From assembly GCA_945868435.1 (NCBI GenBank), contig CAMBLG010000001.1, forward strand, positions 124,001-188,000: a stretch of 64,000 nt of DNA. Reading direction: 5' to 3'. The position numbers were made by a program, and so were the translations under genes. Below the pieces are notes generated by a model. It was not told the DNA's origin and did no database searches. It saw nothing but the letters and a program-made list of their open reading frames with translations. Below are positions 1-64,000 of this stretch, in pieces. Position 1 is the stretch's first letter. Every line of letters begins with the position of its first letter. This DNA is from an uncultured Lachnospiraceae bacterium (GTDB lineage Bacteria > Bacillota > Clostridia > Lachnospirales > Lachnospiraceae).

Positions 1-765
1 GGCTATATTGTGGTGGAGGATCGAAGAATTCGCTGTCATAAAACCCAGGGACACGGGGCGGAAACCTTTGTGGAGGGAATTGAGAACTCCTGTAATCCTG
101 TGTTTATCAATGTAGGACTCAGAATCGGATCAGACCGCTTTTATGATTACTTTGAGCAGTTTGGTTTATTGCAGAAGACCGGTATCGACCTTCCGGGTGA
201 GGCCAATACCATCATGCATAAAAAAGAGGATATCGGACTGGTAGAGCTTGCAACAATCTCTTTTGGTCAGTCCTTTCAGATTACACCGATTCAGCTTGCA
301 ACAACGGTGTCCTCACTGATCAATGGCGGAAATCGTGTAACTCCGCATTTTGGCGTGTGGGTGGAATCTCCGGATGGAGAGGTGATAGAGGAATTAGAGT
401 ATGACACGCAGGAGGGGATCTGCAGCGAGGAAACATCGGAGACTCTGCGCATGCTCTTGGAAAAAGTCGTGTCTGAGGGCGGTGGAAACAAAGCGTACAT
501 AGAGGGCTATGAGATTGGTGGCAAGACCGCCACATCCCAGACGCTGCCTCGTTCTGCCAACAAGTATATTTCCTCATTTCTGGGGTTTGCCCCGGCAGAT
601 GATCCGCAGGTGATGGTGCTTGTTATCATTCGTAACCCCACCGGTGTATACTATGGAGGAACCATTGCGGCTCCTGTGGCGAAAGATATCTTTGCAGATA
701 TTCTTCCTTATCTTGGATATGAGCCGGAGGAACAAGTGGAAGAAGGCAGTTCACAAGAGGAGTGA
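1..765 (+). CDS. Class B penicillin-binding protein, transpeptidase domain (FtsI/SpoVD family), 5' truncated by the window edge
   Basis: The last 254 codons are visible and the frame is open to base 1, so the start and the SxxK serine motif lie upstream. The SxN motif is visible as ENSCNP (about residue 28), and the third motif is GGKTATSQ, reading KTA where KTG is usual. The chain ends about 20 residues after the transpeptidase fold with an acidic tail, so no PASTA domain is present; this fits an FtsI-like septal enzyme at least as well as SpoVD, which normally carries PASTA. The family cross-links septal or spore-cortex peptidoglycan from outside the membrane, anchored by one N-terminal segment. 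It sits directly upstream of murD. FtsI versus SpoVD is unresolved. Confidence 0.9.
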   Translation, partial: GYIVVEDRRIRCHKTQGHGAETFVEGIENSCNPVFINVGLRIGSDRFYDYFEQFGLLQKTGIDLPGEANTIMHKKEDIGLVELATISFGQSFQITPIQLATTVSSLINGGNRVTPHFGVWVESPDGEVIEELEYDTQEGICSEETSETLRMLLEKVVSEGGGNKAYIEGYEIGGKTATSQTLPRSANKYISSFLGFAPADDPQVMVLVIIRNPTGVYYGGTIAAPVAKDIFADILPYLGYEPEEQVEEGSSQEE

Positions 766-780
766 CAGAGAGATTAAGTG

Positions 781-809
781 TTGTATTTGGAACGAGAATA
801 GAATACAAT
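781..809 (+). promoter_or_regulatory. Possible SigA promoter for murD-ftsW-ftsQ
   Basis: TTGTAT, a 17-base spacer and TACAAT lie in the 101-base gap between the PBP gene and murD. The -10 matches 5 of 6, but the -35 only 3 of 6. The genes may equally be read from an upstream dcw promoter. Confidence 0.3.
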
Positions 810-866
810 GATAGTTATGGAAATGATCAGGGGAAAATATCCCTGGGAGGAAGAGAGGAACGATAG

Positions 867-2228
867 ATGCAGATGGAAGGAAAGAGAGTTCTTGTGGTGG
901 GGACCGGTATAAGTGGAATTGCTGCCACAGAGCTGCTTGTAAATAAGAAGATAGACACGGTTTTATTTGATGGAAATGAGAATCTGGATGTGGATGCGCT
1001 CTATGAGAAGCACCCCACTGTCAGAAATGTTCCTTTGATTCTCGGAGCGCTGACGGACGAACAGATGGATACGATTGACATTGCAGTTTTAAGTCCCGGA
1101 GTTCCTACGGATCTTCCGATGGTTCTCGCAATGAAAGACAGGGGAATCGCAATCTGGGGAGAGATTGAGCTGGCCTATTATTTCGGAAAGGGCAGAGTTG
1201 TTGCCATTACCGGAACCAACGGCAAGACCACGACCACAGCGCTGACCGGTGCAATTATGAAGAATTACTATAAGGATGTGCGGATTGTGGGCAATATCGG
1301 AATTCCGTATACGCAGGAAGCAGCCGATATGACAGAGGACACCGTCACAGTTGCGGAGATCAGCAGTTTCCAGCTGGAGACCATCCATGACTTCGCACCG
1401 GAAGTGACGGCAATCTTAAATATCACACCGGATCATCTGAACCGTCACCACACCATGGAGAACTATATTGCTGCGAAGGAGAGTATCACAAAGAATCAGA
1501 ATCAGTCAGGAACCTGTGTCCTGAATTATGAGGATGAGGAACTTCGCCGGTTCGGCGAGAAGTGTCCGGCAAAGGTTGTATATTTCAGCAGCAGACGGAA
1601 GCTGGACAATGGATTCTATCTGGATGGAGAGGACATCTATCAGGCTGTGAACCAAACAGCGACACATGTGATCCATGTGGATGAACTGAATCTTCTGGGA
1701 CGACACAATTACGAAAATGTCATGGCGGCCTGTGCCATGGCCAGCGCATTCGGAGTGCCGATGGATAAGATCGTAGAGGTGCTGAAGACCTTTACCGCTG
1801 TGGAACATCGAATCGAATATGTGACAGAGAAGCGTGGCGTAAAGTTTTATAATGATTCCAAGGGCACGAATCCGGATGCCGCCATTCAGGGAATCCGTGC
1901 CATGAACCGCCCGACCTGGCTGATCGGAGGCGGATATGATAAGCAGTCAGAGTATGACGAGTGGATCGAAGCCTTTGATGGCAAAGTCCGATCACTGGTT
2001 CTCATCGGGCAGACAGCGGAGAAGATAGAAGCGTGCGCACATCGTCATGGTTTTATGGACACGGTGCGCTGTGATACACTGGAGGAGGCTGTCACCTTCT
2101 GCTACGAGCATGCAAAAGAGGGAGATGCGGTATTGTTGTCTCCGGCCTGCGCCAGCTGGGGAATGTTCCCCAATTACGAGGAACGGGGAAGGATTTTTAA
2201 GGAATTCGTTTGCAATCTGAAGGAGTAA
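867..2228 (+). CDS. murD: UDP-N-acetylmuramoylalanine--D-glutamate ligase MurD
   Basis: This cytosolic Mur ligase adds D-glutamate to UDP-MurNAc-L-Ala using ATP. The 453-residue length is normal. An N-terminal Rossmann-like domain begins GTGISGIAA. The central ATPase carries the P-loop GTNGKTTTT near residue 116, followed by EISSFQLE and the Mur-ligase signature ITPDHLNRH. The C-terminal domain includes YNDSKGTNPDA and ends with LLSPACASWGMF, both typical of MurD. The start is ATG at 867 behind GAGGAAGAGAGGA; ATG 873 is a close alternative. ftsW follows 5 bases after its stop, so the two are co-transcribed. Confidence 0.97.
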   Translation: MQMEGKRVLVVGTGISGIAATELLVNKKIDTVLFDGNENLDVDALYEKHPTVRNVPLILGALTDEQMDTIDIAVLSPGVPTDLPMVLAMKDRGIAIWGEIELAYYFGKGRVVAITGTNGKTTTTALTGAIMKNYYKDVRIVGNIGIPYTQEAADMTEDTVTVAEISSFQLETIHDFAPEVTAILNITPDHLNRHHTMENYIAAKESITKNQNQSGTCVLNYEDEELRRFGEKCPAKVVYFSSRRKLDNGFYLDGEDIYQAVNQTATHVIHVDELNLLGRHNYENVMAACAMASAFGVPMDKIVEVLKTFTAVEHRIEYVTEKRGVKFYNDSKGTNPDAAIQGIRAMNRPTWLIGGGYDKQSEYDEWIEAFDGKVRSLVLIGQTAEKIEACAHRHGFMDTVRCDTLEEAVTFCYEHAKEGDAVLLSPACASWGMFPNYEERGRIFKEFVCNLKE

Positions 2229-2233
2229 TCGTA

Positions 2234-3361
2234 GTGGCAGGAAAGCGACGGGAAAAGAAAGCAACTACATATTTTGATTATAATCTGCTTTTTATCACAA
2301 TCTTTTTGCTGTGTTTTGGATTGGTCATGCTGTACAGTTCAAGCTCTTACACTTCGGCAAGCAAGTATGGCGACAGTGCGTATTATCTGAAGCTTCAGCT
2401 CCGTAATATCATAATCGGGTTGATTCCGATGATTTTTCTTGCGAAGGTGGATTATCGCGTGTGGAAAAAGTTTGGCGTACTGGCTTATCTTGGTTCTTTT
2501 GCCCTGTGTACGCTGGTTATGATTCCGATTCCGGGATTGACAAGGTCATCCCACGGACAGTCCCGTTGGATTCAGCTGGGACCGATTTCCTTCCAGCCGT
2601 CCGAGATCGCCAAGCTTGCGGTGATTATCTTTTTGGCAATGTTGATCGAGAAGACCAGCAAGCAGCTGGGGAAGTTTTCAAGCCTGGTCAAAGTGATTGC
2701 CATTATGATCCCGCTTTTGGGCGTGATCGCATACAGCAATCTGAGTACGGCCGTCATTATTTTCGGTATTATTGTGTGCATGCTTTTTGTGGCAAGCCCC
2801 AAATATATGCAGTTTATCGGTGTCGGTGTGGCGGGTGTGGCGTTCATCGTTGTGTTTATTGTGACTGCAAGTTATCGAGGCGGTCGAGTGGAGGCGTGGC
2901 TTCATCCGGAGACTGCCGGTGATGCTGGTTATCAGACGCTGCAGGGACTCTATGCCATCGGTTCCGGAGGGCTGTTTGGAAAAGGCCTGGGAGAAAGCCT
3001 TCAGAAAATGGGCCATGTGCCGGAGTCCCAGAACGATATGATTTTTACTATTATATGTGAGGAACTGGGGTTGTTTGGCGCGGTGTGTGTCATATTGCTG
3101 TTTTTACTTATGATCTGGCGCATGATGGTCATTGCCAACAATGCCCAGGACCTGTTTGGAGCACTGCTGGTGGTGGGCGTCATGTCCCACATTGCCATTC
3201 AGGTAATCTTGAATATCGCGGTTGTTACCAACACCATCCCGAACACCGGTGTCATCTTGCCGTTTATCAGTTACGGAGGAACTTCGCTGATCTTTTTGAT
3301 GGCGGAAATGGGATTGGTACTTTCGGTGTCAAAGGGAATACGATTGGAGCGTATAGAGTAG
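2234..3361 (+). CDS. ftsW: FtsW/RodA/SpoVE-family peptidoglycan glycosyltransferase, probably FtsW
   Basis: A SEDS polytopic membrane protein of 375 residues that polymerises lipid II with a partner class B PBP. The sequence shows about ten hydrophobic segments, the loop motif RWIQLGPISFQPSE (about residues 115-128) and the C-terminal signature NTGVILPFISYGGTS. I chose GTG at 2234 because AAGGAG lies 8 bases upstream; a longer reading from TTG 2210 would start inside murD and has no ribosome site. Position in the division cluster favours FtsW over RodA. SpoVE cannot be excluded in a spore former. No murG separates it from ftsQ. Confidence 0.93.
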   Translation: MAGKRREKKATTYFDYNLLFITIFLLCFGLVMLYSSSSYTSASKYGDSAYYLKLQLRNIIIGLIPMIFLAKVDYRVWKKFGVLAYLGSFALCTLVMIPIPGLTRSSHGQSRWIQLGPISFQPSEIAKLAVIIFLAMLIEKTSKQLGKFSSLVKVIAIMIPLLGVIAYSNLSTAVIIFGIIVCMLFVASPKYMQFIGVGVAGVAFIVVFIVTASYRGGRVEAWLHPETAGDAGYQTLQGLYAIGSGGLFGKGLGESLQKMGHVPESQNDMIFTIICEELGLFGAVCVILLFLLMIWRMMVIANNAQDLFGALLVVGVMSHIAIQVILNIAVVTNTIPNTGVILPFISYGGTSLIFLMAEMGLVLSVSKGIRLERIE

Positions 3362-3366
3362 GATTT

Positions 3367-4113
3367 ATGATTAAAGAAAAACGGCGGAAAGCCAGAAGAA
3401 GAAAGAAAATACTGATCGCGTTGCTCGTGATCCTGCTTTTGCTGGCGCTCTTGGCGCTGGTGGTCATCAAGGTATTCCGGGTCAAGCAGGTAAAGGTAGA
3501 GGGAAATGAACTCTATGATGCAGAAGTGATCGAACAGGCGGTGCTGAGCGATGAGTATTCCTGGAACTCTCTGTATGTGTTCCTCAAGTATAAGTTTGTG
3601 GATACGAAAGAGGTGCCGTTTATCGATACGATGGAAGTATCGCTTGAGGACCCGCAGACATTGCGGATCAAAGTGTATGAGAAAGGGCGGATGGGATACC
3701 TCTACATATCTTCCATTGATGAAAATGCGTATTTTGACAAGGATGGCTTTGTGGTTGAGACCTCTGCCGAGAAGGTTACAGATACGCCAAAGATTACAGG
3801 AATTGAGTGTAATGAGGTGGTATTGTATGAGAAGCTTCCGATTGATGAGGATACCCTGCGGGATATTCTGACGCTGACACAGACACTGAAACGGAGCAAT
3901 CTGGTTCCGGATTCCATTGCCTACGGAGCGGATAATGCCCCGGTTTTGAAGTACGGGAATGTAAAGGTTGAGATGGGAAGCCTGGAGCTTCTGACACAGA
4001 AAGTGGAGCGTTTGGACAAGATTCTGCCACAGTTGAGTGGAATGCAGGGAACACTACATTTAGAAAATTGGACGGAAGAAACAACAAATATAGTATTTGA
4101 TAAGAAAGAATAA
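3367..4113 (+). CDS. ftsQ: Cell division protein FtsQ/DivIB
   Basis: A 248-residue bitopic membrane protein of the divisome, the DivIB/FtsQ member of the FtsL-DivIC complex. It begins with a very basic cytosolic stretch (MIKEKRRKARRRKK), then one transmembrane segment at about residues 16-36, then a POTRA-type domain opening FRVKQVKVEGNELYD, and a beta domain up to the C terminus. ATG 3367 is used because it places the membrane segment correctly and lies 5 bases after the ftsW stop; an in-frame extension to 3085 would run far into ftsW and is unlikely. The ribosome site is weak, suggesting translational coupling to ftsW. Confidence 0.92.
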   Translation: MIKEKRRKARRRKKILIALLVILLLLALLALVVIKVFRVKQVKVEGNELYDAEVIEQAVLSDEYSWNSLYVFLKYKFVDTKEVPFIDTMEVSLEDPQTLRIKVYEKGRMGYLYISSIDENAYFDKDGFVVETSAEKVTDTPKITGIECNEVVLYEKLPIDEDTLRDILTLTQTLKRSNLVPDSIAYGADNAPVLKYGNVKVEMGSLELLTQKVERLDKILPQLSGMQGTLHLENWTEETTNIVFDKKE

Positions 4114-4135
4114 TTCAAAAAATCATAATTTTCTG

Positions 4136-4164
4136 TTGATTATTTGTAGGAAAAATTATATTAT
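4136..4164 (+). promoter_or_regulatory. SigA-type promoter for ftsZ
   Basis: TTGATT, a 17-base spacer and TATTAT (5 of 6) lie 110 bases upstream of the ftsZ start. This gives ftsZ its own promoter within the division cluster. Confidence 0.6.
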
Positions 4165-4182
4165 AGTCTATATGAGTACGCA

Positions 4183-4202
4183 TGAAACATGAAAATGTTT
4201 CA
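4183..4202 (+). repeat. Perfect 8-bp inverted repeat with GAAA loop in the ftsZ leader
   Basis: TGAAACAT, GAAA, ATGTTTCA forms a perfect palindrome about 20 bases downstream of the predicted ftsZ -10. It could be an operator or a GNRA-capped RNA hairpin in the 5' leader. No T-run follows, so it is not a terminator. It does not match the Bacillus parS sequence. Confidence 0.6.
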
Positions 4203-4274
4203 CGAGTGTATGTTTAGAAGATAGGAATATTTTATTTCATATAAAGTCTGGGATGAGAAAGAGGAGGAAGAACC

Positions 4275-5495
4275 ATGCTGGAGATTCGTACAACAGAGGC
4301 AGACACAAGTGCCAAGATTATTGTGATTGGTGTAGGTGGTGCCGGTAATAATGCTGTGAATCGCATGATCGATGAGAATATAGGTGGAGTAGAGTTTATC
4401 GGTGTCAATACGGACAAGCAGGCGTTACAACTTTGTAAGGCTCCGACACTGATTCAGATCGGTGAGAAGCTGACGAAGGGACTTGGCGCCGGTGCTCAGC
4501 CGGAGATCGGAGAGAAGGCCGCAGAGGAGAGTGCGGAAGAATTATCCGCAGCTGTTAAGGGTGCAGACATGGTGTTCGTTACCTGTGGTATGGGAGGCGG
4601 AACCGGTACAGGAGCGGCTCCGGTTGTTGCCAAGATTGCCAAGGAACAGGGAATCCTGACCGTCGGTGTTGTGACAAAGCCTTTCAAATTCGAGGCCAAA
4701 AAGCGTATGATCAACGCAGTATCCGGAATCGAGCGTCTTCGTGAGAGTGTAGATACTCTGATCGTGATTCCGAATGATAAGCTTCTTGAGATTGTGGACA
4801 GACGTACTTCCATGCCGGATGCATTGAAGAAAGCTGATGAGGTACTTCAGCAGGCCGTACAGGGAATTACGGATCTGATTAATTTGCCGGCTCTGATCAA
4901 TCTCGACTTTGCAGATGTACAGACTGTTATGAAAGACAAGGGAATGGCTCATATTGGTATCGGAAGTGCGAAGGGTGACGAGAAGGCAATTGAGGCTGTG
5001 AAGCTTGCAGTGGCATCTCCGCTTCTTGAGACAACGATCAATGGTGCAACCCATGTAATTATCAATATTTCCGGTGACATCTCCCTGATGGATGCCAACG
5101 ATGCAGCAAGTTATGTGCAGGATTTGGCCGGAGATGACGCCAACATTATCTTTGGTGCGAAGTTTGACGAGACTATGACCGATGAGGCCACGATTACGGT
5201 AATTGCAACCGGATTGGAGAACAGCGCAGCTAAGACGAACACAGCGGGAACTATGGGATCCCGTATGGTATATCCGAACACCGGGGCAGCGCGTCCTGCA
5301 GGAACCGCAACTGCCGCTCGCCCGGCAGGTACAGCCGGCGCAACCGGATTTGCCGGGACAACTTCCCGTCAGACTGCACCGTCTCAAGGAGTGACTCCTA
5401 CATATACGGGGATCACGAGACCTAAGCAGCCGGAGAGCACAGTAAAGCCGGTAGAGATTAATATCCCCGATTTCCTGAAGAATTCTAAGCGTTAA
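4275..5495 (+). CDS. ftsZ: Cell division GTPase FtsZ
   Basis: Tubulin-like GTPase that forms the Z ring. The 406-residue chain shows [13 protein letters not shown] near residue 20, the GTP signature [11 protein letters not shown] near 107, and the T7-loop region [11 protein letters not shown]. After the globular core comes an Ala/Gly/Thr/Pro-rich linker (about residues 325-390). It ends in the partner-binding peptide [12 protein letters not shown], a variant of the usual IPxFLR tail that recruits FtsA, SepF or EzrA. Start ATG 4275 has AGAGGAGGAAG just upstream. It has its own predicted promoter and is followed by spoIIGA, the usual order in Clostridia. Confidence 0.99.
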
Positions 5496-5505
5496 TCCTT
5501 TCGTT

Positions 5506-5512
5506 TGTCGAA
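5506..5512 (+). promoter_or_regulatory. Perfect Spo0A box upstream of spoIIGA
   Basis: TGTCGAA, the consensus 0A box, lies 10 bases after the ftsZ stop and about 36 bases upstream of the spoIIGA -35. In Bacillus the spoIIG operon is directly activated by Spo0A~P, so both site and position are expected. A weaker TGCCAAA overlaps the -35 at 5550-5556. Confidence 0.65.
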
Positions 5513-5548
5513 ATCAGGCAATAAGTTTTAAATTAAGACCTCCTGTTT

Positions 5549-5581
5549 TTGCCAAAATATAGAAGAGCAGTCTTCTATAAT
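5549..5581 (+). promoter_or_regulatory. spoIIG-type promoter with long spacer (Spo0A-dependent SigA)
   Basis: TTGCCA (5 of 6) and a perfect TATAAT are separated by 21 bases instead of 17. The Bacillus spoIIG promoter has a similarly stretched 22-base spacer and needs Spo0A~P to work. A perfect inverted repeat, ATAGAAGA-GCAG-TCTTCTAT (5559-5578), fills the spacer and enters the -10. Confidence 0.6.
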
Positions 5582-5610
5582 GGCAAGAGCAGGAGGTGAT
5601 TTTTATATAT

Positions 5611-6384
5611 GTGTTCTATATAGATCTGTTCATGGAACAGAACTTTCTGATGAATCTCATTGTGTTATCTCTCACCTACATATTCTGTAAAAATCCTGTG
5701 TCCATGCGTTATCTGCGCATGGTTTTGGCGGCTTTTTGCGGCACTGTTTCCCTGACTCTTCTTTTGGTATTCGGTCCCGGATACGGGTGGTCCATGGCAG
5801 GGCATGCACTTGTCCTTGTGCCGGCTATGATTTATGTCGCATACGGATGGAATGGAAAACGCAGCTTTATCATCCGAACTGGCATCAGCTGGCTTTCGAT
5901 TGTGTTGTTGGATGGCGTGGCTGAGGCATTGCAAAATATAACAGGGCTTAGGACGATTGTGTTTTATGCGTCGATTGCGGTTCTTCTTGTTGCCCGCGTA
6001 TTGACTTGTTTTCTCATTCGGGCAGTAGGGGATTTGAAAAGAATGTTTCCGGTAATATTGTATCAGGGGGATAAAAGTGTACGCTGCCTTGGTCTATATG
6101 ACACCGGAAATCTTTTGTCCATGCCGAATACCGGAGAAATGGTACATATTGTGAGTGGAAAACTCCTGGCGAGGCTTGGGGCAGAAGATACTGCGGGGCT
6201 TCAGCTGATTCCCTATCGGGCTTTGGGAACGCAGGAGGGATGGATTCGTGTAGTACAACTGGATAAACTGGAAATCCATATGGGAAGAGAACAGAAGATC
6301 TATCGCAATGTGAGATGCGGAGTAGCTGAGGAAGTCCTGTTTCAGGGAAAAAGTTACCAGGTGATCCTTCATTCTGGTGTGTAA
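5611..6384 (+). CDS. spoIIGA: Pro-SigE processing protease SpoIIGA
   Basis: Membrane-embedded aspartic protease that activates pro-SigE in the mother cell after a signal from the forespore. About five hydrophobic segments fill the N-terminal half. The C-terminal cytosolic half carries the catalytic-type motif LYDTGNLL (DTGN) near residue 170. Start choice is uncertain: GTG 5611 gives a chain opening [11 protein letters not shown], which aligns with known SpoIIGA N termini, but lies 14 bases after AGGAGG; GTG 5596 would overlap that site. Length is 257 residues. It is followed by its substrate gene sigE, 28 bases downstream. Confidence 0.9.
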
Positions 6385-6412
6385 AATAAAAATGAGAGAA
6401 AGGATAGGGCGT

Positions 6413-7165
6413 ATGAAACATGTATTGTCACAGCTTTTGATGCGTTTTCGCATGCTTTTGGCTGAAGATGAGGTCTTTTACATTGGAGGAACGGAGGTAT
6501 TGCCGCCGCCTTTGGAAAAGGAGCAGGAACAAAAGTGCCTGATTGCATTGTCCGGCGTGCATGCGCCGACAGCGGGACAAGACACCGACAATGTCATTTC
6601 CCGGGAGGATGCGAAGCAAATGCTAATCGAGCATAATCTGCGACTGGTGGTATATCTGGCAAAGAAATTTGAGAATACGGGAATCTGCGTCGAAGATCTG
6701 ATTTCCATAGGTACAATAGGATTGATCAAGGGAATCAATACCTTTAACCCTAACAAGAATATCAAACTGGCAACTTATGCATCACGCTGTATTGAGAATG
6801 AAATCCTGATGTATTTGAGACGCAACAGCAAGCTAAAGCTGGAGGTATCCATCGATGAGCCTTTGAATGTGGACTGGGATGGAAACGAACTCCTGCTCTC
6901 GGATATCCTGGGAACCGATGAGGATATCATATACCGGGATATGGAGACTGAGGTGGAGATCAAGCTGCTGCAAAATGCGGTGAGCCGTCTGGGTGAACGG
7001 GAGCGGGAGATCATCTGCCTTCGTTATGGAATTGGGCAGAAAGACGGAAAGGAATTAACCCAAAAGGAAGTGGCAGATAAGCTTGGTATTTCACAATCCT
7101 ACATATCTAGGCTTGAGAAAAAAATTATGGTGCGTTTGAAGAAAGAAATTCAGAAAATAGAGTAA
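6413..7165 (+). CDS. sigE: Mother-cell sporulation sigma factor SigE (pro-form)
   Basis: Directs early mother-cell transcription, including spoIIIA. The 250-residue product keeps the pro-sequence (about 25 residues, opening [12 protein letters not shown]) before [16 protein letters not shown], the region cut by SpoIIGA. Region 2 reads [16 protein letters not shown] and [14 protein letters not shown]; region 4 ends with [16 protein letters not shown] 6413 was chosen because AAAGGA lies 8 bases upstream and it matches the Bacillus pro-SigE N terminus; longer readings overlap spoIIGA. Confidence 0.97.
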
Positions 7166-7180
7166 ATTTTATGTGAGGTA

Positions 7181-7189
7181 TGCTATAAT
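7181..7189 (+). promoter_or_regulatory. Extended -10 promoter for the beta-CASP gene
   Basis: TGCTATAAT is a perfect -10 with a TGn extension, 66 bases upstream of the next start. No clear -35 lies 17 bases upstream. A GGCAAAA/TTTTGCC pair in the leader (7199-7230) could fold. Confidence 0.45.
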
Positions 7190-7254
7190 ATACATAAAGG
7201 CAAAATGAAGGTTTTTGGGGTCTTTTGCCAAAGTGGATAAAAGGAGATGGGAAA

Positions 7255-8874
7255 ATGATACTACAATTTTTGGGGGCTGACCGGGAGGTAACCGGAAGCT
7301 GTCACTATGTGTCTTTCGGGGAAAAGCATTTGTTGGTGGATTGTGGAATGGAGCAGGGACCGGATCTGTATGTGAATCAGGAGATTCCGGTGAATGCGGC
7401 AATGATCGATTATGTGTTTGTGACGCACGCACATATCGACCATTCCGGTCTTTTGCCTCTTTTGTATAACCATGGGTTCCGGGGGCAGGTGTTTGCCACG
7501 AAGGCCACTTGTGAGCTCTGTGGGATTATGCTCAAAGATTCTGCACATATTCAGGAATTTGAAGCAGAGTGGCGAAATCGTAAGGCGAGACGTGCCGGTA
7601 AACCGGAAGTGACGCCTTTGTATGATATGAATGATGCACAGGGGGTTTTGGAACACTTTGTTTCCTGTGATTATCACGACAAGATGGATATTTGTGAGGG
7701 GCTGTCTGTAAGGTTTGTGGATGCAGGACATCTTCTGGGATCATCCTCCATCGAGATGTGGATTACGGAGAGTGAAGAGGGAAAGGAACCGCAGACCAGA
7801 AAACTTGTTTTTTCCGGCGATATTGGTAATGGAAACCGGCCGCTCATCAAGAATCCGGAATATATAGAGGATGCGGATTATGTGATCATGGAGTCTACCT
7901 ATGGGAATCGTACCCATGAGGTGCCGCCGGATTACGCAGTAGAACTGGCAAAGGTGATGAATGCAACCTTTACCAAGGGAGGAAATCTCGTGATTCCTGC
8001 TTTTTCTGTGGGGCGAACCCAGGAGATGCTCTACTATATGAGACGCATCAAGACGGAGGGCTTGTTGCCGGAATTTCCGAATTTTGAGGTTTATATTGAC
8101 AGCCCGCTGGCGGTGGAAGCAACAAATATTTTTCACAAGAACGTCCTTGAGTGCTTCAATGAGAAGGCGAGGGAACTGATCCAGCAGGGAGTCAACCCGA
8201 TTCGGTTTGAAGGCTTGAAGGTGGCTGTCACCAGCGATGAGTCCAAAATGATCAATTTTGATTCCCGGCCGAAGGTGATTATTTCCGCCTCCGGTATGTG
8301 TGAAGCCGGACGTATCCGTCATCATCTGAAGCATAACCTGTGGAGAAGCGATTCCGCCGTGCTCTTTGTGGGTTATCAGGTGCCGGGTACATTGGGATAT
8401 ATGCTGCTCAATGGTGCGGATAAGGTAAAGCTCTTCGGTGAGGAAATTGATGTGCGCGCGACCATTGTGAATTTGCCGGGTATCAGCGGACACGCGGACA
8501 TCAATGGTCTGACCCGATGGATCGGTGCGTTTCACATGCCACCCAGGCAGGTGTTTATCGTTCATGGATCGGAAGAATCTGCTGTCAGCTTTGCAAAACA
8601 TGTGCAGGATATGGTTGGTTTTGATGCTGTGGCCCCGTATAGCGGAGATGCCTATGATCTCATAACCGGTATGCAGGTGGCACAGGGCGACCGCAGACTG
8701 GTGGAGAAGAAGGAGAAGAAGACATATCGGGCCAGCTCCAGTGTCTTTGATCGTCTGGTTATTGCAGGTGAGCGGCTTATGGTTGTCATTCGAAAGTGCC
8801 AGGGCATGGCAAACAAGGATCTGGCAAAGTTTGCAGACCAGATTAATGCCCTGTGCGATAAGTGGGAACGGTAA
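7255..8874 (+). CDS. MBL-fold beta-CASP ribonuclease-type metallo-hydrolase
   Basis: A 539-residue cytosolic protein of the metallo-beta-lactamase/beta-CASP family (COG1236 type), whose members cut RNA with two zinc ions. The zinc motif HAHIDHSG lies near residue 60, DAGHLLGSSS carries the next metal ligand, and FSGDIGNG the bridging Asp. The beta-CASP part contains VIPAFSVGRTQE, SASGMCEAGRI(RHHL) and a C-terminal GHADINGL / FIVHGSEESA, all typical. ATG 7255 has AAGGAG 8 bases upstream; a longer start at 7225 lacks one. It lies between sigE and sigG, which are adjacent in Bacillus, and converges on sigG with only 4 bases between stops. RNA substrate unknown. Confidence 0.88.
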   Translation: MILQFLGADREVTGSCHYVSFGEKHLLVDCGMEQGPDLYVNQEIPVNAAMIDYVFVTHAHIDHSGLLPLLYNHGFRGQVFATKATCELCGIMLKDSAHIQEFEAEWRNRKARRAGKPEVTPLYDMNDAQGVLEHFVSCDYHDKMDICEGLSVRFVDAGHLLGSSSIEMWITESEEGKEPQTRKLVFSGDIGNGNRPLIKNPEYIEDADYVIMESTYGNRTHEVPPDYAVELAKVMNATFTKGGNLVIPAFSVGRTQEMLYYMRRIKTEGLLPEFPNFEVYIDSPLAVEATNIFHKNVLECFNEKARELIQQGVNPIRFEGLKVAVTSDESKMINFDSRPKVIISASGMCEAGRIRHHLKHNLWRSDSAVLFVGYQVPGTLGYMLLNGADKVKLFGEEIDVRATIVNLPGISGHADINGLTRWIGAFHMPPRQVFIVHGSEESAVSFAKHVQDMVGFDAVAPYSGDAYDLITGMQVAQGDRRLVEKKEKKTYRASSSVFDRLVIAGERLMVVIRKCQGMANKDLAKFADQINALCDKWER

Positions 8875-8878
8875 TTAA

Positions 8879-9658
8879 TTATAGTTTCAGATATTGATAC
8901 ATGCTTTTTAATGCATTCTTTTCAAGGCGGGAGACCTGGGCTTGTGAGATATGAATCTCCTCAGCAACTTCAATCTGTGTTTTGCCTTCAAAAAAGCGCA
9001 GCTTGATGATGCGCTCATCGCGTTCGTTTAGGCGCGAGAGGGCATCGCTCAGGGAGAGATCTTCAATCCAGTTCTCCTCCTTATTCTTTTTATCCGAAAT
9101 CTGGTCCATTACATATAGGGTGTCACCACCGTCGGTGTAGACCGGATCAAAGAGACTTAACGGTGTCTGAATCGCATCCAGTGCATAGACGATGTCTTCG
9201 ACAGATATTCCGCTTTCCTCTGCGATTTCCTCCAGAGTCGGTTCTTTTTGGGAGTTTCGGGAGAGCGCTTCTTTCGCCTGCATAGCCTTGTAGGCAATGT
9301 CCCGGAGAGAGCGGGGAATCCGATAGCTGCTGTTGTCTCTTAAGTACCGCCGGATTTCGCCTACAATCATGGGAACGGCGTAAGTGCTGAACTTGACGCC
9401 GACTGTCACATCAAAGTTGTCAATCGCTTTCATCAAGCCGATACATCCAATCTGAAAGAGGTCATCTACATTTTCATTGTGATTATGAAAGCGCTTGATT
9501 ACGGACAGTACGAGCCTTAGATTGCCTTGTATATAGGTATCGCGTGCATCCTGATCTCCGCTTTTGATTTTTGCAAACAATTCTTCCTTCTCAGCCTCTT
9601 TCAGGACTGGGAGCTTAGCGGTGTTCACACCGCAGATTTCGACTTTGTAGGTTGACAC
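8879..9658 (-). CDS. sigG: Forespore sporulation sigma factor SigG
   Basis: Late forespore sigma factor. The N terminus reads STYKVEICGVNTAKLPVL, diagnostic of SigG. Region 2 is NLRLVLSVIKRF and DDLFQIGCIGLMKAIDNFD; region 4 ends ISQAQVSRLEKNALKSM. I prefer the GTG at 9658 because GAGGAG lies 9 bases before it and the 259-residue product matches Bacillus SigG; an ATG at 9682 adds 8 residues but has no ribosome site. The gene is inverted relative to sigE and is the only minus-strand gene here. In Bacillus it follows sigE in the same direction. Confidence 0.96.
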   Translation of the reverse strand: MSTYKVEICGVNTAKLPVLKEAEKEELFAKIKSGDQDARDTYIQGNLRLVLSVIKRFHNHNENVDDLFQIGCIGLMKAIDNFDVTVGVKFSTYAVPMIVGEIRRYLRDNSSYRIPRSLRDIAYKAMQAKEALSRNSQKEPTLEEIAEESGISVEDIVYALDAIQTPLSLFDPVYTDGGDTLYVMDQISDKKNKEENWIEDLSLSDALSRLNERDERIIKLRFFEGKTQIEVAEEIHISQAQVSRLEKNALKSMYQYLKL

Positions 9659-9698
9659 TTTTTTGTTCTCCTCATCATACATTCATGTTCTATGTATA

Positions 9699-9728
9699 GA
9701 GGATGGGCATAATTAATTGATTTTATTC
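9699..9728 (-). promoter_or_regulatory. Possible SigF/SigG-type promoter of sigG
   Basis: On the minus strand GAATA and CATCCTC are separated by 18 bases, resembling the SigG pattern gHATr-N17/18-CATnnTA (last base off). The site is 41 bases before the GTG start. Forespore sigma consensus sites are short, so chance is not excluded. Confidence 0.3.
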
Positions 9729-9754
9729 ATGAATGGAAAAGGGAAAGTAATTAC

Positions 9755-9783
9755 TTTACAGAAGGAATTTGTTAGGTTATAAT
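9755..9783 (+). promoter_or_regulatory. Strong SigA promoter for the small protein / queT
   Basis: TTTACA, 17 bases, and a perfect TATAAT lie 51 bases upstream of the small gene at 9835. It probably drives both that gene and the riboswitch-controlled queT behind it. Confidence 0.65.
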
Positions 9784-9834
9784 TTTATCCATGTTGATGA
9801 ATAAGGGAGAATGAGTGAGAGTGAGGATACGCAT

Positions 9835-10011
9835 ATGGAAGAAAAGGATGTAAAGAAATTACAGACACAGAATGCCGGGTCCAAGCCGGAATCATCCAAG
9901 GAGAACACTCCTGCGACGGAGAGCGGTGAATTAAGCAGAGAATGGGCAACTGAGGCCTTGGAGGAGCTGGACGACTTCATCGAATCTCAGGGCATCTATA
10001 TTCGTCAATAG
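9835..10011 (+). CDS. Small acidic hypothetical protein
   Basis: I do not recognise this gene. From ATG 9835 (GAGGA 7 bases upstream) it encodes 58 residues; ATG 9811 would give 66 residues but its only ribosome-like sequence abuts the start. The N-terminal half is polar and looks disordered (Lys, Gln, Ser, Glu, Pro). The C-terminal third, EWATEALEELDDFIESQG, looks like an amphipathic helix. There is no signal peptide, membrane segment or Cys. A strong promoter and good start signals argue that it is expressed. The queT riboswitch begins 6 bases after its stop, so the two may share a transcript. Confidence 0.55.
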   Translation: MEEKDVKKLQTQNAGSKPESSKENTPATESGELSREWATEALEELDDFIESQGIYIRQ

Positions 10012-10017
10012 TACCAA

Positions 10018-10060
10018 TGTCAGTTCGAGACCTTCCTGACATAAAACAAAACTAAAGGAG
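10018..10060 (+). ncRNA. PreQ1-I riboswitch, translational type, controlling queT
   Basis: TGTCAG (10018-10023) pairs with CTGACA (10036-10041) around a 12-base loop TTCGAGACCTTC, followed by the A-rich tail ATAAAACAAAACTAA. CCTT in the loop (10031-10034) is complementary to AAGG (10055-10058) inside the queT ribosome site AAAGGAG, giving the H-type pseudoknot expected of class I preQ1 aptamers. Loop and tail resemble the published Bacillus and Thermoanaerobacter aptamers. Binding of preQ1 should hide the ribosome site. The gene behind it is a queuosine-precursor transporter, which supports the call. Confidence 0.85.
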
Positions 10061-10064
10061 ACAA

Positions 10065-10592
10065 ATGAATATGAGAAACAAGAATGTAACATTTATGGTC
10101 CAGGCAGCAATCATTGCGGCCCTCTATGTGGTGCTGACTTTTGTTGCCAATGCACTGGGACTGGCGTCCCACACGATTCAGGTGCGTTTTTCGGAGGCGC
10201 TATGTATTCTGCCGTTTTTTACACCGGCTGCAATTCCGGGATTGTGGATTGGGTGTCTGATTGCCAATCTTGCCACGGGTGCGGTCATCTGGGATATTAT
10301 TTTTGGAAGCATTGCGACTCTCTTAGGCGCCATTGGAACCTATCTGCTTCGCAGGCATAAGTTTCTGTGTACACTTCCACCGGTAATCGCCAATATGATT
10401 ATTGTGCCTTTTATTCTGGTATACGGATATGGAATTCCGAGGGTTTATTTAAAGGAAGTGGATGTGACCATTATATTTAATGCCATGACAGTGGGAATTG
10501 GAGAAGTTATCTCTGTTTGTGTATTGGGAAGCATTCTTTTAAATGTATTAAACAAATACAAAGATACGATATTCAGGCAGAATGCAGATTAG
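10065..10592 (+). CDS. queT: QueT-family queuosine precursor transporter (ECF S component)
   Basis: Integral membrane protein of 175 residues with about five or six hydrophobic segments. The conserved stretch QVRFSEALCILPFF followed by AIPGLWIGCLIANL is typical of QueT. The family takes up a 7-deazaguanine precursor (preQ0/preQ1 or queuine) together with a shared ECF energising module, which is not in this window. ATG 10065 is 4 bases after AAAGGAG; ATG 10071 at 10 bases is an equal alternative. A preQ1-I riboswitch overlaps its ribosome site, and a strong terminator starts at its stop codon. Confidence 0.93.
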   Translation: MNMRNKNVTFMVQAAIIAALYVVLTFVANALGLASHTIQVRFSEALCILPFFTPAAIPGLWIGCLIANLATGAVIWDIIFGSIATLLGAIGTYLLRRHKFLCTLPPVIANMIIVPFILVYGYGIPRVYLKEVDVTIIFNAMTVGIGEVISVCVLGSILLNVLNKYKDTIFRQNAD

Positions 10593-10617
10593 GGAGCGGT
10601 TTTCCGCTCTCTTTTTT
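10591..10617 (+). terminator. Intrinsic terminator of queT
   Basis: AGGGAGCGG, TTTT loop, CCGCTCTCT (one G-T pair), then a run of T. The stem begins inside the queT stop codon. Confidence 0.9.
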
Positions 10618-10651
10618 ATTTTTATCAGATACGATTTTTTTTGCTTTTATT

Positions 10652-10848
10652 GTAGCTATTCAGAACCCCTCCTCATACATTCGCAAAACCGCACGACAAG
10701 TCGTGCTTTCTCGCTGCTACGCAGCTAATTTTGCTCATATATGGGGCGGTGACTCTATTCGAGCCACCTTACGAATTAGATAACCAGCCTCTTACATGCA
10801 AGCATGACGATTCTGATTATCTAATTCTAAGGGGGTCTGAATAGTTAC
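10652..10848. mobile_element. MITE-like non-coding element, 197 bp, with 8-bp target duplication
   Basis: Terminal inverted repeats of 19 bases match at 17 positions: GTAGCTATTCAGAACCCCT on the left and GTAACTATTCAGACCCCCT as the complement of the right end. The element is flanked by a perfect 8-bp direct repeat, CTTTTATT, at 10644-10651 and 10849-10856. Inside are nested palindromes: GCACGAC-AA-GTCGTGC, GCTGC-TAC-GCAGC, and a 15-bp pair around 10770/10818 (GAATTAGATAACCAG against CTGATTATCTAATTC, one mismatch) enclosing CATGC-AA-GCATG. No transposase frame is present. GTAA ends plus 8-bp duplications are features of IS66-family insertions, so an IS66 transposase may have moved it; that is inference. 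Confidence 0.85.
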
Positions 10849-10876
10849 CTTTTATTCATAAATTCTTAAGCAAATT

Positions 10877-10906
10877 TTGGAAGAAATTAAAGGACTTTAC
10901 TATGAT
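10877..10906 (+). promoter_or_regulatory. Possible promoter of the MoxR/VWA envelope operon
   Basis: TTGGAA, 18 bases and TATGAT (5 of 6) lie 112 bases upstream of the first gene, just downstream of the MITE-like element. The leader from there to 11017 contains the ribosome site GGAAAGGAG and otherwise nothing I recognise. Confidence 0.4.
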
Positions 10907-11017
10907 AATGTGTTATATTCATTGTGTTGGGTTCTGTTTGAGCGGAGAAAAGTAACAATTTACGCCGGCAGGCAATCCCTGATGGAAAGAAATTAAGGGG
11001 AAGGAAAGGAGAAAGTT

Positions 11018-13057
11018 ATGCGAAAACGAGTGATGGCAATGGCGGTTTTGCTGTTATGTATGATCGGCATACTGGCCGGTGCCGGAAACGGTGTGGTCTA
11101 TGCGGATACGAAACCGGAGGAGAAGGTATTTTCCGGCGATGTAAAGCTTTTGAAACAGGAGAACAGCAACTATGTCATGCAGGTGACAGTAGGCAATACC
11201 GGAGAGGATTTTTCCGGTACGGTTCAGGTGGTCTTTGCCAATACGGAGCGGGATAACTGCGCCTACAATACAGAGCTCTCTCTTCCGTCACAGGGGGAGA
11301 AACAGTTTACTCTGACGATACCGCAGAAGGCGGCAGACGCTGTCCGCGGTTTGTGCGCTGTGAATTTTCTGGATGATCGTGGTAAGTTGGTCGAGACCAT
11401 CTCCCTCAAAAACGTGTTTGGAGATACGGTATCCGGAATTCCGGTGGGAGTGTTGTCGGAAAAGTATACGGACCTCACTTTTATGGATCTGGGAGGTCAG
11501 GACTTCTATGTGAACAATATGGCGTATCCGATTGATCTGATTGAACTGGATGAGGATAATCTGAGCGGGTATCTGGATGGCTTGTATTTTATGATCATTG
11601 ACGCCTATGATACTTCGGCGCTCAGCGAGGAAACGATACAGGCAATACAGGACTGGGTCAAAGACGGTGGATGGCTTTTGATCGGAACCGGTGCCTATGC
11701 GGAGCAGACACTTTCGGGATTTGACGAGGATTTTTTGAATGTGAGTCTGACAGGAATCTGCGAGCCGGGAGAAGAAAGTTCGGTTTCGATAAACAGAAAG
11801 AATTATGGAAATTATTGGAACTATCAGGATTCGGGAATTGATTTTACAAACATGACCATTGCCGAGTTTAGTATGACGAATTACACCGGGTATGAGAGTT
11901 CGGAAAATCCGGCGTTGTGCGTTACGTTGGAGGATGGAGCCGTGTCTGTCTTCAATTTTTCCCTGACGGATCCGGAACTTGTGAAAGCGTCAACCTATAC
12001 CTGTCAGTATATGTATGAAGAGACGATGTACAATTCCATGAGCTACCAGAATAACTTTGGAGGCTCTAATATGGAGTATGTGGGACAGAGAGCCCTTGCA
12101 CTGATCGACAGCAACAATACGGATGTCGACTTTAAATTTCTCAAAATTCTAATGGTTGTGTACGTGGTGCTTGTAGGACCGATTCTGTATCTGATCCTGC
12201 GCAAGTGTAAAAAGAGTGAATGGTACTGGATTGGTGCGCCGGTGCTTGGAATCTTGTTTATTGCCGGTGTGTTCGTGTTCGGACAGAACATGAAGGTCAA
12301 TGAGACAAAGGTATACTCTGTGACTGCCAGCAAAGAGGGAAGCAGTCAGGCGAATACCTATTATCTCGCCTATCATTCCGGTGTGGGCGAGTGGAAAATG
12401 CGGTTGAACGAGCAGTATCAGGTGGCAGGTCCGGGCTGGTGTGATTATTACGGGGGCAATGGAAACAATGCCGGAGATTATCACTATGCCGTCACGAAGG
12501 ATAATGAGGGATTGTCCATCGGCATGAAGCCTCAGGAGAACTTTGAGAGTGGTTTTTTGTATGCCCAGGGAACCTGTGAGAGTAAGGGAACGATAACAGG
12601 TTCGGATATCAAGGGCTCCGGCCTTACCGGAACCATAAGTGGAAGTGTGACCAATGACAGTGTTCGGGATATGAAATATATGGCGGTGTGGTTTGATTCC
12701 TATCTGATGGTATTCTCTGATGTGAAGGCGGGAGAAACATTGAATCTGTCAGAAGCGAAGGCAGATTCCAGATGTGTATATCAAGGTGAGGTTTCTATGT
12801 ATGACAGCCTTTTGTATGATATGGTATCGATGTACAGTAACCCGGCCAATCTGTCCTATGAACAGGATGATATGGCAGCGCTTCTGATCGGAATCGGAAT
12901 CGCGGATGACGAGAAGCCGGAAGGCACAGGGTATGCCACGGTTGTGGGGTTATACGACAATTATGACAAAACCGTGGCTGACAAATGCAATGAGACCTCC
13001 TATGGATGTCTGTACTCCTATGAAGAAATGGAGGTAGAAAACAATGCTGCAGATTAA
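11018..13057 (+). CDS. Secreted, membrane-anchored protein of the MoxR/VWA operon
   Basis: No named family is certain. The 679 residues begin with a clear signal peptide ending near residue 30. Next come an extracellular beta-rich domain and a flavodoxin/amidotransferase-like segment around residues 180-240 (MIIDAYDTS, then WVKDGGWLLIGTGAY). Two hydrophobic segments at about residues 374-392 and 405-422 bracket a short basic loop, and the rest looks extracytoplasmic with many Gly, Ser and Tyr. It resembles the large extracytoplasmic partners found beside ABC-2 type transporters. Its end overlaps the ABC ATPase gene by 14 bases, so it is first in the operon. Confidence 0.7.
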   Translation: MRKRVMAMAVLLLCMIGILAGAGNGVVYADTKPEEKVFSGDVKLLKQENSNYVMQVTVGNTGEDFSGTVQVVFANTERDNCAYNTELSLPSQGEKQFTLTIPQKAADAVRGLCAVNFLDDRGKLVETISLKNVFGDTVSGIPVGVLSEKYTDLTFMDLGGQDFYVNNMAYPIDLIELDEDNLSGYLDGLYFMIIDAYDTSALSEETIQAIQDWVKDGGWLLIGTGAYAEQTLSGFDEDFLNVSLTGICEPGEESSVSINRKNYGNYWNYQDSGIDFTNMTIAEFSMTNYTGYESSENPALCVTLEDGAVSVFNFSLTDPELVKASTYTCQYMYEETMYNSMSYQNNFGGSNMEYVGQRALALIDSNNTDVDFKFLKILMVVYVVLVGPILYLILRKCKKSEWYWIGAPVLGILFIAGVFVFGQNMKVNETKVYSVTASKEGSSQANTYYLAYHSGVGEWKMRLNEQYQVAGPGWCDYYGGNGNNAGDYHYAVTKDNEGLSIGMKPQENFESGFLYAQGTCESKGTITGSDIKGSGLTGTISGSVTNDSVRDMKYMAVWFDSYLMVFSDVKAGETLNLSEAKADSRCVYQGEVSMYDSLLYDMVSMYSNPANLSYEQDDMAALLIGIGIADDEKPEGTGYATVVGLYDNYDKTVADKCNETSYGCLYSYEEMEVENNAAD

Positions 13058-13997
13058 TCACTTGTATAAAAACTATGGCAAATTCCGTGCCGTCAATGAT
13101 CTGACCCTCCATATTCCGCAGGGAGATCTGTTCGGCTTTGTAGGACCGAACGGTGCGGGCAAGACGACAACGATCCGCATAGTGTGCGGTCTGATGGTGC
13201 CCACGGCGGGCAATATTATGATCAATGGCGTAGATGCCATGACGCATCAGAAGGAGATCAAAAAACAGATTGGTTATGTGCCGGATTTCTTTGGTGTGTA
13301 TGATAATCTGAAGGTGAGAGAGTATATGGACTTTTACGGTTCCATGTATCGTATGACATCCAGAGAGATTGCAAAGATTTCGGATGATCTGTTGGAACTT
13401 GTGAATCTCTCCGACAAGAAGGAAGTATATGTGGATACACTCTCGCGAGGTATGAAACAGCGATTATGCGTTGCCCGGGCATTGATTCACAATCCGGCGC
13501 TTCTTGTGCTGGATGAGCCCAATTCCGGGTTGGACCCGAGAGCCCGTGTCGAGATGAAGGAGCTTCTTCTTAATTTGAAGAGTATGGGGAAAACCATTGT
13601 GATCAGTTCCCATATTCTCTCTGAGCTTTCGGAGATGTGCAACAGTATTGGAATTATGGATCATGGCAATCTGGTTACGGCAGGCCGTATCGAGGATGTT
13701 ATGGAGAACGTTTTTGGAAGCAATCAACTGATCATTACATTGGATGACGGAAGGGAGACTGCTGTGCGCATCGCCAACGAATATGCCGGAGTAAAGGTGA
13801 ATTCGGTTGGTGAGCATGAGATTAAGCTGTCCCATACGATGTCAAAAGCTGAGATAGCCAAAATGATCGGGACCATGATCGCAAATGATGTGGTTGTGAC
13901 CGGTTTCCACAAGCAGGAGGGGGATCTTGAGACCTTATTTATGCGTGTGACCAATCAGGAAGGAGGACAGGAAAATGCGACTCAATCCAATTGTTAA
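13044..13997 (+). CDS. ABC transporter ATP-binding protein (ABC-2 export type)
   Basis: A 317-residue nucleotide-binding subunit. Walker A is GPNGAGKTTT near residue 35, the signature loop is LSRGMKQRL, and Walker B is LLVLDEPNSGLDP; the switch His lies in ISSHILSE. The sequence resembles CcmA/GldA-like ATPases that pair with ABC-2 permeases. A C-terminal extension of about 90 residues follows the core. GGAGGT lies 8 bases before ATG 13044, which overlaps the previous gene by 14 bases. The permease overlaps its end by 23 bases. Substrate unknown. Confidence 0.93.
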   Translation: MLQINHLYKNYGKFRAVNDLTLHIPQGDLFGFVGPNGAGKTTTIRIVCGLMVPTAGNIMINGVDAMTHQKEIKKQIGYVPDFFGVYDNLKVREYMDFYGSMYRMTSREIAKISDDLLELVNLSDKKEVYVDTLSRGMKQRLCVARALIHNPALLVLDEPNSGLDPRARVEMKELLLNLKSMGKTIVISSHILSELSEMCNSIGIMDHGNLVTAGRIEDVMENVFGSNQLIITLDDGRETAVRIANEYAGVKVNSVGEHEIKLSHTMSKAEIAKMIGTMIANDVVVTGFHKQEGDLETLFMRVTNQEGGQENATQSNC

Positions 13998-14901
13998 AAA
14001 AGATATTAAGGTACAGTCCCGCAGTATGCGAATCTGCTGGGGAGTGTTTGCCTATGAACTGATTCTTGCGCTGGTGTTCTTCCTTGCCATGGCAATCATC
14101 CAGCAGGAGAGCGCTTACTCCACCAACAATATATACAGCCGTCTGGTATGGCTTTATCCGGTGCTGGCGGTCACGCAGCTTATCATTCTTGGCGTTGTTG
14201 TGCCGGTTCGGACGGCTTCGGCAATCTCCGGAGAGAAGGAGAGGCAGACCTTTGATATCATGATGACTACGAGTATGACGCCTTTTTCCGTGATCATGGG
14301 AAAGGTTATGACGGCCATTGTACAGAGTATGTTCTTTGTGGTAGCCAGCATGCCTGTTATGGCGTTGTCATTTGTAATCGGAGGCATGTCCTGGAGTTAT
14401 CTGCTATGGTTTTTGGCAATCGCGCTACTGGTATCGCTTTTTTCCGCGAGCATTGGAATCTGGTGTTCTTCACTCTGCAAGAAGAGTATCAGTGCGGTGA
14501 TTATGTCCTACGGGCTTTATGTGGCCTTTTTCCTGGGAACCATGCTTCCCTATATCATTTATCAGATTGCAGAGTCGGCTGCCTACTATAACGGTACAGT
14601 GACGACCGTTACCGGGTACAGTTACGGAGAAAATGTATGTCTGTTCTGGCTGATTAATCCAGCGGTGTATCTGGTGGAGTTCTTTGTGGAGGTTATGACA
14701 GGGGAATCCTTTGTCAGTCAGATTCCCAATATCGGGACAGGAACCTTGCAGACCGGAGGTCCTATCCGTTACATTGCGTCCGGTCATTTGTGGATGGTGC
14801 TTTCCACCGTGATGTTTGTTGCCATATCAATACTGTTTCTGTGGCTGGCGGCCCGCAGGATTAATCCAATCAAAAAGCATGGTGCTAAGAATAAGGCATA
14901 A
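13975..14901 (+). CDS. ABC-2 type transporter permease
   Basis: A 308-residue polytopic membrane protein with about six hydrophobic segments. It opens MRLNPIVKKDIKVQSRSMRI, an amphipathic start typical of ABC-2 permeases, and contains SGEKERQTFDIMMTTSMTP, the conserved cytosolic coupling region near residues 83-100. AGGAGGACAG precedes ATG 13975. It is translated with the ATPase upstream and presumably forms one transporter with it. The membrane protein at 11018 and the coiled-coil protein behind it are likely partners. What it moves is not evident. Confidence 0.9.
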   Translation: MRLNPIVKKDIKVQSRSMRICWGVFAYELILALVFFLAMAIIQQESAYSTNNIYSRLVWLYPVLAVTQLIILGVVVPVRTASAISGEKERQTFDIMMTTSMTPFSVIMGKVMTAIVQSMFFVVASMPVMALSFVIGGMSWSYLLWFLAIALLVSLFSASIGIWCSSLCKKSISAVIMSYGLYVAFFLGTMLPYIIYQIAESAAYYNGTVTTVTGYSYGENVCLFWLINPAVYLVEFFVEVMTGESFVSQIPNIGTGTLQTGGPIRYIASGHLWMVLSTVMFVAISILFLWLAARRINPIKKHGAKNKA

Positions 14902-14928
14902 AGAGGCAGAAAATAGAAAGGGTATCGT

Positions 14929-16305
14929 ATGGATCTCAAAAAATACCTGACAGGGCAGATCAGACGCTGCCGTCGTAAAATGAATATTGCGAAACTGCTG
15001 GATAAGGGCGTTTTGTTTGCGGCCGCAGGAGGAATTCTTGGAATGGTCTGTGAGCTGGTGTCCCTGTTCGTACCGTTTTACTACGTGCATCTTGCGGCAG
15101 CATTGTGTTTTGCAGTGGGGCTTCTGGCGGGGCTTGTCTATGGCATTCTTCGTCGTTATAACATGAGGCAGGCTGCAGGAAGAATTGATTCTTTCGGATT
15201 AAAGGAACGCATGCTCACCGCCTATGAGCAGATGGGAGAGGATGGCGAATTTGTAAGGCTGCAGAGGGAGGATGCCCTTAAGCATTACGAGGCTGTCAAA
15301 GCAACGATTAAGATACCGGTTCTGCCGGAACTTCGTCATTGGCTTGCCCTTGTCGTGTCCGTTGCGGTGGTCATTGGTATGAGCTTCATTCCTTCTCCTG
15401 TCAGGGAACAGGCAAAGCTCACGCATCAGGTGCAGGAGCGGGCGAAGGAAGAGAAGGAAGAACTTGAGGAACTGTTGGATGCTCTGGAATCCGTTGAGAT
15501 GGATCAGCTGACGGAGGAGCAGAAAGAGCAGCTGAATGCATTGGCAGAGGCGCTGAAGCTGTCCCAGGAGGAACTGGCGAAGGCAAATTCCTGGGAGAGT
15601 CTGGCTTCTGCCATGGGAAAACTGGATTACAAATACGAGCAGGCCAGTCAGAGTCTCTCCACACTTGCTTCTCAGATGGAGAATCCTATGGATGCGGGAA
15701 TCGCGGATGCAGAGGCTCTGGCGAAAGCAGCCGCAGGTGACGGAAGTCAGCAGACCGCATCCTCCGGTACAGCGAGTTCCGGAGAATCCGGGAATGGAGA
15801 AAACGGTTCCGGGGAAGGAAACGGAACCGGAGAGAGCGGCGAAAACGGAGATGGAGATGGAAACTCCGGCGAAGGACAGGACGGCGACGGTGACGGTGAC
15901 GGTGACGGCCAGAGCGGAGAGGGTAACGGGAGCGGAGATGGCAATGGAAGTGGTTCCGGTAACGGAAATGGCAATGGAAGCGGAACTGGAACGGGAAATG
16001 GAACAGGCAGTGGAAACGGAAGCGGAAGCGGCAGAGGAACCGGCAGCAGCGATGCAGCCCATGACTATGTCAGCGTACCAAATCAGACGGGTGACGATGC
16101 GGCTTTGACCGGTGATAAGAACGGGGATGAGGATTCCGACTATGTCAGACAGCAGAATGGGCTGGCCTGGGAGGGAAACCATGAGGATTATAATTCCGTG
16201 ATCGGATCCTATACCGACAGTGCCTACGAGGGAATTGCCACCGGAAAATACCCCACAGGCATGGAGAATGTGATACGCGATTATTTTGAAAATCTGAACG
16301 AATAG
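14929..16305 (+). CDS. Membrane-anchored coiled-coil protein with Gly/Asn/Asp/Ser-rich region
   Basis: Not a family I can name with confidence; the layout recalls DUF4175-like proteins near MoxR/VWA genes. The 458 residues hold two close membrane segments (about 28-68), a third near 140-157, then a charged coiled coil of about 75 residues ([17 protein letters not shown] and onward). Next comes an extracytoplasmic low-complexity stretch of about 95 residues made of G, N, D, S, T and E, and a folded-looking tail. No cell-wall sorting signal is present. It lies between the ABC permease and the MoxR ATPase in the same operon. Confidence 0.65.
15772..16053 (+). repeat. Low-complexity repeat DNA coding for the Gly-rich segment
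   Basis: Imperfect tandem hexamers of the GGNAAC/GGNGAC kind code for GN, GS, GD and GT dipeptides, including a short run of GGTGAC units near 15889-15908. It is likely to vary in length between strains by slippage. Confidence 0.75.
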
Positions 16306-16354
16306 TTGAGATGATCATTGAAAATATAACATGTAACAGAAAAAGGAGATCATT

Positions 16355-17311
16355 ATGTCCGATATAGAAATGTTTCAGCAGAAAATCATGGAGTGTGAAA
16401 AAGAAATCGGAAAGGGAATTATCGGTCAGAGGAATATTATCCGTCAGGTAATGCTGGCGCTTCTGACTGGAGGAAATGTATTGCTTGAAGGTATGCCGGG
16501 ACTTGGCAAGACCATGCTTGTGCGTACCATCGGACAGGTATTTCTTTTGGATTTTAAGCGCATTCAGTTTACGCCGGACCTCATGCCCAGCGATGTGACC
16601 GGAACCAATATCATGGTGAAGGAAGAAGGCAAAAGCAGCTTCCGGTTTGAGAAAGGACCGATTTTTGCCAACCTTGTACTGGCAGATGAGATCAACCGTG
16701 CGACACCGAAGACCCAGTCGGCACTCTTAGAGGCCATGCAGGAGCACACGGTCACTGTGGGAAATGAGAGTCACAGGCTTGAGGAACCGTTTCTGGTTCT
16801 GGCAACCCAGAATCCGATTGAGCAGGAGGGAACCTATCCTCTGCCGGAGGCCCAACTGGACCGTTTTATGTTTAAGGTTTTGGTGAAATTCCCAAGCAAA
16901 GAGGAACTGCGCGGAATTGTAGGGCTGACGGAGGGACAGACATCGCCGGAAATTCGGGGACTGATGAACGCAGAGGAATTGATTGAGGCCAGAAAACTCA
17001 TTGCCCAGATTCCTATTGCGGATGCGGTTATGAATTATATCTTAGAGCTTGTGATGGCTACCCACGAAGAAAATGCATATATCAGGGAGGGGGCAAGTCC
17101 ACGTGCCGCTCAGGCTATGATTCGTGCGTCCAGAGCCCGGGCCTTTATGGAGGGGCGATTGAACGTATCCTTTGAGGATGTGAAGGCCGTGGCCTATCCG
17201 GTGCTCAGACACCGAATCCTTCTGAGTTTTGATGCCATTTCGGAGGGCGTGACAGAGGATGCTGTGATCGGTCAGATGATTGAAGCAAAGGAAGCGAATT
17301 TGTATGCTTGA
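16355..17311 (+). CDS. MoxR-family AAA+ ATPase
   Basis: A 318-residue cytosolic AAA+ chaperone-like ATPase. Walker A is GMPGLGKTML (about residues 47-56), Walker B LADEINRATPKTQS, sensor 1 LATQNPIEQEGTYPLPEAQLDR, split here as LATQNPIEQE and then EAQLDRF, followed by the C-terminal lid. MoxR proteins usually act on neighbouring VWA proteins, and here DUF58 and VWA genes follow at once. The ribosome site AAAAGGAG lies 8 bases before ATG 16355. Its stop overlaps the DUF58 gene by 8 bases. Confidence 0.95.
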   Translation: MSDIEMFQQKIMECEKEIGKGIIGQRNIIRQVMLALLTGGNVLLEGMPGLGKTMLVRTIGQVFLLDFKRIQFTPDLMPSDVTGTNIMVKEEGKSSFRFEKGPIFANLVLADEINRATPKTQSALLEAMQEHTVTVGNESHRLEEPFLVLATQNPIEQEGTYPLPEAQLDRFMFKVLVKFPSKEELRGIVGLTEGQTSPEIRGLMNAEELIEARKLIAQIPIADAVMNYILELVMATHEENAYIREGASPRAAQAMIRASRARAFMEGRLNVSFEDVKAVAYPVLRHRILLSFDAISEGVTEDAVIGQMIEAKEANLYA

Positions 17312-18182
17312 AGCGAAGTTTTATGATACGCTTTCCAGACTTCGGCTGCAGATGTCCCATAAGAGCAGCCTGAATATGTCCGGTAACCGGAAATCCGTGC
17401 AGAAGGGAATATCTGCGGAGTTTTCCGATTTCAGGGAATATATGCCGGGGGATGATCTGCGGCGCATGGACTGGAATGTGTATGCAAGATCGGATAAGCT
17501 GTATATTCGGGAGTATATGGAGGAGAAGGAGGCAATTGTCTCTGTGCTCGTGGATACCAGTGCGTCCATGGACTATGGAGAGCAGAAAAAGTCAGAACTT
17601 GCAAAGGAGCTTGCGGCTGTTGTTGGCTTTCTGGCTCTGAATAATATGGACCGTCTGTATCTCTATGATATGAAGGACATGAATCGTCCTATTGCGGTGG
17701 GAGGCGGTAAAAATGCCTTTCACAAGGTGTTAAAATGGCTGGATACCATTCGCTTTGACGGGAATGTAGATATGTTGGATGCAGTGAAGCGATGCCAAAA
17801 ACGTGGACCGGGAGTGACGGTGATCATCAGCGACTTTTTGAATCCAACGATGTTAGATGAGAGTACGCAAACCTTTGAGAAGCTTTTGCAGTATCTGAAT
17901 TATTGTAAGCAGCGCCCGGTTATTTTGCACACCATGGCGTCGGAGGAATTGTATATCACCCTGGAGGGGGCTTTGAATCTGATCGATGCAGAGACTGAGG
18001 AGAAGCTTCGTCTGACCGTGGACGCGAAGGCAATTGACAGTTATGAAAAGGAATTGAACCGTCTGACCGAGCGAATGAGAAAGGGTTGTCTGGGGAGCAG
18101 AGGAACCTATGTGCTCTGTGACACCGGTAGAGACAAAAATCAGCTTGTGTTTGAGGATTTAAGGGAGATTTATGATATTTGA
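17304..18182 (+). CDS. DUF58 domain-containing protein (VWA-like fold)
   Basis: A 292-residue protein of the DUF58 family that always travels with MoxR ATPases. The DUF58 signature FREYMPGDDLRRMDWNVYAR is at about residues 44-63, followed by a VWA-like segment SVLVDTSASMDYG near residue 83 with an intact DxSxS metal site. There is no signal peptide or membrane segment, so it is cytosolic or peripheral. ATG 17304 was chosen because AAAGGAAG lies 9 bases upstream and it overlaps the MoxR stop; an upstream in-frame ATG at 17280 lies inside moxR. It overlaps the VWA giant by 11 bases. Confidence 0.93.
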   Translation: MLEAKFYDTLSRLRLQMSHKSSLNMSGNRKSVQKGISAEFSDFREYMPGDDLRRMDWNVYARSDKLYIREYMEEKEAIVSVLVDTSASMDYGEQKKSELAKELAAVVGFLALNNMDRLYLYDMKDMNRPIAVGGGKNAFHKVLKWLDTIRFDGNVDMLDAVKRCQKRGPGVTVIISDFLNPTMLDESTQTFEKLLQYLNYCKQRPVILHTMASEELYITLEGALNLIDAETEEKLRLTVDAKAIDSYEKELNRLTERMRKGCLGSRGTYVLCDTGRDKNQLVFEDLREIYDI

Positions 18183-21100
18183 AAGTTTATGGCCACTGGC
18201 ACTGCTTCTTTCCGTGCCAATCGTGGTTATTTTATATTTGTTAAAACCCAAGGGGAAGGATTACCGGATATCCTCGAACCTGCTTTGGGATAAGCTGTTT
18301 AAAAACCAGCAGTCCAAGACGTTTCTGGAGAAATTTATTCACAATCTGCTTATGTACCTGCAGATTTTTATTTTGCTGCTCATGGTTTTGGCTCTTATGT
18401 CACCTTATATTCACAGGGAAGGCAGAGCAGAGGGAAATGTGATCCTCGTTCTGGATACCAGTGGAAGCATGCAGCATGATGCCGGCAATGGCAAGAGTCG
18501 TATGGAGGAGGCGCTTGCGCAGGCAAAGGCACTGATCGCATCGTCGGAGGAAACAAAATTTTCCATTCTTACCAATGACAGTATGGGGACGGATCTTTTG
18601 GCTGTCGGAACGACCGACAAGAACAGCTTAAATGCTGTCTTAGATCAGGTTAGCTGCAGCGATGCTCTGGGAAATCTTCCCGATGCGCAGAGTGTTGTGG
18701 AGACGCTGCGTATGACAGGCGATGAGACAAACGAGGGGGAAGCGGGCGCCTCCAATGCGGAAGTTATTGTGTTTACAGACGGAAACGGTGCCGAGGATGC
18801 AAATGGATTCGCCGAGTACTTTGATGCACAGGTGCTTGTCATGGGCGAAGCTGTCAATAATGTTTCTAATAATTTCCTTTCCTACGTGGAAGAGGAGGGT
18901 GCAGTAACCTGTGCCTGCAGCCTTACAAACTATGGAGATGCAGAGGCTTCCTTTGAGGTAAGTCTGTATGAAGGGGCAAAACTGCTCCAGATTAAGCAGG
19001 TGACCCTTGGCGCGGGGGAGACAACGCTGTGCTTTTTCGATGAAATGAACTGGGAGGGTGATGCACTTCGCAGTGAGATAGGCTCTGTCAGGTTCGAAGG
19101 TACAAATCAGGGGGATTCCCTCTCAGAGGATAACGAGTCCTACGCAATTAAGGAGCAGAGCAGCCAGATCGACGCGGTACTTATCGGAGAGGGCAATACC
19201 TATATTGAAAAGGCCTATGCGGCTGCCACCGGTATGAGTCTGACCAAGGCGAAAACGGAAAGCATGCTGACAGATGAGGAACAAGCAGTCCGCATCTATG
19301 ATGCGGGAACGATCTGTACTGATGCGGGGCATACCACGAGAATGGCATTCCATGATGAAGAGAATGCGGCAGATACAGTAAATAATGTGCTGCTTACAGT
19401 TTCTGCCTGTGACTTGACATCCGGGCTGTCTTCCTTTTCCATCGGTGTCAATGAGACCAATGTGTACAATGTACCGGAGTGGGGAACCGGTTTTTTGTGG
19501 GCCGGAGAGCAGTGTGCAGGTTATTACGGAGAGCACGATGGCGTGAAGACCATTGTTGTGGGATTTGACATCCGGGAATCGGATTTCCCACTCAAAGCGG
19601 AATTTCCGATATTTATGGCCAATGCCATACAGTTCTTGGGGGACACTTCACTGCTTTCCGGCAATGTCTATGAGGCCGGAGAGGCCGTTTTATTCCATCC
19701 GCAGGCAGATGTAGATGTGAGTACGCTTTATGCAGATACGAAGAAGGCCGGATTGTATGATGTGCAAGCGCAAGATCACACGGAACAGTATGTAGTGCGC
19801 TTTGCCACGGGAAGTCAGTCGGACGGACGCATTGCAGCGGAGGGAACCGCACAGGAGGATGCTTACAGCACACAGCTGGTTAAAAAACAGCTGCGCAATG
19901 TCCTTCTTCTCATTATCCTGATTCTCATGGTGGTGGAATGGATTCTGTATGTGCGGCAGATGCGTTACCGCGGAAAGTTCTATCTTGTTGTTCGGGTGCT
20001 TGGTGTTGTCATGCTGTTTCTCGCTTTGTCTGGGGTGTCGGTAAGCAAGAGAGAGGCTGCCAATACAACGATTTTTCTGGTGGATTTGTCTAAGAGTAAT
20101 GAGCAGAATCTGTCGGATATGGAAGCTTATCTGGACGATGTGCTGGCCCAGATGCCGAAGGATAATCAGTATGGAATCGTTGCCTTCGGTAAAAATTCTC
20201 TGGTAGAGCAGTTTTTGACCGAGGAAGACCATTTCTCACAGATGATGTCCATGCCGGATAAGACGGCGACCAATTTTGAGGAGGCTGTATCCCGGGCTCT
20301 TGCCATGATCCCGGCAAATGGTGCAGGCCGCGTGGTCATTCTGACGGATGGAAAAGAGACGAAAGGAGACATTACTTCTACAGCATCGGCGCTTGTTTCC
20401 CGCAAGATTGAACTGCTCGCCAAAACCTACGAGGTGAGTCAGGGACAGGATGCCTATGTGGAAAACGTTGAACTTCCAAGCTATCTCTATGAGGGCGATG
20501 CATACTCCATGACGGTGACGGTGGAGAGCAATTACGAGACGGACGCCGAGATCCAGATCTGGATGGGAGGACTGCAGACAGATGCCTATTCTGTTCATCT
20601 GAACCGTGGGACCAACCAGTTTCAATTCCAGCAGAAGGTCACGGGAGAGAGTGTGGAGAGCTTCGAGGTGAAGGTTGTTGCGGCAGGTGATACCTGTGAG
20701 GAGAACAACAGCTATCACGCGTATTCGGTTGTGGATTCTGCACCGAAAATCCTGGTAATATCCGGTATGGATGAGGATTCCGCAGCCTATGAGGCAATCC
20801 TGCAGAATGCAGGCTGCAACTATCAGATCGTTTCGGCCATCAATGCGCCGGATACACTGGAGGAGTTATTGGAGTATAAGAGTATCGTGCTGGAAAATGT
20901 GTACCTGTCCGATTTGCCGGAGGGTTTTCTTGCCAACATCGATACCTATGTGAAAGACTACGGCTGTGGTCTGGTATGCTGTGGCGGAGAGGACAGCTTT
21001 GCGCTGGGCGGTTACCGGGAGAGTGTTTTGGAGACGGTGCTTCCGGTGGACATGGAGCTTCGGGGCGTAAATGAGATTCCGTCCATGGCGATGATCATGG

Positions 21101-22689
21101 TGATTGACCATTCCGGAAGTATGAGTGTGGATGCCGGAAACGGAGCCACGAATCTGGATCTGGCCATCACGGCGGCGGAGACCGCAGTAGATCAGATGAG
21201 AAGCACGGATTATGTGGGCGTGATTTCCTTTGATGATTCCTATAGCTGGGTAGTGGAACCGACACTGGCCTCTGACAAGAAGGCGATCAAAGAGCAGATC
21301 GAGACCATTGCAGAGGGCGGCGGAACCACCATTCAGCCGGCGTTGTGGGCGGCGCTTCAGGGTGTGGCAGACTGCGATGTCAGCATCCGCCATGTGATTC
21401 TTCTGACAGACGGGCAGGGGGAGAGTAGAAATTATTCTGCTATTACATCCGCCTACAACGAGAATGATGTGACACTTTCGACGGTAGCGGTGGGGGATGG
21501 ATCGGATGCCCGGCTGTTAGAGCAGATCGCGGATGACTGCGGTGGGCGTTATTATTATTCGGATATGGCTTCAGACATTCCTAAGATTTTTGCCCAGGAG
21601 GTATTCTTAAGCGGAGACACATATCTGCAAAACGGAACCTTTGGGCTGGCTGTGAACAGCAGCAATGAGATTACAAAGGGACTTTTTGCCGATGGCTGGC
21701 CGGCTATCTATGGATATGTCAGTGCAACGCCTAAGAGCAATGCTAAGCTGCTCATTGCATCGGAGAAGGATGATCCCATTCTTACGGTTATGCAGTACGG
21801 TTTGGGACATACAGTTGCGTGGAATACCGATGTAACCAATTCCTGGACTGCGGGATATGCGGGACAGAGTGACTATGTTCAGCTGTGGAAGCGCATTGTG
21901 GATTATAGTGCAGGCAATGCTTCCATCGGTGAGGACGCCGTGGATGTGATGACGGCCGGAGGATATACAAATATCGTATACCAGGCAAGGGATTACGGTG
22001 AGCAGACAAAGGTGGAGGCTGTATATACAGACCCGAAGGGCAATACCGTCACTGCACCGCTTCAGGCCACGGCACCCGGACGGTATGAGGCAAAACTGGA
22101 CACGGATGTGACCGGTGTCTACAACCTCAGTGTACGACGGATTGACGAGGGAGAGATTACCAACGCCATAACAACTGCGGCGGTAGTTCAATATTCGGAT
22201 GAGTATAAGTTTGGTGTAAGCACCACCGCTTTCACGAATTTTATCGCGCATTATGGGAACATGTTAGAGCCGGAAGAAAACTTCTGGAAGCAAAGAAAAA
22301 GCGAGGCAAGAGAGCGCTATGACCTGACGAAATGGCTGATTCTTGTGGCAATTCTGTGGTTCGTGATGGATATTGCCTTCCGCAGGTTCCATTTTCTGCC
22401 GCAGGATACAAAGCTGTACCGGGCAGTGCGAGCCCGCATGCAGAAGCGTGGAATAAATTCCAGCAATTCAGGAAAAGCCAATGTAATACAGATGGGCCAA
22501 GCAAGCGTGGCAGATTCTGACGGAACAGATATTATGGTGGACACAGCAGTTCCTTCGAGTATGAAGCCGGAGTCGGAGGAAAAAGAAAGTAAAAAACGCG
22601 TAAAGAAGGAGAAACATAACAAAAAACAGGAACCACAGACCTTGGATACGTCGGCACTTCTGAAGAAAAAAAATAATCGAAATCTGTAA
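18172..22689 (+). CDS. Giant BatA/VWA fusion membrane protein with three VWA-type domains
   Basis: The 1505 residues look like two proteins joined. The first half has a BatA-type N terminus (membrane segments near 8-25 and 60-80), VWA domain 1 with LVLDTSGSMQ near 95, and a closing membrane segment near 577. The second half starts with another segment (about 604-622). It then has a VWA-like domain with VDLSKSNEQ near 638, an amidotransferase-like stretch (LVCCGGEDSFALGG, about 930), VWA domain 3 with MVIDHSGSMSVD near 979, a final segment near 1387 and a Lys-rich cytosolic tail. All three motifs keep DxSxS. MoxR and DUF58 immediately upstream suggest assembly or remodelling of an envelope complex. 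Confidence 0.88.
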   Translation: MIFESLWPLALLLSVPIVVILYLLKPKGKDYRISSNLLWDKLFKNQQSKTFLEKFIHNLLMYLQIFILLLMVLALMSPYIHREGRAEGNVILVLDTSGSMQHDAGNGKSRMEEALAQAKALIASSEETKFSILTNDSMGTDLLAVGTTDKNSLNAVLDQVSCSDALGNLPDAQSVVETLRMTGDETNEGEAGASNAEVIVFTDGNGAEDANGFAEYFDAQVLVMGEAVNNVSNNFLSYVEEEGAVTCACSLTNYGDAEASFEVSLYEGAKLLQIKQVTLGAGETTLCFFDEMNWEGDALRSEIGSVRFEGTNQGDSLSEDNESYAIKEQSSQIDAVLIGEGNTYIEKAYAAATGMSLTKAKTESMLTDEEQAVRIYDAGTICTDAGHTTRMAFHDEENAADTVNNVLLTVSACDLTSGLSSFSIGVNETNVYNVPEWGTGFLWAGEQCAGYYGEHDGVKTIVVGFDIRESDFPLKAEFPIFMANAIQFLGDTSLLSGNVYEAGEAVLFHPQADVDVSTLYADTKKAGLYDVQAQDHTEQYVVRFATGSQSDGRIAAEGTAQEDAYSTQLVKKQLRNVLLLIILILMVVEWILYVRQMRYRGKFYLVVRVLGVVMLFLALSGVSVSKREAANTTIFLVDLSKSNEQNLSDMEAYLDDVLAQMPKDNQYGIVAFGKNSLVEQFLTEEDHFSQMMSMPDKTATNFEEAVSRALAMIPANGAGRVVILTDGKETKGDITSTASALVSRKIELLAKTYEVSQGQDAYVENVELPSYLYEGDAYSMTVTVESNYETDAEIQIWMGGLQTDAYSVHLNRGTNQFQFQQKVTGESVESFEVKVVAAGDTCEENNSYHAYSVVDSAPKILVISGMDEDSAAYEAILQNAGCNYQIVSAINAPDTLEELLEYKSIVLENVYLSDLPEGFLANIDTYVKDYGCGLVCCGGEDSFALGGYRESVLETVLPVDMELRGVNEIPSMAMIMVIDHSGSMSVDAGNGATNLDLAITAAETAVDQMRSTDYVGVISFDDSYSWVVEPTLASDKKAIKEQIETIAEGGGTTIQPALWAALQGVADCDVSIRHVILLTDGQGESRNYSAITSAYNENDVTLSTVAVGDGSDARLLEQIADDCGGRYYYSDMASDIPKIFAQEVFLSGDTYLQNGTFGLAVNSSNEITKGLFADGWPAIYGYVSATPKSNAKLLIASEKDDPILTVMQYGLGHTVAWNTDVTNSWTAGYAGQSDYVQLWKRIVDYSAGNASIGEDAVDVMTAGGYTNIVYQARDYGEQTKVEAVYTDPKGNTVTAPLQATAPGRYEAKLDTDVTGVYNLSVRRIDEGEITNAITTAAVVQYSDEYKFGVSTTAFTNFIAHYGNMLEPEENFWKQRKSEARERYDLTKWLILVAILWFVMDIAFRRFHFLPQDTKLYRAVRARMQKRGINSSNSGKANVIQMGQASVADSDGTDIMVDTAVPSSMKPESEEKESKKRVKKEKHNKKQEPQTLDTSALLKKKNNRNL

Positions 22690-22770
22690 GATTTTATGGC
22701 GCTTTTTTCCTAAAAATGTTAAACTACTCGTAAATGTTGCGAGAAAAAGTAAAAGAGGTTAGGCAGTATT

Positions 22771-24504
22771 ATGCAGTCATCAAGAGAGTTACAGAATCAG
22801 TTACGAAGCATCGATCACAAGAGCTACCCCGCATACAAAGCATTGCGGGGTAGTTATCAGTTCGATGGATATCAGTTGAACATTGACCATGTGCAGGGGG
22901 ATCCGTTTGCAGCACCATCCCATGTGAGTGTGTTCGTGCCTGCGTCGGTGGCGGCATTCCCGGAATATGCAGTAAAAAATGATCTGACAAGACAGGCACT
23001 GTCGGATTTTCTTGCGAGACAGTTCGCAAAACAGGTCAACCAGTATACCTTTAAGGCAAAGGGATCCGGAAAAAGCGGATTGATCTCGGTGACGCAGTGC
23101 GGACAGGAGGTACTTTACCGCACGGCCTGTGAGGTTACGAACAAAGGGATTACAGCTCGTTTTGCGGTGGGATTTCCCGCGAACGGAAGAACCATCAATG
23201 CAAGGGAACTGGAGAAAATCCTGTTTGAATATCTACCGGTGTGTGTTACCCAGGCCTTTTCCTATAAGAATCTGAACGCGAAGGCAGTTCAGGCGGCCGT
23301 CGAGCTTGCCGAGGATCAGGACTACATCCGCAAACAGCTGGATACCATGGGACTTGTGGCATTTGTGGCAGATCATGCAGTTTTACCCAGAGAGAGCGGT
23401 ATATCCAGTAAGCCGATGAAGAACTCCGTGGAATTTGAGTCCCCGGAATCGCTGCGGGTAAGTATGGAGCTTCCTCATAAGGGAACTATTACAGGAATGG
23501 GAATTCCCAAGGGAATTACGCTGATCGTGGGCGGTGGATATCACGGTAAGTCTACGCTTCTCACGGCACTGGAGCTTGGGGTGTACAACCACATTGCAGG
23601 AGATGGAAGAGAGTATGTGATTACCGATGAGAGCGCGCTGAAAATGCGCTCGGAGGATGGACGTTTCATTAAGGATGTGGATATCTCCATGTTTATCAAT
23701 GATCTGCCGAATAAGAAGGATACCCGTTGCTTTTCCACTGAGGATGCCAGCGGAAGTACCTCGCAGGCGGCGGGGATTATAGAGGGAATGGAAGCGGGAA
23801 GCCGTGTATTTCTTCTGGATGAGGATACCTCAGCCACCAACTTTATGGTGAGGGATGCATTTATGCAACGTGTAGTAAGCCCCGATAAGGAACCCATCAC
23901 GCCATTCTTGTCCCGGGCGAAAGCTTTGTATGAGCAGGCGGGGATATCTACAATTCTTGTTGCGGGAAGCTCCGGCGCCTTTTTCCATATTGCGGATACC
24001 GTGATTCAGATGGATAATTACCGGCCGGTGGACATTACGGAAAAGGCCAAGGCGTTGTGCGCAAGCTTTCCGATTTCGGAGGAAATGCCAACTCCTTTTT
24101 CGATGCCCCAGAGCCATCGCATTATGACAAAGGACGCAAACGGTGCAACCAGACGAAGAGATTACCGCACGGGAGCGGTGAAAAAAGACGAGCCGGAGCG
24201 CTTAAAGGTAAAAGTCATGGGGCGCGACGGATTTGCCCTTGGAAAACAGAACGTGGATCTTCGCTATATCGAACAGCTCATCGACACAGAGCAGACAGCC
24301 GCGCTTGGGATTATGCTTAAATATGCAGTGGAGAAGCTGATCGATGGAAAACGGACACTTTCTGATATTGCAGAGTATATGATCACACAGATGCAGAAGA
24401 AGGGACTTTCCTTCTTTGCGGAGGGCAGTTACATTCCTGGCGGTTATGCAATGCCTCGCCCGCAGGAGATTTATGCCTGCCTGAACCGGTATCGGAGAGC
24501 ATAG
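22771..24504 (+). CDS. ABC-class ATPase domain protein (PF09818 type)
   Basis: A 577-residue cytosolic protein of the 'predicted ATPase of the ABC class' family (COG3044). It has a long N-terminal region opening SSRELQNQLRSIDHKSYPAY, a P-loop VGGGYHGKSTLLTALE near residue 255, and VFLLDEDTSATNFMVRD as a Walker B region with an extra acidic residue. A conserved C-terminal part ends YIPGGYAMPRPQEI. The family's function is not known; it is not a transporter subunit because it lacks a permease partner and the usual LSGGQ signature. It stands alone between the VWA operon and argS. Confidence 0.88.
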   Translation: MQSSRELQNQLRSIDHKSYPAYKALRGSYQFDGYQLNIDHVQGDPFAAPSHVSVFVPASVAAFPEYAVKNDLTRQALSDFLARQFAKQVNQYTFKAKGSGKSGLISVTQCGQEVLYRTACEVTNKGITARFAVGFPANGRTINARELEKILFEYLPVCVTQAFSYKNLNAKAVQAAVELAEDQDYIRKQLDTMGLVAFVADHAVLPRESGISSKPMKNSVEFESPESLRVSMELPHKGTITGMGIPKGITLIVGGGYHGKSTLLTALELGVYNHIAGDGREYVITDESALKMRSEDGRFIKDVDISMFINDLPNKKDTRCFSTEDASGSTSQAAGIIEGMEAGSRVFLLDEDTSATNFMVRDAFMQRVVSPDKEPITPFLSRAKALYEQAGISTILVAGSSGAFFHIADTVIQMDNYRPVDITEKAKALCASFPISEEMPTPFSMPQSHRIMTKDANGATRRRDYRTGAVKKDEPERLKVKVMGRDGFALGKQNVDLRYIEQLIDTEQTAALGIMLKYAVEKLIDGKRTLSDIAEYMITQMQKKGLSFFAEGSYIPGGYAMPRPQEIYACLNRYRRA

Positions 24505-24526
24505 TGAAAATCGTGGCGTCTTCTTA

Positions 24527-24556
24527 TTGACTTCCAAAGGCCTGTTTTGTTATGAT
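24527..24556 (+). promoter_or_regulatory. SigA promoter of argS
   Basis: TTGACT (5 of 6), 18 bases and TATGAT (5 of 6) end 27 bases before the argS start. The leader is short, leaving no room for a T-box. Confidence 0.75.
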
Positions 24557-24583
24557 ACCTTTAGATTTAAAAGGAGAACGATC

Positions 24584-26374
24584 ATGAAGAAATTAATTGA
24601 TGCAATTACCGAAGAGGTGACGAAGGTATTTGTTGCCAACGGATACGATGAAAAATACGGCAAGGTGACGCTGTCCAACCGCCCGGATCTGTGCGAGTTC
24701 CAGTGCAATGGAGCTATGGCGGCAGCGAAGGAGTACAAATGCGCGCCTTTTATGATAGCGGACAAGATTGCGGAAGGTCTGACCGGAAATGCCATGTTTG
24801 AGAGCGTGGAATCTGTGAAGCCGGGCTTTCTGAATCTGAAGCTGGCACCGGAATATCTGGCTTCCTATGTGGATGAGATGAAGCAGGATGCAGGAAGATT
24901 CGGCTGTGAAAAGACACAGAATCCGAAGACCATCATTGTGGACTATGGCGGACCGAATGTCGCAAAGCCACTGCATGTCGGTCATCTGCGCTCTGCAATC
25001 ATCGGCGAGAGCGTAAAGCGGATCGGCAGATTTATGGGACATAATGTAATCGGTGATGTACATCTGGGAGACTGGGGCTTACAGATGGGACTCATTATCG
25101 TGGAACTGAAGGAGAGAAAACCGGAGCTGGTGTATTTTGATGAGAGCTATACCGGGGAATATCCCCAAGAGGCACCTTTTACCATATCAGAGCTGGAGGA
25201 TATCTATCCCACAGCCAGCGGTAAGTCCAAGGAGGACGAGAACTTTAAGGCGGCAGCTCTTCAGGCAACCCATGAGCTTCAGCAGGGAAGAAGAGGCTAT
25301 CAGGCTTTGCTTTCCCATATCTTAAATGTATCTGTGACGGATTTGAAGCGCAATTACAGCAACCTGAACGTGGATTTTGATCTGTGGAAGGGCGAGTCCG
25401 ATGCACAGCCGTATGTTCCGGATATGGTGCAGATGATGAAGGACAAGGGCTTCGCCTACATGAGTGACGGAGCGTTGGTGGTGGATGTGGCAGAGGAGAC
25501 CGATGCCAAGGAGATTCCTCCGTGCATCATCTTAAAATCCGATGGCGCATCCCTGTACAGTACAACGGACCTTGCAACCATTGTCATGCGAATGAAGGAT
25601 TACAATCCGGACAGCATCATCTACCTGGCAGATGCAAGACAGAGCATGCACTTTATCCAGGTGTTCCGCTGCGCCCGCAAGACCGGACTGGTGGACGAGC
25701 ATGTGGAATTAAAGCATATCGGTTTTGGCACCATGAACGGAAAGGATGGCAAGCCTTTCAAGACCAGAGACGGCGGTGTCATGCGTCTGGAATATCTCCT
25801 GGATGAGATCAACGAGGAGATGTTGAAGAAGATCACCGAGAACCAGAAGGCCAAGGAGAATCTGGATATCTCGGATGAAGAGGCGAAGGAGACAGCCAAG
25901 GTGGTTGCGCTGGCGGCTGTGAAGTACGGAGATCTGTCCAACCAGGCCAGCAAGGATTATGTGTTTGACATTGAGCGCTTTACTTCCTTTGAGGGCAACA
26001 CGGGACCATACATTTTATATACCATCGTGCGCATCAAGTCTATTCTTGCCAAGTATAAGGACAGCAAGGGGGCACTGCCGGAGCAGGCGGCAATTCTTCC
26101 GGCCCATTCCGAAAGTGAGAAGAACCTGATGCTGGCACTGGCGCGGTTCAATGCCATGATGGAAAATGCGTATGAGGAACTGGCTCCTCATAAGGTTTGT
26201 GCGTACATTTACGAGCTTGCCAATGAATTCAACGGCTTTTACCATGGCACGAAGATTCTTTCTGAGGAGGATGCTGCTGTTCAGCAGTCTTACATCGGAC
26301 TTCTGATGCTGACCAAGGATGTGCTGGAGACCTGTATTGATGTACTGGGCTTCTCCGCACCGGATCGCATGTAA
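24584..26374 (+). CDS. argS: Arginyl-tRNA synthetase
   Basis: Class I aminoacyl-tRNA synthetase of 596 residues that charges tRNA-Arg. The N-terminal Arg-tRNA synthetase domain is followed by the HIGH-like motif KPLHVGHLRS near residue 129, and GKPFKTRDGGVMRL stands where the KMSKS loop would be, as in many ArgRS. The C-terminal DALR anticodon-binding domain ends FSAPDRM, a typical terminus. ATG 24584 has AAGGAG 7 bases upstream; the in-frame reading from 24527 begins inside the promoter. A strong terminator follows 46 bases after the stop. Confidence 0.97.
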   Translation: MKKLIDAITEEVTKVFVANGYDEKYGKVTLSNRPDLCEFQCNGAMAAAKEYKCAPFMIADKIAEGLTGNAMFESVESVKPGFLNLKLAPEYLASYVDEMKQDAGRFGCEKTQNPKTIIVDYGGPNVAKPLHVGHLRSAIIGESVKRIGRFMGHNVIGDVHLGDWGLQMGLIIVELKERKPELVYFDESYTGEYPQEAPFTISELEDIYPTASGKSKEDENFKAAALQATHELQQGRRGYQALLSHILNVSVTDLKRNYSNLNVDFDLWKGESDAQPYVPDMVQMMKDKGFAYMSDGALVVDVAEETDAKEIPPCIILKSDGASLYSTTDLATIVMRMKDYNPDSIIYLADARQSMHFIQVFRCARKTGLVDEHVELKHIGFGTMNGKDGKPFKTRDGGVMRLEYLLDEINEEMLKKITENQKAKENLDISDEEAKETAKVVALAAVKYGDLSNQASKDYVFDIERFTSFEGNTGPYILYTIVRIKSILAKYKDSKGALPEQAAILPAHSESEKNLMLALARFNAMMENAYEELAPHKVCAYIYELANEFNGFYHGTKILSEEDAAVQQSYIGLLMLTKDVLETCIDVLGFSAPDRM

Positions 26375-26390
26375 CAGGCAGAAGATTTTT

Positions 26391-26419
26391 GGAATAAAAA
26401 CAGAATATAAGCATACATA
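26391..26419 (+). promoter_or_regulatory. SigE-type promoter of the spoIIIA operon
   Basis: GGAATAAA and CATACATA, 13-14 bases apart, match the mother-cell SigE pattern KMATAWW-N14/15-CATACAHT closely. spoIIIA is a SigE operon in Bacillus. The expected transcript start, near 26426, falls inside the left arm of the argS terminator. Confidence 0.6.
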
Positions 26420-26420
26420 T

Positions 26421-26454
26421 AGGTCATAGGGACAACGGTCTCTATGACCTTTTT
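26421..26454 (+). terminator. Intrinsic terminator between argS and spoIIIAA
   Basis: AGGTCATAGGGAC, loop AACG, GTCTCTATGACCT (one G-T pair), then TTTTT. The T-run ends a few bases before the spoIIIAA ribosome site GGAGGA (26459-26464). Confidence 0.88.
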
Positions 26455-26473
26455 GTTTGGAGGAACATGTGCT

Positions 26474-27436
26474 ATGGACCAGATAACATTTTCTCAATAT
26501 TTTCCGGTGGAATTGCGGGAGAAAATGCGTGATGTACCGTTCTCGGAGGCAGAGGAAATTCGTATACGGGTTGGACAGCCTGTTGAACTGTATATGGACG
26601 GAGGTTATGTACGTCTGCCAGATACGTGCATAGACCGATCGATGCTGCGGGAGATGCTGAATTATCTCACCGGATATTCGCTGTATGCCTTGGAGGAGGA
26701 AATGAAGCAGGGCTTTTTTACCATTGAGGGAGGACATCGCGTTGGGGTGTGCGGACATATGAGCTACCATGACGGAGGCGGTGGCAATCGGGCGGATGTG
26801 CTTTCGGACATCAGCGGACTGAATATCCGCATCGCCCACGAAGTCAAGGGATGTGCGATGGGATTGCTCCCGTATATCCGACAGGGAGACAGCATCTATA
26901 ATACGTTGATCTTTGCACCGCCCGGTGTGGGCAAGACCACGTATCTGCGGGATCTGATCCGCATCCTTTCCGGCGGGGAAGACCATGGCCGGGGACTGAA
27001 GGTGGGGGTGGTGGACGAGCGTTCCGAGATTGCGGCCTGCCATAAGGGGGTTGCCCAAAACAATCTGGGACCAAGGACCGATGTGCTGGACAATTGCCCC
27101 AAGGAGATCGGCATGCATATGCTGCTTCGATCCATGTCCCCGGAGGTCATTGCGGTGGATGAACTGGGTAAGGAGGCTGATTTTCTTGCGGTGCAGTCGG
27201 CCATGCGGGCAGGCGTAAGGATTATCGGAACCATTCATGCACAGGCCAGGGCGGAATTGTACGAAAAGCCTCACATGGAAGAAATCCTGCATACCGGAGA
27301 ATGGCGGCTTGTGCGTCTGATTCGGGCCGATACAGAGGAGACGAAGGAAACGGGGAAGGAAAGAAAAAACAGGATAAACCGGCGGCAGGCAATGATTTAT
27401 GTCCCAAATCAGGAGGAGGGAATATGGGTAAGCTGA
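26474..27436 (+). CDS. spoIIIAA: Stage III sporulation protein AA (ATPase)
   Basis: Secretion-type ATPase of the SpoIIIA-SpoIIQ feeding channel between mother cell and forespore. The 320 residues include GHRVGVCGHM, Walker A FAPPGVGKTTYLRDL near residue 150, VVDERSEIA, and IAVDELGKEAD as Walker B, then GTIHA. ATG 26474 has GGAGGA 9 bases upstream. The coding end overlaps spoIIIAB by 13 bases. It is the first gene of a complete AA-AH set. Confidence 0.96.
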   Translation: MDQITFSQYFPVELREKMRDVPFSEAEEIRIRVGQPVELYMDGGYVRLPDTCIDRSMLREMLNYLTGYSLYALEEEMKQGFFTIEGGHRVGVCGHMSYHDGGGGNRADVLSDISGLNIRIAHEVKGCAMGLLPYIRQGDSIYNTLIFAPPGVGKTTYLRDLIRILSGGEDHGRGLKVGVVDERSEIAACHKGVAQNNLGPRTDVLDNCPKEIGMHMLLRSMSPEVIAVDELGKEADFLAVQSAMRAGVRIIGTIHAQARAELYEKPHMEEILHTGEWRLVRLIRADTEETKETGKERKNRINRRQAMIYVPNQEEGIWVS

Positions 27437-27939
27437 CGGGGATTGCGCTGATTCTCTGCGGGTGTGGAGGGATTCTTGTGAACTGGTATGAGAGACAGAA
27501 AAGGAGGCAGAGAACAGCGGCTGCATTTATTCAGCTTCTTGTAAGCTGGGAGTACAGTCTGGAGCGGGAGAAAATGCGGCTTTCGGATTTCCTGGAGCAG
27601 TATACGACCGGCAATACACGGATGGATGCATTTTTGGAGACCCTGAATCGCACTTTGAAAACCTGTAGCTTTCCCACCGGAGATGTGCTGTGGAGAGAGG
27701 TTTTGGAACAATACAGGGAGGACTTAGACTTGTCTGACGCTATATGGGAGTTCATGTGTTCGGCGTCAGGGGCATTTTTCGGAAGTAACCGGAAGGAAAG
27801 CATGCAGTGTGCAGAGGCGACCCGCAGGAGAATCGAGGAACAGCTTGCGGAGGAACGAAGAGAGTTTGTGCGCAGGCAGAAGGTGTACATGCCGGTAGGG
27901 ATGCTGGGGGGAGTGCTTCTTGTGATTCTTTTGATCTGA
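27424..27939 (+). CDS. spoIIIAB: Stage III sporulation protein AB
   Basis: A 171-residue membrane protein of the SpoIIIA channel, related to the GspF/PilC inner-membrane family. It has an N-terminal segment (GIALILCGCGGILV), a helical cytosolic body with conserved LLVSWEYSLEREKMRLSDFL, and a C-terminal segment (PVGMLGGVLLVILLI). ATG 27424 follows AGGAGGGA closely; the reading from 27301 would be an out-of-phase extension inside spoIIIAA. About 80 bases without a gene separate it from spoIIIAC. Confidence 0.93.
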   Translation: MGKLTGIALILCGCGGILVNWYERQKRRQRTAAAFIQLLVSWEYSLEREKMRLSDFLEQYTTGNTRMDAFLETLNRTLKTCSFPTGDVLWREVLEQYREDLDLSDAIWEFMCSASGAFFGSNRKESMQCAEATRRRIEEQLAEERREFVRRQKVYMPVGMLGGVLLVILLI

Positions 27940-28023
27940 AATATGCGTTTTGAATGAGCACAGCGAATATATGCAACTGGCAGTATGCTTATGTAAAGCA
28001 ATGCCGACAGGGAAAGGAGATAC

Positions 28024-28218
28024 ATGAGTATCACGATTATCTTTAAGATCGCTGCGGTGGGAATTGTGGTGACGGTCTTAAGCCAGGTGCTAAAGCACAG
28101 TGGCAGGGAGGAGCAGTCCTTCCTGTTAAGCCTTGCGGGGCTTATCATTGTGCTGTTCTGGATCGTACCATACATCAGTGATCTGTTTGAAACAATGGAA
28201 ACGCTTTTTGCAATGTAA
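28024..28218 (+). CDS. spoIIIAC: Stage III sporulation protein AC
   Basis: A 64-residue hydrophobic protein with two membrane segments; 64-68 residues is the usual SpoIIIAC size. The sequence opens SITIIFKIAAVGIVVTVL and contains the conserved LKHSGREEQSFLLSLAG. AAAGGAG lies 5 bases before ATG 28024. Its stop merges with the ribosome site of the next gene, giving tight coupling. Confidence 0.93.
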   Translation: MSITIIFKIAAVGIVVTVLSQVLKHSGREEQSFLLSLAGLIIVLFWIVPYISDLFETMETLFAM

Positions 28219-28230
28219 AGGAGTAGGGTT

Positions 28231-28611
28231 ATTTTAAAAATCGGATTAATCGGAATTGTTGCAGTGTTTCTCGCAATGCTTTTTAAGCGGGATAAGGGAG
28301 AATTTTCACTGCTTATCGTAATTGCGGCAGGTATGCTTATTTTTTTCTATGCTTTGGCGCAGATTCAGGTCATTGCAGATTTCTTAAACGCTGTGATGTC
28401 CCGGCTGCCGATTGATGAGGTGTATCTGCTTCCTCTTTTAAAAATGCTTGGAATTACATATATTGCGGACTATGGGGCATCGCTGTGCCGGGAGGCGGGG
28501 TATGGCTCTATCGCGAATCAGATGGAGATGTTTGCCAAGCTTGCCATTATTGTGCTCAGCATACCGGAACTGTATTATCTGATGGAGGTGCTGGATGAAA
28601 TGCTTGCGTAG
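28231..28611 (+). CDS. spoIIIAD: Stage III sporulation protein AD, apparent ATT start
   Basis: Membrane protein of the SpoIIIA channel, paralogous to SpoIIIAC but longer, with three or four segments. AAAGGAG (28217-28223) is followed after 7 bases by ATT at 28231, giving 126 residues that open LKIGLIGIVAVFLAMLFKR, the expected conserved N terminus. The first ordinary start in frame, GTG 28264, would delete half of the first membrane segment and lies 40 bases from the ribosome site. I therefore infer an AUU start codon. The end overlaps spoIIIAE by 17 bases. Confidence 0.88.
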   Translation: MLKIGLIGIVAVFLAMLFKRDKGEFSLLIVIAAGMLIFFYALAQIQVIADFLNAVMSRLPIDEVYLLPLLKMLGITYIADYGASLCREAGYGSIANQMEMFAKLAIIVLSIPELYYLMEVLDEMLA

Positions 28612-29809
28612 GCTTACGGTGCTTTTCGTGCTGCTTGGAATATTCTTAACGACGGAAACGATAAAAGCGCAGCAGATAGATGGAACATCGGCAGCGGAAT
28701 CAGAAGATCAGGAAATTCAGGCAGATGAAGAAGCGTTAGAGAAAACGAAAGAAGATTATCTGTCAATTCTTCTGGAAGAACTGGAGCTCGACGAGGTGGA
28801 TGGCTACACAAAAGAGGAATTGCCGGAGAGGCTTTCTTTCGAAAATCTGGTACAGGCGATGCTGGAAAATGAAGGAGAAGAGTTTGAACCGGAGGAACTG
28901 GTGGAATATGTGCTGGATCTGTTTTTTTATGCGCTGCGGGCGGCAAAGCCAATGTTTATCCAGATCCTGAGCGTATCTCTCCTGTTCGCCATGTTTGGCC
29001 GCGTATTGATCACACGTCAGAGCTACGTGAATGACCTGGGCTTTTTTGCAGTGTATACCGCAATCATGATGCTTTTGCTTAACACGTTTTTACTGGTAAA
29101 CGAAGTGGTGGAAACAGGCCTTACGAAAATGCTTTCTTTTATGACTGCTTTCATTCCGGTCTATGCCACAACCTTGCTCGTGGCAGGAAACGGTTCATCG
29201 GCCGGCATATTTTATGAATTGGCCTTTGGGTTGATCTATCTTCTGGAGCTTGCCATGAAAACGGTGTTTGTTCCGGGAGTGCATGTGTTTGTGCTGTTGC
29301 AGATGATGGATCATCTCTTTGATGAGTCCAAGCTGTCGCGGCTGGCAGAATTGATCGAAAGCGGTATCCGGGTAGCGTTAAAACTGGCGCTGGCGGGGGT
29401 AGTCGGACTGGGAGTAGTGCAGTCGCTTTTGGCACCGGCCAAGGATCGTCTGGCATCCAGCGGGGTGTATCAGACTCTTCAATCCATCCCGGGAATCGGC
29501 AATACCTTTGGTGCCGCCGGAGAAATCCTGGTGGGGTGCGGAATTATGATCAAAAACAGTGTGGGAACGGCGGCTCTTGTAATCCTGGTGCTGTTGTGTG
29601 CTTCACCTGCGATCTCCGTGGCCTGCTTTCATGTGATGTACCGCCTGGTGGGGGCGCTTCTTCAGCCCTTCTGTGATAAGCGGATCGGGGAATGCGTAAA
29701 TGGTGTGGGGCGTGGCTGCGCACTGTACCTGAAAATAATTGTGGATGCAATGCTGCTGTTCTTTATAACGATATCTATGATCAGCGCATCCACCAGCTTC
29801 ATTTATTAG
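28595..29809 (+). CDS. spoIIIAE: Stage III sporulation protein AE
   Basis: A 404-residue polytopic membrane protein of the SpoIIIA channel. A signal-like N terminus (RRLTVLFVLLGIFL) is followed by an acidic extracytoplasmic stretch, then seven or eight membrane segments. Conserved parts include FMTAFIPVYATTLLVAGNGSSAG, represented here by FIPVYATTLL, and IPGIGNTFGAAGEILVGCG. GGAGG lies 6 bases before ATG 28595, inside the end of spoIIIAD. Confidence 0.95.
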   Translation: MKCLRRLTVLFVLLGIFLTTETIKAQQIDGTSAAESEDQEIQADEEALEKTKEDYLSILLEELELDEVDGYTKEELPERLSFENLVQAMLENEGEEFEPEELVEYVLDLFFYALRAAKPMFIQILSVSLLFAMFGRVLITRQSYVNDLGFFAVYTAIMMLLLNTFLLVNEVVETGLTKMLSFMTAFIPVYATTLLVAGNGSSAGIFYELAFGLIYLLELAMKTVFVPGVHVFVLLQMMDHLFDESKLSRLAELIESGIRVALKLALAGVVGLGVVQSLLAPAKDRLASSGVYQTLQSIPGIGNTFGAAGEILVGCGIMIKNSVGTAALVILVLLCASPAISVACFHVMYRLVGALLQPFCDKRIGECVNGVGRGCALYLKIIVDAMLLFFITISMISASTSFIY

Positions 29810-29817
29810 GGGGAACT

Positions 29818-30114
29818 ATGAATGTCATTTTAAAATTTGTCAGGGATTATTTTATATTTATGCTGATCCTGTTTCTTTTCTCCTATCTGGTACCGAAAGA
29901 CACCTACAAAAAATATGTGCAGTTTTTTATCGGTGTTCTGATGGTGGCGATCCTGATGCAGCCGGTTGTTTCGCTTTTTACGGAGGATGGGGAGGACGAG
30001 GTGCGCAGCCAGGTAGAACAGATCATGGAGGAATGTACAAAGGGAGGGGACTTGTATGAAAGACTTTACGAAGCTGCGGGAGTGGATACAGAAAATTCTG
30101 GGGAAACGGAGTAA
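29818..30114 (+). CDS. spoIIIAF: Stage III sporulation protein AF, short form
   Basis: A 98-residue membrane protein with two segments (about 10-25 and 37-53) and a short acidic tail; Bacillus SpoIIIAF is about twice as long, so the soluble C-terminal domain is largely missing. The match is the conserved VRDYFIFMLILFLFSYLVP. AGGGGGA precedes ATG 29818. Its last 59 bases overlap spoIIIAG in another frame, an unusually long overlap that encodes the final 19 residues. Confidence 0.88.
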   Translation: MNVILKFVRDYFIFMLILFLFSYLVPKDTYKKYVQFFIGVLMVAILMQPVVSLFTEDGEDEVRSQVEQIMEECTKGGDLYERLYEAAGVDTENSGETE

Positions 30115-30607
30115 GACGGATTATATCGTGTTCCTGCTTGTGGGTGTGCTGCTCATGCTGATCGCGATTCCAACAGGAGAGGAAACGAAGAAAAAACCGG
30201 AGAAGGAGAAGGAAACACAGCTATCCGGTACGGACGAAGTCCGGTACGAGGAGACATATCGGGAACAGCTGGAACGACAGCTCGAGAAACTTTTGAGCCG
30301 GATGGATGGGGTGGGAAAATGCGAGGTAATGATCACTCTGGAGGACGACGGGCAGACTTATGTGGACAAGAATGTAACCACAGATGCGGACAGGCGGCAG
30401 GAGGAGACGGTGGTCTATGACACGGGGGATAAGAAAGTGCCCTATGTAATCCTCAAAAAGAAGCCAAAGGTTGCCGGTGTTGTGGTGGTGACGGAGGGAG
30501 GCGCAAATGCAAAGGTTGTGACCAATATTTCCAATTCCGTTATGTCATTATTTCAACTGGAGGCGCATAAGATAACAGTAGTTAAGATGTCAGTGCAGGA
30601 GGAATAG
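30056..30607 (+). CDS. spoIIIAG: Stage III sporulation protein AG
   Basis: Ring-forming protein of the SpoIIIA-Q channel, 183 residues. One membrane segment lies near residues 24-41 (YIVFLLVGVLLMLIAIP), then a charged linker and the ring-building fold with LEKLLSRMDGVGKCEVMITL and VPYVILKKKPKVAGVVVVTEG, split across the domain. GGGAGGGG lies 6 bases before ATG 30056, within spoIIIAF. spoIIIAH begins 2 bases after its stop. Confidence 0.95.
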   Translation: MKDFTKLREWIQKILGKRSKTDYIVFLLVGVLLMLIAIPTGEETKKKPEKEKETQLSGTDEVRYEETYREQLERQLEKLLSRMDGVGKCEVMITLEDDGQTYVDKNVTTDADRRQEETVVYDTGDKKVPYVILKKKPKVAGVVVVTEGGANAKVVTNISNSVMSLFQLEAHKITVVKMSVQEE

Positions 30608-30609
30608 CG

Positions 30610-31224
30610 GTGAAAAAAATATTTCATAAAAATCAGATTGTGATTACAACTCTGGCGGTGCTCATAGCGATCGCGGGGTATGTAAGCTATGACAGGAAAA
30701 ACGGACACGCAGAGGAGGAGGCACAGATCGTGGCCAACACAGATGTGCTGAACAACGAGACGGACCTTGCGTTGGAAATCAGTGATGAGGAGGATCTGCT
30801 GGAAACCATGTCCACAGAGGCAGAAGAGACCATGAATCCGGGGGAGACGGTGCTTACAAGTGCCAAGGTCGTAAGCTCGGACTATGCGGCACAGGTAAAG
30901 CTGAATCGTGAGCAGGTGCGGTCCAAAAACCGTGAGGTGCTTCAGGCCATCATAGACAATGACAGTCTGGATGAAGCCCAGAAGCAGGAAGCGGTCAATG
31001 AGATGATCCAGTTGACAGACATTGCGGAAAAAGAGGCAAACGCAGAGATGATGCTGGAGGCCAAGGGATTCACCAATGCGGTGGTCAGCATCAGTGAGGA
31101 CAGCTGTGATGTGGTCCTGAATATGGGGGAGGTGACAGATGCCAGGCGCGCGCAGGTGGAGGACATCGTGAAACGCAAGACCGGTGTTGCTGCGGAGAAT
31201 ATTGTCATCACGCCGATTCAGTAA
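30610..31224 (+). CDS. spoIIIAH: Stage III sporulation protein AH
   Basis: Mother-cell membrane protein that binds forespore SpoIIQ to bridge the two membranes. The 204 residues have one N-terminal membrane segment (VITTLAVLIAIAGYVSYD), a linker, and a C-terminal ring-building/YscJ-like domain with EANAEMMLEAKGF and VVLNMGEVTDARRAQVEDIV. The GTG start at 30610 follows AGGAGGAATAGC from the end of spoIIIAG. It closes the operon; prfC has its own promoter just behind. Confidence 0.94.
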   Translation: MKKIFHKNQIVITTLAVLIAIAGYVSYDRKNGHAEEEAQIVANTDVLNNETDLALEISDEEDLLETMSTEAEETMNPGETVLTSAKVVSSDYAAQVKLNREQVRSKNREVLQAIIDNDSLDEAQKQEAVNEMIQLTDIAEKEANAEMMLEAKGFTNAVVSISEDSCDVVLNMGEVTDARRAQVEDIVKRKTGVAAENIVITPIQ

Positions 31225-31232
31225 AATATCCG

Positions 31233-31261
31233 TTGAAAATACATAGTTTTTCATGTACAAT
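31233..31261 (+). promoter_or_regulatory. SigA promoter of prfC
   Basis: TTGAAA (5 of 6), 17 bases and TACAAT (5 of 6) lie 8 bases after the spoIIIAH stop and 60 bases before the prfC start. Confidence 0.7.
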
Positions 31262-31321
31262 AGTTCTTGCTGTGAATACAGCCAGTGTTTTCACTTGGAA
31301 GCATGCATGGGAGGAACCATT

Positions 31322-32914
31322 GTGAGTAATTTAAAAAAAGAGATAGAAAAAAGACGTACGTTTGCAATCATTTCCCATCCGGATGCCGGTAAGACCACTC
31401 TGACAGAGAAATTCCTTCTGTACGGAGGCGCAATCAATCTGGCCGGCTCCGTGAAGGGAAAAGCGACTGCAAGACATGCCGTATCGGACTGGATGGAAAT
31501 CGAGAAACAGAGAGGTATTTCCGTTACATCCTCTGTGCTTCAGTTTAATTATGACGGGTATTGCATCAACATTCTGGACACACCGGGACATCAGGATTTC
31601 TCGGAGGATACCTACCGTACCCTGATGGCGGCGGATTCCGCCGTGATGGTCATCGATGCCAGCAAGGGTGTTGAGGCGCAGACACGAAAACTGTTCAAGG
31701 TCTGTGTGATGCGGCACATCCCAATCTTTACCTTTATCAATAAGATGGACCGCGACGCGAATGATACGTTTGAACTATTGGATGATATTGAAAATGAGTT
31801 GGGAATTGCCACCTGTCCAATCAACTGGCCAATCGGCTCAGGAAAGGAGTTCAAGGGTGTATATGACCGTAACAAACGGCAGGTCATGACCTTTGCGGAC
31901 ACGCTGAAGGGAACCAAGGAAGGCTCGGAAAAGATTCTTTCCATTGATGATCCGGCGCTGGTGGAGGAAATCGGTGAGGAGAAAAAGGCACAGCTTCTGG
32001 AAGAAATCGAACTGCTGGACGGAGCCAGCGCTGAGTTTGATATGGAGCTTGTGACAAAGGGAGAGCTCTCTCCGGTATTCTTTGGCTCTGCGTTGACAAA
32101 CTTTGGCGTGGAGACCTTTTTGCAGCACTTTTTGCAGATGACATATGCACCAACCGCAAGAAAGTCGGATATGGGAATGATCGATCCGTTCGGGGAGGAT
32201 TTCTCAGCGTTTGTGTTCAAGATTCAGGCGAACATGAATAAGAACCACCGTGACCGTATCGCGTTCATGCGCATTTGCTCCGGAAAGTTCGATGCCGGCA
32301 TGGAAGTGTACCATGTTCAGGGTGGTAAGGAAATCAAGCTGGCGCAGCCGCAGCAGATGATGGCAGATGAGCGCAAAATCATCGATGAGGCATATGCAGG
32401 GGATATCATCGGTATTTTCGATCCGGGTATTTTCTCCATTGGTGATACGCTTACCACGGCCAAGGACAAGTTTAAGTTTGAGGGAATTCCGACATTTGCA
32501 CCGGAGCACTTTGCCCGTGTCCGCCTGGTGGATTCCATGAAGCGCAAGCAGTTTGTCAAGGGTGTGACGCAGATCGCACAGGAGGGCGCGATTCAGATTT
32601 TCCAGGAATACAAAGGCGGAATGGAAGAGATAATAGTAGGAGTGGTGGGTGTACTTCAGTTTGACGTATTGAAATTCAGACTGGAGAACGAGTATAATGT
32701 AGACATCCGTTTGGAGAATCTGCCATATGAGCATATCCGTTGGATTGCGAACAAGCATGAGGTGGATGTGGACAACCTTACCGGTACGTCCGATATGAAG
32801 AAAGTTATCGACATGAAGGGCAATCCGCTGCTGTTGTTCGTCAATGCATGGAGTGTCGGTATGACACTGGACCGCAACGAAGGTTTGGTACTGGCAGAGT
32901 TTGGAACCAACTAA
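31322..32914 (+). CDS. prfC: Peptide chain release factor 3
   Basis: Translational GTPase of 530 residues that frees RF1/RF2 from the ribosome. G1 is ISHPDAGKTTLTEK near residue 19, G3 DTPGHQDFSEDTYRTL, and G4 NKMDRD; the insert INWPIGSGKEFKGVYDR is characteristic of RF3 rather than EF-G. The start is GTG 31322, with GGAGGA 6 bases upstream; a longer reading to 31253 adds 23 residues unlike the family. Thioredoxin follows 22 bases after the stop. Confidence 0.96.
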   Translation: MSNLKKEIEKRRTFAIISHPDAGKTTLTEKFLLYGGAINLAGSVKGKATARHAVSDWMEIEKQRGISVTSSVLQFNYDGYCINILDTPGHQDFSEDTYRTLMAADSAVMVIDASKGVEAQTRKLFKVCVMRHIPIFTFINKMDRDANDTFELLDDIENELGIATCPINWPIGSGKEFKGVYDRNKRQVMTFADTLKGTKEGSEKILSIDDPALVEEIGEEKKAQLLEEIELLDGASAEFDMELVTKGELSPVFFGSALTNFGVETFLQHFLQMTYAPTARKSDMGMIDPFGEDFSAFVFKIQANMNKNHRDRIAFMRICSGKFDAGMEVYHVQGGKEIKLAQPQQMMADERKIIDEAYAGDIIGIFDPGIFSIGDTLTTAKDKFKFEGIPTFAPEHFARVRLVDSMKRKQFVKGVTQIAQEGAIQIFQEYKGGMEEIIVGVVGVLQFDVLKFRLENEYNVDIRLENLPYEHIRWIANKHEVDVDNLTGTSDMKKVIDMKGNPLLLFVNAWSVGMTLDRNEGLVLAEFGTN

Positions 32915-32936
32915 CAGAGATAAAGGAGGACACAGC

Positions 32937-33266
32937 ATGGGTGTAGTTGAATTGACAAAGGCAAATTTTGATAAAGAGGTAATGGAGGCCAAGGTGCCGG
33001 TCGTGATTGATTTCTGGGCTACCTGGTGCGGACCGTGCCAGATGCAGTCGCCGATCGTGGACGCGGTGGCGGAGGAAATGGGCGATAAAGTGAAGATCTG
33101 TAAGGTCAATGTGGATGAGCAGCCGGAGCTTGCCATGAATTACCAGATTGCAAGTATTCCAACCCTTGTGTTTATGCACTATGGTCTGTTCAAGACCAGA
33201 ATGATCGGTCTGCAGGATGCGGATACCATCAAGGATTATCTGAATACGATGCTTGACGAACAGTAG
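32937..33266 (+). CDS. trxA: Thioredoxin
   Basis: Cytosolic disulfide reductase of 109 residues. The active site FWATWCGPCQMQSP is near residues 27-40, and the cis-proline is in IASIPTLVFM. AAAGGAGGA lies 7 bases before ATG 32937; a longer start at 32901 lies inside prfC. It shares the prfC transcript and ends at a strong terminator. Genomes of this group usually have several thioredoxins, so the trxA label is approximate. Confidence 0.95.
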   Translation: MGVVELTKANFDKEVMEAKVPVVIDFWATWCGPCQMQSPIVDAVAEEMGDKVKICKVNVDEQPELAMNYQIASIPTLVFMHYGLFKTRMIGLQDADTIKDYLNTMLDEQ

Positions 33267-33282
33267 TGAAATCAGTATAATG

Positions 33283-33311
33283 AGGACAGTTGCAAGGCAA
33301 CTGTCCTTTTT
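33283..33311 (+). terminator. Intrinsic terminator of prfC-trxA
   Basis: AGGACAGTTGC, loop AAG, GCAACTGTCCT: a perfect 11-bp stem followed by TTTTT. Confidence 0.93.
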
Positions 33312-33320
33312 GTTTCTATT

Positions 33321-33334
33321 CGAACATATTTTCC
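33321..33334 (+). promoter_or_regulatory. LexA-like box upstream of the recA promoter
   Basis: CGAACATATTTTCC matches the Gram-positive LexA consensus CGAACRNRYGTTYC at 13 of 14 positions. It lies 19 bases upstream of the recA -35. Confidence 0.5.
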
Positions 33335-33353
33335 CTTTTTTATATTTTAAGTA

Positions 33354-33382
33354 TTGACAAGAAGACAAAAGTATTCTACTAT
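33354..33382 (+). promoter_or_regulatory. SigA promoter of recA
   Basis: A perfect TTGACA, 17 bases and TACTAT (4 of 6). The weak -10 next to LexA-like sites suits a damage-inducible promoter. Confidence 0.75.
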
Positions 33383-33395
33383 TAGAACAAGAAAA

Positions 33396-33409
33396 CGAAC
33401 ATAGGTTCG
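33396..33409 (+). promoter_or_regulatory. LexA box in the recA leader
   Basis: CGAACATAGGTTCG contains GAAC-N4-GTTC and lies just downstream of the expected transcript start, where a bound repressor would block RNA polymerase. It ends 17 bases before the recA start codon. Confidence 0.7.
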
Positions 33410-33426
33410 CGAGAAGGAGAATTGAT

Positions 33427-34485
33427 ATGGCTAAAGAAGATAAATTGAAAGCGTTGGATGCGGCAATTGCACAGATTGAACGTCAGTATGGCAAGGGTTC
33501 AGTCATGAAGCTGGGGGATAACACAGCGAATATGAATGTGGAGACAGTTCCGACGGGTTCCCTGAGTCTGGATATTGCACTGGGATTGGGAGGTCTGCCG
33601 AAGGGACGAATCATTGAGATCTACGGACCGGAATCCAGTGGTAAGACAACCGTTGCACTTCACTGTGTTGCGGAAGTACAGAAGAGGGGCGGTATCGCAG
33701 GATTTATCGATGCTGAGCATGCACTTGATCCGGTATATGCCAAGAATATCGGGGTGGATATTGACAATCTGTACATCTCTCAGCCGGACTGCGGAGAACA
33801 GGCGCTTGAGATTACAGAGACTATGGTGCGCTCCGGTGCAGTGGATATTGTGATTGTAGACTCTGTAGCTGCCCTTGTGCCGAAGGCAGAGATTGACGGT
33901 GACATGGGAGATTCCCATGTGGGTCTGCAGGCGCGACTGATGAGTCAGGCACTTCGTAAACTTACCGGTGTTATCAGTAAGTCCAATTGTATTGTCATTT
34001 TTATCAACCAGCTGCGCGAGAAGGTCGGAGTGATGTTCGGTAATCCGGAGACCACCACAGGTGGACGTGCGCTGAAGTTCTACTCCTCAGTGCGTCTTGA
34101 TGTGCGTAGAGTAGAGGCACTGAAGCAGGCAGGAGAAGTGATCGGTAACCACACGAGAGTGAAGGTAGTCAAGAATAAGGTTGCTCCGCCATTCAAGGAG
34201 GCAGAGTTCGATATCATGTTTGGACAGGGAATTTCCAAGGAAGGAGATATTCTGGATCTTGCAGCGAATGTGGGAATCATTAATAAATCCGGCGCATGGT
34301 ATGCCTATGAGGGTGATAAGATTGGGCAGGGCCGTGAGAATGCCAAGACCTATTTGAAAGAGAATCCAGAATTTTCACAGATGATAGAAGAGAAGGTACG
34401 GGAGCACTATTTTGCAAAGGTAGAAGAAGAGATTGCCGGGGGCGCGAAGCCTTCTGTGGATGATCCCGCTGATCTGGAAGAGTAG
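33427..34485 (+). CDS. recA: Recombinase RecA
   Basis: Strand-exchange ATPase and LexA co-protease, 352 residues. Walker A is [13 protein letters not shown] near residue 67; [20 protein letters not shown] is split as [18 protein letters not shown] around 143-160, and [21 protein letters not shown] is the DNA-binding loop region (begins [10 protein letters not shown]). GAGAAGGAGA precedes ATG 33427. Flanking LexA-like boxes predict SOS induction. recX follows 25 bases after its stop and is likely co-transcribed. Confidence 0.99.
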
Positions 34486-34510
34486 TGATGGAATAAATTA
34501 GAGGTTGTTT

Positions 34511-35128
34511 ATGATTCAGGTGACAGAATATGAGCCTCTTGGAAAGGGTAAGCTCCGTGTCCGTTTCGATAATGGGACGGAGCTTTCTCTATATCGCGGG
34601 GAGGCTGGCAGAATGAAGCTGGGCCAGCAGGTGTGGATTTCAGAGGAGGCATATCAGACGCTTATTCACGAAGTTGTGGGCAAGCGAGCAAAAAAGAGAA
34701 TCATGCATTTGCTCGAGCAGATGGACCGCACGGAGTATCAGCTTCGGGATAAGCTTGCCCAGGGCGGTTACCCTGCCGAGTGTATTGACGATGCCGTTGC
34801 ATATGTGAAGGAATATCATTATCTGGATGACTTTCGGTATGCCTGCAATTATATCCGATACGGGCAGGAGAAACAGAGTCGAAGGCAGCTGACCTGTAAA
34901 CTTGCACAGAAGGGGGTGGACAGGGATGTCATCGAGCGGGCACTGGATAAAGAATATGCTGCAGACGAATCCGCACAGATCCGGAAGCTGCTGGAAAAGA
35001 AGCACTATATACCGGAACCGGCAGACAGCCGCCAGTTTCAGAGAACCTATCAGTACCTGATGCGCAGAGGGTTCAAAAGCAGTGATATATTGCGGGAGAT
35101 GAAGAATTTTGTTACTGTAAGCGATTGA
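34511..35128 (+). CDS. recX: Regulatory protein RecX
   Basis: Inhibitor/modulator of RecA filaments, 205 residues. It shows the three-helix repeats of the family: RTEYQLRDKLAQGGYP, YLDDFRYACNYIRYGQ and RRQLTCKLAQKGVDRDVI, then YQYLMRRGFKSSDI. The usual FDDxxFA stretch appears as LDDFRYA. ATG 34511 has AGAGG 6 bases upstream; the TTG at 34505 overlaps that site. Position behind recA supports the call. Confidence 0.93.
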   Translation: MIQVTEYEPLGKGKLRVRFDNGTELSLYRGEAGRMKLGQQVWISEEAYQTLIHEVVGKRAKKRIMHLLEQMDRTEYQLRDKLAQGGYPAECIDDAVAYVKEYHYLDDFRYACNYIRYGQEKQSRRQLTCKLAQKGVDRDVIERALDKEYAADESAQIRKLLEKKHYIPEPADSRQFQRTYQYLMRRGFKSSDILREMKNFVTVSD

Positions 35129-35187
35129 CTTCTGCCTGAATAGTCACGGAACAGTTACATTTTTCACAAGGACGAGGGGCATATTGC

Positions 35188-35216
35188 TTGACAATTTTGA
35201 GCAAAAAGGATAAAAT
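35188..35216 (+). promoter_or_regulatory. SigA promoter of rny
   Basis: A perfect TTGACA, 17 bases and TAAAAT (5 of 6), 84 bases upstream of the rny start. The rest of the 172-base gap shows only the SD hairpin described next. Confidence 0.8.
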
Positions 35217-35284
35217 TAATACGTTGTTATTTATGACATGAAAAGGGTTTTCTTTTTGTTATATGTACAATGAAAACTAAATAA

Positions 35285-35297
35285 AGGAGGTGCTCCT
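35285..35297 (+). promoter_or_regulatory. Small hairpin hiding the rny ribosome site
   Basis: AGGAG, loop GTG, CTCCT pairs the core of the ribosome site AAAGGAGGTG with the bases just before ATG 35301. The stem is only 5 bp, but it is complementary to exactly the SD core, so it could damp RNase Y translation. Confidence 0.4.
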
Positions 35298-35300
35298 GTA

Positions 35301-36845
35301 ATGGAAATAGCTATTGCTGTTGCTATCACTCTGGTTGTGACTGCAATTGCTGTCTGGTTCATCTCAGATGCGTATCATAAGAATGTTGCCAATACAAAGC
35401 TCGGTAATGCCGAGGAGAAGGCGCGCAGTATTATCGATGATGCAGTGAAGTCTGCAGAAGAGAAGAAGCGCGAGGCGATGATCGAGATTAAGGAAGAGAC
35501 TATCAAGTCTAAGAACGAGCTCGATAAGGAAATTAAGGAACGCAGAAATGAGATTCAGCGCAATGAGCGCAGAATTGTCCAGAAGGAAGAGAATCTGGAT
35601 AAGAAGCTGGAAGCAATCGAGAAGCGTGAAGCAAGCTTCAATGCCAAGGAAGAGGACTTGAAGAAGCAGAAGGCTGAGATAGCAAAACTGAACGAGCAAC
35701 GCTTACAGGAACTGGAGAGAATCTCTGGATTAACCTCTGAACAGGCAAAAGAATACCTCTTAAAGACCATTGAAGAAGATGTAAAACTTGACACCGCCAA
35801 GATGATCAAGGAAATGGAAAGTCAGGCAAAGGAGGAAGTGGCAAAGAAAGCGAAGGACTATGTTGTGACAGCGATTCAGAAATGTGCGGCTGATCACGTT
35901 GCAGAGACTACGATTTCTGTTGTGCAGCTTCCAAACGATGAGATGAAAGGACGTATTATTGGACGAGAGGGACGTAATATTCGTACCCTTGAGACCATGA
36001 CCGGTGTTGATTTAATTATTGATGATACACCGGAGGCTGTGATCTTATCAAGCTTTGACCCGATTCGCAGAGAAGTTGCAAGAATTGCTCTGGAGAAATT
36101 GATTGTCGATGGACGTATCCACCCGGCCCGCATTGAGGAGATGGTGGAGAAGGCGCAAAAAGAAGTTGAGACCATGATCCGTGAAGAAGGAGAGTCCGCT
36201 GTACTCGAAGTTGGTATTCACGGAATTCATCCGGAATTGGTTCGCTTACTTGGTAAGATGAAGTTTAGGACGAGCTATGGACAGAATGCATTGAAGCATT
36301 CCATCGAAGTTGCTCAGTTGACAGGGCTTCTTGCAGCTGAGATTGGCGAAGACGTCCGTATTGCGAAGCGTGCAGGATTGTTGCACGATATCGGTAAGGC
36401 GGTTGACCATGATATGGAAGGCTCACACATTCAGCTTGGTGTGGAGCTGTGCCGCAAGTATAAGGAATCAGCTCTGGTTATCAACGCAGTTGAGTCTCAT
36501 CATGGAGATGTAGAGCCGGAAACTCTGATCGCTTGTCTGGTACAAGCTGCGGATACAATCAGTGCAGCAAGACCGGGTGCGAGACGAGAGACATTGGAGA
36601 CATACTCCAACCGGTTAAAACAGTTAGAAGATATTACCAATGGTTATAAGGGAGTCGAGAAATCTTTTGCTATTCAGGCAGGTAGAGAGATTCGAATTAT
36701 GGTTGTTCCTGAACAGATCAGCGATGCAGATATGGTTCTGTTAGCTAGAGATATTTCAAAGCAGATCGAGTCTGAATTGGAATATCCGGGACAGATTAAG
36801 GTCAATGTAATTCGCGAATCACGTGTCGTTGACTACGCAAAGTGA
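35301..36845 (+). CDS. rny: Ribonuclease Y
   Basis: Membrane-anchored endoribonuclease that starts mRNA decay, 514 residues. One N-terminal membrane segment (residues 2-22) is followed by a long charged coiled coil (about 30-180). A KH domain with [17 protein letters not shown] lies near 215, and the HD domain has [17 protein letters not shown] near 357-373. Order and length are typical. It is monocistronic, with a clear promoter and terminator. Confidence 0.97.
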
Positions 36846-36872
36846 TCTTGAAATGATTGAATGAGTGAAGAT

Positions 36873-36905
36873 AGCCGCTATATTTGTGAAGATATAGCGG
36901 TTTTT
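36873..36905 (+). terminator. Intrinsic terminator of rny
   Basis: CCGCTATAT, loop TTGTGAAG, ATATAGCGG: a perfect 9-bp stem followed by TTTTT, 29 bases after the stop. Confidence 0.92.
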
Positions 36906-37011
36906 CTTTATTTCAGGGGAATTGTACTTTACATAAGTTCCTGTATTATCACGTGAAAGCATTACATATTGAAGACGATGCTATCAAACCAGTGTAATAT
37001 GATATATATAC

Positions 37012-37041
37012 AAAAAGAGGTCAATTTTTGACCACTTTTTT
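37012..37041. terminator. Bidirectional terminator-like hairpin upstream of the xylan island
   Basis: AAAAAGAGGTCAA, loop TTT, TTGACCACTTTTTT pairs at all but one position, with an A-run on the left and a T-run on the right. No gene ends here on either strand now, so it may be a relic of the junction between core and island. Confidence 0.6.
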
Positions 37042-37172
37042 GTTATATAGAGCAACATTTGAGTAGAATATTGTTTGGCAGAATACTATGATTTTATTAA
37101 AGTGTAAGTCTATAGAGGAGATTCGTTTGAAAAGACTTTGGGCGAATATGATTATTCTGGGAGGAAGAAAAC
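37042..37172 (+). other. Leader region of the xylan island
   Basis: The 327 bases between rny and the first island gene hold the two hairpins listed before. In the last 130 bases I see a weak promoter candidate (TTGAGT, 17 bases, AATACT at about 37060-37088) and the ribosome site GGGAGGAA before ATG 37173. A partial cre-like match, TGAAAGCATTACAT (36954-36967, 11 of 14), lies upstream. I see no clear operator. Confidence 0.35.
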
Positions 37173-38627
37173 ATGAAAGCGAAAGAATTGTATCGTATGC
37201 CGAAGGACTATGTAACCAGAAGAAACGATACGGAATATGGTTTACTGGAAACGTTTGAGTATGAATCAACAACAACAGGAACCACCAGAAAAGCAAATAT
37301 TATTCTGCCTGCAGGATATGACGAGAGTAAACAGTATCCGATTCTTTATCTGCTTCATGGAATCGGAGGGGATCATAATGAATGGCTCGGTGCCGATCCG
37401 GTAACTGTTATTGGAAATCTGGTCGCAGATGATGAGGCGTCAGAGATGATTGTCGTAATGCCCAATGTCAGAGCTAGGGCAAACGATGTGGGAAATCCTT
37501 CTGACATCTATTCTGTTGAGCATTTTCAGGCGTTTGATAATTTTATCAATGAATTACAAACGGATTTGATGCCTTATATGGAAAAGAATTATGCAGTGAA
37601 GACCGGTAGAGAGAATACTGCGATCGCAGGCTTGTCCATGGGAGGAAGAGAGGCTCTCTATATCGGATTAACAATGGCAGATACATTTGGATATGTAGGT
37701 GCTTTTTGCCCCGCACCCGGTGTCTTACCGTATGATGTTGAGCCGGGGCTATTTGAAAAAGAAGAATTTGTGCCAGCCGGCGGATATGAACCTTTTATCA
37801 TGATTGCAGAGGGAGATAGCGATAACGTAGTGTCAAGCTGGCCTTCTACTTACCATAAGACATTGGAAGAAAATGGGGTGTCTCATACTTATTACATCAC
37901 AGAAGGTGGGCATGATTTTAAAGTTTGGACAAATGGATTATACAATTTTGCAGAACGGATATTCAAAACGCGAGATGAAAAGGGAATGGGTATGAAGGAT
38001 ATTGATCCCAATAAGCCGGTGGTGGCTTTAACGTTTGATGATGGACCGAATTGTACGACAACCTGTGAAGTGTTGGATAAATTAGAGCAGTATGGTGTGA
38101 CGGCTACATTTTTTCTGATTGGGGATAATATTACGCCACAGACAGAAACTGTTGTGAAGCGTACATATGACATGGGAAATGAGATTGCTAATCACTCCAA
38201 ATCTCACCTGGATATGACAAAATTATCCGAAGAGGAGATCAGGAATGAAGTGACAAGTGTGTCCGAACAGATAGAAGCAATTACGGGGGAGACTCCGAAG
38301 TTTTTCAGACCGCCATATATACTGGTGAATGATAACATGTATGGCAATATTGATTTGACCTTTATCTGTGGAGCAGGGTGTGAAGACTGGGTGGAGGATG
38401 TATCGGCAAAACAACGTGCCAAGACAACTCTGGATCAGGTTCAGGATGGAATGATTATTCTTTTGCATGATTTTGAGGGCAATAGTAAGACGGTAGAGGC
38501 ATTGGATGAAATTATTCCGGGATTGCAGGAAAGAGGTTATCAGTTTGTGACCGTGTCGCAACTGTTTGAAATAAAAAATGTAGAAATTAATGGGAAAGAC
38601 AAAAATCTATACACATGTTTAGAATAA
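37173..38627 (+). CDS. Cytosolic CE1 esterase fused to CE4 polysaccharide deacetylase
   Basis: Two xylan de-esterifying domains in 484 residues without a signal peptide. The first (about 1-270) is a CE1 alpha/beta hydrolase of the feruloyl/acetyl esterase type: LLHGIGGDHNEW, nucleophile GLSMGG (Ser near 155) and catalytic His in EGGHDFKVW. The second (about 280-470) is a NodB/CE4 deacetylase with all motifs: TFDDGPN near 286, HSKSH, RPPY, EDWVED and LLHDF. The metal triad Asp-His-His is intact. It probably strips acetyl and feruloyl groups from imported xylo-oligosaccharides. GGGAGGAA lies 6 bases before ATG 37173. First gene of the island. Confidence 0.88.
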   Translation: MKAKELYRMPKDYVTRRNDTEYGLLETFEYESTTTGTTRKANIILPAGYDESKQYPILYLLHGIGGDHNEWLGADPVTVIGNLVADDEASEMIVVMPNVRARANDVGNPSDIYSVEHFQAFDNFINELQTDLMPYMEKNYAVKTGRENTAIAGLSMGGREALYIGLTMADTFGYVGAFCPAPGVLPYDVEPGLFEKEEFVPAGGYEPFIMIAEGDSDNVVSSWPSTYHKTLEENGVSHTYYITEGGHDFKVWTNGLYNFAERIFKTRDEKGMGMKDIDPNKPVVALTFDDGPNCTTTCEVLDKLEQYGVTATFFLIGDNITPQTETVVKRTYDMGNEIANHSKSHLDMTKLSEEEIRNEVTSVSEQIEAITGETPKFFRPPYILVNDNMYGNIDLTFICGAGCEDWVEDVSAKQRAKTTLDQVQDGMIILLHDFEGNSKTVEALDEIIPGLQERGYQFVTVSQLFEIKNVEINGKDKNLYTCLE

Positions 38628-38705
38628 GATTCTGTTAGAGGTCTGTAGATCTATGTTCCTGAGAAGAGAATTGGGAAATCAATTTTGTTCGGAAAGCGTG
38701 ATGGA

Positions 38706-40610
38706 ATGAAGAAAAAGGTTGCTGTATTTGCAAATGGATGGAGTAATGAATATCTGGAATTGACCATAGAAGGTATGCGGAAGAGGGCAGATGAAGAGAA
38801 CATAGACTTGTTTGTTTTTGTCAACTACTCTGCAGGCGAGGATGATAATGAGCGGGATAATATAGGGGAGCGAGGTATGTTTACCTTGCCGGATCTGAGT
38901 CAGTTTGACGGGGTTGTACTTTTTGGAAATATCATTAATATGGAGTGGGAAAGAACGTACCTAAAAAATGAAATCAAAAAGGCAAAAATTCCTGCGGTGT
39001 GCCTGGAGTATGAAATGGATGATATTCCGTGTATTGAGACAGATACATTTCAGGGATTCTATGAATTGGTTAGCCATGTAATTGAAGTGCACCATGCAAA
39101 GAAAATTCTTTATGTAAATGGTCCGAGACATAATAAAGAGTGCATCATTCGAAGAAAAGCAGTTGAAGCGGCGTTGGAGAAAAATGCACTGGTGCTGCGC
39201 GAGGCAGATATTATTTATGCGGAATGGTCCTATCAGATAGCATGTGCCAACATGCGGGAATGGATTCATGCGCATGATTATCTTCCTGATGCGGTTATAT
39301 GTGCAAATGATGAAATGGCCATGGGTATTTGTACTGCGTTGAATTGTGAAGGTGTTGAGGTACCTGGACAGGTGATTGTCATAGGCTTTGACTTTGTCGC
39401 AGATGGTCAGCGTTTTTTCCCAATGTTATCTACAGTCAGACGTGATTGGACTCGTTTGGGGGTAGAGGGAATGGAGCTTTTGCTGAGGCAGATGGACGGA
39501 CATAAGGTTTCCATGAAAACCAGAATCCCATGTCAGATGGAAATTGGAGAAAGTTGTGGTTGCTGTGCTGATGATGAAAAATGTAAAATGCGGCTGAACG
39601 CACTTGGAGAGAGTTATCGAAAGAAAAGACAGCAGGAAGTGGATGAATGGCATCTGAGATATATAGATGATACTATTTCAAAAATCACTGATAGCCAAAG
39701 TTTAAAAGAGTCTTTACAGGAACATTATGAAGAAAACCATACGTTTGAAGGTGAAGATTTTCTGCTTTGTTTGGAAGAAAATTTCTTCGATTCTGAAGAA
39801 AGAGAAGATAAATCCGGTGAGCTGAACGGATGGATGGAGGTCTTTGTCAAGCTCGAAAACGGAAAGAGTGTCTCGAGAAAGAACTTTCCCGTAGGACAGA
39901 TACTGAAAGAGTGTCTGGAAGAGTGTCTGGAAGAGGACAAAACACATATATTCTTGTTTGCTGGGCTTCACGAATTCGAGCATTGTTTTGGTTATATCAT
40001 GCAGAAGGATTTTATGGATCGATTGTATGACAAGTCACTGTATTCGTGGATACAGAGACTGAGTCAGGATATGATGAAAGTAAAACAAAATATCCGCTTG
40101 GAGGATTTAAATCGAAGACTTGTGGATGTATCGATCACGGATAAGCTTACCGGCTTGAAAAATCGTACCGGATTTGAAATGAAAGCATTGCCATACCTGC
40201 AGAAATGCAGGGAAAATCACCGGGATACCTGGCTGGTATTTGCGGATATTAATCAGATGAAAATAATCAATGATCAGCTTGGCCATTTGCAGGGAGATAT
40301 GGCGTTATGTATTGTTGCAGAGGCAATTAGAAAGACAATTCCAAAGGAATGGGTTGCTGTTCGTTATGGCGGAGATGAGTTTATCGTGGTTGGTGCCTAT
40401 GACGAATTTAAAGATATTGATGAAATGAGAGAACTTTTTACGGATAATCTAAATCGTCTGAAAGAGAGGAATGCGTTTGCTTTTCCGTTGACAGTAAGTC
40501 TGGGAGCGGTGGTTATGAGATCAGATGAAGTGAATTCTCTAGATGAATACATGCGTAGAGCAGATGAGGCAATGTACATAGAAAAGCAGAAGTTCCACAA
40601 CAAAGAGTGA
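38706..40610 (+). CDS. LacI-type sugar-binding domain fused to a GGDEF diguanylate cyclase
   Basis: A 634-residue cytosolic sensor. Residues 1-280 are a LacI/GalR periplasmic-binding-like fold (opening KKKVAVFANGWSNEYLEL, later DAVICANDEMAMGI and VIGFDFVADG) but there is no helix-turn-helix in front. A central linker of about 200 residues includes a Cys cluster (CGCCADDEKC, about 290). The C-terminal domain has TDKLTGLKNRTGFE and an intact YGGDEF near 555. The inhibitory RxxD is replaced by PKEW. ATG 38706 has GGAAAG 9 bases upstream. It could make c-di-GMP in response to a sugar, instead of binding DNA. Confidence 0.85.
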   Translation: MKKKVAVFANGWSNEYLELTIEGMRKRADEENIDLFVFVNYSAGEDDNERDNIGERGMFTLPDLSQFDGVVLFGNIINMEWERTYLKNEIKKAKIPAVCLEYEMDDIPCIETDTFQGFYELVSHVIEVHHAKKILYVNGPRHNKECIIRRKAVEAALEKNALVLREADIIYAEWSYQIACANMREWIHAHDYLPDAVICANDEMAMGICTALNCEGVEVPGQVIVIGFDFVADGQRFFPMLSTVRRDWTRLGVEGMELLLRQMDGHKVSMKTRIPCQMEIGESCGCCADDEKCKMRLNALGESYRKKRQQEVDEWHLRYIDDTISKITDSQSLKESLQEHYEENHTFEGEDFLLCLEENFFDSEEREDKSGELNGWMEVFVKLENGKSVSRKNFPVGQILKECLEECLEEDKTHIFLFAGLHEFEHCFGYIMQKDFMDRLYDKSLYSWIQRLSQDMMKVKQNIRLEDLNRRLVDVSITDKLTGLKNRTGFEMKALPYLQKCRENHRDTWLVFADINQMKIINDQLGHLQGDMALCIVAEAIRKTIPKEWVAVRYGGDEFIVVGAYDEFKDIDEMRELFTDNLNRLKERNAFAFPLTVSLGAVVMRSDEVNSLDEYMRRADEAMYIEKQKFHNKE

Positions 40611-40643
40611 TAGAAATAATGTTAAGAAAGCGAGGAAAATACA

Positions 40644-41288
40644 ATGAAATTATTATCAGTTAACGATTTGGCTTTTCACAAGTATGGACGTGTAATTTCT
40701 AATGTTGATCTGACAGAACTTGTTCAGGTGTTGAAGGAGACTCCTGTGCCGGAGAATGTGGTGTATGAGCCAAGTGTAAAAGCTCTTGAAGAGCTTCCTG
40801 TGATGAAAACGCTGGAAAGAGTGACCTATGGTGAAATGCCGATACAGATTGGCTATTGCAATGGACACAATGTGCTGTTGAATGCCTTGGAGTATCACAG
40901 AAGCTCTGAGATAAATATTGCAGCAACCGATGCGATTCTTTTGCTGGGAGCACTGCAGGATGTGGAGCCGGATTATACCTATGACACAGCTAATGTAGAG
41001 GCATTTTTACTGCCGGCAGGTACTGCGGTTGAACTGTATGCGACAACACTTCATTATGCACCCTGCAGTGTCAATGGTCAGGGATTTCAGGTGGCGATTG
41101 TACTTCCAAAAGGAACCAATTATCCGCTGGAGGGTGAACATGCAGCGGTGAAGGACAATAAGGCATCTAATGAGGATGCGCTGATTACAGCAACGAATAA
41201 GTGGCTGATTGGCCATGCGGAGGGCGGCTTAGATGAGGGCGCTTTTCTGGGATTAAAAGGAAATAATCTGAATGTTTCAGATGTGTAA
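40644..41288 (+). CDS. DUF4867 family protein
   Basis: A 214-residue soluble protein resembling DUF4867, an uncharacterised cupin-like family found in sugar-utilisation operons. It begins MKLLSVNDLAFHKYGRV. Conserved-looking parts are QIGYCNGHNVLLNALEYHR and EAFLLPAGTAVELYATTLH followed by YAPC; the His and Glu residues there could bind a metal, as in ureidoglycolate lyase-like cupins. There is no signal peptide. It lies between the sensor and the GH3 gene in one direction with short gaps. A role in sugar isomerisation or sugar-phosphate metabolism is a guess. Confidence 0.75.
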   Translation: MKLLSVNDLAFHKYGRVISNVDLTELVQVLKETPVPENVVYEPSVKALEELPVMKTLERVTYGEMPIQIGYCNGHNVLLNALEYHRSSEINIAATDAILLLGALQDVEPDYTYDTANVEAFLLPAGTAVELYATTLHYAPCSVNGQGFQVAIVLPKGTNYPLEGEHAAVKDNKASNEDALITATNKWLIGHAEGGLDEGAFLGLKGNNLNVSDV

Positions 41289-41314
41289 AATAATTAGAAA
41301 AAGGAGACAGAACT

Positions 41315-43453
41315 ATGGATTTAGCTCACAATAAGGAGAAATCAAAGCAATATAGAAAGAGGGCTGAAGAATTAGTTGCTCAGATGACGTTGGAAGAAAA
41401 GGTAGAGCAGACGCTTTATCAGGCACCGGCGATTGAGCGACTTGGAGTAAAGAAGTATAACTGGTGGAACGAGGCCTTGCATGGAGTGGCAAGAGCCGGT
41501 ACAGCGACGGTTTTTCCTCAGGCGATCGGACTTGCAGCAACCTTTGATGAAGATTTACTGGAGGAGATTGGAGAGGCTGTTTCCACTGAGGCACGTGCAA
41601 AATTTAATATGCAGCAGAAGGGGAATGATACAGATATTTATAAGGGCCTGACCTTCTGGGCACCCAATGTCAATATTTTCCGTGATCCGAGATGGGGGAG
41701 AGGTCATGAGACCTTCGGTGAGGATCCGTATCTTACCAGCCGTCTCGGTGTGAGATATATTGAAGGCCTTCAGGGACATGATGAGAATTATTTGAAGGTT
41801 GCAGCATGTGCAAAACATTTTGCAGTACATAGCGGACCGGAAAGCCTGCGCCATGAATTCAATGCGGAAGTGAATGAACAGGATTTGAGGGAGACATACC
41901 TGCCTGCATTCAAAGCCTGTGTACAGGAAGCCGCAGTAGAGACGGTCATGGGAGCATATAATAGAACAAACGGAGAGCCCTGCTGTGGAAGCAGACGTCT
42001 TCTGACGGATATTCTGCGGGAAGAATGGGGATTTGAAGGTCATGTTACTTCCGATTGCTGGGCAATCAAGGATTTTCATGAGGGCCACCAGGTAACATGC
42101 AGTGCATTGGAATCCGTAGCGCTGGCAATGAACAGTGGCTGTGACTTGAACTGTGGCGTGTTATTCACCTATTTGACTCAGGCGGTAAAGGAAGGTCTGG
42201 TTGAGGAAAAACAGCTGGATGAGGCTGTGATACGTTTGTTTACTTCACGAATGAAGCTGGGTGTGTTTGATAAAAAAGGGGAAAATCCATATGATGACAT
42301 CCCATATACGGTGGTGGATTCGCCGGAGATGAGAAAACTGAATGAAAAGGTTGCGGAGCGTTCAGTTGTATTACTAAAAAATAAAGACAATATTCTTCCA
42401 CTGAAAAAAAGCGAGATAAAAACCATCGGTGTCATCGGACCAAATGCGAACAGCAGAGCTGCCTTGGTAGGAAACTACGAAGGAACCGCATCCCGCTATG
42501 TTACTGTGCTGGAAGGAATACAGGATTATGTTGGGGATGACGTGAGAGTATTGTATTCAGAGGGATGCCACCTTTACAAAGACAGAACAAGCGGACTTGC
42601 AATGGAAAATGACAGAGAGGCAGAGGTGCGCGGTGTCTGTGAGGCCAGTGATGTCGTAATTGCAGTGATGGGACTTGATGCGACACTTGAGGGTGAGGAA
42701 GGTGATACCGGAAATGAGTACGGAAGCGGGGATAAGCCGAATCTGAATCTGCCCGGTCTCCAGCATGACATGATCAAGGTGGCAAAAGAAAGTGGTAAGC
42801 CGGTAATTCTTGTTCTGTTATCCGGAAGTGCTATGGCAATCAACTGGGAAGAAGAACATCTGGATGCAATTCTTCAGGGCTGGTATCCTGGAGCACAGGG
42901 CGGAACTGCAATTGCAAGAATTTTGTTTGGTGATGCAAATCCGGAAGGAAAGCTTCCAGTTACTTTTTACAGAACAACAGAGGAACTTCCTGACTTTGAG
43001 GATTATTCCATGAAGGGAAGAACCTATCGTTATATGAAAAATGAAGCGTTATATCCGTTTGGATATGGACTTTCCTACACGGAATATGTGTATCGTGATG
43101 CAAAATTCGTGTCTGATGGATTTGATGAAAACGATCAGATTCACTTCGAGATCATGGTGGAAAATAAAGGAAGCGTAGACGGAACGGAAACAGTTCAGGT
43201 ATATGTTAGTGCACCGGGAGAGGATGCGCCGAATCCGCAGTTGAAGAAGATTGCAAAAGTACATCTGGTAGCGGGAGAGTCGAAGGTACTGAAGCTGTCG
43301 TTGGGAAAAGAAGCCTTCATGCTCTATAATACAGAAGGAAAGCAGGAGCTTCGAAATGGTACATACAAGCTTTATATTGGTGGACAGCAGCCGGATAACA
43401 GAAGTGAACAGCTGACAGGGAAGAAGGCAGTTTCCCTTGAATTAAATATATAA
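41315..43453 (+). CDS. Family 3 glycoside hydrolase, probable beta-xylosidase
   Basis: Cytosolic exo-enzyme of 712 residues that should release xylose from xylo-oligosaccharides. The N-terminal barrel has WWNEALHGVARAG and FWAPNVNIFRDPRWGRG; the nucleophile Asp is in VTSDCWAIKDF near residue 245, a form typical of GH3 beta-xylosidases rather than glucosidases (SDW). The alpha/beta sandwich has VVLLKN and GVIGPNAN; a C-terminal fibronectin-III-like domain follows GYGLSYTEY. No signal peptide. AAAAAGGAGACAG precedes ATG 41315. Substrate assignment rests on motif and context. Confidence 0.9.
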   Translation: MDLAHNKEKSKQYRKRAEELVAQMTLEEKVEQTLYQAPAIERLGVKKYNWWNEALHGVARAGTATVFPQAIGLAATFDEDLLEEIGEAVSTEARAKFNMQQKGNDTDIYKGLTFWAPNVNIFRDPRWGRGHETFGEDPYLTSRLGVRYIEGLQGHDENYLKVAACAKHFAVHSGPESLRHEFNAEVNEQDLRETYLPAFKACVQEAAVETVMGAYNRTNGEPCCGSRRLLTDILREEWGFEGHVTSDCWAIKDFHEGHQVTCSALESVALAMNSGCDLNCGVLFTYLTQAVKEGLVEEKQLDEAVIRLFTSRMKLGVFDKKGENPYDDIPYTVVDSPEMRKLNEKVAERSVVLLKNKDNILPLKKSEIKTIGVIGPNANSRAALVGNYEGTASRYVTVLEGIQDYVGDDVRVLYSEGCHLYKDRTSGLAMENDREAEVRGVCEASDVVIAVMGLDATLEGEEGDTGNEYGSGDKPNLNLPGLQHDMIKVAKESGKPVILVLLSGSAMAINWEEEHLDAILQGWYPGAQGGTAIARILFGDANPEGKLPVTFYRTTEELPDFEDYSMKGRTYRYMKNEALYPFGYGLSYTEYVYRDAKFVSDGFDENDQIHFEIMVENKGSVDGTETVQVYVSAPGEDAPNPQLKKIAKVHLVAGESKVLKLSLGKEAFMLYNTEGKQELRNGTYKLYIGGQQPDNRSEQLTGKKAVSLELNI

Positions 43454-43470
43454 ACAAAGAGGATAGTTTC

Positions 43471-44622
43471 ATGAGTAAAGGAGCTTTTTTTACAGGGGAA
43501 TACCGCAATGTGTTTGCAGAAGCAGGGTATTCGGAAACAGAAATAGAACAAAGAAAAAATGATATTTTTCAGACTCTGTTTTACGGAACGGAGGAAGAAC
43601 GCATTTTTCATCTATCCGGAGCAGATATGGGATATATGGAGGACACCGGGAATCATGATGCCAGAACAGAAGGCATGTCCTATGGCATGATGATGTGCGT
43701 TCAGATGGATAAAAAAGAGGAGTTTGACAGGCTGTGGAAATGGACAAAAACCTATATGTATATGGATGAGGGCGATAATCAGGGGTATTTTGCCTGGTCG
43801 TGTCAGACGGACGGTACCAAAAACGCTTACGGACCGGCACCGGATGGAGAAGAATTTTTTGCCATGGCACTCATTTTTGCATCTCACCGGTGGGGAGATG
43901 GCGAGGGGATCTTTGCATATAGCAAGGAGGCAAAGGATTTATTACATGTCATGATCCATAAGGGCGAAAATAAAACACCGGGAAGAGCAATGTTTGATCC
44001 GAATCTGAAACTGATCCGGTTTATTACAGATGTGGATTTCTCAGATCCCTCGTACCATTTACCGCATTTCTATGAACTGTTTGGTCGTTATGCATACGAA
44101 GAGGATCGGGACTTTTTCCTGGAAGCGGCAAAGGAAAGCCGGGAATATTTGAAAAAGGCCTGCCATCCGGTAACGGGACTCTGTGCGGAATATGCGGAAT
44201 ATGATGGCACTCCATATACGGAAGGAAGGGAAATCTGGGGCGGACGGCATGACTGGTATTTTAGTGATGCCTATCGGACCATTGCCAATATTGGTCTGGA
44301 TTATGAATGGTTTGGCGTGGATGAATGGGAGCGTGAAGAGGCAGAAAAGCTGCAGAGATTTTTCTGTGAGACATTGAAGGAAGACGAGACCGACAGAATC
44401 TATGAGGTGGATGGAACCATACTGGAGGAAAAAGCGCTGCATCCGGTCGCAATCATTGCAAGCAATGCTCAGGCCAGTCTTGCAGGAAGCGGTGACAATG
44501 CGCTTTCCTGTGTGAAAAAATTCTGGGATACGCCACTTCGTACCGGGGATAGAAGATATTACGATAACTGCCTTTACTTTTTTGCATTTCTTGCATTAAG
44601 TGGAAATTACCGGATTTATTAA
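43471..44622 (+). CDS. Family 8 reducing-end xylose-releasing exo-oligoxylanase (Rex type)
   Basis: A 383-residue cytosolic GH8 enzyme that trims xylose from the reducing end of xylo-oligosaccharides. The proposed acid Glu67 lies in RTEGMSYGMMM, with Asp125 in AYGPAPDGEEFF and a third Asp at 261 or 266 in RHDWYFSDAYR. Spacing agrees with the characterised Bacillus halodurans Rex (Glu70, Asp128, Asp263). There is no signal peptide. It starts 17 bases after the GH3 stop and acts with it: GH3 from the non-reducing end, Rex from the reducing end. Confidence 0.92.
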   Translation: MSKGAFFTGEYRNVFAEAGYSETEIEQRKNDIFQTLFYGTEEERIFHLSGADMGYMEDTGNHDARTEGMSYGMMMCVQMDKKEEFDRLWKWTKTYMYMDEGDNQGYFAWSCQTDGTKNAYGPAPDGEEFFAMALIFASHRWGDGEGIFAYSKEAKDLLHVMIHKGENKTPGRAMFDPNLKLIRFITDVDFSDPSYHLPHFYELFGRYAYEEDRDFFLEAAKESREYLKKACHPVTGLCAEYAEYDGTPYTEGREIWGGRHDWYFSDAYRTIANIGLDYEWFGVDEWEREEAEKLQRFFCETLKEDETDRIYEVDGTILEEKALHPVAIIASNAQASLAGSGDNALSCVKKFWDTPLRTGDRRYYDNCLYFFAFLALSGNYRIY

Positions 44623-44636
44623 ACAGGAGATAACGT

Positions 44637-45587
44637 ATGAGTGTGTATTTTCATTTACCGGGGCTGCGCTATAATTTTCCGCTGAATATGCTTTTGGTGG
44701 ATCTGATGGAGAAATCACCGCAGATGTTCCGGGAAGGAGTCAAGATTGCTTCCATGTTCGGAGAATTTCCGACCTCCAGATGGAATGGTGGAAGATTCAG
44801 CGGAGGGGATCAGTGTGATGCGAAGTATATTCGTGGAGTGATTTCTGCAATTAATGAAAAGGGAATTGCTGTCCGCTATACATATACAAATCCTCTGCTC
44901 AATGAATATGATCTGAAGGATGAATATTGTAATTTCTGCATGAAGGCTGCAGACAATGGTATGAATGAAGTCATTGTTGTGTCTGAACTATTGGAACAAT
45001 ATATCAGAGAAACCTATCCCGCATTTCCGATAACCAGTTCTACATGTAAAGAAATAAAGGATATGGATGCGTTAAATTCTGAACTGCAAAAGGACTACAA
45101 GCTGGTTGTTTTGGATTATAATTTAAATAACAGATTTGAGGTGTTGGAAAAGATTGAGAAGAAAGAGTGTTGTGAACTGTTGGTAAATAGTTGCTGTCAG
45201 CCGGGATGTCCGCGGAGAGGAGAGCATTATCGTTTTATAGCAAAACAGGAAACGATTGCTCTGAAAAACAGAAAAATACCGGCAGATAAACAGATACCGA
45301 TGCCGTGCTGGCATTGTGAATATGGAGAAAACACCACTCTGTCTGTCATTAAGAATTATTCTACACATATTTCCCCTGAGGCAATCTGGGAAAAATATGT
45401 ACCGATGGGATTTCAGAATTTCAAGATTGAAGGAAGAACTGCCAATCTCTTTTTGCTGATAGATACCTACGTGTACTATTTGGCAAAGCCGGAATACAGA
45501 GATGAAGTCCGCTTTCTTTTGACAACAAATCTGCAGGCTCATAAAGTCATTGTAGTAAATAAACCCAAAAGAGGTGTGTGGCCCTAA
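44637..45587 (+). CDS. Cys-rich hypothetical protein, peptidase-U32-like
   Basis: I do not recognise this gene firmly. The 316 residues show a barrel-like pattern reminiscent of U32 proteins: DNGMNEVIVVSELLEQYI, FPITSSTCKEI, then NNRFEVLEKI and LLVNSCCQPGCPRRGEHY. About eleven Cys occur, in DQC, YCNFC, STC, ECC, SCCQPGC and PCWHC. U32 relatives such as UbiU/UbiV hold a 4Fe-4S cluster through four Cys, and the SCCQPGC group is in a similar place, so an iron-sulfur protein is a reasonable inference. No signal peptide. It is the last gene before a terminator in the GH3-GH8 operon; its tie to xylan is unknown. Confidence 0.6.
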   Translation: MSVYFHLPGLRYNFPLNMLLVDLMEKSPQMFREGVKIASMFGEFPTSRWNGGRFSGGDQCDAKYIRGVISAINEKGIAVRYTYTNPLLNEYDLKDEYCNFCMKAADNGMNEVIVVSELLEQYIRETYPAFPITSSTCKEIKDMDALNSELQKDYKLVVLDYNLNNRFEVLEKIEKKECCELLVNSCCQPGCPRRGEHYRFIAKQETIALKNRKIPADKQIPMPCWHCEYGENTTLSVIKNYSTHISPEAIWEKYVPMGFQNFKIEGRTANLFLLIDTYVYYLAKPEYRDEVRFLLTTNLQAHKVIVVNKPKRGVWP

Positions 45588-45596
45588 TCTGCACGT

Positions 45597-45632
45597 AAAA
45601 CCGGTTTCGCAATAAGCGAGGCCGGTTTTTTT
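45597..45632 (+). terminator. Intrinsic terminator ending the first xylan operon
   Basis: AAAACCGGTTTCGC, loop AATAA, GCGAGGCCGGTTTT (two G-T pairs) followed by more T. It separates genes 37173-45587 from the transporter block. Confidence 0.92.
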
Positions 45633-45725
45633 AGCAATAAATGGGAAAGAGAAAGCAATATCTCAATAGGAATCAAAATCAATGTTGGATAGAATAATTT
45701 TATATAGGGACAGGAGGGGGAAAAA

Positions 45726-46826
45726 GTGAACAGAAAAATTCAGGCACTTTTGTTGGTGGGAAGTATTTCCTTTTGCCTGTGTGGGATGGCGGGCTGCAAC
45801 CGTACATCAGAGGATACGGAGGCTCTGATCATCTTAGAACAGGAGCAGAATGAGGAAGAGTCTCAATACACCTTTGCAGCTGTTACGAGGGATGACATTC
45901 AGGTGGTTAAGAAAATAGAATGTGTATATCAGCAGGCGGATGACAGAGAATTATGTTTCGAAGTCAGCGGTAAAAAAATTGAAGCTGTATATGTAGAGGA
46001 AGGGGATAAGGTTCTAAAAGGGCAGGTGGTGGCAGAACTTTCTCTGGGGGATGTGGATGAAAGGCTGGCAGAAGCGCAGTATCAGTTGGAGAGGAACCAG
46101 CTTTTGTTAGAACAGACGAAGGAAGATGCGTCTTTGGCAATCAAGAATATGGAGAACCTCACAGATGTTTCTGCATTGACAAAAGAGGAAAAGCAAAATT
46201 ATGAGGATTCCATTTCAGCATTAAAGCAGAATTATGAATATCAGATGGAAGATTATCAGGATGCCATTGCCGTTTGGAAACAGAAGTTGTCCGATCTTCA
46301 AATGGAAAAAGGCCAGCAGTATCTGTTGGCAGATATGGATGGAACGGTGGCTTATGTGAAAGAGAACCTGGAGGGTACCTATTCAGTTGCTGATGAGTGT
46401 GTGGTTACAATTATGGATGTTACACAGTGTACATTTTGCTCTGAACAGGTAGAGTTCGCAGATTACTTTGTAGAAGATCAACCGGTGGAAATACAGATCA
46501 GTGGGCAATCCGATCCCTGTTTGGTGGTGCCATATAAGAAGGATTCATGGAATGAGATGATGCAGTTTGTCTTTGCAGATGAATCGGAAAATCAGAATAT
46601 GAGTGTTGGGACCCTTGGAAATATCAGCCTGATTGTGGAAGAGAAAAAACAAGTGTTGACATTGCCTGCAAATGCAGTTCATGAAGCAGACGAAAAATCC
46701 TATGTATATGTGGTTGGAGAGAATGATATCTGGGAGACCAAATGGGTTACCATAGGTCTGAAAGGAAAAGAGAAGGTCGAGATTAAAGAGGGACTGTCAG
46801 AAGGGGATATGGTGATACTGAAATGA
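45726..46826 (+). CDS. HlyD-type membrane fusion lipoprotein (adaptor 1)
   Basis: A 366-residue extracytoplasmic adaptor of the MFP family. The signal peptide ends in the lipobox GMAGC (Cys24). A barrel-sandwich/biotinyl-lipoyl half (KIEAVYVEEGDKVLKGQVVA) is followed by a helical hairpin of about 90 residues (about 115-195), the second lipoyl half ADMDGTVAYVKENLEGTY, and a beta-barrel with VLTLPANAVHEADEKSYVYV. GTG 45726 follows AGGAGGGGG. It overlaps adaptor 2 by 4 bases (ATGA). With the FtsX permease and ATPases behind it, it fits a MacAB-like export or envelope machine. Confidence 0.88.
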   Translation: MNRKIQALLLVGSISFCLCGMAGCNRTSEDTEALIILEQEQNEEESQYTFAAVTRDDIQVVKKIECVYQQADDRELCFEVSGKKIEAVYVEEGDKVLKGQVVAELSLGDVDERLAEAQYQLERNQLLLEQTKEDASLAIKNMENLTDVSALTKEEKQNYEDSISALKQNYEYQMEDYQDAIAVWKQKLSDLQMEKGQQYLLADMDGTVAYVKENLEGTYSVADECVVTIMDVTQCTFCSEQVEFADYFVEDQPVEIQISGQSDPCLVVPYKKDSWNEMMQFVFADESENQNMSVGTLGNISLIVEEKKQVLTLPANAVHEADEKSYVYVVGENDIWETKWVTIGLKGKEKVEIKEGLSEGDMVILK

Positions 46827-48799
46827 GGAAAAATAGGCGGCAGATCATAGCCGCATTAATGGCAGTAATCATGGCGGCTTTATCGGGGTGCGGTAATGCG
46901 GCATCGGAGGAGGCATCCGCGTCTATCGAATTGTTAGAGCCGGTAAACGCAGCATCGAATACAGAGCTGGCTGCATATCGCGATTTTTATGATTATAAAG
47001 TAGTTGCGGGAACGGTATATCCTTATGTACAGGAGTATTCTTTTGATCAGGGGGTTGTTCTTACCGCATATGAAAATGCTCCGGGAGAAACGGTGGAGAA
47101 GGGGAGCGTTCTGGTAAAAGCGGATGATACCTCCGTGCAACAGCAGATCGATGCCATGGAAAAAAATATTGAAAAACTTACGCAGTCTTATGAAGATACG
47201 CAGGATTCTTTCGCAACAGGAAATGGGCAGAGTCAAGAAGAATTGGAGCTGGCGAAAAGGCACAGCGAGGAATTATATCAGTTGGATCTCGAATACAATT
47301 CTTCCTGTCTTGAACGCTTAAAGCAGAAACAGGTATCTTACCAGTTGACTTCCGGAATGAGCGGAACGATTGTATCAACAGGAGCCTATATGCCCGGAAC
47401 CTATGTTGAGGCGGGCACACCGCTTGTGGCAGTTGCAGATGATTCGCAGAAATTATTGAAATGTGAGTATATCAATAAAACGGATGTGGCAAAGTGTGAA
47501 GATCTCTATGCATTTATTCAGGGAAAGCGGTATGAGGTTACCTATCAGCCATATGAGCAGGCGGCATACGATAAAATCATTGCAGAGGGAAATGTGGCAT
47601 ATTCTACTTTTGTTATTGATGATCCCGGGAATGAAATCAAACAGGGCGAATTTGCTGTGCTTACACTTGTATACAGCAGAATGAAACAGGTTTTGTCGAT
47701 ACCGAAGAATGCAGTGCATGAAGATGCAACAGGATCCTATGTTTATTGTGTTGTAAATGGAGTCAATGAGTATACGAAGGTAAAGACAGGAGCCAATGAT
47801 GGTACTTATATAGAGGTTACAGAGGGACTTGAGGCAGGAGATCCGGTGTTGATTGCAGATAGCGTGAACGCAGGTGCAGGGACGACGGAAGTAACCAGAG
47901 GAGATTTCACAAGTGCCTTTGAAGGAAAAGGATTTATAGCGTATCCATTGTCTTATTATGTGACGAATCCGATTGAGTACGGAACTGCCTGCTTCACAGA
48001 ATATAAGGTGGATGTATTTCAGAAGGTTCAGGCCGGAGATGTTATTGCCTGTATTCATGTGAAAGCGGATAATGCGGCAATTTTGGAGGAAAAGCTGCAG
48101 CTTCAGAGAGCCCAGGAACGTCTGCAGGATATGATTGATGCTGGAGAAGAGGCAAAGGTCATCTCTAGAAAAAAAGAATATGTGGAAGAACTGAAGGAAT
48201 CCTTGTCCCAAATGCAGGCGGATTCGGAAACAACTGAAATCAGAGCAGGGGAAAGTGGAATTGTTTTCTGGCTGGAAGATTTATCGGGAGAGGATGAAAT
48301 CAGAAATGGTGCACCAATTGCAATGATTGCAAATGGAAGCCAGTGTTTTCTTACTGTGAAAAATGAAAATCAGCAGCTGAATTACGGAAATAAGGTCTCA
48401 ATCGAATACATGGATCAAAACAGAAAAACGCAGCACGCCGAAGGAACCATAGTGACCATTGGAGCGGCAGGACTCTCCTCTGACTTGAAGCGTGAAGAAG
48501 CGTATATCCGTATTCCGGAAGCTGTGGCAGATTATATTCAGGATAGAGTGGCAGAGGAAAATATTGCGGATTTCTTTAAACAGCCGCAATTCAACATCAA
48601 AACGGAAATCAGAACGGTGTCAGATGTACTGCTCGTCCCCAAAAAAGCAGTGACGGTTTTGAATGGAAAAACCTATGTCTATGTGAAGCATGACGATGGA
48701 ACGATAACAACACAGAACTTTATTGCTGGCGGAAGCAACGAAACCGACTATTGGGTATTGGAAGGATTGGAAGAGGGAATGACAATATGCTTGGAATAA
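46823..48799 (+). CDS. Double-length membrane fusion lipoprotein (adaptor 2)
   Basis: A 658-residue lipoprotein (lipobox LSGC, Cys23) that appears to hold two MFP modules in tandem. Module 1 covers about 30-350 and ends LSIPKNAVHEDATGSYVYCV then GLEAGDPVLIA. Module 2 covers about 355-658 and ends LLVPKKAVTVLNGKTYVYV then GLEEGMTICLE. Each has its own coiled hairpin. The repeated PKKAV/PKNAV...TYVYV signature argues for internal duplication. The start overlaps adaptor 1 and the end overlaps the permease gene by 13 bases. Confidence 0.85.
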   Translation: MRKNRRQIIAALMAVIMAALSGCGNAASEEASASIELLEPVNAASNTELAAYRDFYDYKVVAGTVYPYVQEYSFDQGVVLTAYENAPGETVEKGSVLVKADDTSVQQQIDAMEKNIEKLTQSYEDTQDSFATGNGQSQEELELAKRHSEELYQLDLEYNSSCLERLKQKQVSYQLTSGMSGTIVSTGAYMPGTYVEAGTPLVAVADDSQKLLKCEYINKTDVAKCEDLYAFIQGKRYEVTYQPYEQAAYDKIIAEGNVAYSTFVIDDPGNEIKQGEFAVLTLVYSRMKQVLSIPKNAVHEDATGSYVYCVVNGVNEYTKVKTGANDGTYIEVTEGLEAGDPVLIADSVNAGAGTTEVTRGDFTSAFEGKGFIAYPLSYYVTNPIEYGTACFTEYKVDVFQKVQAGDVIACIHVKADNAAILEEKLQLQRAQERLQDMIDAGEEAKVISRKKEYVEELKESLSQMQADSETTEIRAGESGIVFWLEDLSGEDEIRNGAPIAMIANGSQCFLTVKNENQQLNYGNKVSIEYMDQNRKTQHAEGTIVTIGAAGLSSDLKREEAYIRIPEAVADYIQDRVAEENIADFFKQPQFNIKTEIRTVSDVLLVPKKAVTVLNGKTYVYVKHDDGTITTQNFIAGGSNETDYWVLEGLEEGMTICLE

Positions 48800-51600
48800 T
48801 GCTGCAAAAACTATGGCACAAAAAATGGATGGCATTCAGTCTGCTGTTGGGAATCATCTTGCTGATTGCCACAGCTGTCAGTTTTCCTATGTATCGGGAT
48901 GCCGTGTATAACCGAATGCTTCAGGATGAGTTTCAGCAATATCTCTCTGAAAACGCACAATGGCCTACAGAAAACAAAATGCTGATGGTGTCAAAAAAGG
49001 ATGTCGGAGGAAAGGCTATTTCCAAAATGGAAGCATTTACGGAAGGGCTTTTCGAAGAACTTCAGGTTGTTGGAAAAGATAATATCCGCTATTACAGCCT
49101 TGCCAAAGCGGGAGTGCATTCTCTTATGAATCGAAGTGATCTGTCAGAGGTAGAGGTAAGGCTTGGTTATTTGTCGGATCTTTCGGAACATGTGAGTATA
49201 CTCTCGGGAAGTATGTATTCGGAAAATGGGCTTACAGATGCGGGGGAAATCGAAGTCGTCATCAGTGAGGATGCGATGGTTCATCTGAATCTTCTGGTAG
49301 GAGAAACTCTGGAGTACGATGAGTTTAAGACCAGCGATGGAAGCAAGGTACGACTGAAAATTGTCGGGGTATTTCGGGAAAAGGACAGCAATGATTTTTA
49401 CTGGGAGATTTCATCGGATTCTTTCGAGAATGATTGTTTTATGCAGGAGGACCTGTTTCAAACATATTTCACAGGGGAAAATGCAGGCAATTATACGATT
49501 ACCTGCAGTTACGCTTCCCAGTTTGAATACGACAGTATCGATGCGTCTGATGTGGATTCACTTGTTAAAAAGACAGGGTATCTTTTGAACGAGAGCTCGT
49601 ATCGCGGTACGATGTCCAGACCGGCCTATTATGATATTTTGGAAACGTTTCAGGCAAAGCAGAAGCGGATTGATGCAACGTTATTTATCTTGCAGATTCC
49701 GGTATTGATTTTGCTGGGGGCTTTTCTGTTAATGATCTCCGGACAGATGTATGAGATGGAACGGAACGAAATCTCGGTCATCAAGAGCCGAGGCGCATCA
49801 AGAGGGCAGATTTTCCGTTTGTATCTCTATCAGAGTATTTTCCTCGCGGGAATCGGCTGTGCGGCAGGACTGCCGCTTGGAAGCATTTTTTGCAAACTGC
49901 TTGGTTCCGCAGACAATTTTTTGCAGTTTGGTCTGACAAGAAAATTGGATGCAAGATATACCTTAGATGTAATTTTGTATGCGGTGGCAGCATTTATTGC
50001 CTGTGTCCTGATGATTACGCTGCCTGCAATAAGGCACAGTCGGATGACAATTGTGAATTTAAAGCAGCAGAATGCAATAAAAAAGAAATCCTGGTGGGAA
50101 ACATGTTTTCTTGACATTATTTTTCTGGGAGTTTCCGTCTATGGATATTACAACTATCGGAATCATACTGCAGAGCTGACGGAGCGTGTGTTACAGGGAA
50201 AGGCACTGGATCCGTTGCTCTATATCAGTTCCTCCCTCTTCATTCTTGGGGCAGGACTTCTGGTTCTACGCATTGTGCCGCTTCTGGTAAAGGGGATTTT
50301 CTCCCTTGCAAAAAAATGGTGGAGTCCGGCTGGCTATGCATCCTTGATGGAGATTATAAAAAATGGAAGAAAACAGCAGTTTATCATGTTGTTTTTAATA
50401 TTAACTTTGTCCCTAGGGATGTTTCATGCGACAGTAGCAAGAACGATTATGCAGAATGCAAGGGATAATGAAGCCTATCTGGCTGGAGCGGATCTGGTGC
50501 TTCAGGAGGCTTGGTCGACAAATGCATCCTTTGCTTCTCAGACCGGACAGGTGGAAGAAAAACAGTACATTGAGCCGGATTTTGGAAAGTATAACGCACT
50601 GACGGGAGCCGAATCCTTTACCAAAGTCATTGTAGACCGTGATGCCACAATCCAGATTGGAGATGGTTCCTATGATACAGGAACACTAATGGGAATTCAT
50701 ACCAAAGAGTTCGGTGAAAATACCAGTCTTTCTGATTCTTTATTATCAGAGCCCTATCATCAGCTCTTAAATAAGCTGGCTGTAACTCCGGATGGAGTGC
50801 TTGTGTCAAAAAATTTCAGTACAGATTATGGCATGAAGGAAGGCGATGTCATCCTGTTTAAAAATAAAGATCAAAAGGAAGCCAGGGGAACGATTGTCGG
50901 ATTTGTGGATTATTGGCCGGGCTTTTCCACTCGAAGTATTCTTTTGAATGAAGAGGGGAAGATGCGGGAAACAAATAATTTACTTGTTGTTGCAAACTAT
51001 GCATCTCTGGGGCAGAAATTTGGAGTGACCCCATATCAGGTCTGGATTCGTGTAAAGGATGGATATGACACAGACTTCTTCTATGATTGGATTGAGGAAA
51101 ATGATGTCCCGGTAAAATACTATGTGGACCGGAGCAAACAACTTTCCAAGGTTATGGAGGATCCTTTACTGCAGGGAACCAACGGCGTACTTACTATGAG
51201 TTTTCTGGTCACAATCCTTTTGTGTGCCGCAGGTTATCTGATTTACTGGGTGATGTCAATTCGCCAGAGAGAAATGATGTTCGGCGTTTTACGAGCATGT
51301 GGAATGCACAAGGGCGAGATTTTCCGGATGCTGATTATGGAACAGTTTTTTTCGGGTTTTCTGTCGATTGCAGCAGGATTTGGAATTGGAAAGGCGGCGT
51401 CGAATTTATTTACGGAAATGTTTGAGACAGCTTACGCAGCTGCGGATCAGACGCTTCCTATTAAGCTTGTGACAAGTGCCGGTGATTTGGTGCAGCTGTA
51501 TGGAGTGACCGGAATTGTCATGATTGTATGTTTGGTTATCCTGACGGCTATTGTATTTAAAATGAATATTGCAAAGGCATTGAAGTTAGGAGAAGAGTAA
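48787..51600 (+). CDS. Large FtsX/MacB-type ABC transporter permease
   Basis: A 937-residue membrane protein with about eight to ten segments. The first segment (AFSLLLGIILLIATAVSF) is followed by a large extracytoplasmic domain of about 260 residues. FtsX domain 1 follows (PVLILLGAFLLMISGQMYE, then EISVIKSRGASRGQIF), then a second external domain, and FtsX domain 2 near the C terminus with MMFGVLRACGMHKGEIFRML. Members use ATP hydrolysis in the cytosol to do mechanical work outside. ATG 48787 has AGAGGGA 8 bases upstream. It shares base 51600 with the next gene. Confidence 0.9.
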   Translation: MLGIMLQKLWHKKWMAFSLLLGIILLIATAVSFPMYRDAVYNRMLQDEFQQYLSENAQWPTENKMLMVSKKDVGGKAISKMEAFTEGLFEELQVVGKDNIRYYSLAKAGVHSLMNRSDLSEVEVRLGYLSDLSEHVSILSGSMYSENGLTDAGEIEVVISEDAMVHLNLLVGETLEYDEFKTSDGSKVRLKIVGVFREKDSNDFYWEISSDSFENDCFMQEDLFQTYFTGENAGNYTITCSYASQFEYDSIDASDVDSLVKKTGYLLNESSYRGTMSRPAYYDILETFQAKQKRIDATLFILQIPVLILLGAFLLMISGQMYEMERNEISVIKSRGASRGQIFRLYLYQSIFLAGIGCAAGLPLGSIFCKLLGSADNFLQFGLTRKLDARYTLDVILYAVAAFIACVLMITLPAIRHSRMTIVNLKQQNAIKKKSWWETCFLDIIFLGVSVYGYYNYRNHTAELTERVLQGKALDPLLYISSSLFILGAGLLVLRIVPLLVKGIFSLAKKWWSPAGYASLMEIIKNGRKQQFIMLFLILTLSLGMFHATVARTIMQNARDNEAYLAGADLVLQEAWSTNASFASQTGQVEEKQYIEPDFGKYNALTGAESFTKVIVDRDATIQIGDGSYDTGTLMGIHTKEFGENTSLSDSLLSEPYHQLLNKLAVTPDGVLVSKNFSTDYGMKEGDVILFKNKDQKEARGTIVGFVDYWPGFSTRSILLNEEGKMRETNNLLVVANYASLGQKFGVTPYQVWIRVKDGYDTDFFYDWIEENDVPVKYYVDRSKQLSKVMEDPLLQGTNGVLTMSFLVTILLCAAGYLIYWVMSIRQREMMFGVLRACGMHKGEIFRMLIMEQFFSGFLSIAAGFGIGKAASNLFTEMFETAYAAADQTLPIKLVTSAGDLVQLYGVTGIVMIVCLVILTAIVFKMNIAKALKLGEE

Positions 51601-52280
51601 TGAAAAAATTAATTGAGATATCACATGTGAACCGGGTATTTTCCATCGTTGGTGGAGAGTTTCAGGCATTAAAAGATATCAATGCTTCCATAGAGGAAGG
51701 AACGCTTACAATATTGAAGGGGCGTTCTGGATCCGGAAAGACAACACTGATGAATATTGCCAGTGCGCTGGATTTCCCGACCTCCGGAACGGTGTGTATT
51801 GGTGGAAATGATATTACAAAAATGTCGGAAACAGAAAGAGAAAACATGAGAAGAAGGGATTTTGGATTCGTGTTTCAGGCAGTATCTCTGATCCCCACAA
51901 TGAATGCATTTCAAAATGTGGAGTTTTCGCTTCGGATGGCTGGTATTAAAGATAACCGGAAAGAACGAGTGGAAGAGTGCCTAAAGAGGGTAGGTCTGGG
52001 AAGCAGGATGAAGCATATGCCGTCGGAGATGTCCGGTGGTGAACAGCAGCGCGTGGCAATTGCGCGTGCTATTGCACATCATCCGAGAATCCTGTTTGCG
52101 GATGAGCCTACTGCGGAATTGGACAGTTCCATGGCTGCGGAGGTAGTCCGGATGTTTCAGGAGATTACAAGAGAAGAGCATTTAACGATTCTCATGACGA
52201 CACATGATACAGGGCTTATGGATGCCGGAGATATGGTGATTGAACTTCAGAATGGAGAGCAGATATGTCAGACGCAATGA
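51600..52280 (+). CDS. ABC transporter ATP-binding protein (LolD/MacB type)
   Basis: A 226-residue ATPase. Walker A GRSGSGKTTLMNIA is near residue 40, the Q-loop FGFVFQAVSLIPTMNA follows, then the signature MSGGEQQRVAIARAI and Walker B ILFADEPTAELDS, with the switch His in TTHD. This is the pattern of ATPases that pair with FtsX permeases. Its start overlaps the permease stop by one base, and its end overlaps the next ATPase by 16 bases. Together the two ATPases may form a heterodimer. Confidence 0.94.
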   Translation: MKKLIEISHVNRVFSIVGGEFQALKDINASIEEGTLTILKGRSGSGKTTLMNIASALDFPTSGTVCIGGNDITKMSETERENMRRRDFGFVFQAVSLIPTMNAFQNVEFSLRMAGIKDNRKERVEECLKRVGLGSRMKHMPSEMSGGEQQRVAIARAIAHHPRILFADEPTAELDSSMAAEVVRMFQEITREEHLTILMTTHDTGLMDAGDMVIELQNGEQICQTQ

Positions 52281-53161
52281 TACAGGCAGATGGTCTTGTG
52301 AAAATATATAAGACAAAGCAGACAGAAGTACTTGCGCTTCAGGGGCTTGACCTTACGGTGGAAGAAGGGGAACTGACCGCCCTGATTGGTAACAGTGGCA
52401 GCGGTAAATCTACTTTTCTGAACATGATTGGAGGGTTGGATCGCCCAAGTGCAGGAAGTCTTATGGTTTGTGGAAAGAATCTCTTTAAAATGAGTGAGAA
52501 GGAGCTTGTGGCATACAAAAGAGATACCGTTGGTTTTGTATGGCAGAATAATGGAAGGAATCTGCTGCCGTACTTGTCTGTGCTGGAAAACATAATGCTT
52601 CCCATGAACTTGAAAGATACGAAGAAAAAGAAGGAAAAGGCATTAGAACTGTTGGATCGGGTAGGGTTATCATCGAAGAAAAACAGTCGTATGAACATGA
52701 TGTCGGGAGGGGAACAGCAGCGGGTTGCCATTGCTATTGCACTGGCAAATTCACCGAAAATTCTGTTGGCGGATGAGCCCACCGGAAGTGTGGACACAAA
52801 GACGGCTGATATGATTTTTGATATTTTTACAGAACTGAATCGAGAAGGACAGACGATATTGATTGTTACCCATGATGTCGCATTGTCAAAGAAGGTAAAA
52901 CGTGTGGTGGCAATCCGGGATGGCAAAATCAGCAGTGAAAGAATCCTGAAGGAAAAGTATGCAGACCGCTTGAAAGAAATTACAGTGGACTGGAGAAATG
53001 AGGAGACGCAGGAAGAATATGTGATTGTAGACAAGGTGGGACGCGTCCAGATACCGCGTGAGATTCTGGATCATCTGAGTCTTAAGGATAATAAAGTAAA
53101 GCTTGAGTTTCAGGATGGGAAAGTGGTAATCAGCGCACCGGAGGAATTGAAGGGAGAATGA
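52265..53161 (+). CDS. ABC transporter ATPase with C-terminal AbrB-like domain
   Basis: A 298-residue ATPase. Walker A is GNSGSGKSTFLNMI near residue 41, the signature MSGGEQQRVAIAIAL, Walker B LLADEPTGSVDT, and the switch His in VTHD. About 40 residues after the usual end comes VDKVGRVQIPREILDHL, then VKLEFQDGKVVISAPE (about 253-294), which has the form of an AbrB/MazE swapped-hairpin domain. It might serve for dimerisation or for binding DNA. The stop overlaps the start of the GH43 lipoprotein gene (ATGA), linking hydrolase and transporter expression. Confidence 0.9.
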   Translation: MSDAMIQADGLVKIYKTKQTEVLALQGLDLTVEEGELTALIGNSGSGKSTFLNMIGGLDRPSAGSLMVCGKNLFKMSEKELVAYKRDTVGFVWQNNGRNLLPYLSVLENIMLPMNLKDTKKKKEKALELLDRVGLSSKKNSRMNMMSGGEQQRVAIAIALANSPKILLADEPTGSVDTKTADMIFDIFTELNREGQTILIVTHDVALSKKVKRVVAIRDGKISSERILKEKYADRLKEITVDWRNEETQEEYVIVDKVGRVQIPREILDHLSLKDNKVKLEFQDGKVVISAPEELKGE

Positions 53162-54807
53162 GAAAGCAAAACAGATTCAGTCACGGTTTGTTAAAAAAAA
53201 TTTTATTTGTGCATCTGTCAGTATTTCTGACATTGAGCATCTGCAGTTGTGGAGCAGAGAAGGAAAAAGCTGTACAACCGGAAAATGTGGAAAGTGAATC
53301 CACGGAATTTAGTAAGAAAGAAGAAGGAGAGAACAAGAACATGACAACAGCAGAGATGGAAAAAGTATTTGAAAATGTAGTCCCAAAGAAGGCGTATAAA
53401 GGAATTGGAAATCATAATCCGGTTATGACACAGCGGTACGGAGCAGACCCTTATGCTTTGGTTTATGACGGCCGTGTGTACCTTTATATGACCTGTGACG
53501 AACCTATGTTGGATGCCAATGGAGAAATTAAGGAAAATGATTATTCCAATATTTATAAGATCAATGTGATATCATCAGCAGATTTAGTAAATTGGACGGA
53601 TCATGGCAGTGTTTATGCCTCTTCCGAAAAAGGTGCAGCAACTTGGGGAAATAATTCCTGGGCACCGGCAGCCGCATATAAAGAAATTGATGGAAAGATG
53701 AAGTTTTTCCTTTATTTTGCCAATGGAGGAAATGGAATTGCCGTATTGTCAAGTGACAGCCCGACTGGTCCATTTACAGACCCGATTGGAGAAGCCTTGA
53801 TTTCCAGAGATATGCCCACCTGTGCAGAGGTTACATGGCTGTTTGATCCGGCGGTGTTAATGGATGATGACGGAAACGCTTATATTTACTTTGGCGGTGG
53901 AGTCCCAAGCGAGGACAAAGTTTCCAATCCCGGTACTGCACGTGTAGCAAAGCTTGGGGAGGATATGATTAGCCTTGATGGAGACCCGGTTGTAATTGAA
54001 AATGTTTCCTATCTGTTTGAGGACTCCGGCATCAATAAGATCAACGGAACTTATTATTATTCCTACTGTTCTAACTTTAATGTACCGGAAGATCGTGCAG
54101 ATGAAATCGGTTTTCACTGCGGTGAGATTATCACTATGTCAAGTGATAATCCAATGGGGCCATTTACTTTATGTGGTCCGATCTTAAAGAATCCACAGTA
54201 TTATTTTGGACGTGGCGGAAATAATCATCACTGTATGTTTGAATTTGAGGGACAGCTTTATATGTCCTATCACACCAGGCAGTTGGAAGAGGCCATAGGA
54301 ATCAATAAGGGCTATCGAAGTACAAATATTGATAAGGTGACATTAGACTCTAATGGAAACATTGAAATGATTCAGGGAACGACAGCAGGAGTAGAGCAGG
54401 TAGGATCCCTCAATCCGTATGAGAAAGTAAGGGCAGTTACCATGGGAATCATGGCAGGTGTTGAAACGACACAGTTTGGAGAGGATAGTGTAAAAACAGG
54501 CTCCGGTGATATGATTGTAACAGGAATCCATGATGGAAGCTGGATTGGCGTATACGGTGCAGACTTCGGCGCAGCGGGGGCAGAGGAATTTCATGTTTCG
54601 GCGAGAGGAACGGAGACAGGATATATCAAAATCTGTCTGGATTCTCCGGAAGGGGAAGTAATCGGCTATGCAGAACTGGACACAAAGGATGCTGTAAACT
54701 TTCATGAATTCGTTGCCGGATTAGAGAAGAAGGTTTCCGGAAAGCATGATCTCTACTTTGTGTTCAGCGGTGATAATTTTGAACTGGAATACTGGTATTG
54801 TAGATAG
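53158..54807 (+). CDS. GH43-CBM6 lipoprotein, probable arabinoxylan arabinofuranohydrolase
   Basis: Surface-anchored debranching enzyme of 549 residues. The signal peptide ends in a lipobox-like LSICSC (Cys31), followed by a Glu-rich linker. The GH43 five-bladed propeller has GADPYALVYDGRVYLY (base Asp), WLFDPAVLMDDDGNAYIYF, and FEDSGINKINGTYYYSY (acid Glu). The sequence strongly recalls Bacillus XynD, which removes arabinose from arabinoxylan. A CBM6-type domain fills about 440-549 and ends NFELEYWYC. The start overlaps the ATPase by 4 bases. It is the only glycosidase in the transporter operon. Confidence 0.9.
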   Translation: MRKQNRFSHGLLKKILFVHLSVFLTLSICSCGAEKEKAVQPENVESESTEFSKKEEGENKNMTTAEMEKVFENVVPKKAYKGIGNHNPVMTQRYGADPYALVYDGRVYLYMTCDEPMLDANGEIKENDYSNIYKINVISSADLVNWTDHGSVYASSEKGAATWGNNSWAPAAAYKEIDGKMKFFLYFANGGNGIAVLSSDSPTGPFTDPIGEALISRDMPTCAEVTWLFDPAVLMDDDGNAYIYFGGGVPSEDKVSNPGTARVAKLGEDMISLDGDPVVIENVSYLFEDSGINKINGTYYYSYCSNFNVPEDRADEIGFHCGEIITMSSDNPMGPFTLCGPILKNPQYYFGRGGNNHHCMFEFEGQLYMSYHTRQLEEAIGINKGYRSTNIDKVTLDSNGNIEMIQGTTAGVEQVGSLNPYEKVRAVTMGIMAGVETTQFGEDSVKTGSGDMIVTGIHDGSWIGVYGADFGAAGAEEFHVSARGTETGYIKICLDSPEGEVIGYAELDTKDAVNFHEFVAGLEKKVSGKHDLYFVFSGDNFELEYWYCR

Positions 54808-54815
54808 TTTTTCAT

Positions 54816-55030
54816 GTCAGTGTAGTTTCTGTTGCAGTCTGTGATAAACCTGCTGGAAAATTTGAGTTTTACGGATATGTACATTATGCAGATGGTACAG
54901 CAGACAGGGGTGCGCAGAAAAAATAGAGATTTTATCGGATGGAAAGCAGGCAATTTATTTCACCTACCGTGGCAATGGTAATGTAAGCCTGTTGTCCTTT
55001 ACATTAAAAAGGGGCAGTAAAGCAGACTGA
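54816..55030 (+). pseudogene. Decayed C-terminal carbohydrate-binding-domain fragment
   Basis: No start codon. One frame from 54816 reads VSVVSVAVCDKPAGKFEFYG and on to a TAG at 54924. A second frame from 54926 reads EILSDGKQAIYFTYRGNGNV and ends LLSFTLKRGSKAD at the TGA 55028-55030. IYFTYRGNG...LLSFTL is the usual closing pattern of CBM6-type domains. The two pieces are continuous once a shift of two is allowed, so this is probably a relic of a second CBM or of a lost gene's tail. Confidence 0.5.
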
Positions 55031-55055
55031 GATACAGGCGGATGGAGAAAGGGAT

Positions 55056-56990
55056 GTGGGAAACATGAGAGCAAAGAAGGTAAGGGAAAAAATACTGGCA
55101 GTGTTGTTGGCAGTTACAGTTGTTGTGGGATTTGTAGGAGGGCAGGTAATGCAGGTGATGGCAGAAGGGCGGAACTCTGCTTATGTGGATACGAGTGATT
55201 ACGAGCAGTTGGATGAACTTTATGGGGATTACTTTTTAATGGGGGCAGCCTGCCAGGCAATCGATCACTGGAACGACCCTACTGCGGAAATTGGAAATGA
55301 AGACAAAGAGAAACTGTTGTCAACCCAATTTAACAGCATGACCTTTGGAAACGAATTGAAACCGGCATACAATTTTGATCCTTCCTCTAAAAACTTATTC
55401 AAGGTGGATTTTGCGGCAGAAGAAATGCTTGACTGGGCAAAAGAAAATGGAATGAAGGTCAGAGGGCACGTGTTGGTATGGCACAGTCAGGTGGATCCAT
55501 CCATTTTTGCGGTGGATTTTCAGGCATATTCCGATGGAAAAATGACAAGATCAGATACGGCTAAGTTAGATGAAGCATGTCTGGTGGACAGAGAAGAATT
55601 ATTGGCTCGGTTAAAACAATATATTTACGGGGCAATGGAGTACACCTATCAGAATGGTTACGCAGACATCATTTATGCGTGGGACGTGGTGAACGAGGCT
55701 GCAGATGAAAATCAGTTGGACGGATTGCGAAGAAGCTACTGGTATCAGATTATCGGACCGGATTATCTCTATTATGCATTCCTGTACGCAAGAGAAGCGG
55801 AAATGACGTATTCACACGAGTACGCATCCCTATATGGTCTGAATGCCGAGACAGATGATCTTTCTCCTATTCAGCCCAAATTATTTTACAACGATTACAA
55901 TGAATGGTATGACTCCCGAAGTGATGCAATTATTCATTTCCTGACAGAAGAAGCGTGGAATGAAAATCATGAGAAGGTCACGAGTCCAGTGATCAATCCC
56001 AATGGAGACGGCACGATTTATGGAGATGGTCTCTTAGATGGAATCGGTTTGCAGGGACATCTGGATGATACACAGAATATTGAAAAGTATATGGCTGCAT
56101 TGGAAAAGTACAATGCAGCTGTGCCGGAACTTCATATTACAGAGCTGGATGTAGGGCGAACCGGCACCGATACGAATGCAAATTACTATCAGGCAAAATT
56201 CTATTATGATTTTTTCTCACGTTTGATCCGTGAGGTTGAAAATGGTGTGAATCTGACATCCGTGACATTGTGGGGGTTGACGGATGATGCCTCCTGGAGA
56301 AGGGATGCCAATCCACTGCTCTTTAATAGAGATTTGTCAAAAAAGCCTGCATTTGAGGCTATGGTAATGGCTGCGAAGAGGGAGGAGTTCTCATTGAAAC
56401 CGGAGGAAATTGCAGTCGAGGCAAAGGATCTGATCGTCACTTTTGAGCCTTATCAGGAAGATGGGAAAACGAAGACTGTAACACCGCAGGATATTGGTGC
56501 AGTCAGCCGTGGAAGCGGCCATCAGTCGGTTATTGATATTGTAAATGAGGAAAATCATACGGAGGGTGCGCCTATTGGTTTCTGTCTGCGTGTCAGAAGA
56601 AATGAAGCGGATGCTTCCGTGAAGATGGATGTGTCTTCCTATATTGGAAAAACAGTTCAAATAACTGCATTCGTAAAGACGCAGGATAAGAAGATTAGAA
56701 TGGGCTTAGACCTGGTGGAGTCGGAGCTTCTTACAGAACAGAAAGCGGCGGACGACTGGGTAGAATTATCAGCAGTATGTACAATCCGGGAAGGGATAAA
56801 CTCTGCATACCTGTATTTTGAAACAGATGGAAATGCTGATTTTTATCTGGATGATATTTCTATTGTGTGTCAGGACGGGGATTCTGGGGTGACGGACTCG
56901 GGAGCTTCTTCAGAGCAAATACAGAAAAAAATAAATCTTTGGGAAGGAATTAAAGCTTTTTTCCTTGGAGGGGTTCATTATGGAAAATAA
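55056..56990 (+). CDS. Secreted family 10 endo-beta-1,4-xylanase
   Basis: Endo-xylanase of 644 residues that cuts the xylan backbone outside the cell. A signal peptide (KILAVLLAVTVVVGFVGG) precedes a GH10 barrel (about 50-450). The acid/base Glu214 is in WDVVNEA and the nucleophile Glu363 in HITELDVG; VRGHVLVWHSQ is also conserved. Residues about 460-615 form a beta-sandwich resembling CBM22/CBM9-type modules. There is no sortase, SLH or lipid anchor; the chain ends in a hydrophobic-basic tail (LWEGIKAFFLGGVHYGK). GTG 55056 is preceded by GGAG at 8 bases; ATG 55065 is an alternative. Confidence 0.94.
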   Translation: MGNMRAKKVREKILAVLLAVTVVVGFVGGQVMQVMAEGRNSAYVDTSDYEQLDELYGDYFLMGAACQAIDHWNDPTAEIGNEDKEKLLSTQFNSMTFGNELKPAYNFDPSSKNLFKVDFAAEEMLDWAKENGMKVRGHVLVWHSQVDPSIFAVDFQAYSDGKMTRSDTAKLDEACLVDREELLARLKQYIYGAMEYTYQNGYADIIYAWDVVNEAADENQLDGLRRSYWYQIIGPDYLYYAFLYAREAEMTYSHEYASLYGLNAETDDLSPIQPKLFYNDYNEWYDSRSDAIIHFLTEEAWNENHEKVTSPVINPNGDGTIYGDGLLDGIGLQGHLDDTQNIEKYMAALEKYNAAVPELHITELDVGRTGTDTNANYYQAKFYYDFFSRLIREVENGVNLTSVTLWGLTDDASWRRDANPLLFNRDLSKKPAFEAMVMAAKREEFSLKPEEIAVEAKDLIVTFEPYQEDGKTKTVTPQDIGAVSRGSGHQSVIDIVNEENHTEGAPIGFCLRVRRNEADASVKMDVSSYIGKTVQITAFVKTQDKKIRMGLDLVESELLTEQKAADDWVELSAVCTIREGINSAYLYFETDGNADFYLDDISIVCQDGDSGVTDSGASSEQIQKKINLWEGIKAFFLGGVHYGK

Positions 56991-58557
56991 TATCAATCCG
57001 ATTATAAAACTTGATTATCCGGATGCGGATGTGATACGCGTGGAAGATACCTACTATATGGTAAGTACAACCATGCATTTTATGCCGGGATGTGAAATTT
57101 TACGATCGTATGATCTTGTTCACTGGGAGCATGCGGCCTATGTATATGACAGGTTGGACAGCACACCGGGACAGAGGCTCCTGGAGAATCAAAGTATATA
57201 TGGAAAAGGAATGTGGGCGGCAAGCCTGCGTTACCATAAGGGCATTTATTATGTTTGTTTTGTAGCAAATGATACAGGAAAAACGTATTTATATCAATCC
57301 CCGGATATTCATGGACCATGGAAGAAGCAGACAATCGAAGGCTTTTATCATGACTGCTCGCTGTTGTTTGATGATGATGACAGAGTCTATATTGCATCCG
57401 GAAATAAGGATATCCGTCTGGTGGAGTTAAAATCGGATTTGAGTGGACCAAAGACGGGTGGAATTGACCGGATTGTTGTCAGTGATGAGGGCAATCCAAA
57501 CCTTGGCTACGAAGGAACCCATTTTTATAAAGTGAATGGAAAGTACTACTTGTTCTTTATTCATTCCCTGCGTAATGAGTGGAAGCGTGTAGAGGCATGT
57601 TTTACGTCAGACTCTCTGGAAGGGGAATTTGTGGGCGGTGATGTGTTGAACGATGACAGGGGGTATTGTAATCAGGGCGTGGCCCAGGGCGGAATTGTTG
57701 ATACACCGGATGGCCGGTGGTATGCGGTTTTGTTTCAGGATCACGGCGCAGTGGGAAGAATCCCTGTATTACTTCCGGTGAGCTGGGAAAAGGATTATCC
57801 TGTATTTGGCGAAAACGGAACGATACCGGAGATGTTTGACACAGAAAGCACCAGAAAAGGGTATGAATACCGTCCGTTGGTAGAGTGTGATGACTTCCGG
57901 AACCGGGGAAACATTGTAGATGCAGCCTCTGACCGCATGACGGTGAATGAAGCATTTGATTCCTTTGGACTCAAAAGCTGTTGGCAGTGGAATCATGAGC
58001 CGAAGCTGGAACTTGTCACAAATGATTGCGAAAAGGGATATTTGACAATTACTACCGGAAAGATTTGCCGAAATGTCACACAGGCGAACAATGTATTGAC
58101 ACAAAGAATGCGGTTCCCAACATGCAGCGGAGAGATTACGGTAGATGGATCAAGCCTTAATGAAGGGGATTATGCAGGTATCTGTGCATTCCAGGGATGT
58201 TACGGAATGGTGGCTCTGACCAAGCGGGATGGCAGATATTGTGTGGTAATGCATGAAAGACCGGCAGAGAACGCTCTGTTACAGGCAATGAAAGCGGATA
58301 CTGAGGAAGAAATCGAAAGAGCATGTATTCCCTTGGAAAGCACCAGAGTCCGATTAAAGATAGAAGTTGATTTTGATCATATGAAGGATGAAGCGATTTT
58401 TTCTTATGATGATGGCTTTGGCTGGAAATCCATTGGAATTCCAAAGAAACTGTATTTTAAGCTGGACCACTTTACCGGCTGTCGTTTCGGACTGTTTGTA
58501 TATGCGACAAAGAATGTCGGAGGAAGTGCATCGTTTTCAGATTTTCTGTATGTATAA
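56980..58557 (+). CDS. Cytosolic GH43 beta-xylosidase/alpha-L-arabinofuranosidase
   Basis: A 525-residue intracellular GH43 enzyme with a C-terminal beta-sandwich of the kind seen in GH43 xylosidases. The propeller opens with DYPDADVIRVEDTYYMVSTT (base Asp) and carries the acid Glu in LGYEGTHFYKVNGKYYLF; the sandwich starts at about residue 325 (WQWNHEP). No signal peptide. ATG 56980 has GGAGGGG just upstream and overlaps the GH10 end by 11 bases. A close paralogue lies at 62764. It should remove xylose or arabinose from imported oligosaccharides. Confidence 0.92.
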   Translation: MENNINPIIKLDYPDADVIRVEDTYYMVSTTMHFMPGCEILRSYDLVHWEHAAYVYDRLDSTPGQRLLENQSIYGKGMWAASLRYHKGIYYVCFVANDTGKTYLYQSPDIHGPWKKQTIEGFYHDCSLLFDDDDRVYIASGNKDIRLVELKSDLSGPKTGGIDRIVVSDEGNPNLGYEGTHFYKVNGKYYLFFIHSLRNEWKRVEACFTSDSLEGEFVGGDVLNDDRGYCNQGVAQGGIVDTPDGRWYAVLFQDHGAVGRIPVLLPVSWEKDYPVFGENGTIPEMFDTESTRKGYEYRPLVECDDFRNRGNIVDAASDRMTVNEAFDSFGLKSCWQWNHEPKLELVTNDCEKGYLTITTGKICRNVTQANNVLTQRMRFPTCSGEITVDGSSLNEGDYAGICAFQGCYGMVALTKRDGRYCVVMHERPAENALLQAMKADTEEEIERACIPLESTRVRLKIEVDFDHMKDEAIFSYDDGFGWKSIGIPKKLYFKLDHFTGCRFGLFVYATKNVGGSASFSDFLYV

Positions 58558-58606
58558 GCAGTAAACAGTGTACTGTATCATTCAGGAAAGAGGAATGGAG
58601 AGTATC

Positions 58607-60853
58607 ATGAGCAGACTATGGTATCAGAAACCTGCGGAGGTATGGGAAGAAGCCCTGCCTTTGGGGAATGGCAGAATGGGGGCAATGGTATTCGGCGGCA
58701 TCAGGCAGGAGAGAATTCAGGTTAATGAAGAGAGTATCTGGTATGGCGGTCCGGTAGACCGAATCAATCCGGATGCTTTGGAACATCTGGAAGAAATCAG
58801 AGAGCATATTTTTGCAGGCAGAATTCAGGAGGCGCAGAACCTTATGAATCTGACCATGGCAGGATGTCCGGATAGTATGCATCCATATCAGACGTTAGGT
58901 GATATTCAAATATTGTTCAATGGGCTTGGAACTATAGGAAAGTACGAAAGAAGTCTTAATCTGGATGAGGCAGTATGCAGAACAGAATTTGAAAGCAATG
59001 GAGTGCATTATAGGAGAACTATGTTTCTGTCGCATCCTGAGGATTGTCTGATTATGCATTTTACTGCTAATGCAGAAGCGAAAATCTCTTTTCAGGCAAA
59101 TTTATCCCGCGGAAAATATTTCGATGGTAAGCAGAAACTGGGAGAAAACGGAATCTGTCTTTATGGAAACCTTGGAAAAGGTGGGAATGATTTTGCAATG
59201 GGAATGAAGGCGTGGGCAAAAGGTGGGCAGGTGCAAGTGGTTGGATGCAGCCTGTGTGTGGAAAATGCAGATGAGGTTTTGCTGCTTTTTTGTGCGGATT
59301 CCACCTATCAGCATGTCAAGAATCTGAGACGGGACGAAGAGACGGGCGGAAAAGCGAAACAAGCATTACAAGAAATCATGCATACCGCCATAAGGTATAC
59401 GTTTGAAGAACTGCTCGAAAGACATCGAAGGGATTATCAGTCGCTTTTTGCAAGAGTTGAGTTTTGGCTGAAAGGTGCAGAAGAATATGACAAAATCCCC
59501 ACAGATGTGCGGATCAAAAGCGCAGTGGACGGTCAGGCAGATATCGGATTAAGCAAAATGCTGTTCGATTATGGAAGATATCTGCTGATTTCCTGCAGTC
59601 GTCCGGGCGGACTTCCTGCAACGCTTCAGGGAATCTGGAATCAGGATTTCCTCCCGCCGTGGGATTCAAAGTATACCATCAATATTAATACAGAAATGAA
59701 TTATTGGCCGGCAGAAAGCTGCAACCTGTCAGAATGTCATTTGCCATTGTTTGATCTCCTTGAAAAGATGGTGGAAAACGGGAAAAGGACGGCAAAAACA
59801 ATGTATGGCTGCAGAGGCTTTGTGGCACATCACAATACAGATATTCACGGGGATACCGCACCGCAGGATACCTGGTATCCTGCAACTTACTGGGTCATGG
59901 GGGCAGCGTGGCTTTGTACTCATATGTGGACGCATTATCAGTATACGCTGGATTTGGAATTCCTTAAAAAAAGTTATCCGGTCATGTGTGAGGCCGCCTT
60001 GTTCTTCCTTGATTTTCTGGTGGAAAAGGATGGTTATCTTGTGACCTGTCCGTCTCTGTCACCGGAAAATTCTTACCGTCTGCCGGATGGAGAGGAAGGA
60101 GCAGTAAGCTATGGCGTTACCATGGATAATCAGATTTTAAGGGATTTGTTTACACAATGTCTGGAAGCCGGAAAGATTTTGGAGGCAGAGAATACAGAAT
60201 TTTTGAATGAAGTGGAAGAGGCACTCAAAAAATTACCTCCGACAAAAATTGGCAGTGATGGAAGAATTTTGGAGTGGGTGAAAGAATATGAGGAATGTGA
60301 GCCGGGACATCGTCATATTTCCCATCTATATGGTCTGCATCCGTCAGAGCAGATTACGATGGATGGAACCCCGGAACTGGCAGAAGCGGCCCGCAAAACC
60401 CTCGAAGTGCGACTGAATAACGGCGGTGGGCACACGGGCTGGAGCCGTGCATGGATTATCAATCACTATGCAAAACTGTGGGATGGAGAACACGCTTATC
60501 ATCATATTGAGCAGATGCTTGCAGCTTCTACATATCCCAATCTTTTTGACCGGCATCCGCCATTTCAGATTGATGGCAATTTCGGAGTGACAGCGGCTAT
60601 TGCGGAGATGCTGGTACAAAGTACCGCGGAACGGATCGTATTGCTTCCGGCCTTGCCCCAAGCGTGGGAAGAAGGGAGTGTAAAGGGTCTTCGTATAAAA
60701 GGAAATGCGGAAATCTCATTGAAATGGAAGGATCATAAGCTTTCCGAGTGTGTCATCCATGCATATGATGATTTTAGTATCTGTGTAAGATATGAGAACA
60801 GGATGACAAAGGTATCATTACGGCGTGGGGAAATTCAAAGATTCGTTGTTTGA
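58607..60853 (+). CDS. Family 95 glycoside hydrolase (alpha-L-fucosidase/alpha-L-galactosidase)
   Basis: A 748-residue inverting enzyme without a signal peptide. The N-terminal beta domain opens WYQKPAEVWEEALPLGNGRM. The (alpha/alpha)6 barrel has INTEMNYWPAES (catalytic Asn pair) and EYEECEPGHRHISHLYGLHP (region of the acid Glu), then QIDGNFGVTAAIAEML (the Asp). In xylan loci GH95 enzymes are thought to remove alpha-L-galactose or fucose side groups; fucose versus galactose cannot be told here. ATG 58607 has GGAG 6 bases upstream; ATG 58595 is possible. Confidence 0.92.
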   Translation: MSRLWYQKPAEVWEEALPLGNGRMGAMVFGGIRQERIQVNEESIWYGGPVDRINPDALEHLEEIREHIFAGRIQEAQNLMNLTMAGCPDSMHPYQTLGDIQILFNGLGTIGKYERSLNLDEAVCRTEFESNGVHYRRTMFLSHPEDCLIMHFTANAEAKISFQANLSRGKYFDGKQKLGENGICLYGNLGKGGNDFAMGMKAWAKGGQVQVVGCSLCVENADEVLLLFCADSTYQHVKNLRRDEETGGKAKQALQEIMHTAIRYTFEELLERHRRDYQSLFARVEFWLKGAEEYDKIPTDVRIKSAVDGQADIGLSKMLFDYGRYLLISCSRPGGLPATLQGIWNQDFLPPWDSKYTININTEMNYWPAESCNLSECHLPLFDLLEKMVENGKRTAKTMYGCRGFVAHHNTDIHGDTAPQDTWYPATYWVMGAAWLCTHMWTHYQYTLDLEFLKKSYPVMCEAALFFLDFLVEKDGYLVTCPSLSPENSYRLPDGEEGAVSYGVTMDNQILRDLFTQCLEAGKILEAENTEFLNEVEEALKKLPPTKIGSDGRILEWVKEYEECEPGHRHISHLYGLHPSEQITMDGTPELAEAARKTLEVRLNNGGGHTGWSRAWIINHYAKLWDGEHAYHHIEQMLAASTYPNLFDRHPPFQIDGNFGVTAAIAEMLVQSTAERIVLLPALPQAWEEGSVKGLRIKGNAEISLKWKDHKLSECVIHAYDDFSICVRYENRMTKVSLRRGEIQRFVV

Positions 60854-60902
60854 TAAAATAAAAGACAGATGTGTATATGAATTTAGCATGGAGGACAAGA
60901 GA

Positions 60903-62705
60903 ATGTATTTATTAAATTATTCAAGGGAGCCAATTAGTGCAGAATTGTATGATGCAAGGCTTGCATACAGCATGCATCTTGCAATCAGTGAGGATGGGGT
61001 TAATTATCAGGCGCTGAATCATAATTCCGGCGTGTTATTTGTGAAAGCTACAGAAAATGAAGATGGCTCTCTGAATCCCAAAAGTATGAAAAATCCATAC
61101 ATATTTTCATTAAAAGAAGAAGGGTATGGAGTTATGGCAGTCCGCACAGGAGCGGATGGAGAGGATGATGAAGAGAGCAGAGGCTGTGCAGTATTGTTCG
61201 TGACAAAGGATTTTCTGGAATATCAGGAGCTTGGATTGTTACCGTTAGAAGAACAGTATGTAGAAGAAATCATCTGTGAATATGAAGATGGAAGCTATGT
61301 GGTAAGATGGAAAAATCGTGACGGAATCTGCAGTGTTGGACAGACATCGGATATCCGGAAAAAAGAACTGGATTCTGTAGTTTCCATGGCAGGAGAAGAA
61401 CTATTCCAAAAGGATAAGACATTGCCGATAGACACAGGGATTGAAGGTGCCGTACTTCATAACCGGATTGAAGTACCGGATAACGTTGCAGACCGATTGA
61501 AAAAAAAGTTTCTGACACCGGTAAATACCGGCGTATCCTTTCCGGAGCAGATTACAGCATCAGACAGCAGCGAACTGGAAAGCTTTTTGGCAACATTAAG
61601 TTATAGTGATGGAACTATGGTTCAGAGAAGGGTAGACTGGGAATTATCTGATGTGAGTTTTCAGGTGGAAGGAACCTACAGGATCTGTGGAACGATACAT
61701 CAGGATCATTTTCCGTTTCCAATTGCAGAAAATCGTGCGGATCCATGTGTCGGAAAATGGAACGGAAAATATTATTTTATCGCAACCAATGATGCCGACG
61801 GAAACAGATCAATCTATGTCCGGGAAGCGGATACGATACCGGGACTTTTGACAGCAGAAGAAAAGTTGATTTTGGATTGTGAGACTTATCCGGAAATTGG
61901 CGGACTTTTATGGGCTCCGGAGTTTCATGAGATCAACGGAACGCTATATATTTTTCATGCGGCTACCACGGGAGAGTTTTACTGGGAAGAAAGTCATGTG
62001 ATGCAGTTGAGAGAAGGCGGCAATCCGGCAAAGAAGGAAGACTGGTCAAGACCAAGGCGAGTGGTAAAAAAAGACGGAAGCGAGCTTTGCGAAGCCGGAA
62101 AAGAGATTACTCTGGATATGACCTGTTTTGAATGGCAGGGAGAGTATTATGTGGTCTGGTCGCAGCGTCAGTTTTTACCGAAGGATTTAGGCGCGTGGCT
62201 TTATATTGCAAAACTGAATCCCGAGGAACCATGGAAATTACTGAGTGATCCGGTCCTGCTTTCCAAACCGGAGTATGGATGGGCAAATAATCATACATTT
62301 GTCGACGAAGGTCCGTTTTCGTTGATTGCAGGTGATACCTTATATCTGACTTTTTCCAGTGCCGCAGTTGATTCCTCTTACGTTGTGGGGCTTTTGCAAA
62401 TTGAGAAGGGTAAAGATTTATTGGTGAGAGAAAACTGGAAGAAAACCAATTATCCGCTTCTGACATCCCGGAGTGTGGCAGGGGAGTTTGGAACAGGGCA
62501 TAACGCGTATGTGACGGATGAGGATGGTTTGGTGTGGAATACCTATCATGCAAGACCTGGGGTTGATGGTGTGCGCAGTAGTGGAATCCGCAGAGTACAT
62601 TTTGATATCGACGGTGCGCCAATGCTGGATGTGACAGAAGAACTGGATGTGGCGGAACAATACAAATCAGTTGAAACGGTACTGGTTGTAAAAAAGAAAA
62701 AATGA
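60903..62705 (+). CDS. Cytosolic multidomain GH43 protein with N-terminal accessory region
   Basis: A 600-residue protein. Residues 1-170 resemble GH43-associated beta structure without clear catalytic residues. About 205-270 looks like a bacterial Ig-like (Big_4) module (LSYSDGTMVQRRVDWELSD). The GH43 propeller proper starts near 280 with ENRADPCVGKWNGKYYF (base Asp), LLWAPEFHEINGTLYIF, and HTFVDEGPFSLIAGDTLYL (acid Glu). No signal peptide. ATG 60903 was chosen because GGAGGA lies 7 bases upstream; longer readings to 60825 overlap the GH95 gene. Probably an alpha-L-arabinofuranosidase; specificity not readable. Confidence 0.82.
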   Translation: MYLLNYSREPISAELYDARLAYSMHLAISEDGVNYQALNHNSGVLFVKATENEDGSLNPKSMKNPYIFSLKEEGYGVMAVRTGADGEDDEESRGCAVLFVTKDFLEYQELGLLPLEEQYVEEIICEYEDGSYVVRWKNRDGICSVGQTSDIRKKELDSVVSMAGEELFQKDKTLPIDTGIEGAVLHNRIEVPDNVADRLKKKFLTPVNTGVSFPEQITASDSSELESFLATLSYSDGTMVQRRVDWELSDVSFQVEGTYRICGTIHQDHFPFPIAENRADPCVGKWNGKYYFIATNDADGNRSIYVREADTIPGLLTAEEKLILDCETYPEIGGLLWAPEFHEINGTLYIFHAATTGEFYWEESHVMQLREGGNPAKKEDWSRPRRVVKKDGSELCEAGKEITLDMTCFEWQGEYYVVWSQRQFLPKDLGAWLYIAKLNPEEPWKLLSDPVLLSKPEYGWANNHTFVDEGPFSLIAGDTLYLTFSSAAVDSSYVVGLLQIEKGKDLLVRENWKKTNYPLLTSRSVAGEFGTGHNAYVTDEDGLVWNTYHARPGVDGVRSSGIRRVHFDIDGAPMLDVTEELDVAEQYKSVETVLVVKKKK

Positions 62706-62763
62706 ACCGTCAGCGAATGAAAACCTGCGATGGATACAAGTGATAGAAAAAATGGAGGTGTTT

Positions 62764-64000
62764 ATGGAACAGATCAATCCTATCATCAAAGCAGATTTCC
62801 CGGATCCGGATGTGATACGGGTTGGGGATACTTATTATATGATCAGTACCACCATGCATTTTTTTCCCGGAGGAATCATTCTGCGTTCCTATGACCTGGT
62901 GCACTGGGAATTTGTATCCTATGTATTTGACAGATTGGAAAGTACGGATGCCGAGTGCCTGCAGGGGGAACAGAGTATTTATGGAAAAGGTATGTGGGCG
63001 GCAAGCCTGCGTTATCATAGCAATAAATTTTATGTATGCTTTTCTGCCTATGATGTTGGAAAGACATATCTGTTTACCGCAGATGAGATTATCGGTCCGT
63101 GGAAAAGGCATTATATAGAGGGCGTATATCATCATAATTCGTTGTTGTTTGATGATGACGGAAGAACGTATGTCACCTGGGGGATGGATCAGATTCATCT
63201 GACGGAACTGAATGAGGAACTTACGGCACCCCGGCAGGGTGGGCTGGATCGGATCATTGTGGAAGAAAAGAAGGATGTGTATCTTGGGTATGAAGGGTCT
63301 CATTTTTATAAGATTAACGGCAGGTATTATCTGTTTTTGATTCATTGGCCCAAGCAGGGAAAAGGAAGAAGAACCCAGGCATGCTTTTATGCAGATCACC
63401 TGACAGATACATTTGTCGGAGGTGATGTCTTTGAAGATGATAATGGCTATTCATATCAGGGCATTCCACAGGGGATAGCACAGGGAGGAATTGTGGAGAC
63501 GCCGGAGGGAAAATGGTATTCCGTCATGTTTCAGGATCATGGGGCCGCGGGGCGGATGCCGGTTTTGGTGCCGATCACATGGATACAGGATGAGAACAGT
63601 CCGGAGGGAAAATTGCTTCCGGTATTTGGAGAGAATGGGAAGCAGCCAAAGCAGATAGAAGTCGTAAGTACAAGACCGAATTACCGATATGAACCGTTAT
63701 TTTCATCGGATATTTTTGAGAAAGAAGATGAAAAGGCGAAAATTCATCCCGCCTGGCAGTGGAATCACGAACCTGACGATACTCTGTGGAACAAAACAGA
63801 AGATGGTGGTCTGGCAATGAAAACAGATAAAATCTGTGTCAATGTTGTACAGGCCGTCAATACACTGACACAGCGCATGATGTATCCCACAAGCTCCTTT
63901 AAGGTAAGGGTTGATGCATCGAAAATAAATAATGGAGATTATGCAGGAGTATGTGCGCTTCAGGGATGTTATGGCTGGATTGGCATTGCCAAGGAGATGG
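62764..64000 (+). CDS. Cytosolic GH43 enzyme, 3' end cut by the window
   Basis: The frame stays open from ATG 62764 to the window end, 412 codons, with GGAGGTG just upstream. It opens MEQINPIIKADFPDPDVIRV and contains DTYYMISTTMHFFPGG, LGYEGSHFYKINGRYYLFL (acid Glu), AQGGIVETPEGKWYSVMFQD and the C-terminal sandwich start WQWNHEPDDTLW. Similarity to the GH43 at 56980 is high over the whole visible length, including the order of all motifs, so the two are paralogues. It lacks a signal peptide. Probably a beta-xylosidase or arabinofuranosidase with a different linkage preference. Confidence 0.9.
   Translation, partial: MEQINPIIKADFPDPDVIRVGDTYYMISTTMHFFPGGIILRSYDLVHWEFVSYVFDRLESTDAECLQGEQSIYGKGMWAASLRYHSNKFYVCFSAYDVGKTYLFTADEIIGPWKRHYIEGVYHHNSLLFDDDGRTYVTWGMDQIHLTELNEELTAPRQGGLDRIIVEEKKDVYLGYEGSHFYKINGRYYLFLIHWPKQGKGRRTQACFYADHLTDTFVGGDVFEDDNGYSYQGIPQGIAQGGIVETPEGKWYSVMFQDHGAAGRMPVLVPITWIQDENSPEGKLLPVFGENGKQPKQIEVVSTRPNYRYEPLFSSDIFEKEDEKAKIHPAWQWNHEPDDTLWNKTEDGGLAMKTDKICVNVVQAVNTLTQRMMYPTSSFKVRVDASKINNGDYAGVCALQGCYGWIGIAKEM

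What the first reader, a model, noticed from the sequence alone, without database searches (positions are those of the whole stretch)
45726..54807. MacAB-like export or mechanotransmission system coupled to a GH43 lipoprotein
Two lipoprotein adaptors, a 937-residue FtsX permease, two ATPases and a surface arabinofuranosidase form one chain of overlapping genes (overlaps of 4, 13, 1, 16 and 4 bases). FtsX-type transporters usually do work outside the membrane, not sugar import. A glycosidase made in fixed ratio with such a machine suggests a new way to present, release or remodel surface xylan-degrading proteins, or to remove antimicrobial compounds met on plant material. This is the best candidate for an undescribed system here.
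Basis: partly seen in the sequence, partly recalled or inferred. Interest (0 to 1): 0.7.

Follow-up and report, generated by a model that had tools for sequence, protein, structure and literature searches.

The report
Xylan-locus envelope pump, three-part adaptor
A gut bacterium keeps, inside its gene cluster for digesting plant xylan, a membrane machine built like drug-export pumps but with three different adaptor parts and an odd tail on its motor; the pairing recurs in many related bacteria and what the machine moves is unknown.

Summary
The six genes and all five overlaps are real. The five ABC genes form a Type VII (MacB-family) machine: a YbbP-type permease (10 TM, two outer domains; best Foldseek match E. 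coli YbbP), two ATPases, and MacA-like lipoprotein adaptors. (1) The second adaptor gene is a fusion of two; in 26 loci with three separate adaptor genes the order matches in 21. (2) ATPase 2 ends in an AbrB/MazE-like domain; in 150 genomes all 23 strong matches sit beside this permease. (3) The xylan link is not chance: 72 of 87 close loci (two contigs counted twice) lie by glycosidases, sugar transporters or a U32-like gene, against 6 of 53 distant ones. But the glycosidase next door usually has no export signal (21 of 26), and 52 of 53 distant sets have no recognised glycosidase. So a machine that handles the surface GH43 is not supported; a xylan-locus accessory pump, load unknown, fits best. 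New variant of a known kind. There are no expression, substrate or knockout data here.

The parts
45597..45632 (+). terminator-like hairpin with T-run between the U32-like gene and the ABC operon
   Evidence: -25.1 kcal/mol, shuffles -9.8 sd 2.6, z -6.0; sequence; not listed
45726..46826 (+). adaptor 1 (HlyD/MacA-like lipoprotein, 366 aa)
   Evidence: RND_mfp 1.8e-22, under cut-off; signal, lipobox pattern
46823..48799 (+). fused adaptors 2+3 (lipoprotein, 658 aa)
   Evidence: AlphaFold pLDDT 86; best fold match MacA
47129..47335 (+). helical hairpin of adaptor 2 (residues 103-171)
   Evidence: model
48071..48229 (+). helical hairpin of adaptor 3 (residues 417-469)
   Evidence: model
48787..51600 (+). 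FtsX/YbbP-type double permease, 937 aa, 10 TM
48970..49590 (+). first extracytoplasmic domain of the permease (residues 62-268)
   Evidence: model
50494..51129 (+). second extracytoplasmic domain of the permease (residues 570-781)
   Evidence: model; MacB, LolC and YknZ outer domains align here
51600..52280 (+). ATPase 1 (226 aa, LolD/DevA/FtsE type)
52265..53161 (+). ATPase 2 (298 aa, LolD type) with C-terminal tail
52988..53158 (+). AbrB/MazE-like tail of ATPase 2
   Evidence: E 0.02-0.03; 37 of 57 members match PF04014
53158..54807 (+). GH43-CBM6 lipoprotein, 4-base overlap with ATPase 2
44637..45587 (+). U32-like protein, frequent neighbour of the set in relatives
   Evidence: (PF01136 E 0.0033, under cut-off)
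41315..44622 (+). GH3 and GH8 of the same xylan cluster
55056..63999 (+). GH10, GH43, GH95, GH43 and a GH43-like gene cut by the window end; AraC regulator and two sugar ABC transporters follow beyond the window
   Evidence: last gene and the continuation by similarity, locus L157

Best explanation
It is a Type VII (MacB-superfamily) ABC machine in which the usual like halves are replaced by unlike ones: one double permease in place of a dimer, ATPase 1 + ATPase 2, and three different adaptors (1 + fused 2-3). Two copies of the adaptor trio would give the six units of a MacA-like ring over one permease (inferred). ATP binding in the cytoplasm moves the two outer domains and the adaptor funnel, so that work is done outside the membrane; it should not be a sugar importer (inferred from the superfamily). 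In this Lachnospiraceae clade it has been placed in the xylan locus, most likely as an accessory that clears amphiphilic or membrane-active compounds met while cells sit on plant fibre (for example phenolic esters or peptides) from the outer membrane face and the space under the wall. Shown: architecture, clade-wide xylan context. Inferred: ring stoichiometry, direction, co-expression. Guessed: the load.
Against: No expression, phenotype or substrate data. Genome-level statistics are not corrected for kinship; genomes with 40-44% copies also have more GH10 (12 of 16 vs 54 of 380) although those copies mostly lie away from xylan genes, which could be kinship. 8 of 75 well-flanked close loci have no carbohydrate neighbour. 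Two-component genes also lie near 9 of 87 close loci. Nothing in the sequence points to phenolics. Context labels came from similarity to window and xylan-locus proteins, so other glycosidases beside distant sets could be missed. Exported glycosidases do follow ATPase 2 in 5 of 26.
Confidence: 0.45

Rival explanations
1. The machine acts on the locus's own surface proteins: it extracts, releases or positions lipoprotein glycosidases and sugar-binding proteins (LolCDE-like).
For: GH43-CBM6 is a predicted lipoprotein that overlaps ATPase 2 by 4 bases; exported GH10 follows ATPase 2 in 3 loci; the permease folds like LolC/E too.
Against: 21 of 26 glycosidases directly after ATPase 2 have no export signal; 52 of 53 distant sets have no recognised glycosidase. 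A LolA-like carrier was not searched for.
Confidence: 0.13
2. Uptake aid: it helps large decorated xylan fragments through the wall zone to the CUT1 importer.
For: CUT1 permeases, binding proteins or DUF5696 lie within ten genes in 63 of 87 close loci; the window's continuation has two such sets.
Against: The parts read of PMC5985334 (abstract, sections 13 and 17) describe no Type VII member as an importer; relatives exist without any recognised sugar genes (47 of 53).
Confidence: 0.12
3. YbbAP-TesA analogue: the permease hands an amphiphilic substrate to an attached hydrolase, here GH43-CBM6.
For: Closest solved permease by Foldseek is YbbP, proposed to present hydrophobic compounds to TesA (PMC12646458, abstract and discussion read).
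Against: GH43-CBM6 is directly downstream only in the window and L094; adaptors would occupy the TesA site (inference).
Confidence: 0.06
4. Passenger: a general envelope machine that happens to lie in xylan loci and shares no task with them.
For: Distant relatives sit beside what look like housekeeping genes (addAB, recR/dnaX, murI, ackA-pta; names recalled from sequence starts) in no constant company; family spread over Clostridia (27 of 196 genomes, 25 of them outside the window's family).
Against: Association kept across a clade with 47-70% permease identity to the window and changing gene order.
Confidence: 0.2
5. Sensor: like BceAB, it reports flux or a bound ligand to a regulator, with the AbrB-like tail as the signalling part.
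Against: Helix residues that I recall as DNA contacts of AbrB are not kept apart from one arginine; no two-component pair was seen in the window cluster.
Confidence: 0.04

Closest known systems
E. coli YbbAP-TesA (PMC12646458)
   Same: Double permease, 10 TM helices, two outer domains, separate ATPase; top Foldseek match
   Different: Here three adaptors and no TesA-type partner seen, two different ATPases, AbrB-like tail; 13% identity
MacAB-TolC
   Same: MacA-like adaptors; MacB-type outer domains
   Different: Fused permease; three adaptor types; lipid-anchored adaptors; no outer membrane duct expected
Gram-positive MacAB-like systems YknXYZ and Spr0693-0695 (PMC5985334 section 13)
   Same: Adaptor + MacB-type permease + separate ATPase in a Gram-positive
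   Different: Those have one adaptor, a single-unit permease and one ATPase
BceAB(S)
   Same: Fused 10-TM permease; highest VIA Z
   Different: One outer domain, no adaptors; acts with a sensor kinase
TriABC (two different adaptors for one RND pump; recalled)
   Same: Unlike adaptors share one pump; entry 6vej, an RND adaptor, matched the adaptor profile
   Different: RND pump, two adaptors, Gram-negative
Gram-positive PUL of Roseburia/E. rectale (PMC5320581, passages read)
   Same: Locus of glycosidases, sugar ABC transporter and regulator
   Different: The word FtsX has 0 occurrences in that paper and the 12 passages seen mention no MacB-type machine

Membership tests
Type VII ABC (MacB superfamily) | FtsX/MacB-type permease fold with outer domain on long stalk helices | tested here: met
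   PF02687 6.6e-22, two stretches; model and fold matches
Type VII ABC (MacB superfamily) | mechanotransmission: ATP-driven movement, no transport across the membrane | not testable with these tools
   needs biochemistry
YbbP-type permease | two MacB units fused, two linking helices, two outer domains | tested here: met
   helices and domains; 9ge6/9ge7 top Foldseek rows
YbbAP-TesA system | TesA-type hydrolase partner in the gene set | tested here: not met
   six-gene unit holds GH43-CBM6, no such hydrolase; a GDSL-type gene lies further off in L157 by similarity
MacAB-TolC tripartite pump | MacA-like adaptor | tested here: met
MacAB-TolC tripartite pump | outer membrane duct TolC | not tested
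   Lachnospiraceae taken as monoderm (recall); no TolC search was made
YknXYZ/Spr0693-0695 type | one adaptor gene, single-unit permease, one ATPase | tested here: not met
BceAB | single large outer domain, no adaptors | tested here: not met
   two outer domains and adaptors
LolCDE | lipoprotein extraction with LolA | not testable with these tools
   fold similarity only
AbrB/MazE swapped-hairpin domain (ATPase 2 tail) | profile match | tested here: met
   37 of 57 tails scanned (56 of the 63 distinct locus tails, plus the window) match PF04014 at E<=0.01, best 3e-6; MraZ 22 of 57; MazE and AbrB chains in PDB at E 0.002-0.09. The window's own tail alone: none at 0.01, 0.02-0.03
AbrB/MazE swapped-hairpin domain (ATPase 2 tail) | DNA binding | not testable with these tools
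   no assay; tail not modelled
Gram-positive PUL (definition in PMC5320581) | polysaccharide-degrading enzyme + carbohydrate transporter + regulator | tested here: met
   GH3, GH8, GH10, GH43, GH95; AraC and two CUT1 sets in L157 by similarity to Pfam-scanned representatives

The most novel reading that the evidence does not exclude
The first Type VII ABC machine dedicated to polysaccharide use: a six-unit funnel of three unlike adaptors that handles decorated xylan fragments or their phenolic parts at the cell surface for the neighbouring importer, with an ATPase whose AbrB-like tail reports its activity to the locus or joins machines in pairs.
Probability: 0.12. Interest if true: 0.8.

Novelty: new variant of a known kind. 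Interest (0 to 1): 0.5.

Why it matters
Gut and rumen fibre degraders are described by their enzymes and importers. Here a large, costly envelope machine is a regular part of their xylan loci, which suggests that living on plant fibre needs an extracytoplasmic machine not counted so far. The asymmetric build (three adaptors, two ATPases, one permease) and a tail of DNA-binding-domain type on an ABC ATPase are handles for asking how Type VII machines work one half at a time.

Tried and rejected
Surface glycosidase as fixed partner: rejected by the downstream-gene survey. Paralogues in the window's genome: none at E<=1e-5. U32-like gene on the same transcript: unlikely in the window, hairpin in between. 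U32-like family against UbiV: nothing; against UbiU: weak colinear match ending in a KIEGR-type motif (probability 0.8%, E 0.067); against PDB sequences: nothing better than E 0.55; Pfam U32 in 7 of 20 members.

Literature, listings only (titles and starts of abstracts): xylan/Roseburia/FtsX/ABC transporter, 20 of 104 listed; ROSINTL182+xylan, 4 of 4 (31); FtsX/HlyD/MacB, 4 of 4 (32); YbbAP+TesA, 2 of 2 (41); AbrB with ABC transporter, 10 of 80 (55); peptidase U32+xylan, 2 of 2 (69); Butyrivibrio/xylan/macrolide/HlyD, 11 of 11 (70); hydroxycinnamic efflux, 8 of 18 (91); type VII ABC with Lachnospiraceae/AbrB/xylan, 10 of 1,377 (101). No listed title describes this set; subscription papers are not held.

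Outside Lachnospiraceae gene calls were poor: of 15 loci (of 27 genomes matched), 7 showed an ATPase with tail beside the permease at E<=1e-4 (8 in the looser), 8 did not.

Limits and dropped rows: one search kept the best 80 of 108 loci. Of the places, G231, G396 and second copies or fragments in G461 and G471 were not fetched. Left out: L121 and L136 (permease gene not recovered), L095 (copy of L016), L157, and short L001-L013; 5 broken permeases left out of the tree. Profiles A1-A4 used 17, 21, 17 and 20 chosen sequences. Promoter and terminator scan: no excess over shuffles (33 vs 30.1; 7 vs 9.1).

Full report
Observation. The six genes lie where stated, with overlaps of 4, 13, 1, 16 and 4 bases. 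A strong hairpin with T-run stands before the first gene and a 248-base gap follows the last, so the unit may be one transcript; this is not shown.

Surroundings. The window lies in a Lachnospiraceae genome (G000, 2.57 Mb, 37 contigs, 84% complete; family from the records of its relatives). From about 37 kb on it is a xylan cluster: esterase + deacetylase, LacI-like sensor with GGDEF, DUF4867, GH3, GH8, U32-like, the ABC set, GH43-CBM6, GH10, GH43, GH95, GH43 and a GH43-like gene (the last by similarity). Beyond the window follow an AraC regulator, a CBM-bearing binding protein, MalF/MalG-like permeases, a binding protein, Yip1, DUF5696 and a second MalF/MalG/binding-protein set (L157, labels by similarity; Pfam of cluster representatives, where the representative of the second binding protein had no Pfam match).

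Three adaptors. Many relatives have three separate HlyD genes. Scored with profiles of adaptor 1 and the two halves of the fused gene, 26 such loci give 1, 2N, 2C in order in 21; in 5 the third gene scores higher with adaptor 1, by 3 to 37 bits. So the fused gene is adaptors 2 and 3, and the machine keeps three kinds. Two trios would make the six units known for MacA; that is inference.

ATPase tail. The family copies printed (every third row and the window) end in a domain with the pattern D-x-x-x-R-V/L/I-Q-I/L. 37 of 57 tails scanned match MazE_antitoxin and 22 MraZ; PDB sequences hit are MazE, AbrB, MraZ and SpoVT, but also SRP54 and pyrrolidone-carboxylate peptidase. In 150 genomes 23 strong matches (E<=1.4e-14) lie beside the permease, one in each of the 23 genomes of that sample that have it (places compared by eye; the second permease copy of G157, without called ATPases in L139, has no tail match); three weak ones (E 3e-6 to 5e-5) lie in other frames and were not followed.

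Context test. 142 loci with a usable permease gene were compared: 87 at >=47% identity, 2 at 44-46, 18 at 38-43, 35 below. Within ten genes, glycosidases stand by 54, 1, 1 and 0; U32-like genes by 52, 0, 0 and 0; any xylan-type gene by 72, 1, 4 and 2. Twelve of the 87 have fewer than nine genes besides the permease (its own partners included); of the other 75, 67 have the context and 8 do not (L040, L041, L048, L051, L070, L074, L092, L106). An independent check with the Pfam GH43 profile in 63 genomes (listing cut near E 7e-30) puts GH43 within 10 kb of the permease in 6 of 9 genomes with a >=45% copy (G000, G052, G194, G393, G471, G481; not G129, G283, G335) and in 1 of 54 others (G269) (compared by eye). 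With 17 GH43 matches in the 4.5 Mb genome G052, at most about 8% of that genome lies within 10 kb of one (my arithmetic). In 396 evenly drawn family genomes the permease family occurs in 52; GH10 in 7 of 8 with a >=45% copy vs 59 of 388, in 12 of 16 with 40-44% vs 54 of 380, in 6 of 28 below 40% vs 60 of 368. None of this corrects for kinship; on the permease tree (137 rows, FastTree) the context needs 10 changes against 41 in shuffles.

Against a glycosidase machine. Directly after the set stand, in 87 close loci: U32-like 19, GH43 16, unlabelled 14, CBM-binding protein 8, an ABC/DUF1854 unit 7, AraC on the other strand 7, contig end 6, GH10 4, GH8 4, GH43-CBM6 2. Of the 26 glycosidases, 21 lack a hydrophobic N-terminus by a simple threshold (a GH10, L072, and a borderline GH43, L085, may have wrong starts). 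So the coupling is with the locus, not with one enzyme.

Deeper family. Sets at 29-43% identity are spread over Lachnospiraceae and other Clostridia (27 of 196 class genomes, up to four copies in one) in varied places; the group below 38% has DUF6034 lipoproteins in 11 of 35 (0 of 107 others) and two-component genes in 11 of 35 (9 of 87 and 1 of 20 in the others). This speaks for an older general envelope task that one clade tied to xylan use (inference; the tree is not rooted).

Function. From the superfamily (PMC5985334 abstract, sections 13 and 17; PMC12646458 abstract and discussion) the machine should do work outside the membrane on amphiphilic or membrane-bound loads. I take a protective or clearing role during growth on fibre as most likely (0.45 for the whole statement); the load itself is a guess. 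No paper in the listings seen describes the set (searches in Tried and rejected).

Noticed in passing
window 44637-45587; L014-L093: U32-like protein (CxPxCxxRxxHY and FKxxGR motifs), often as a tandem pair of two types, tied to xylanase: relatives at >=50% identity in 23 of 396 genomes, 22 of them with GH10, against 44 of the other 373 (not corrected for kinship). UbiU/UbiV-type U32 enzymes are iron-sulphur hydroxylases (recall); a role in xylan use is unexplained and may be more novel than the pump.
   Followed up: partly
L100, L103, L104, L141-L143 and others: DUF6034 lipoproteins, in up to three tandem copies, beside the most distant members of the machine (11 of 35 loci, none of 107 others).
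   Followed up: partly
L018, L019, L020, L023, L044, L070, L080: A DUF1854 gene between two exporter-sized ABC genes (about 600-820 aa) directly after ATPase 2 in seven close relatives.
   Followed up: no
window 38685-40610: LacI-type sugar-binding domain fused to GGDEF in the xylan cluster: a possible sugar-to-c-di-GMP link.
   Followed up: no
window 37173-38627: Esterase (PF00756) fused to polysaccharide deacetylase (PF01522), without export signal by the simple test.
   Followed up: no
L025 14808-17738 and relatives (c11): 977-aa sugar-binding protein with CBM35 and CBM6 regions before a sugar-permease pair; a copy lies in L157.
   Followed up: no
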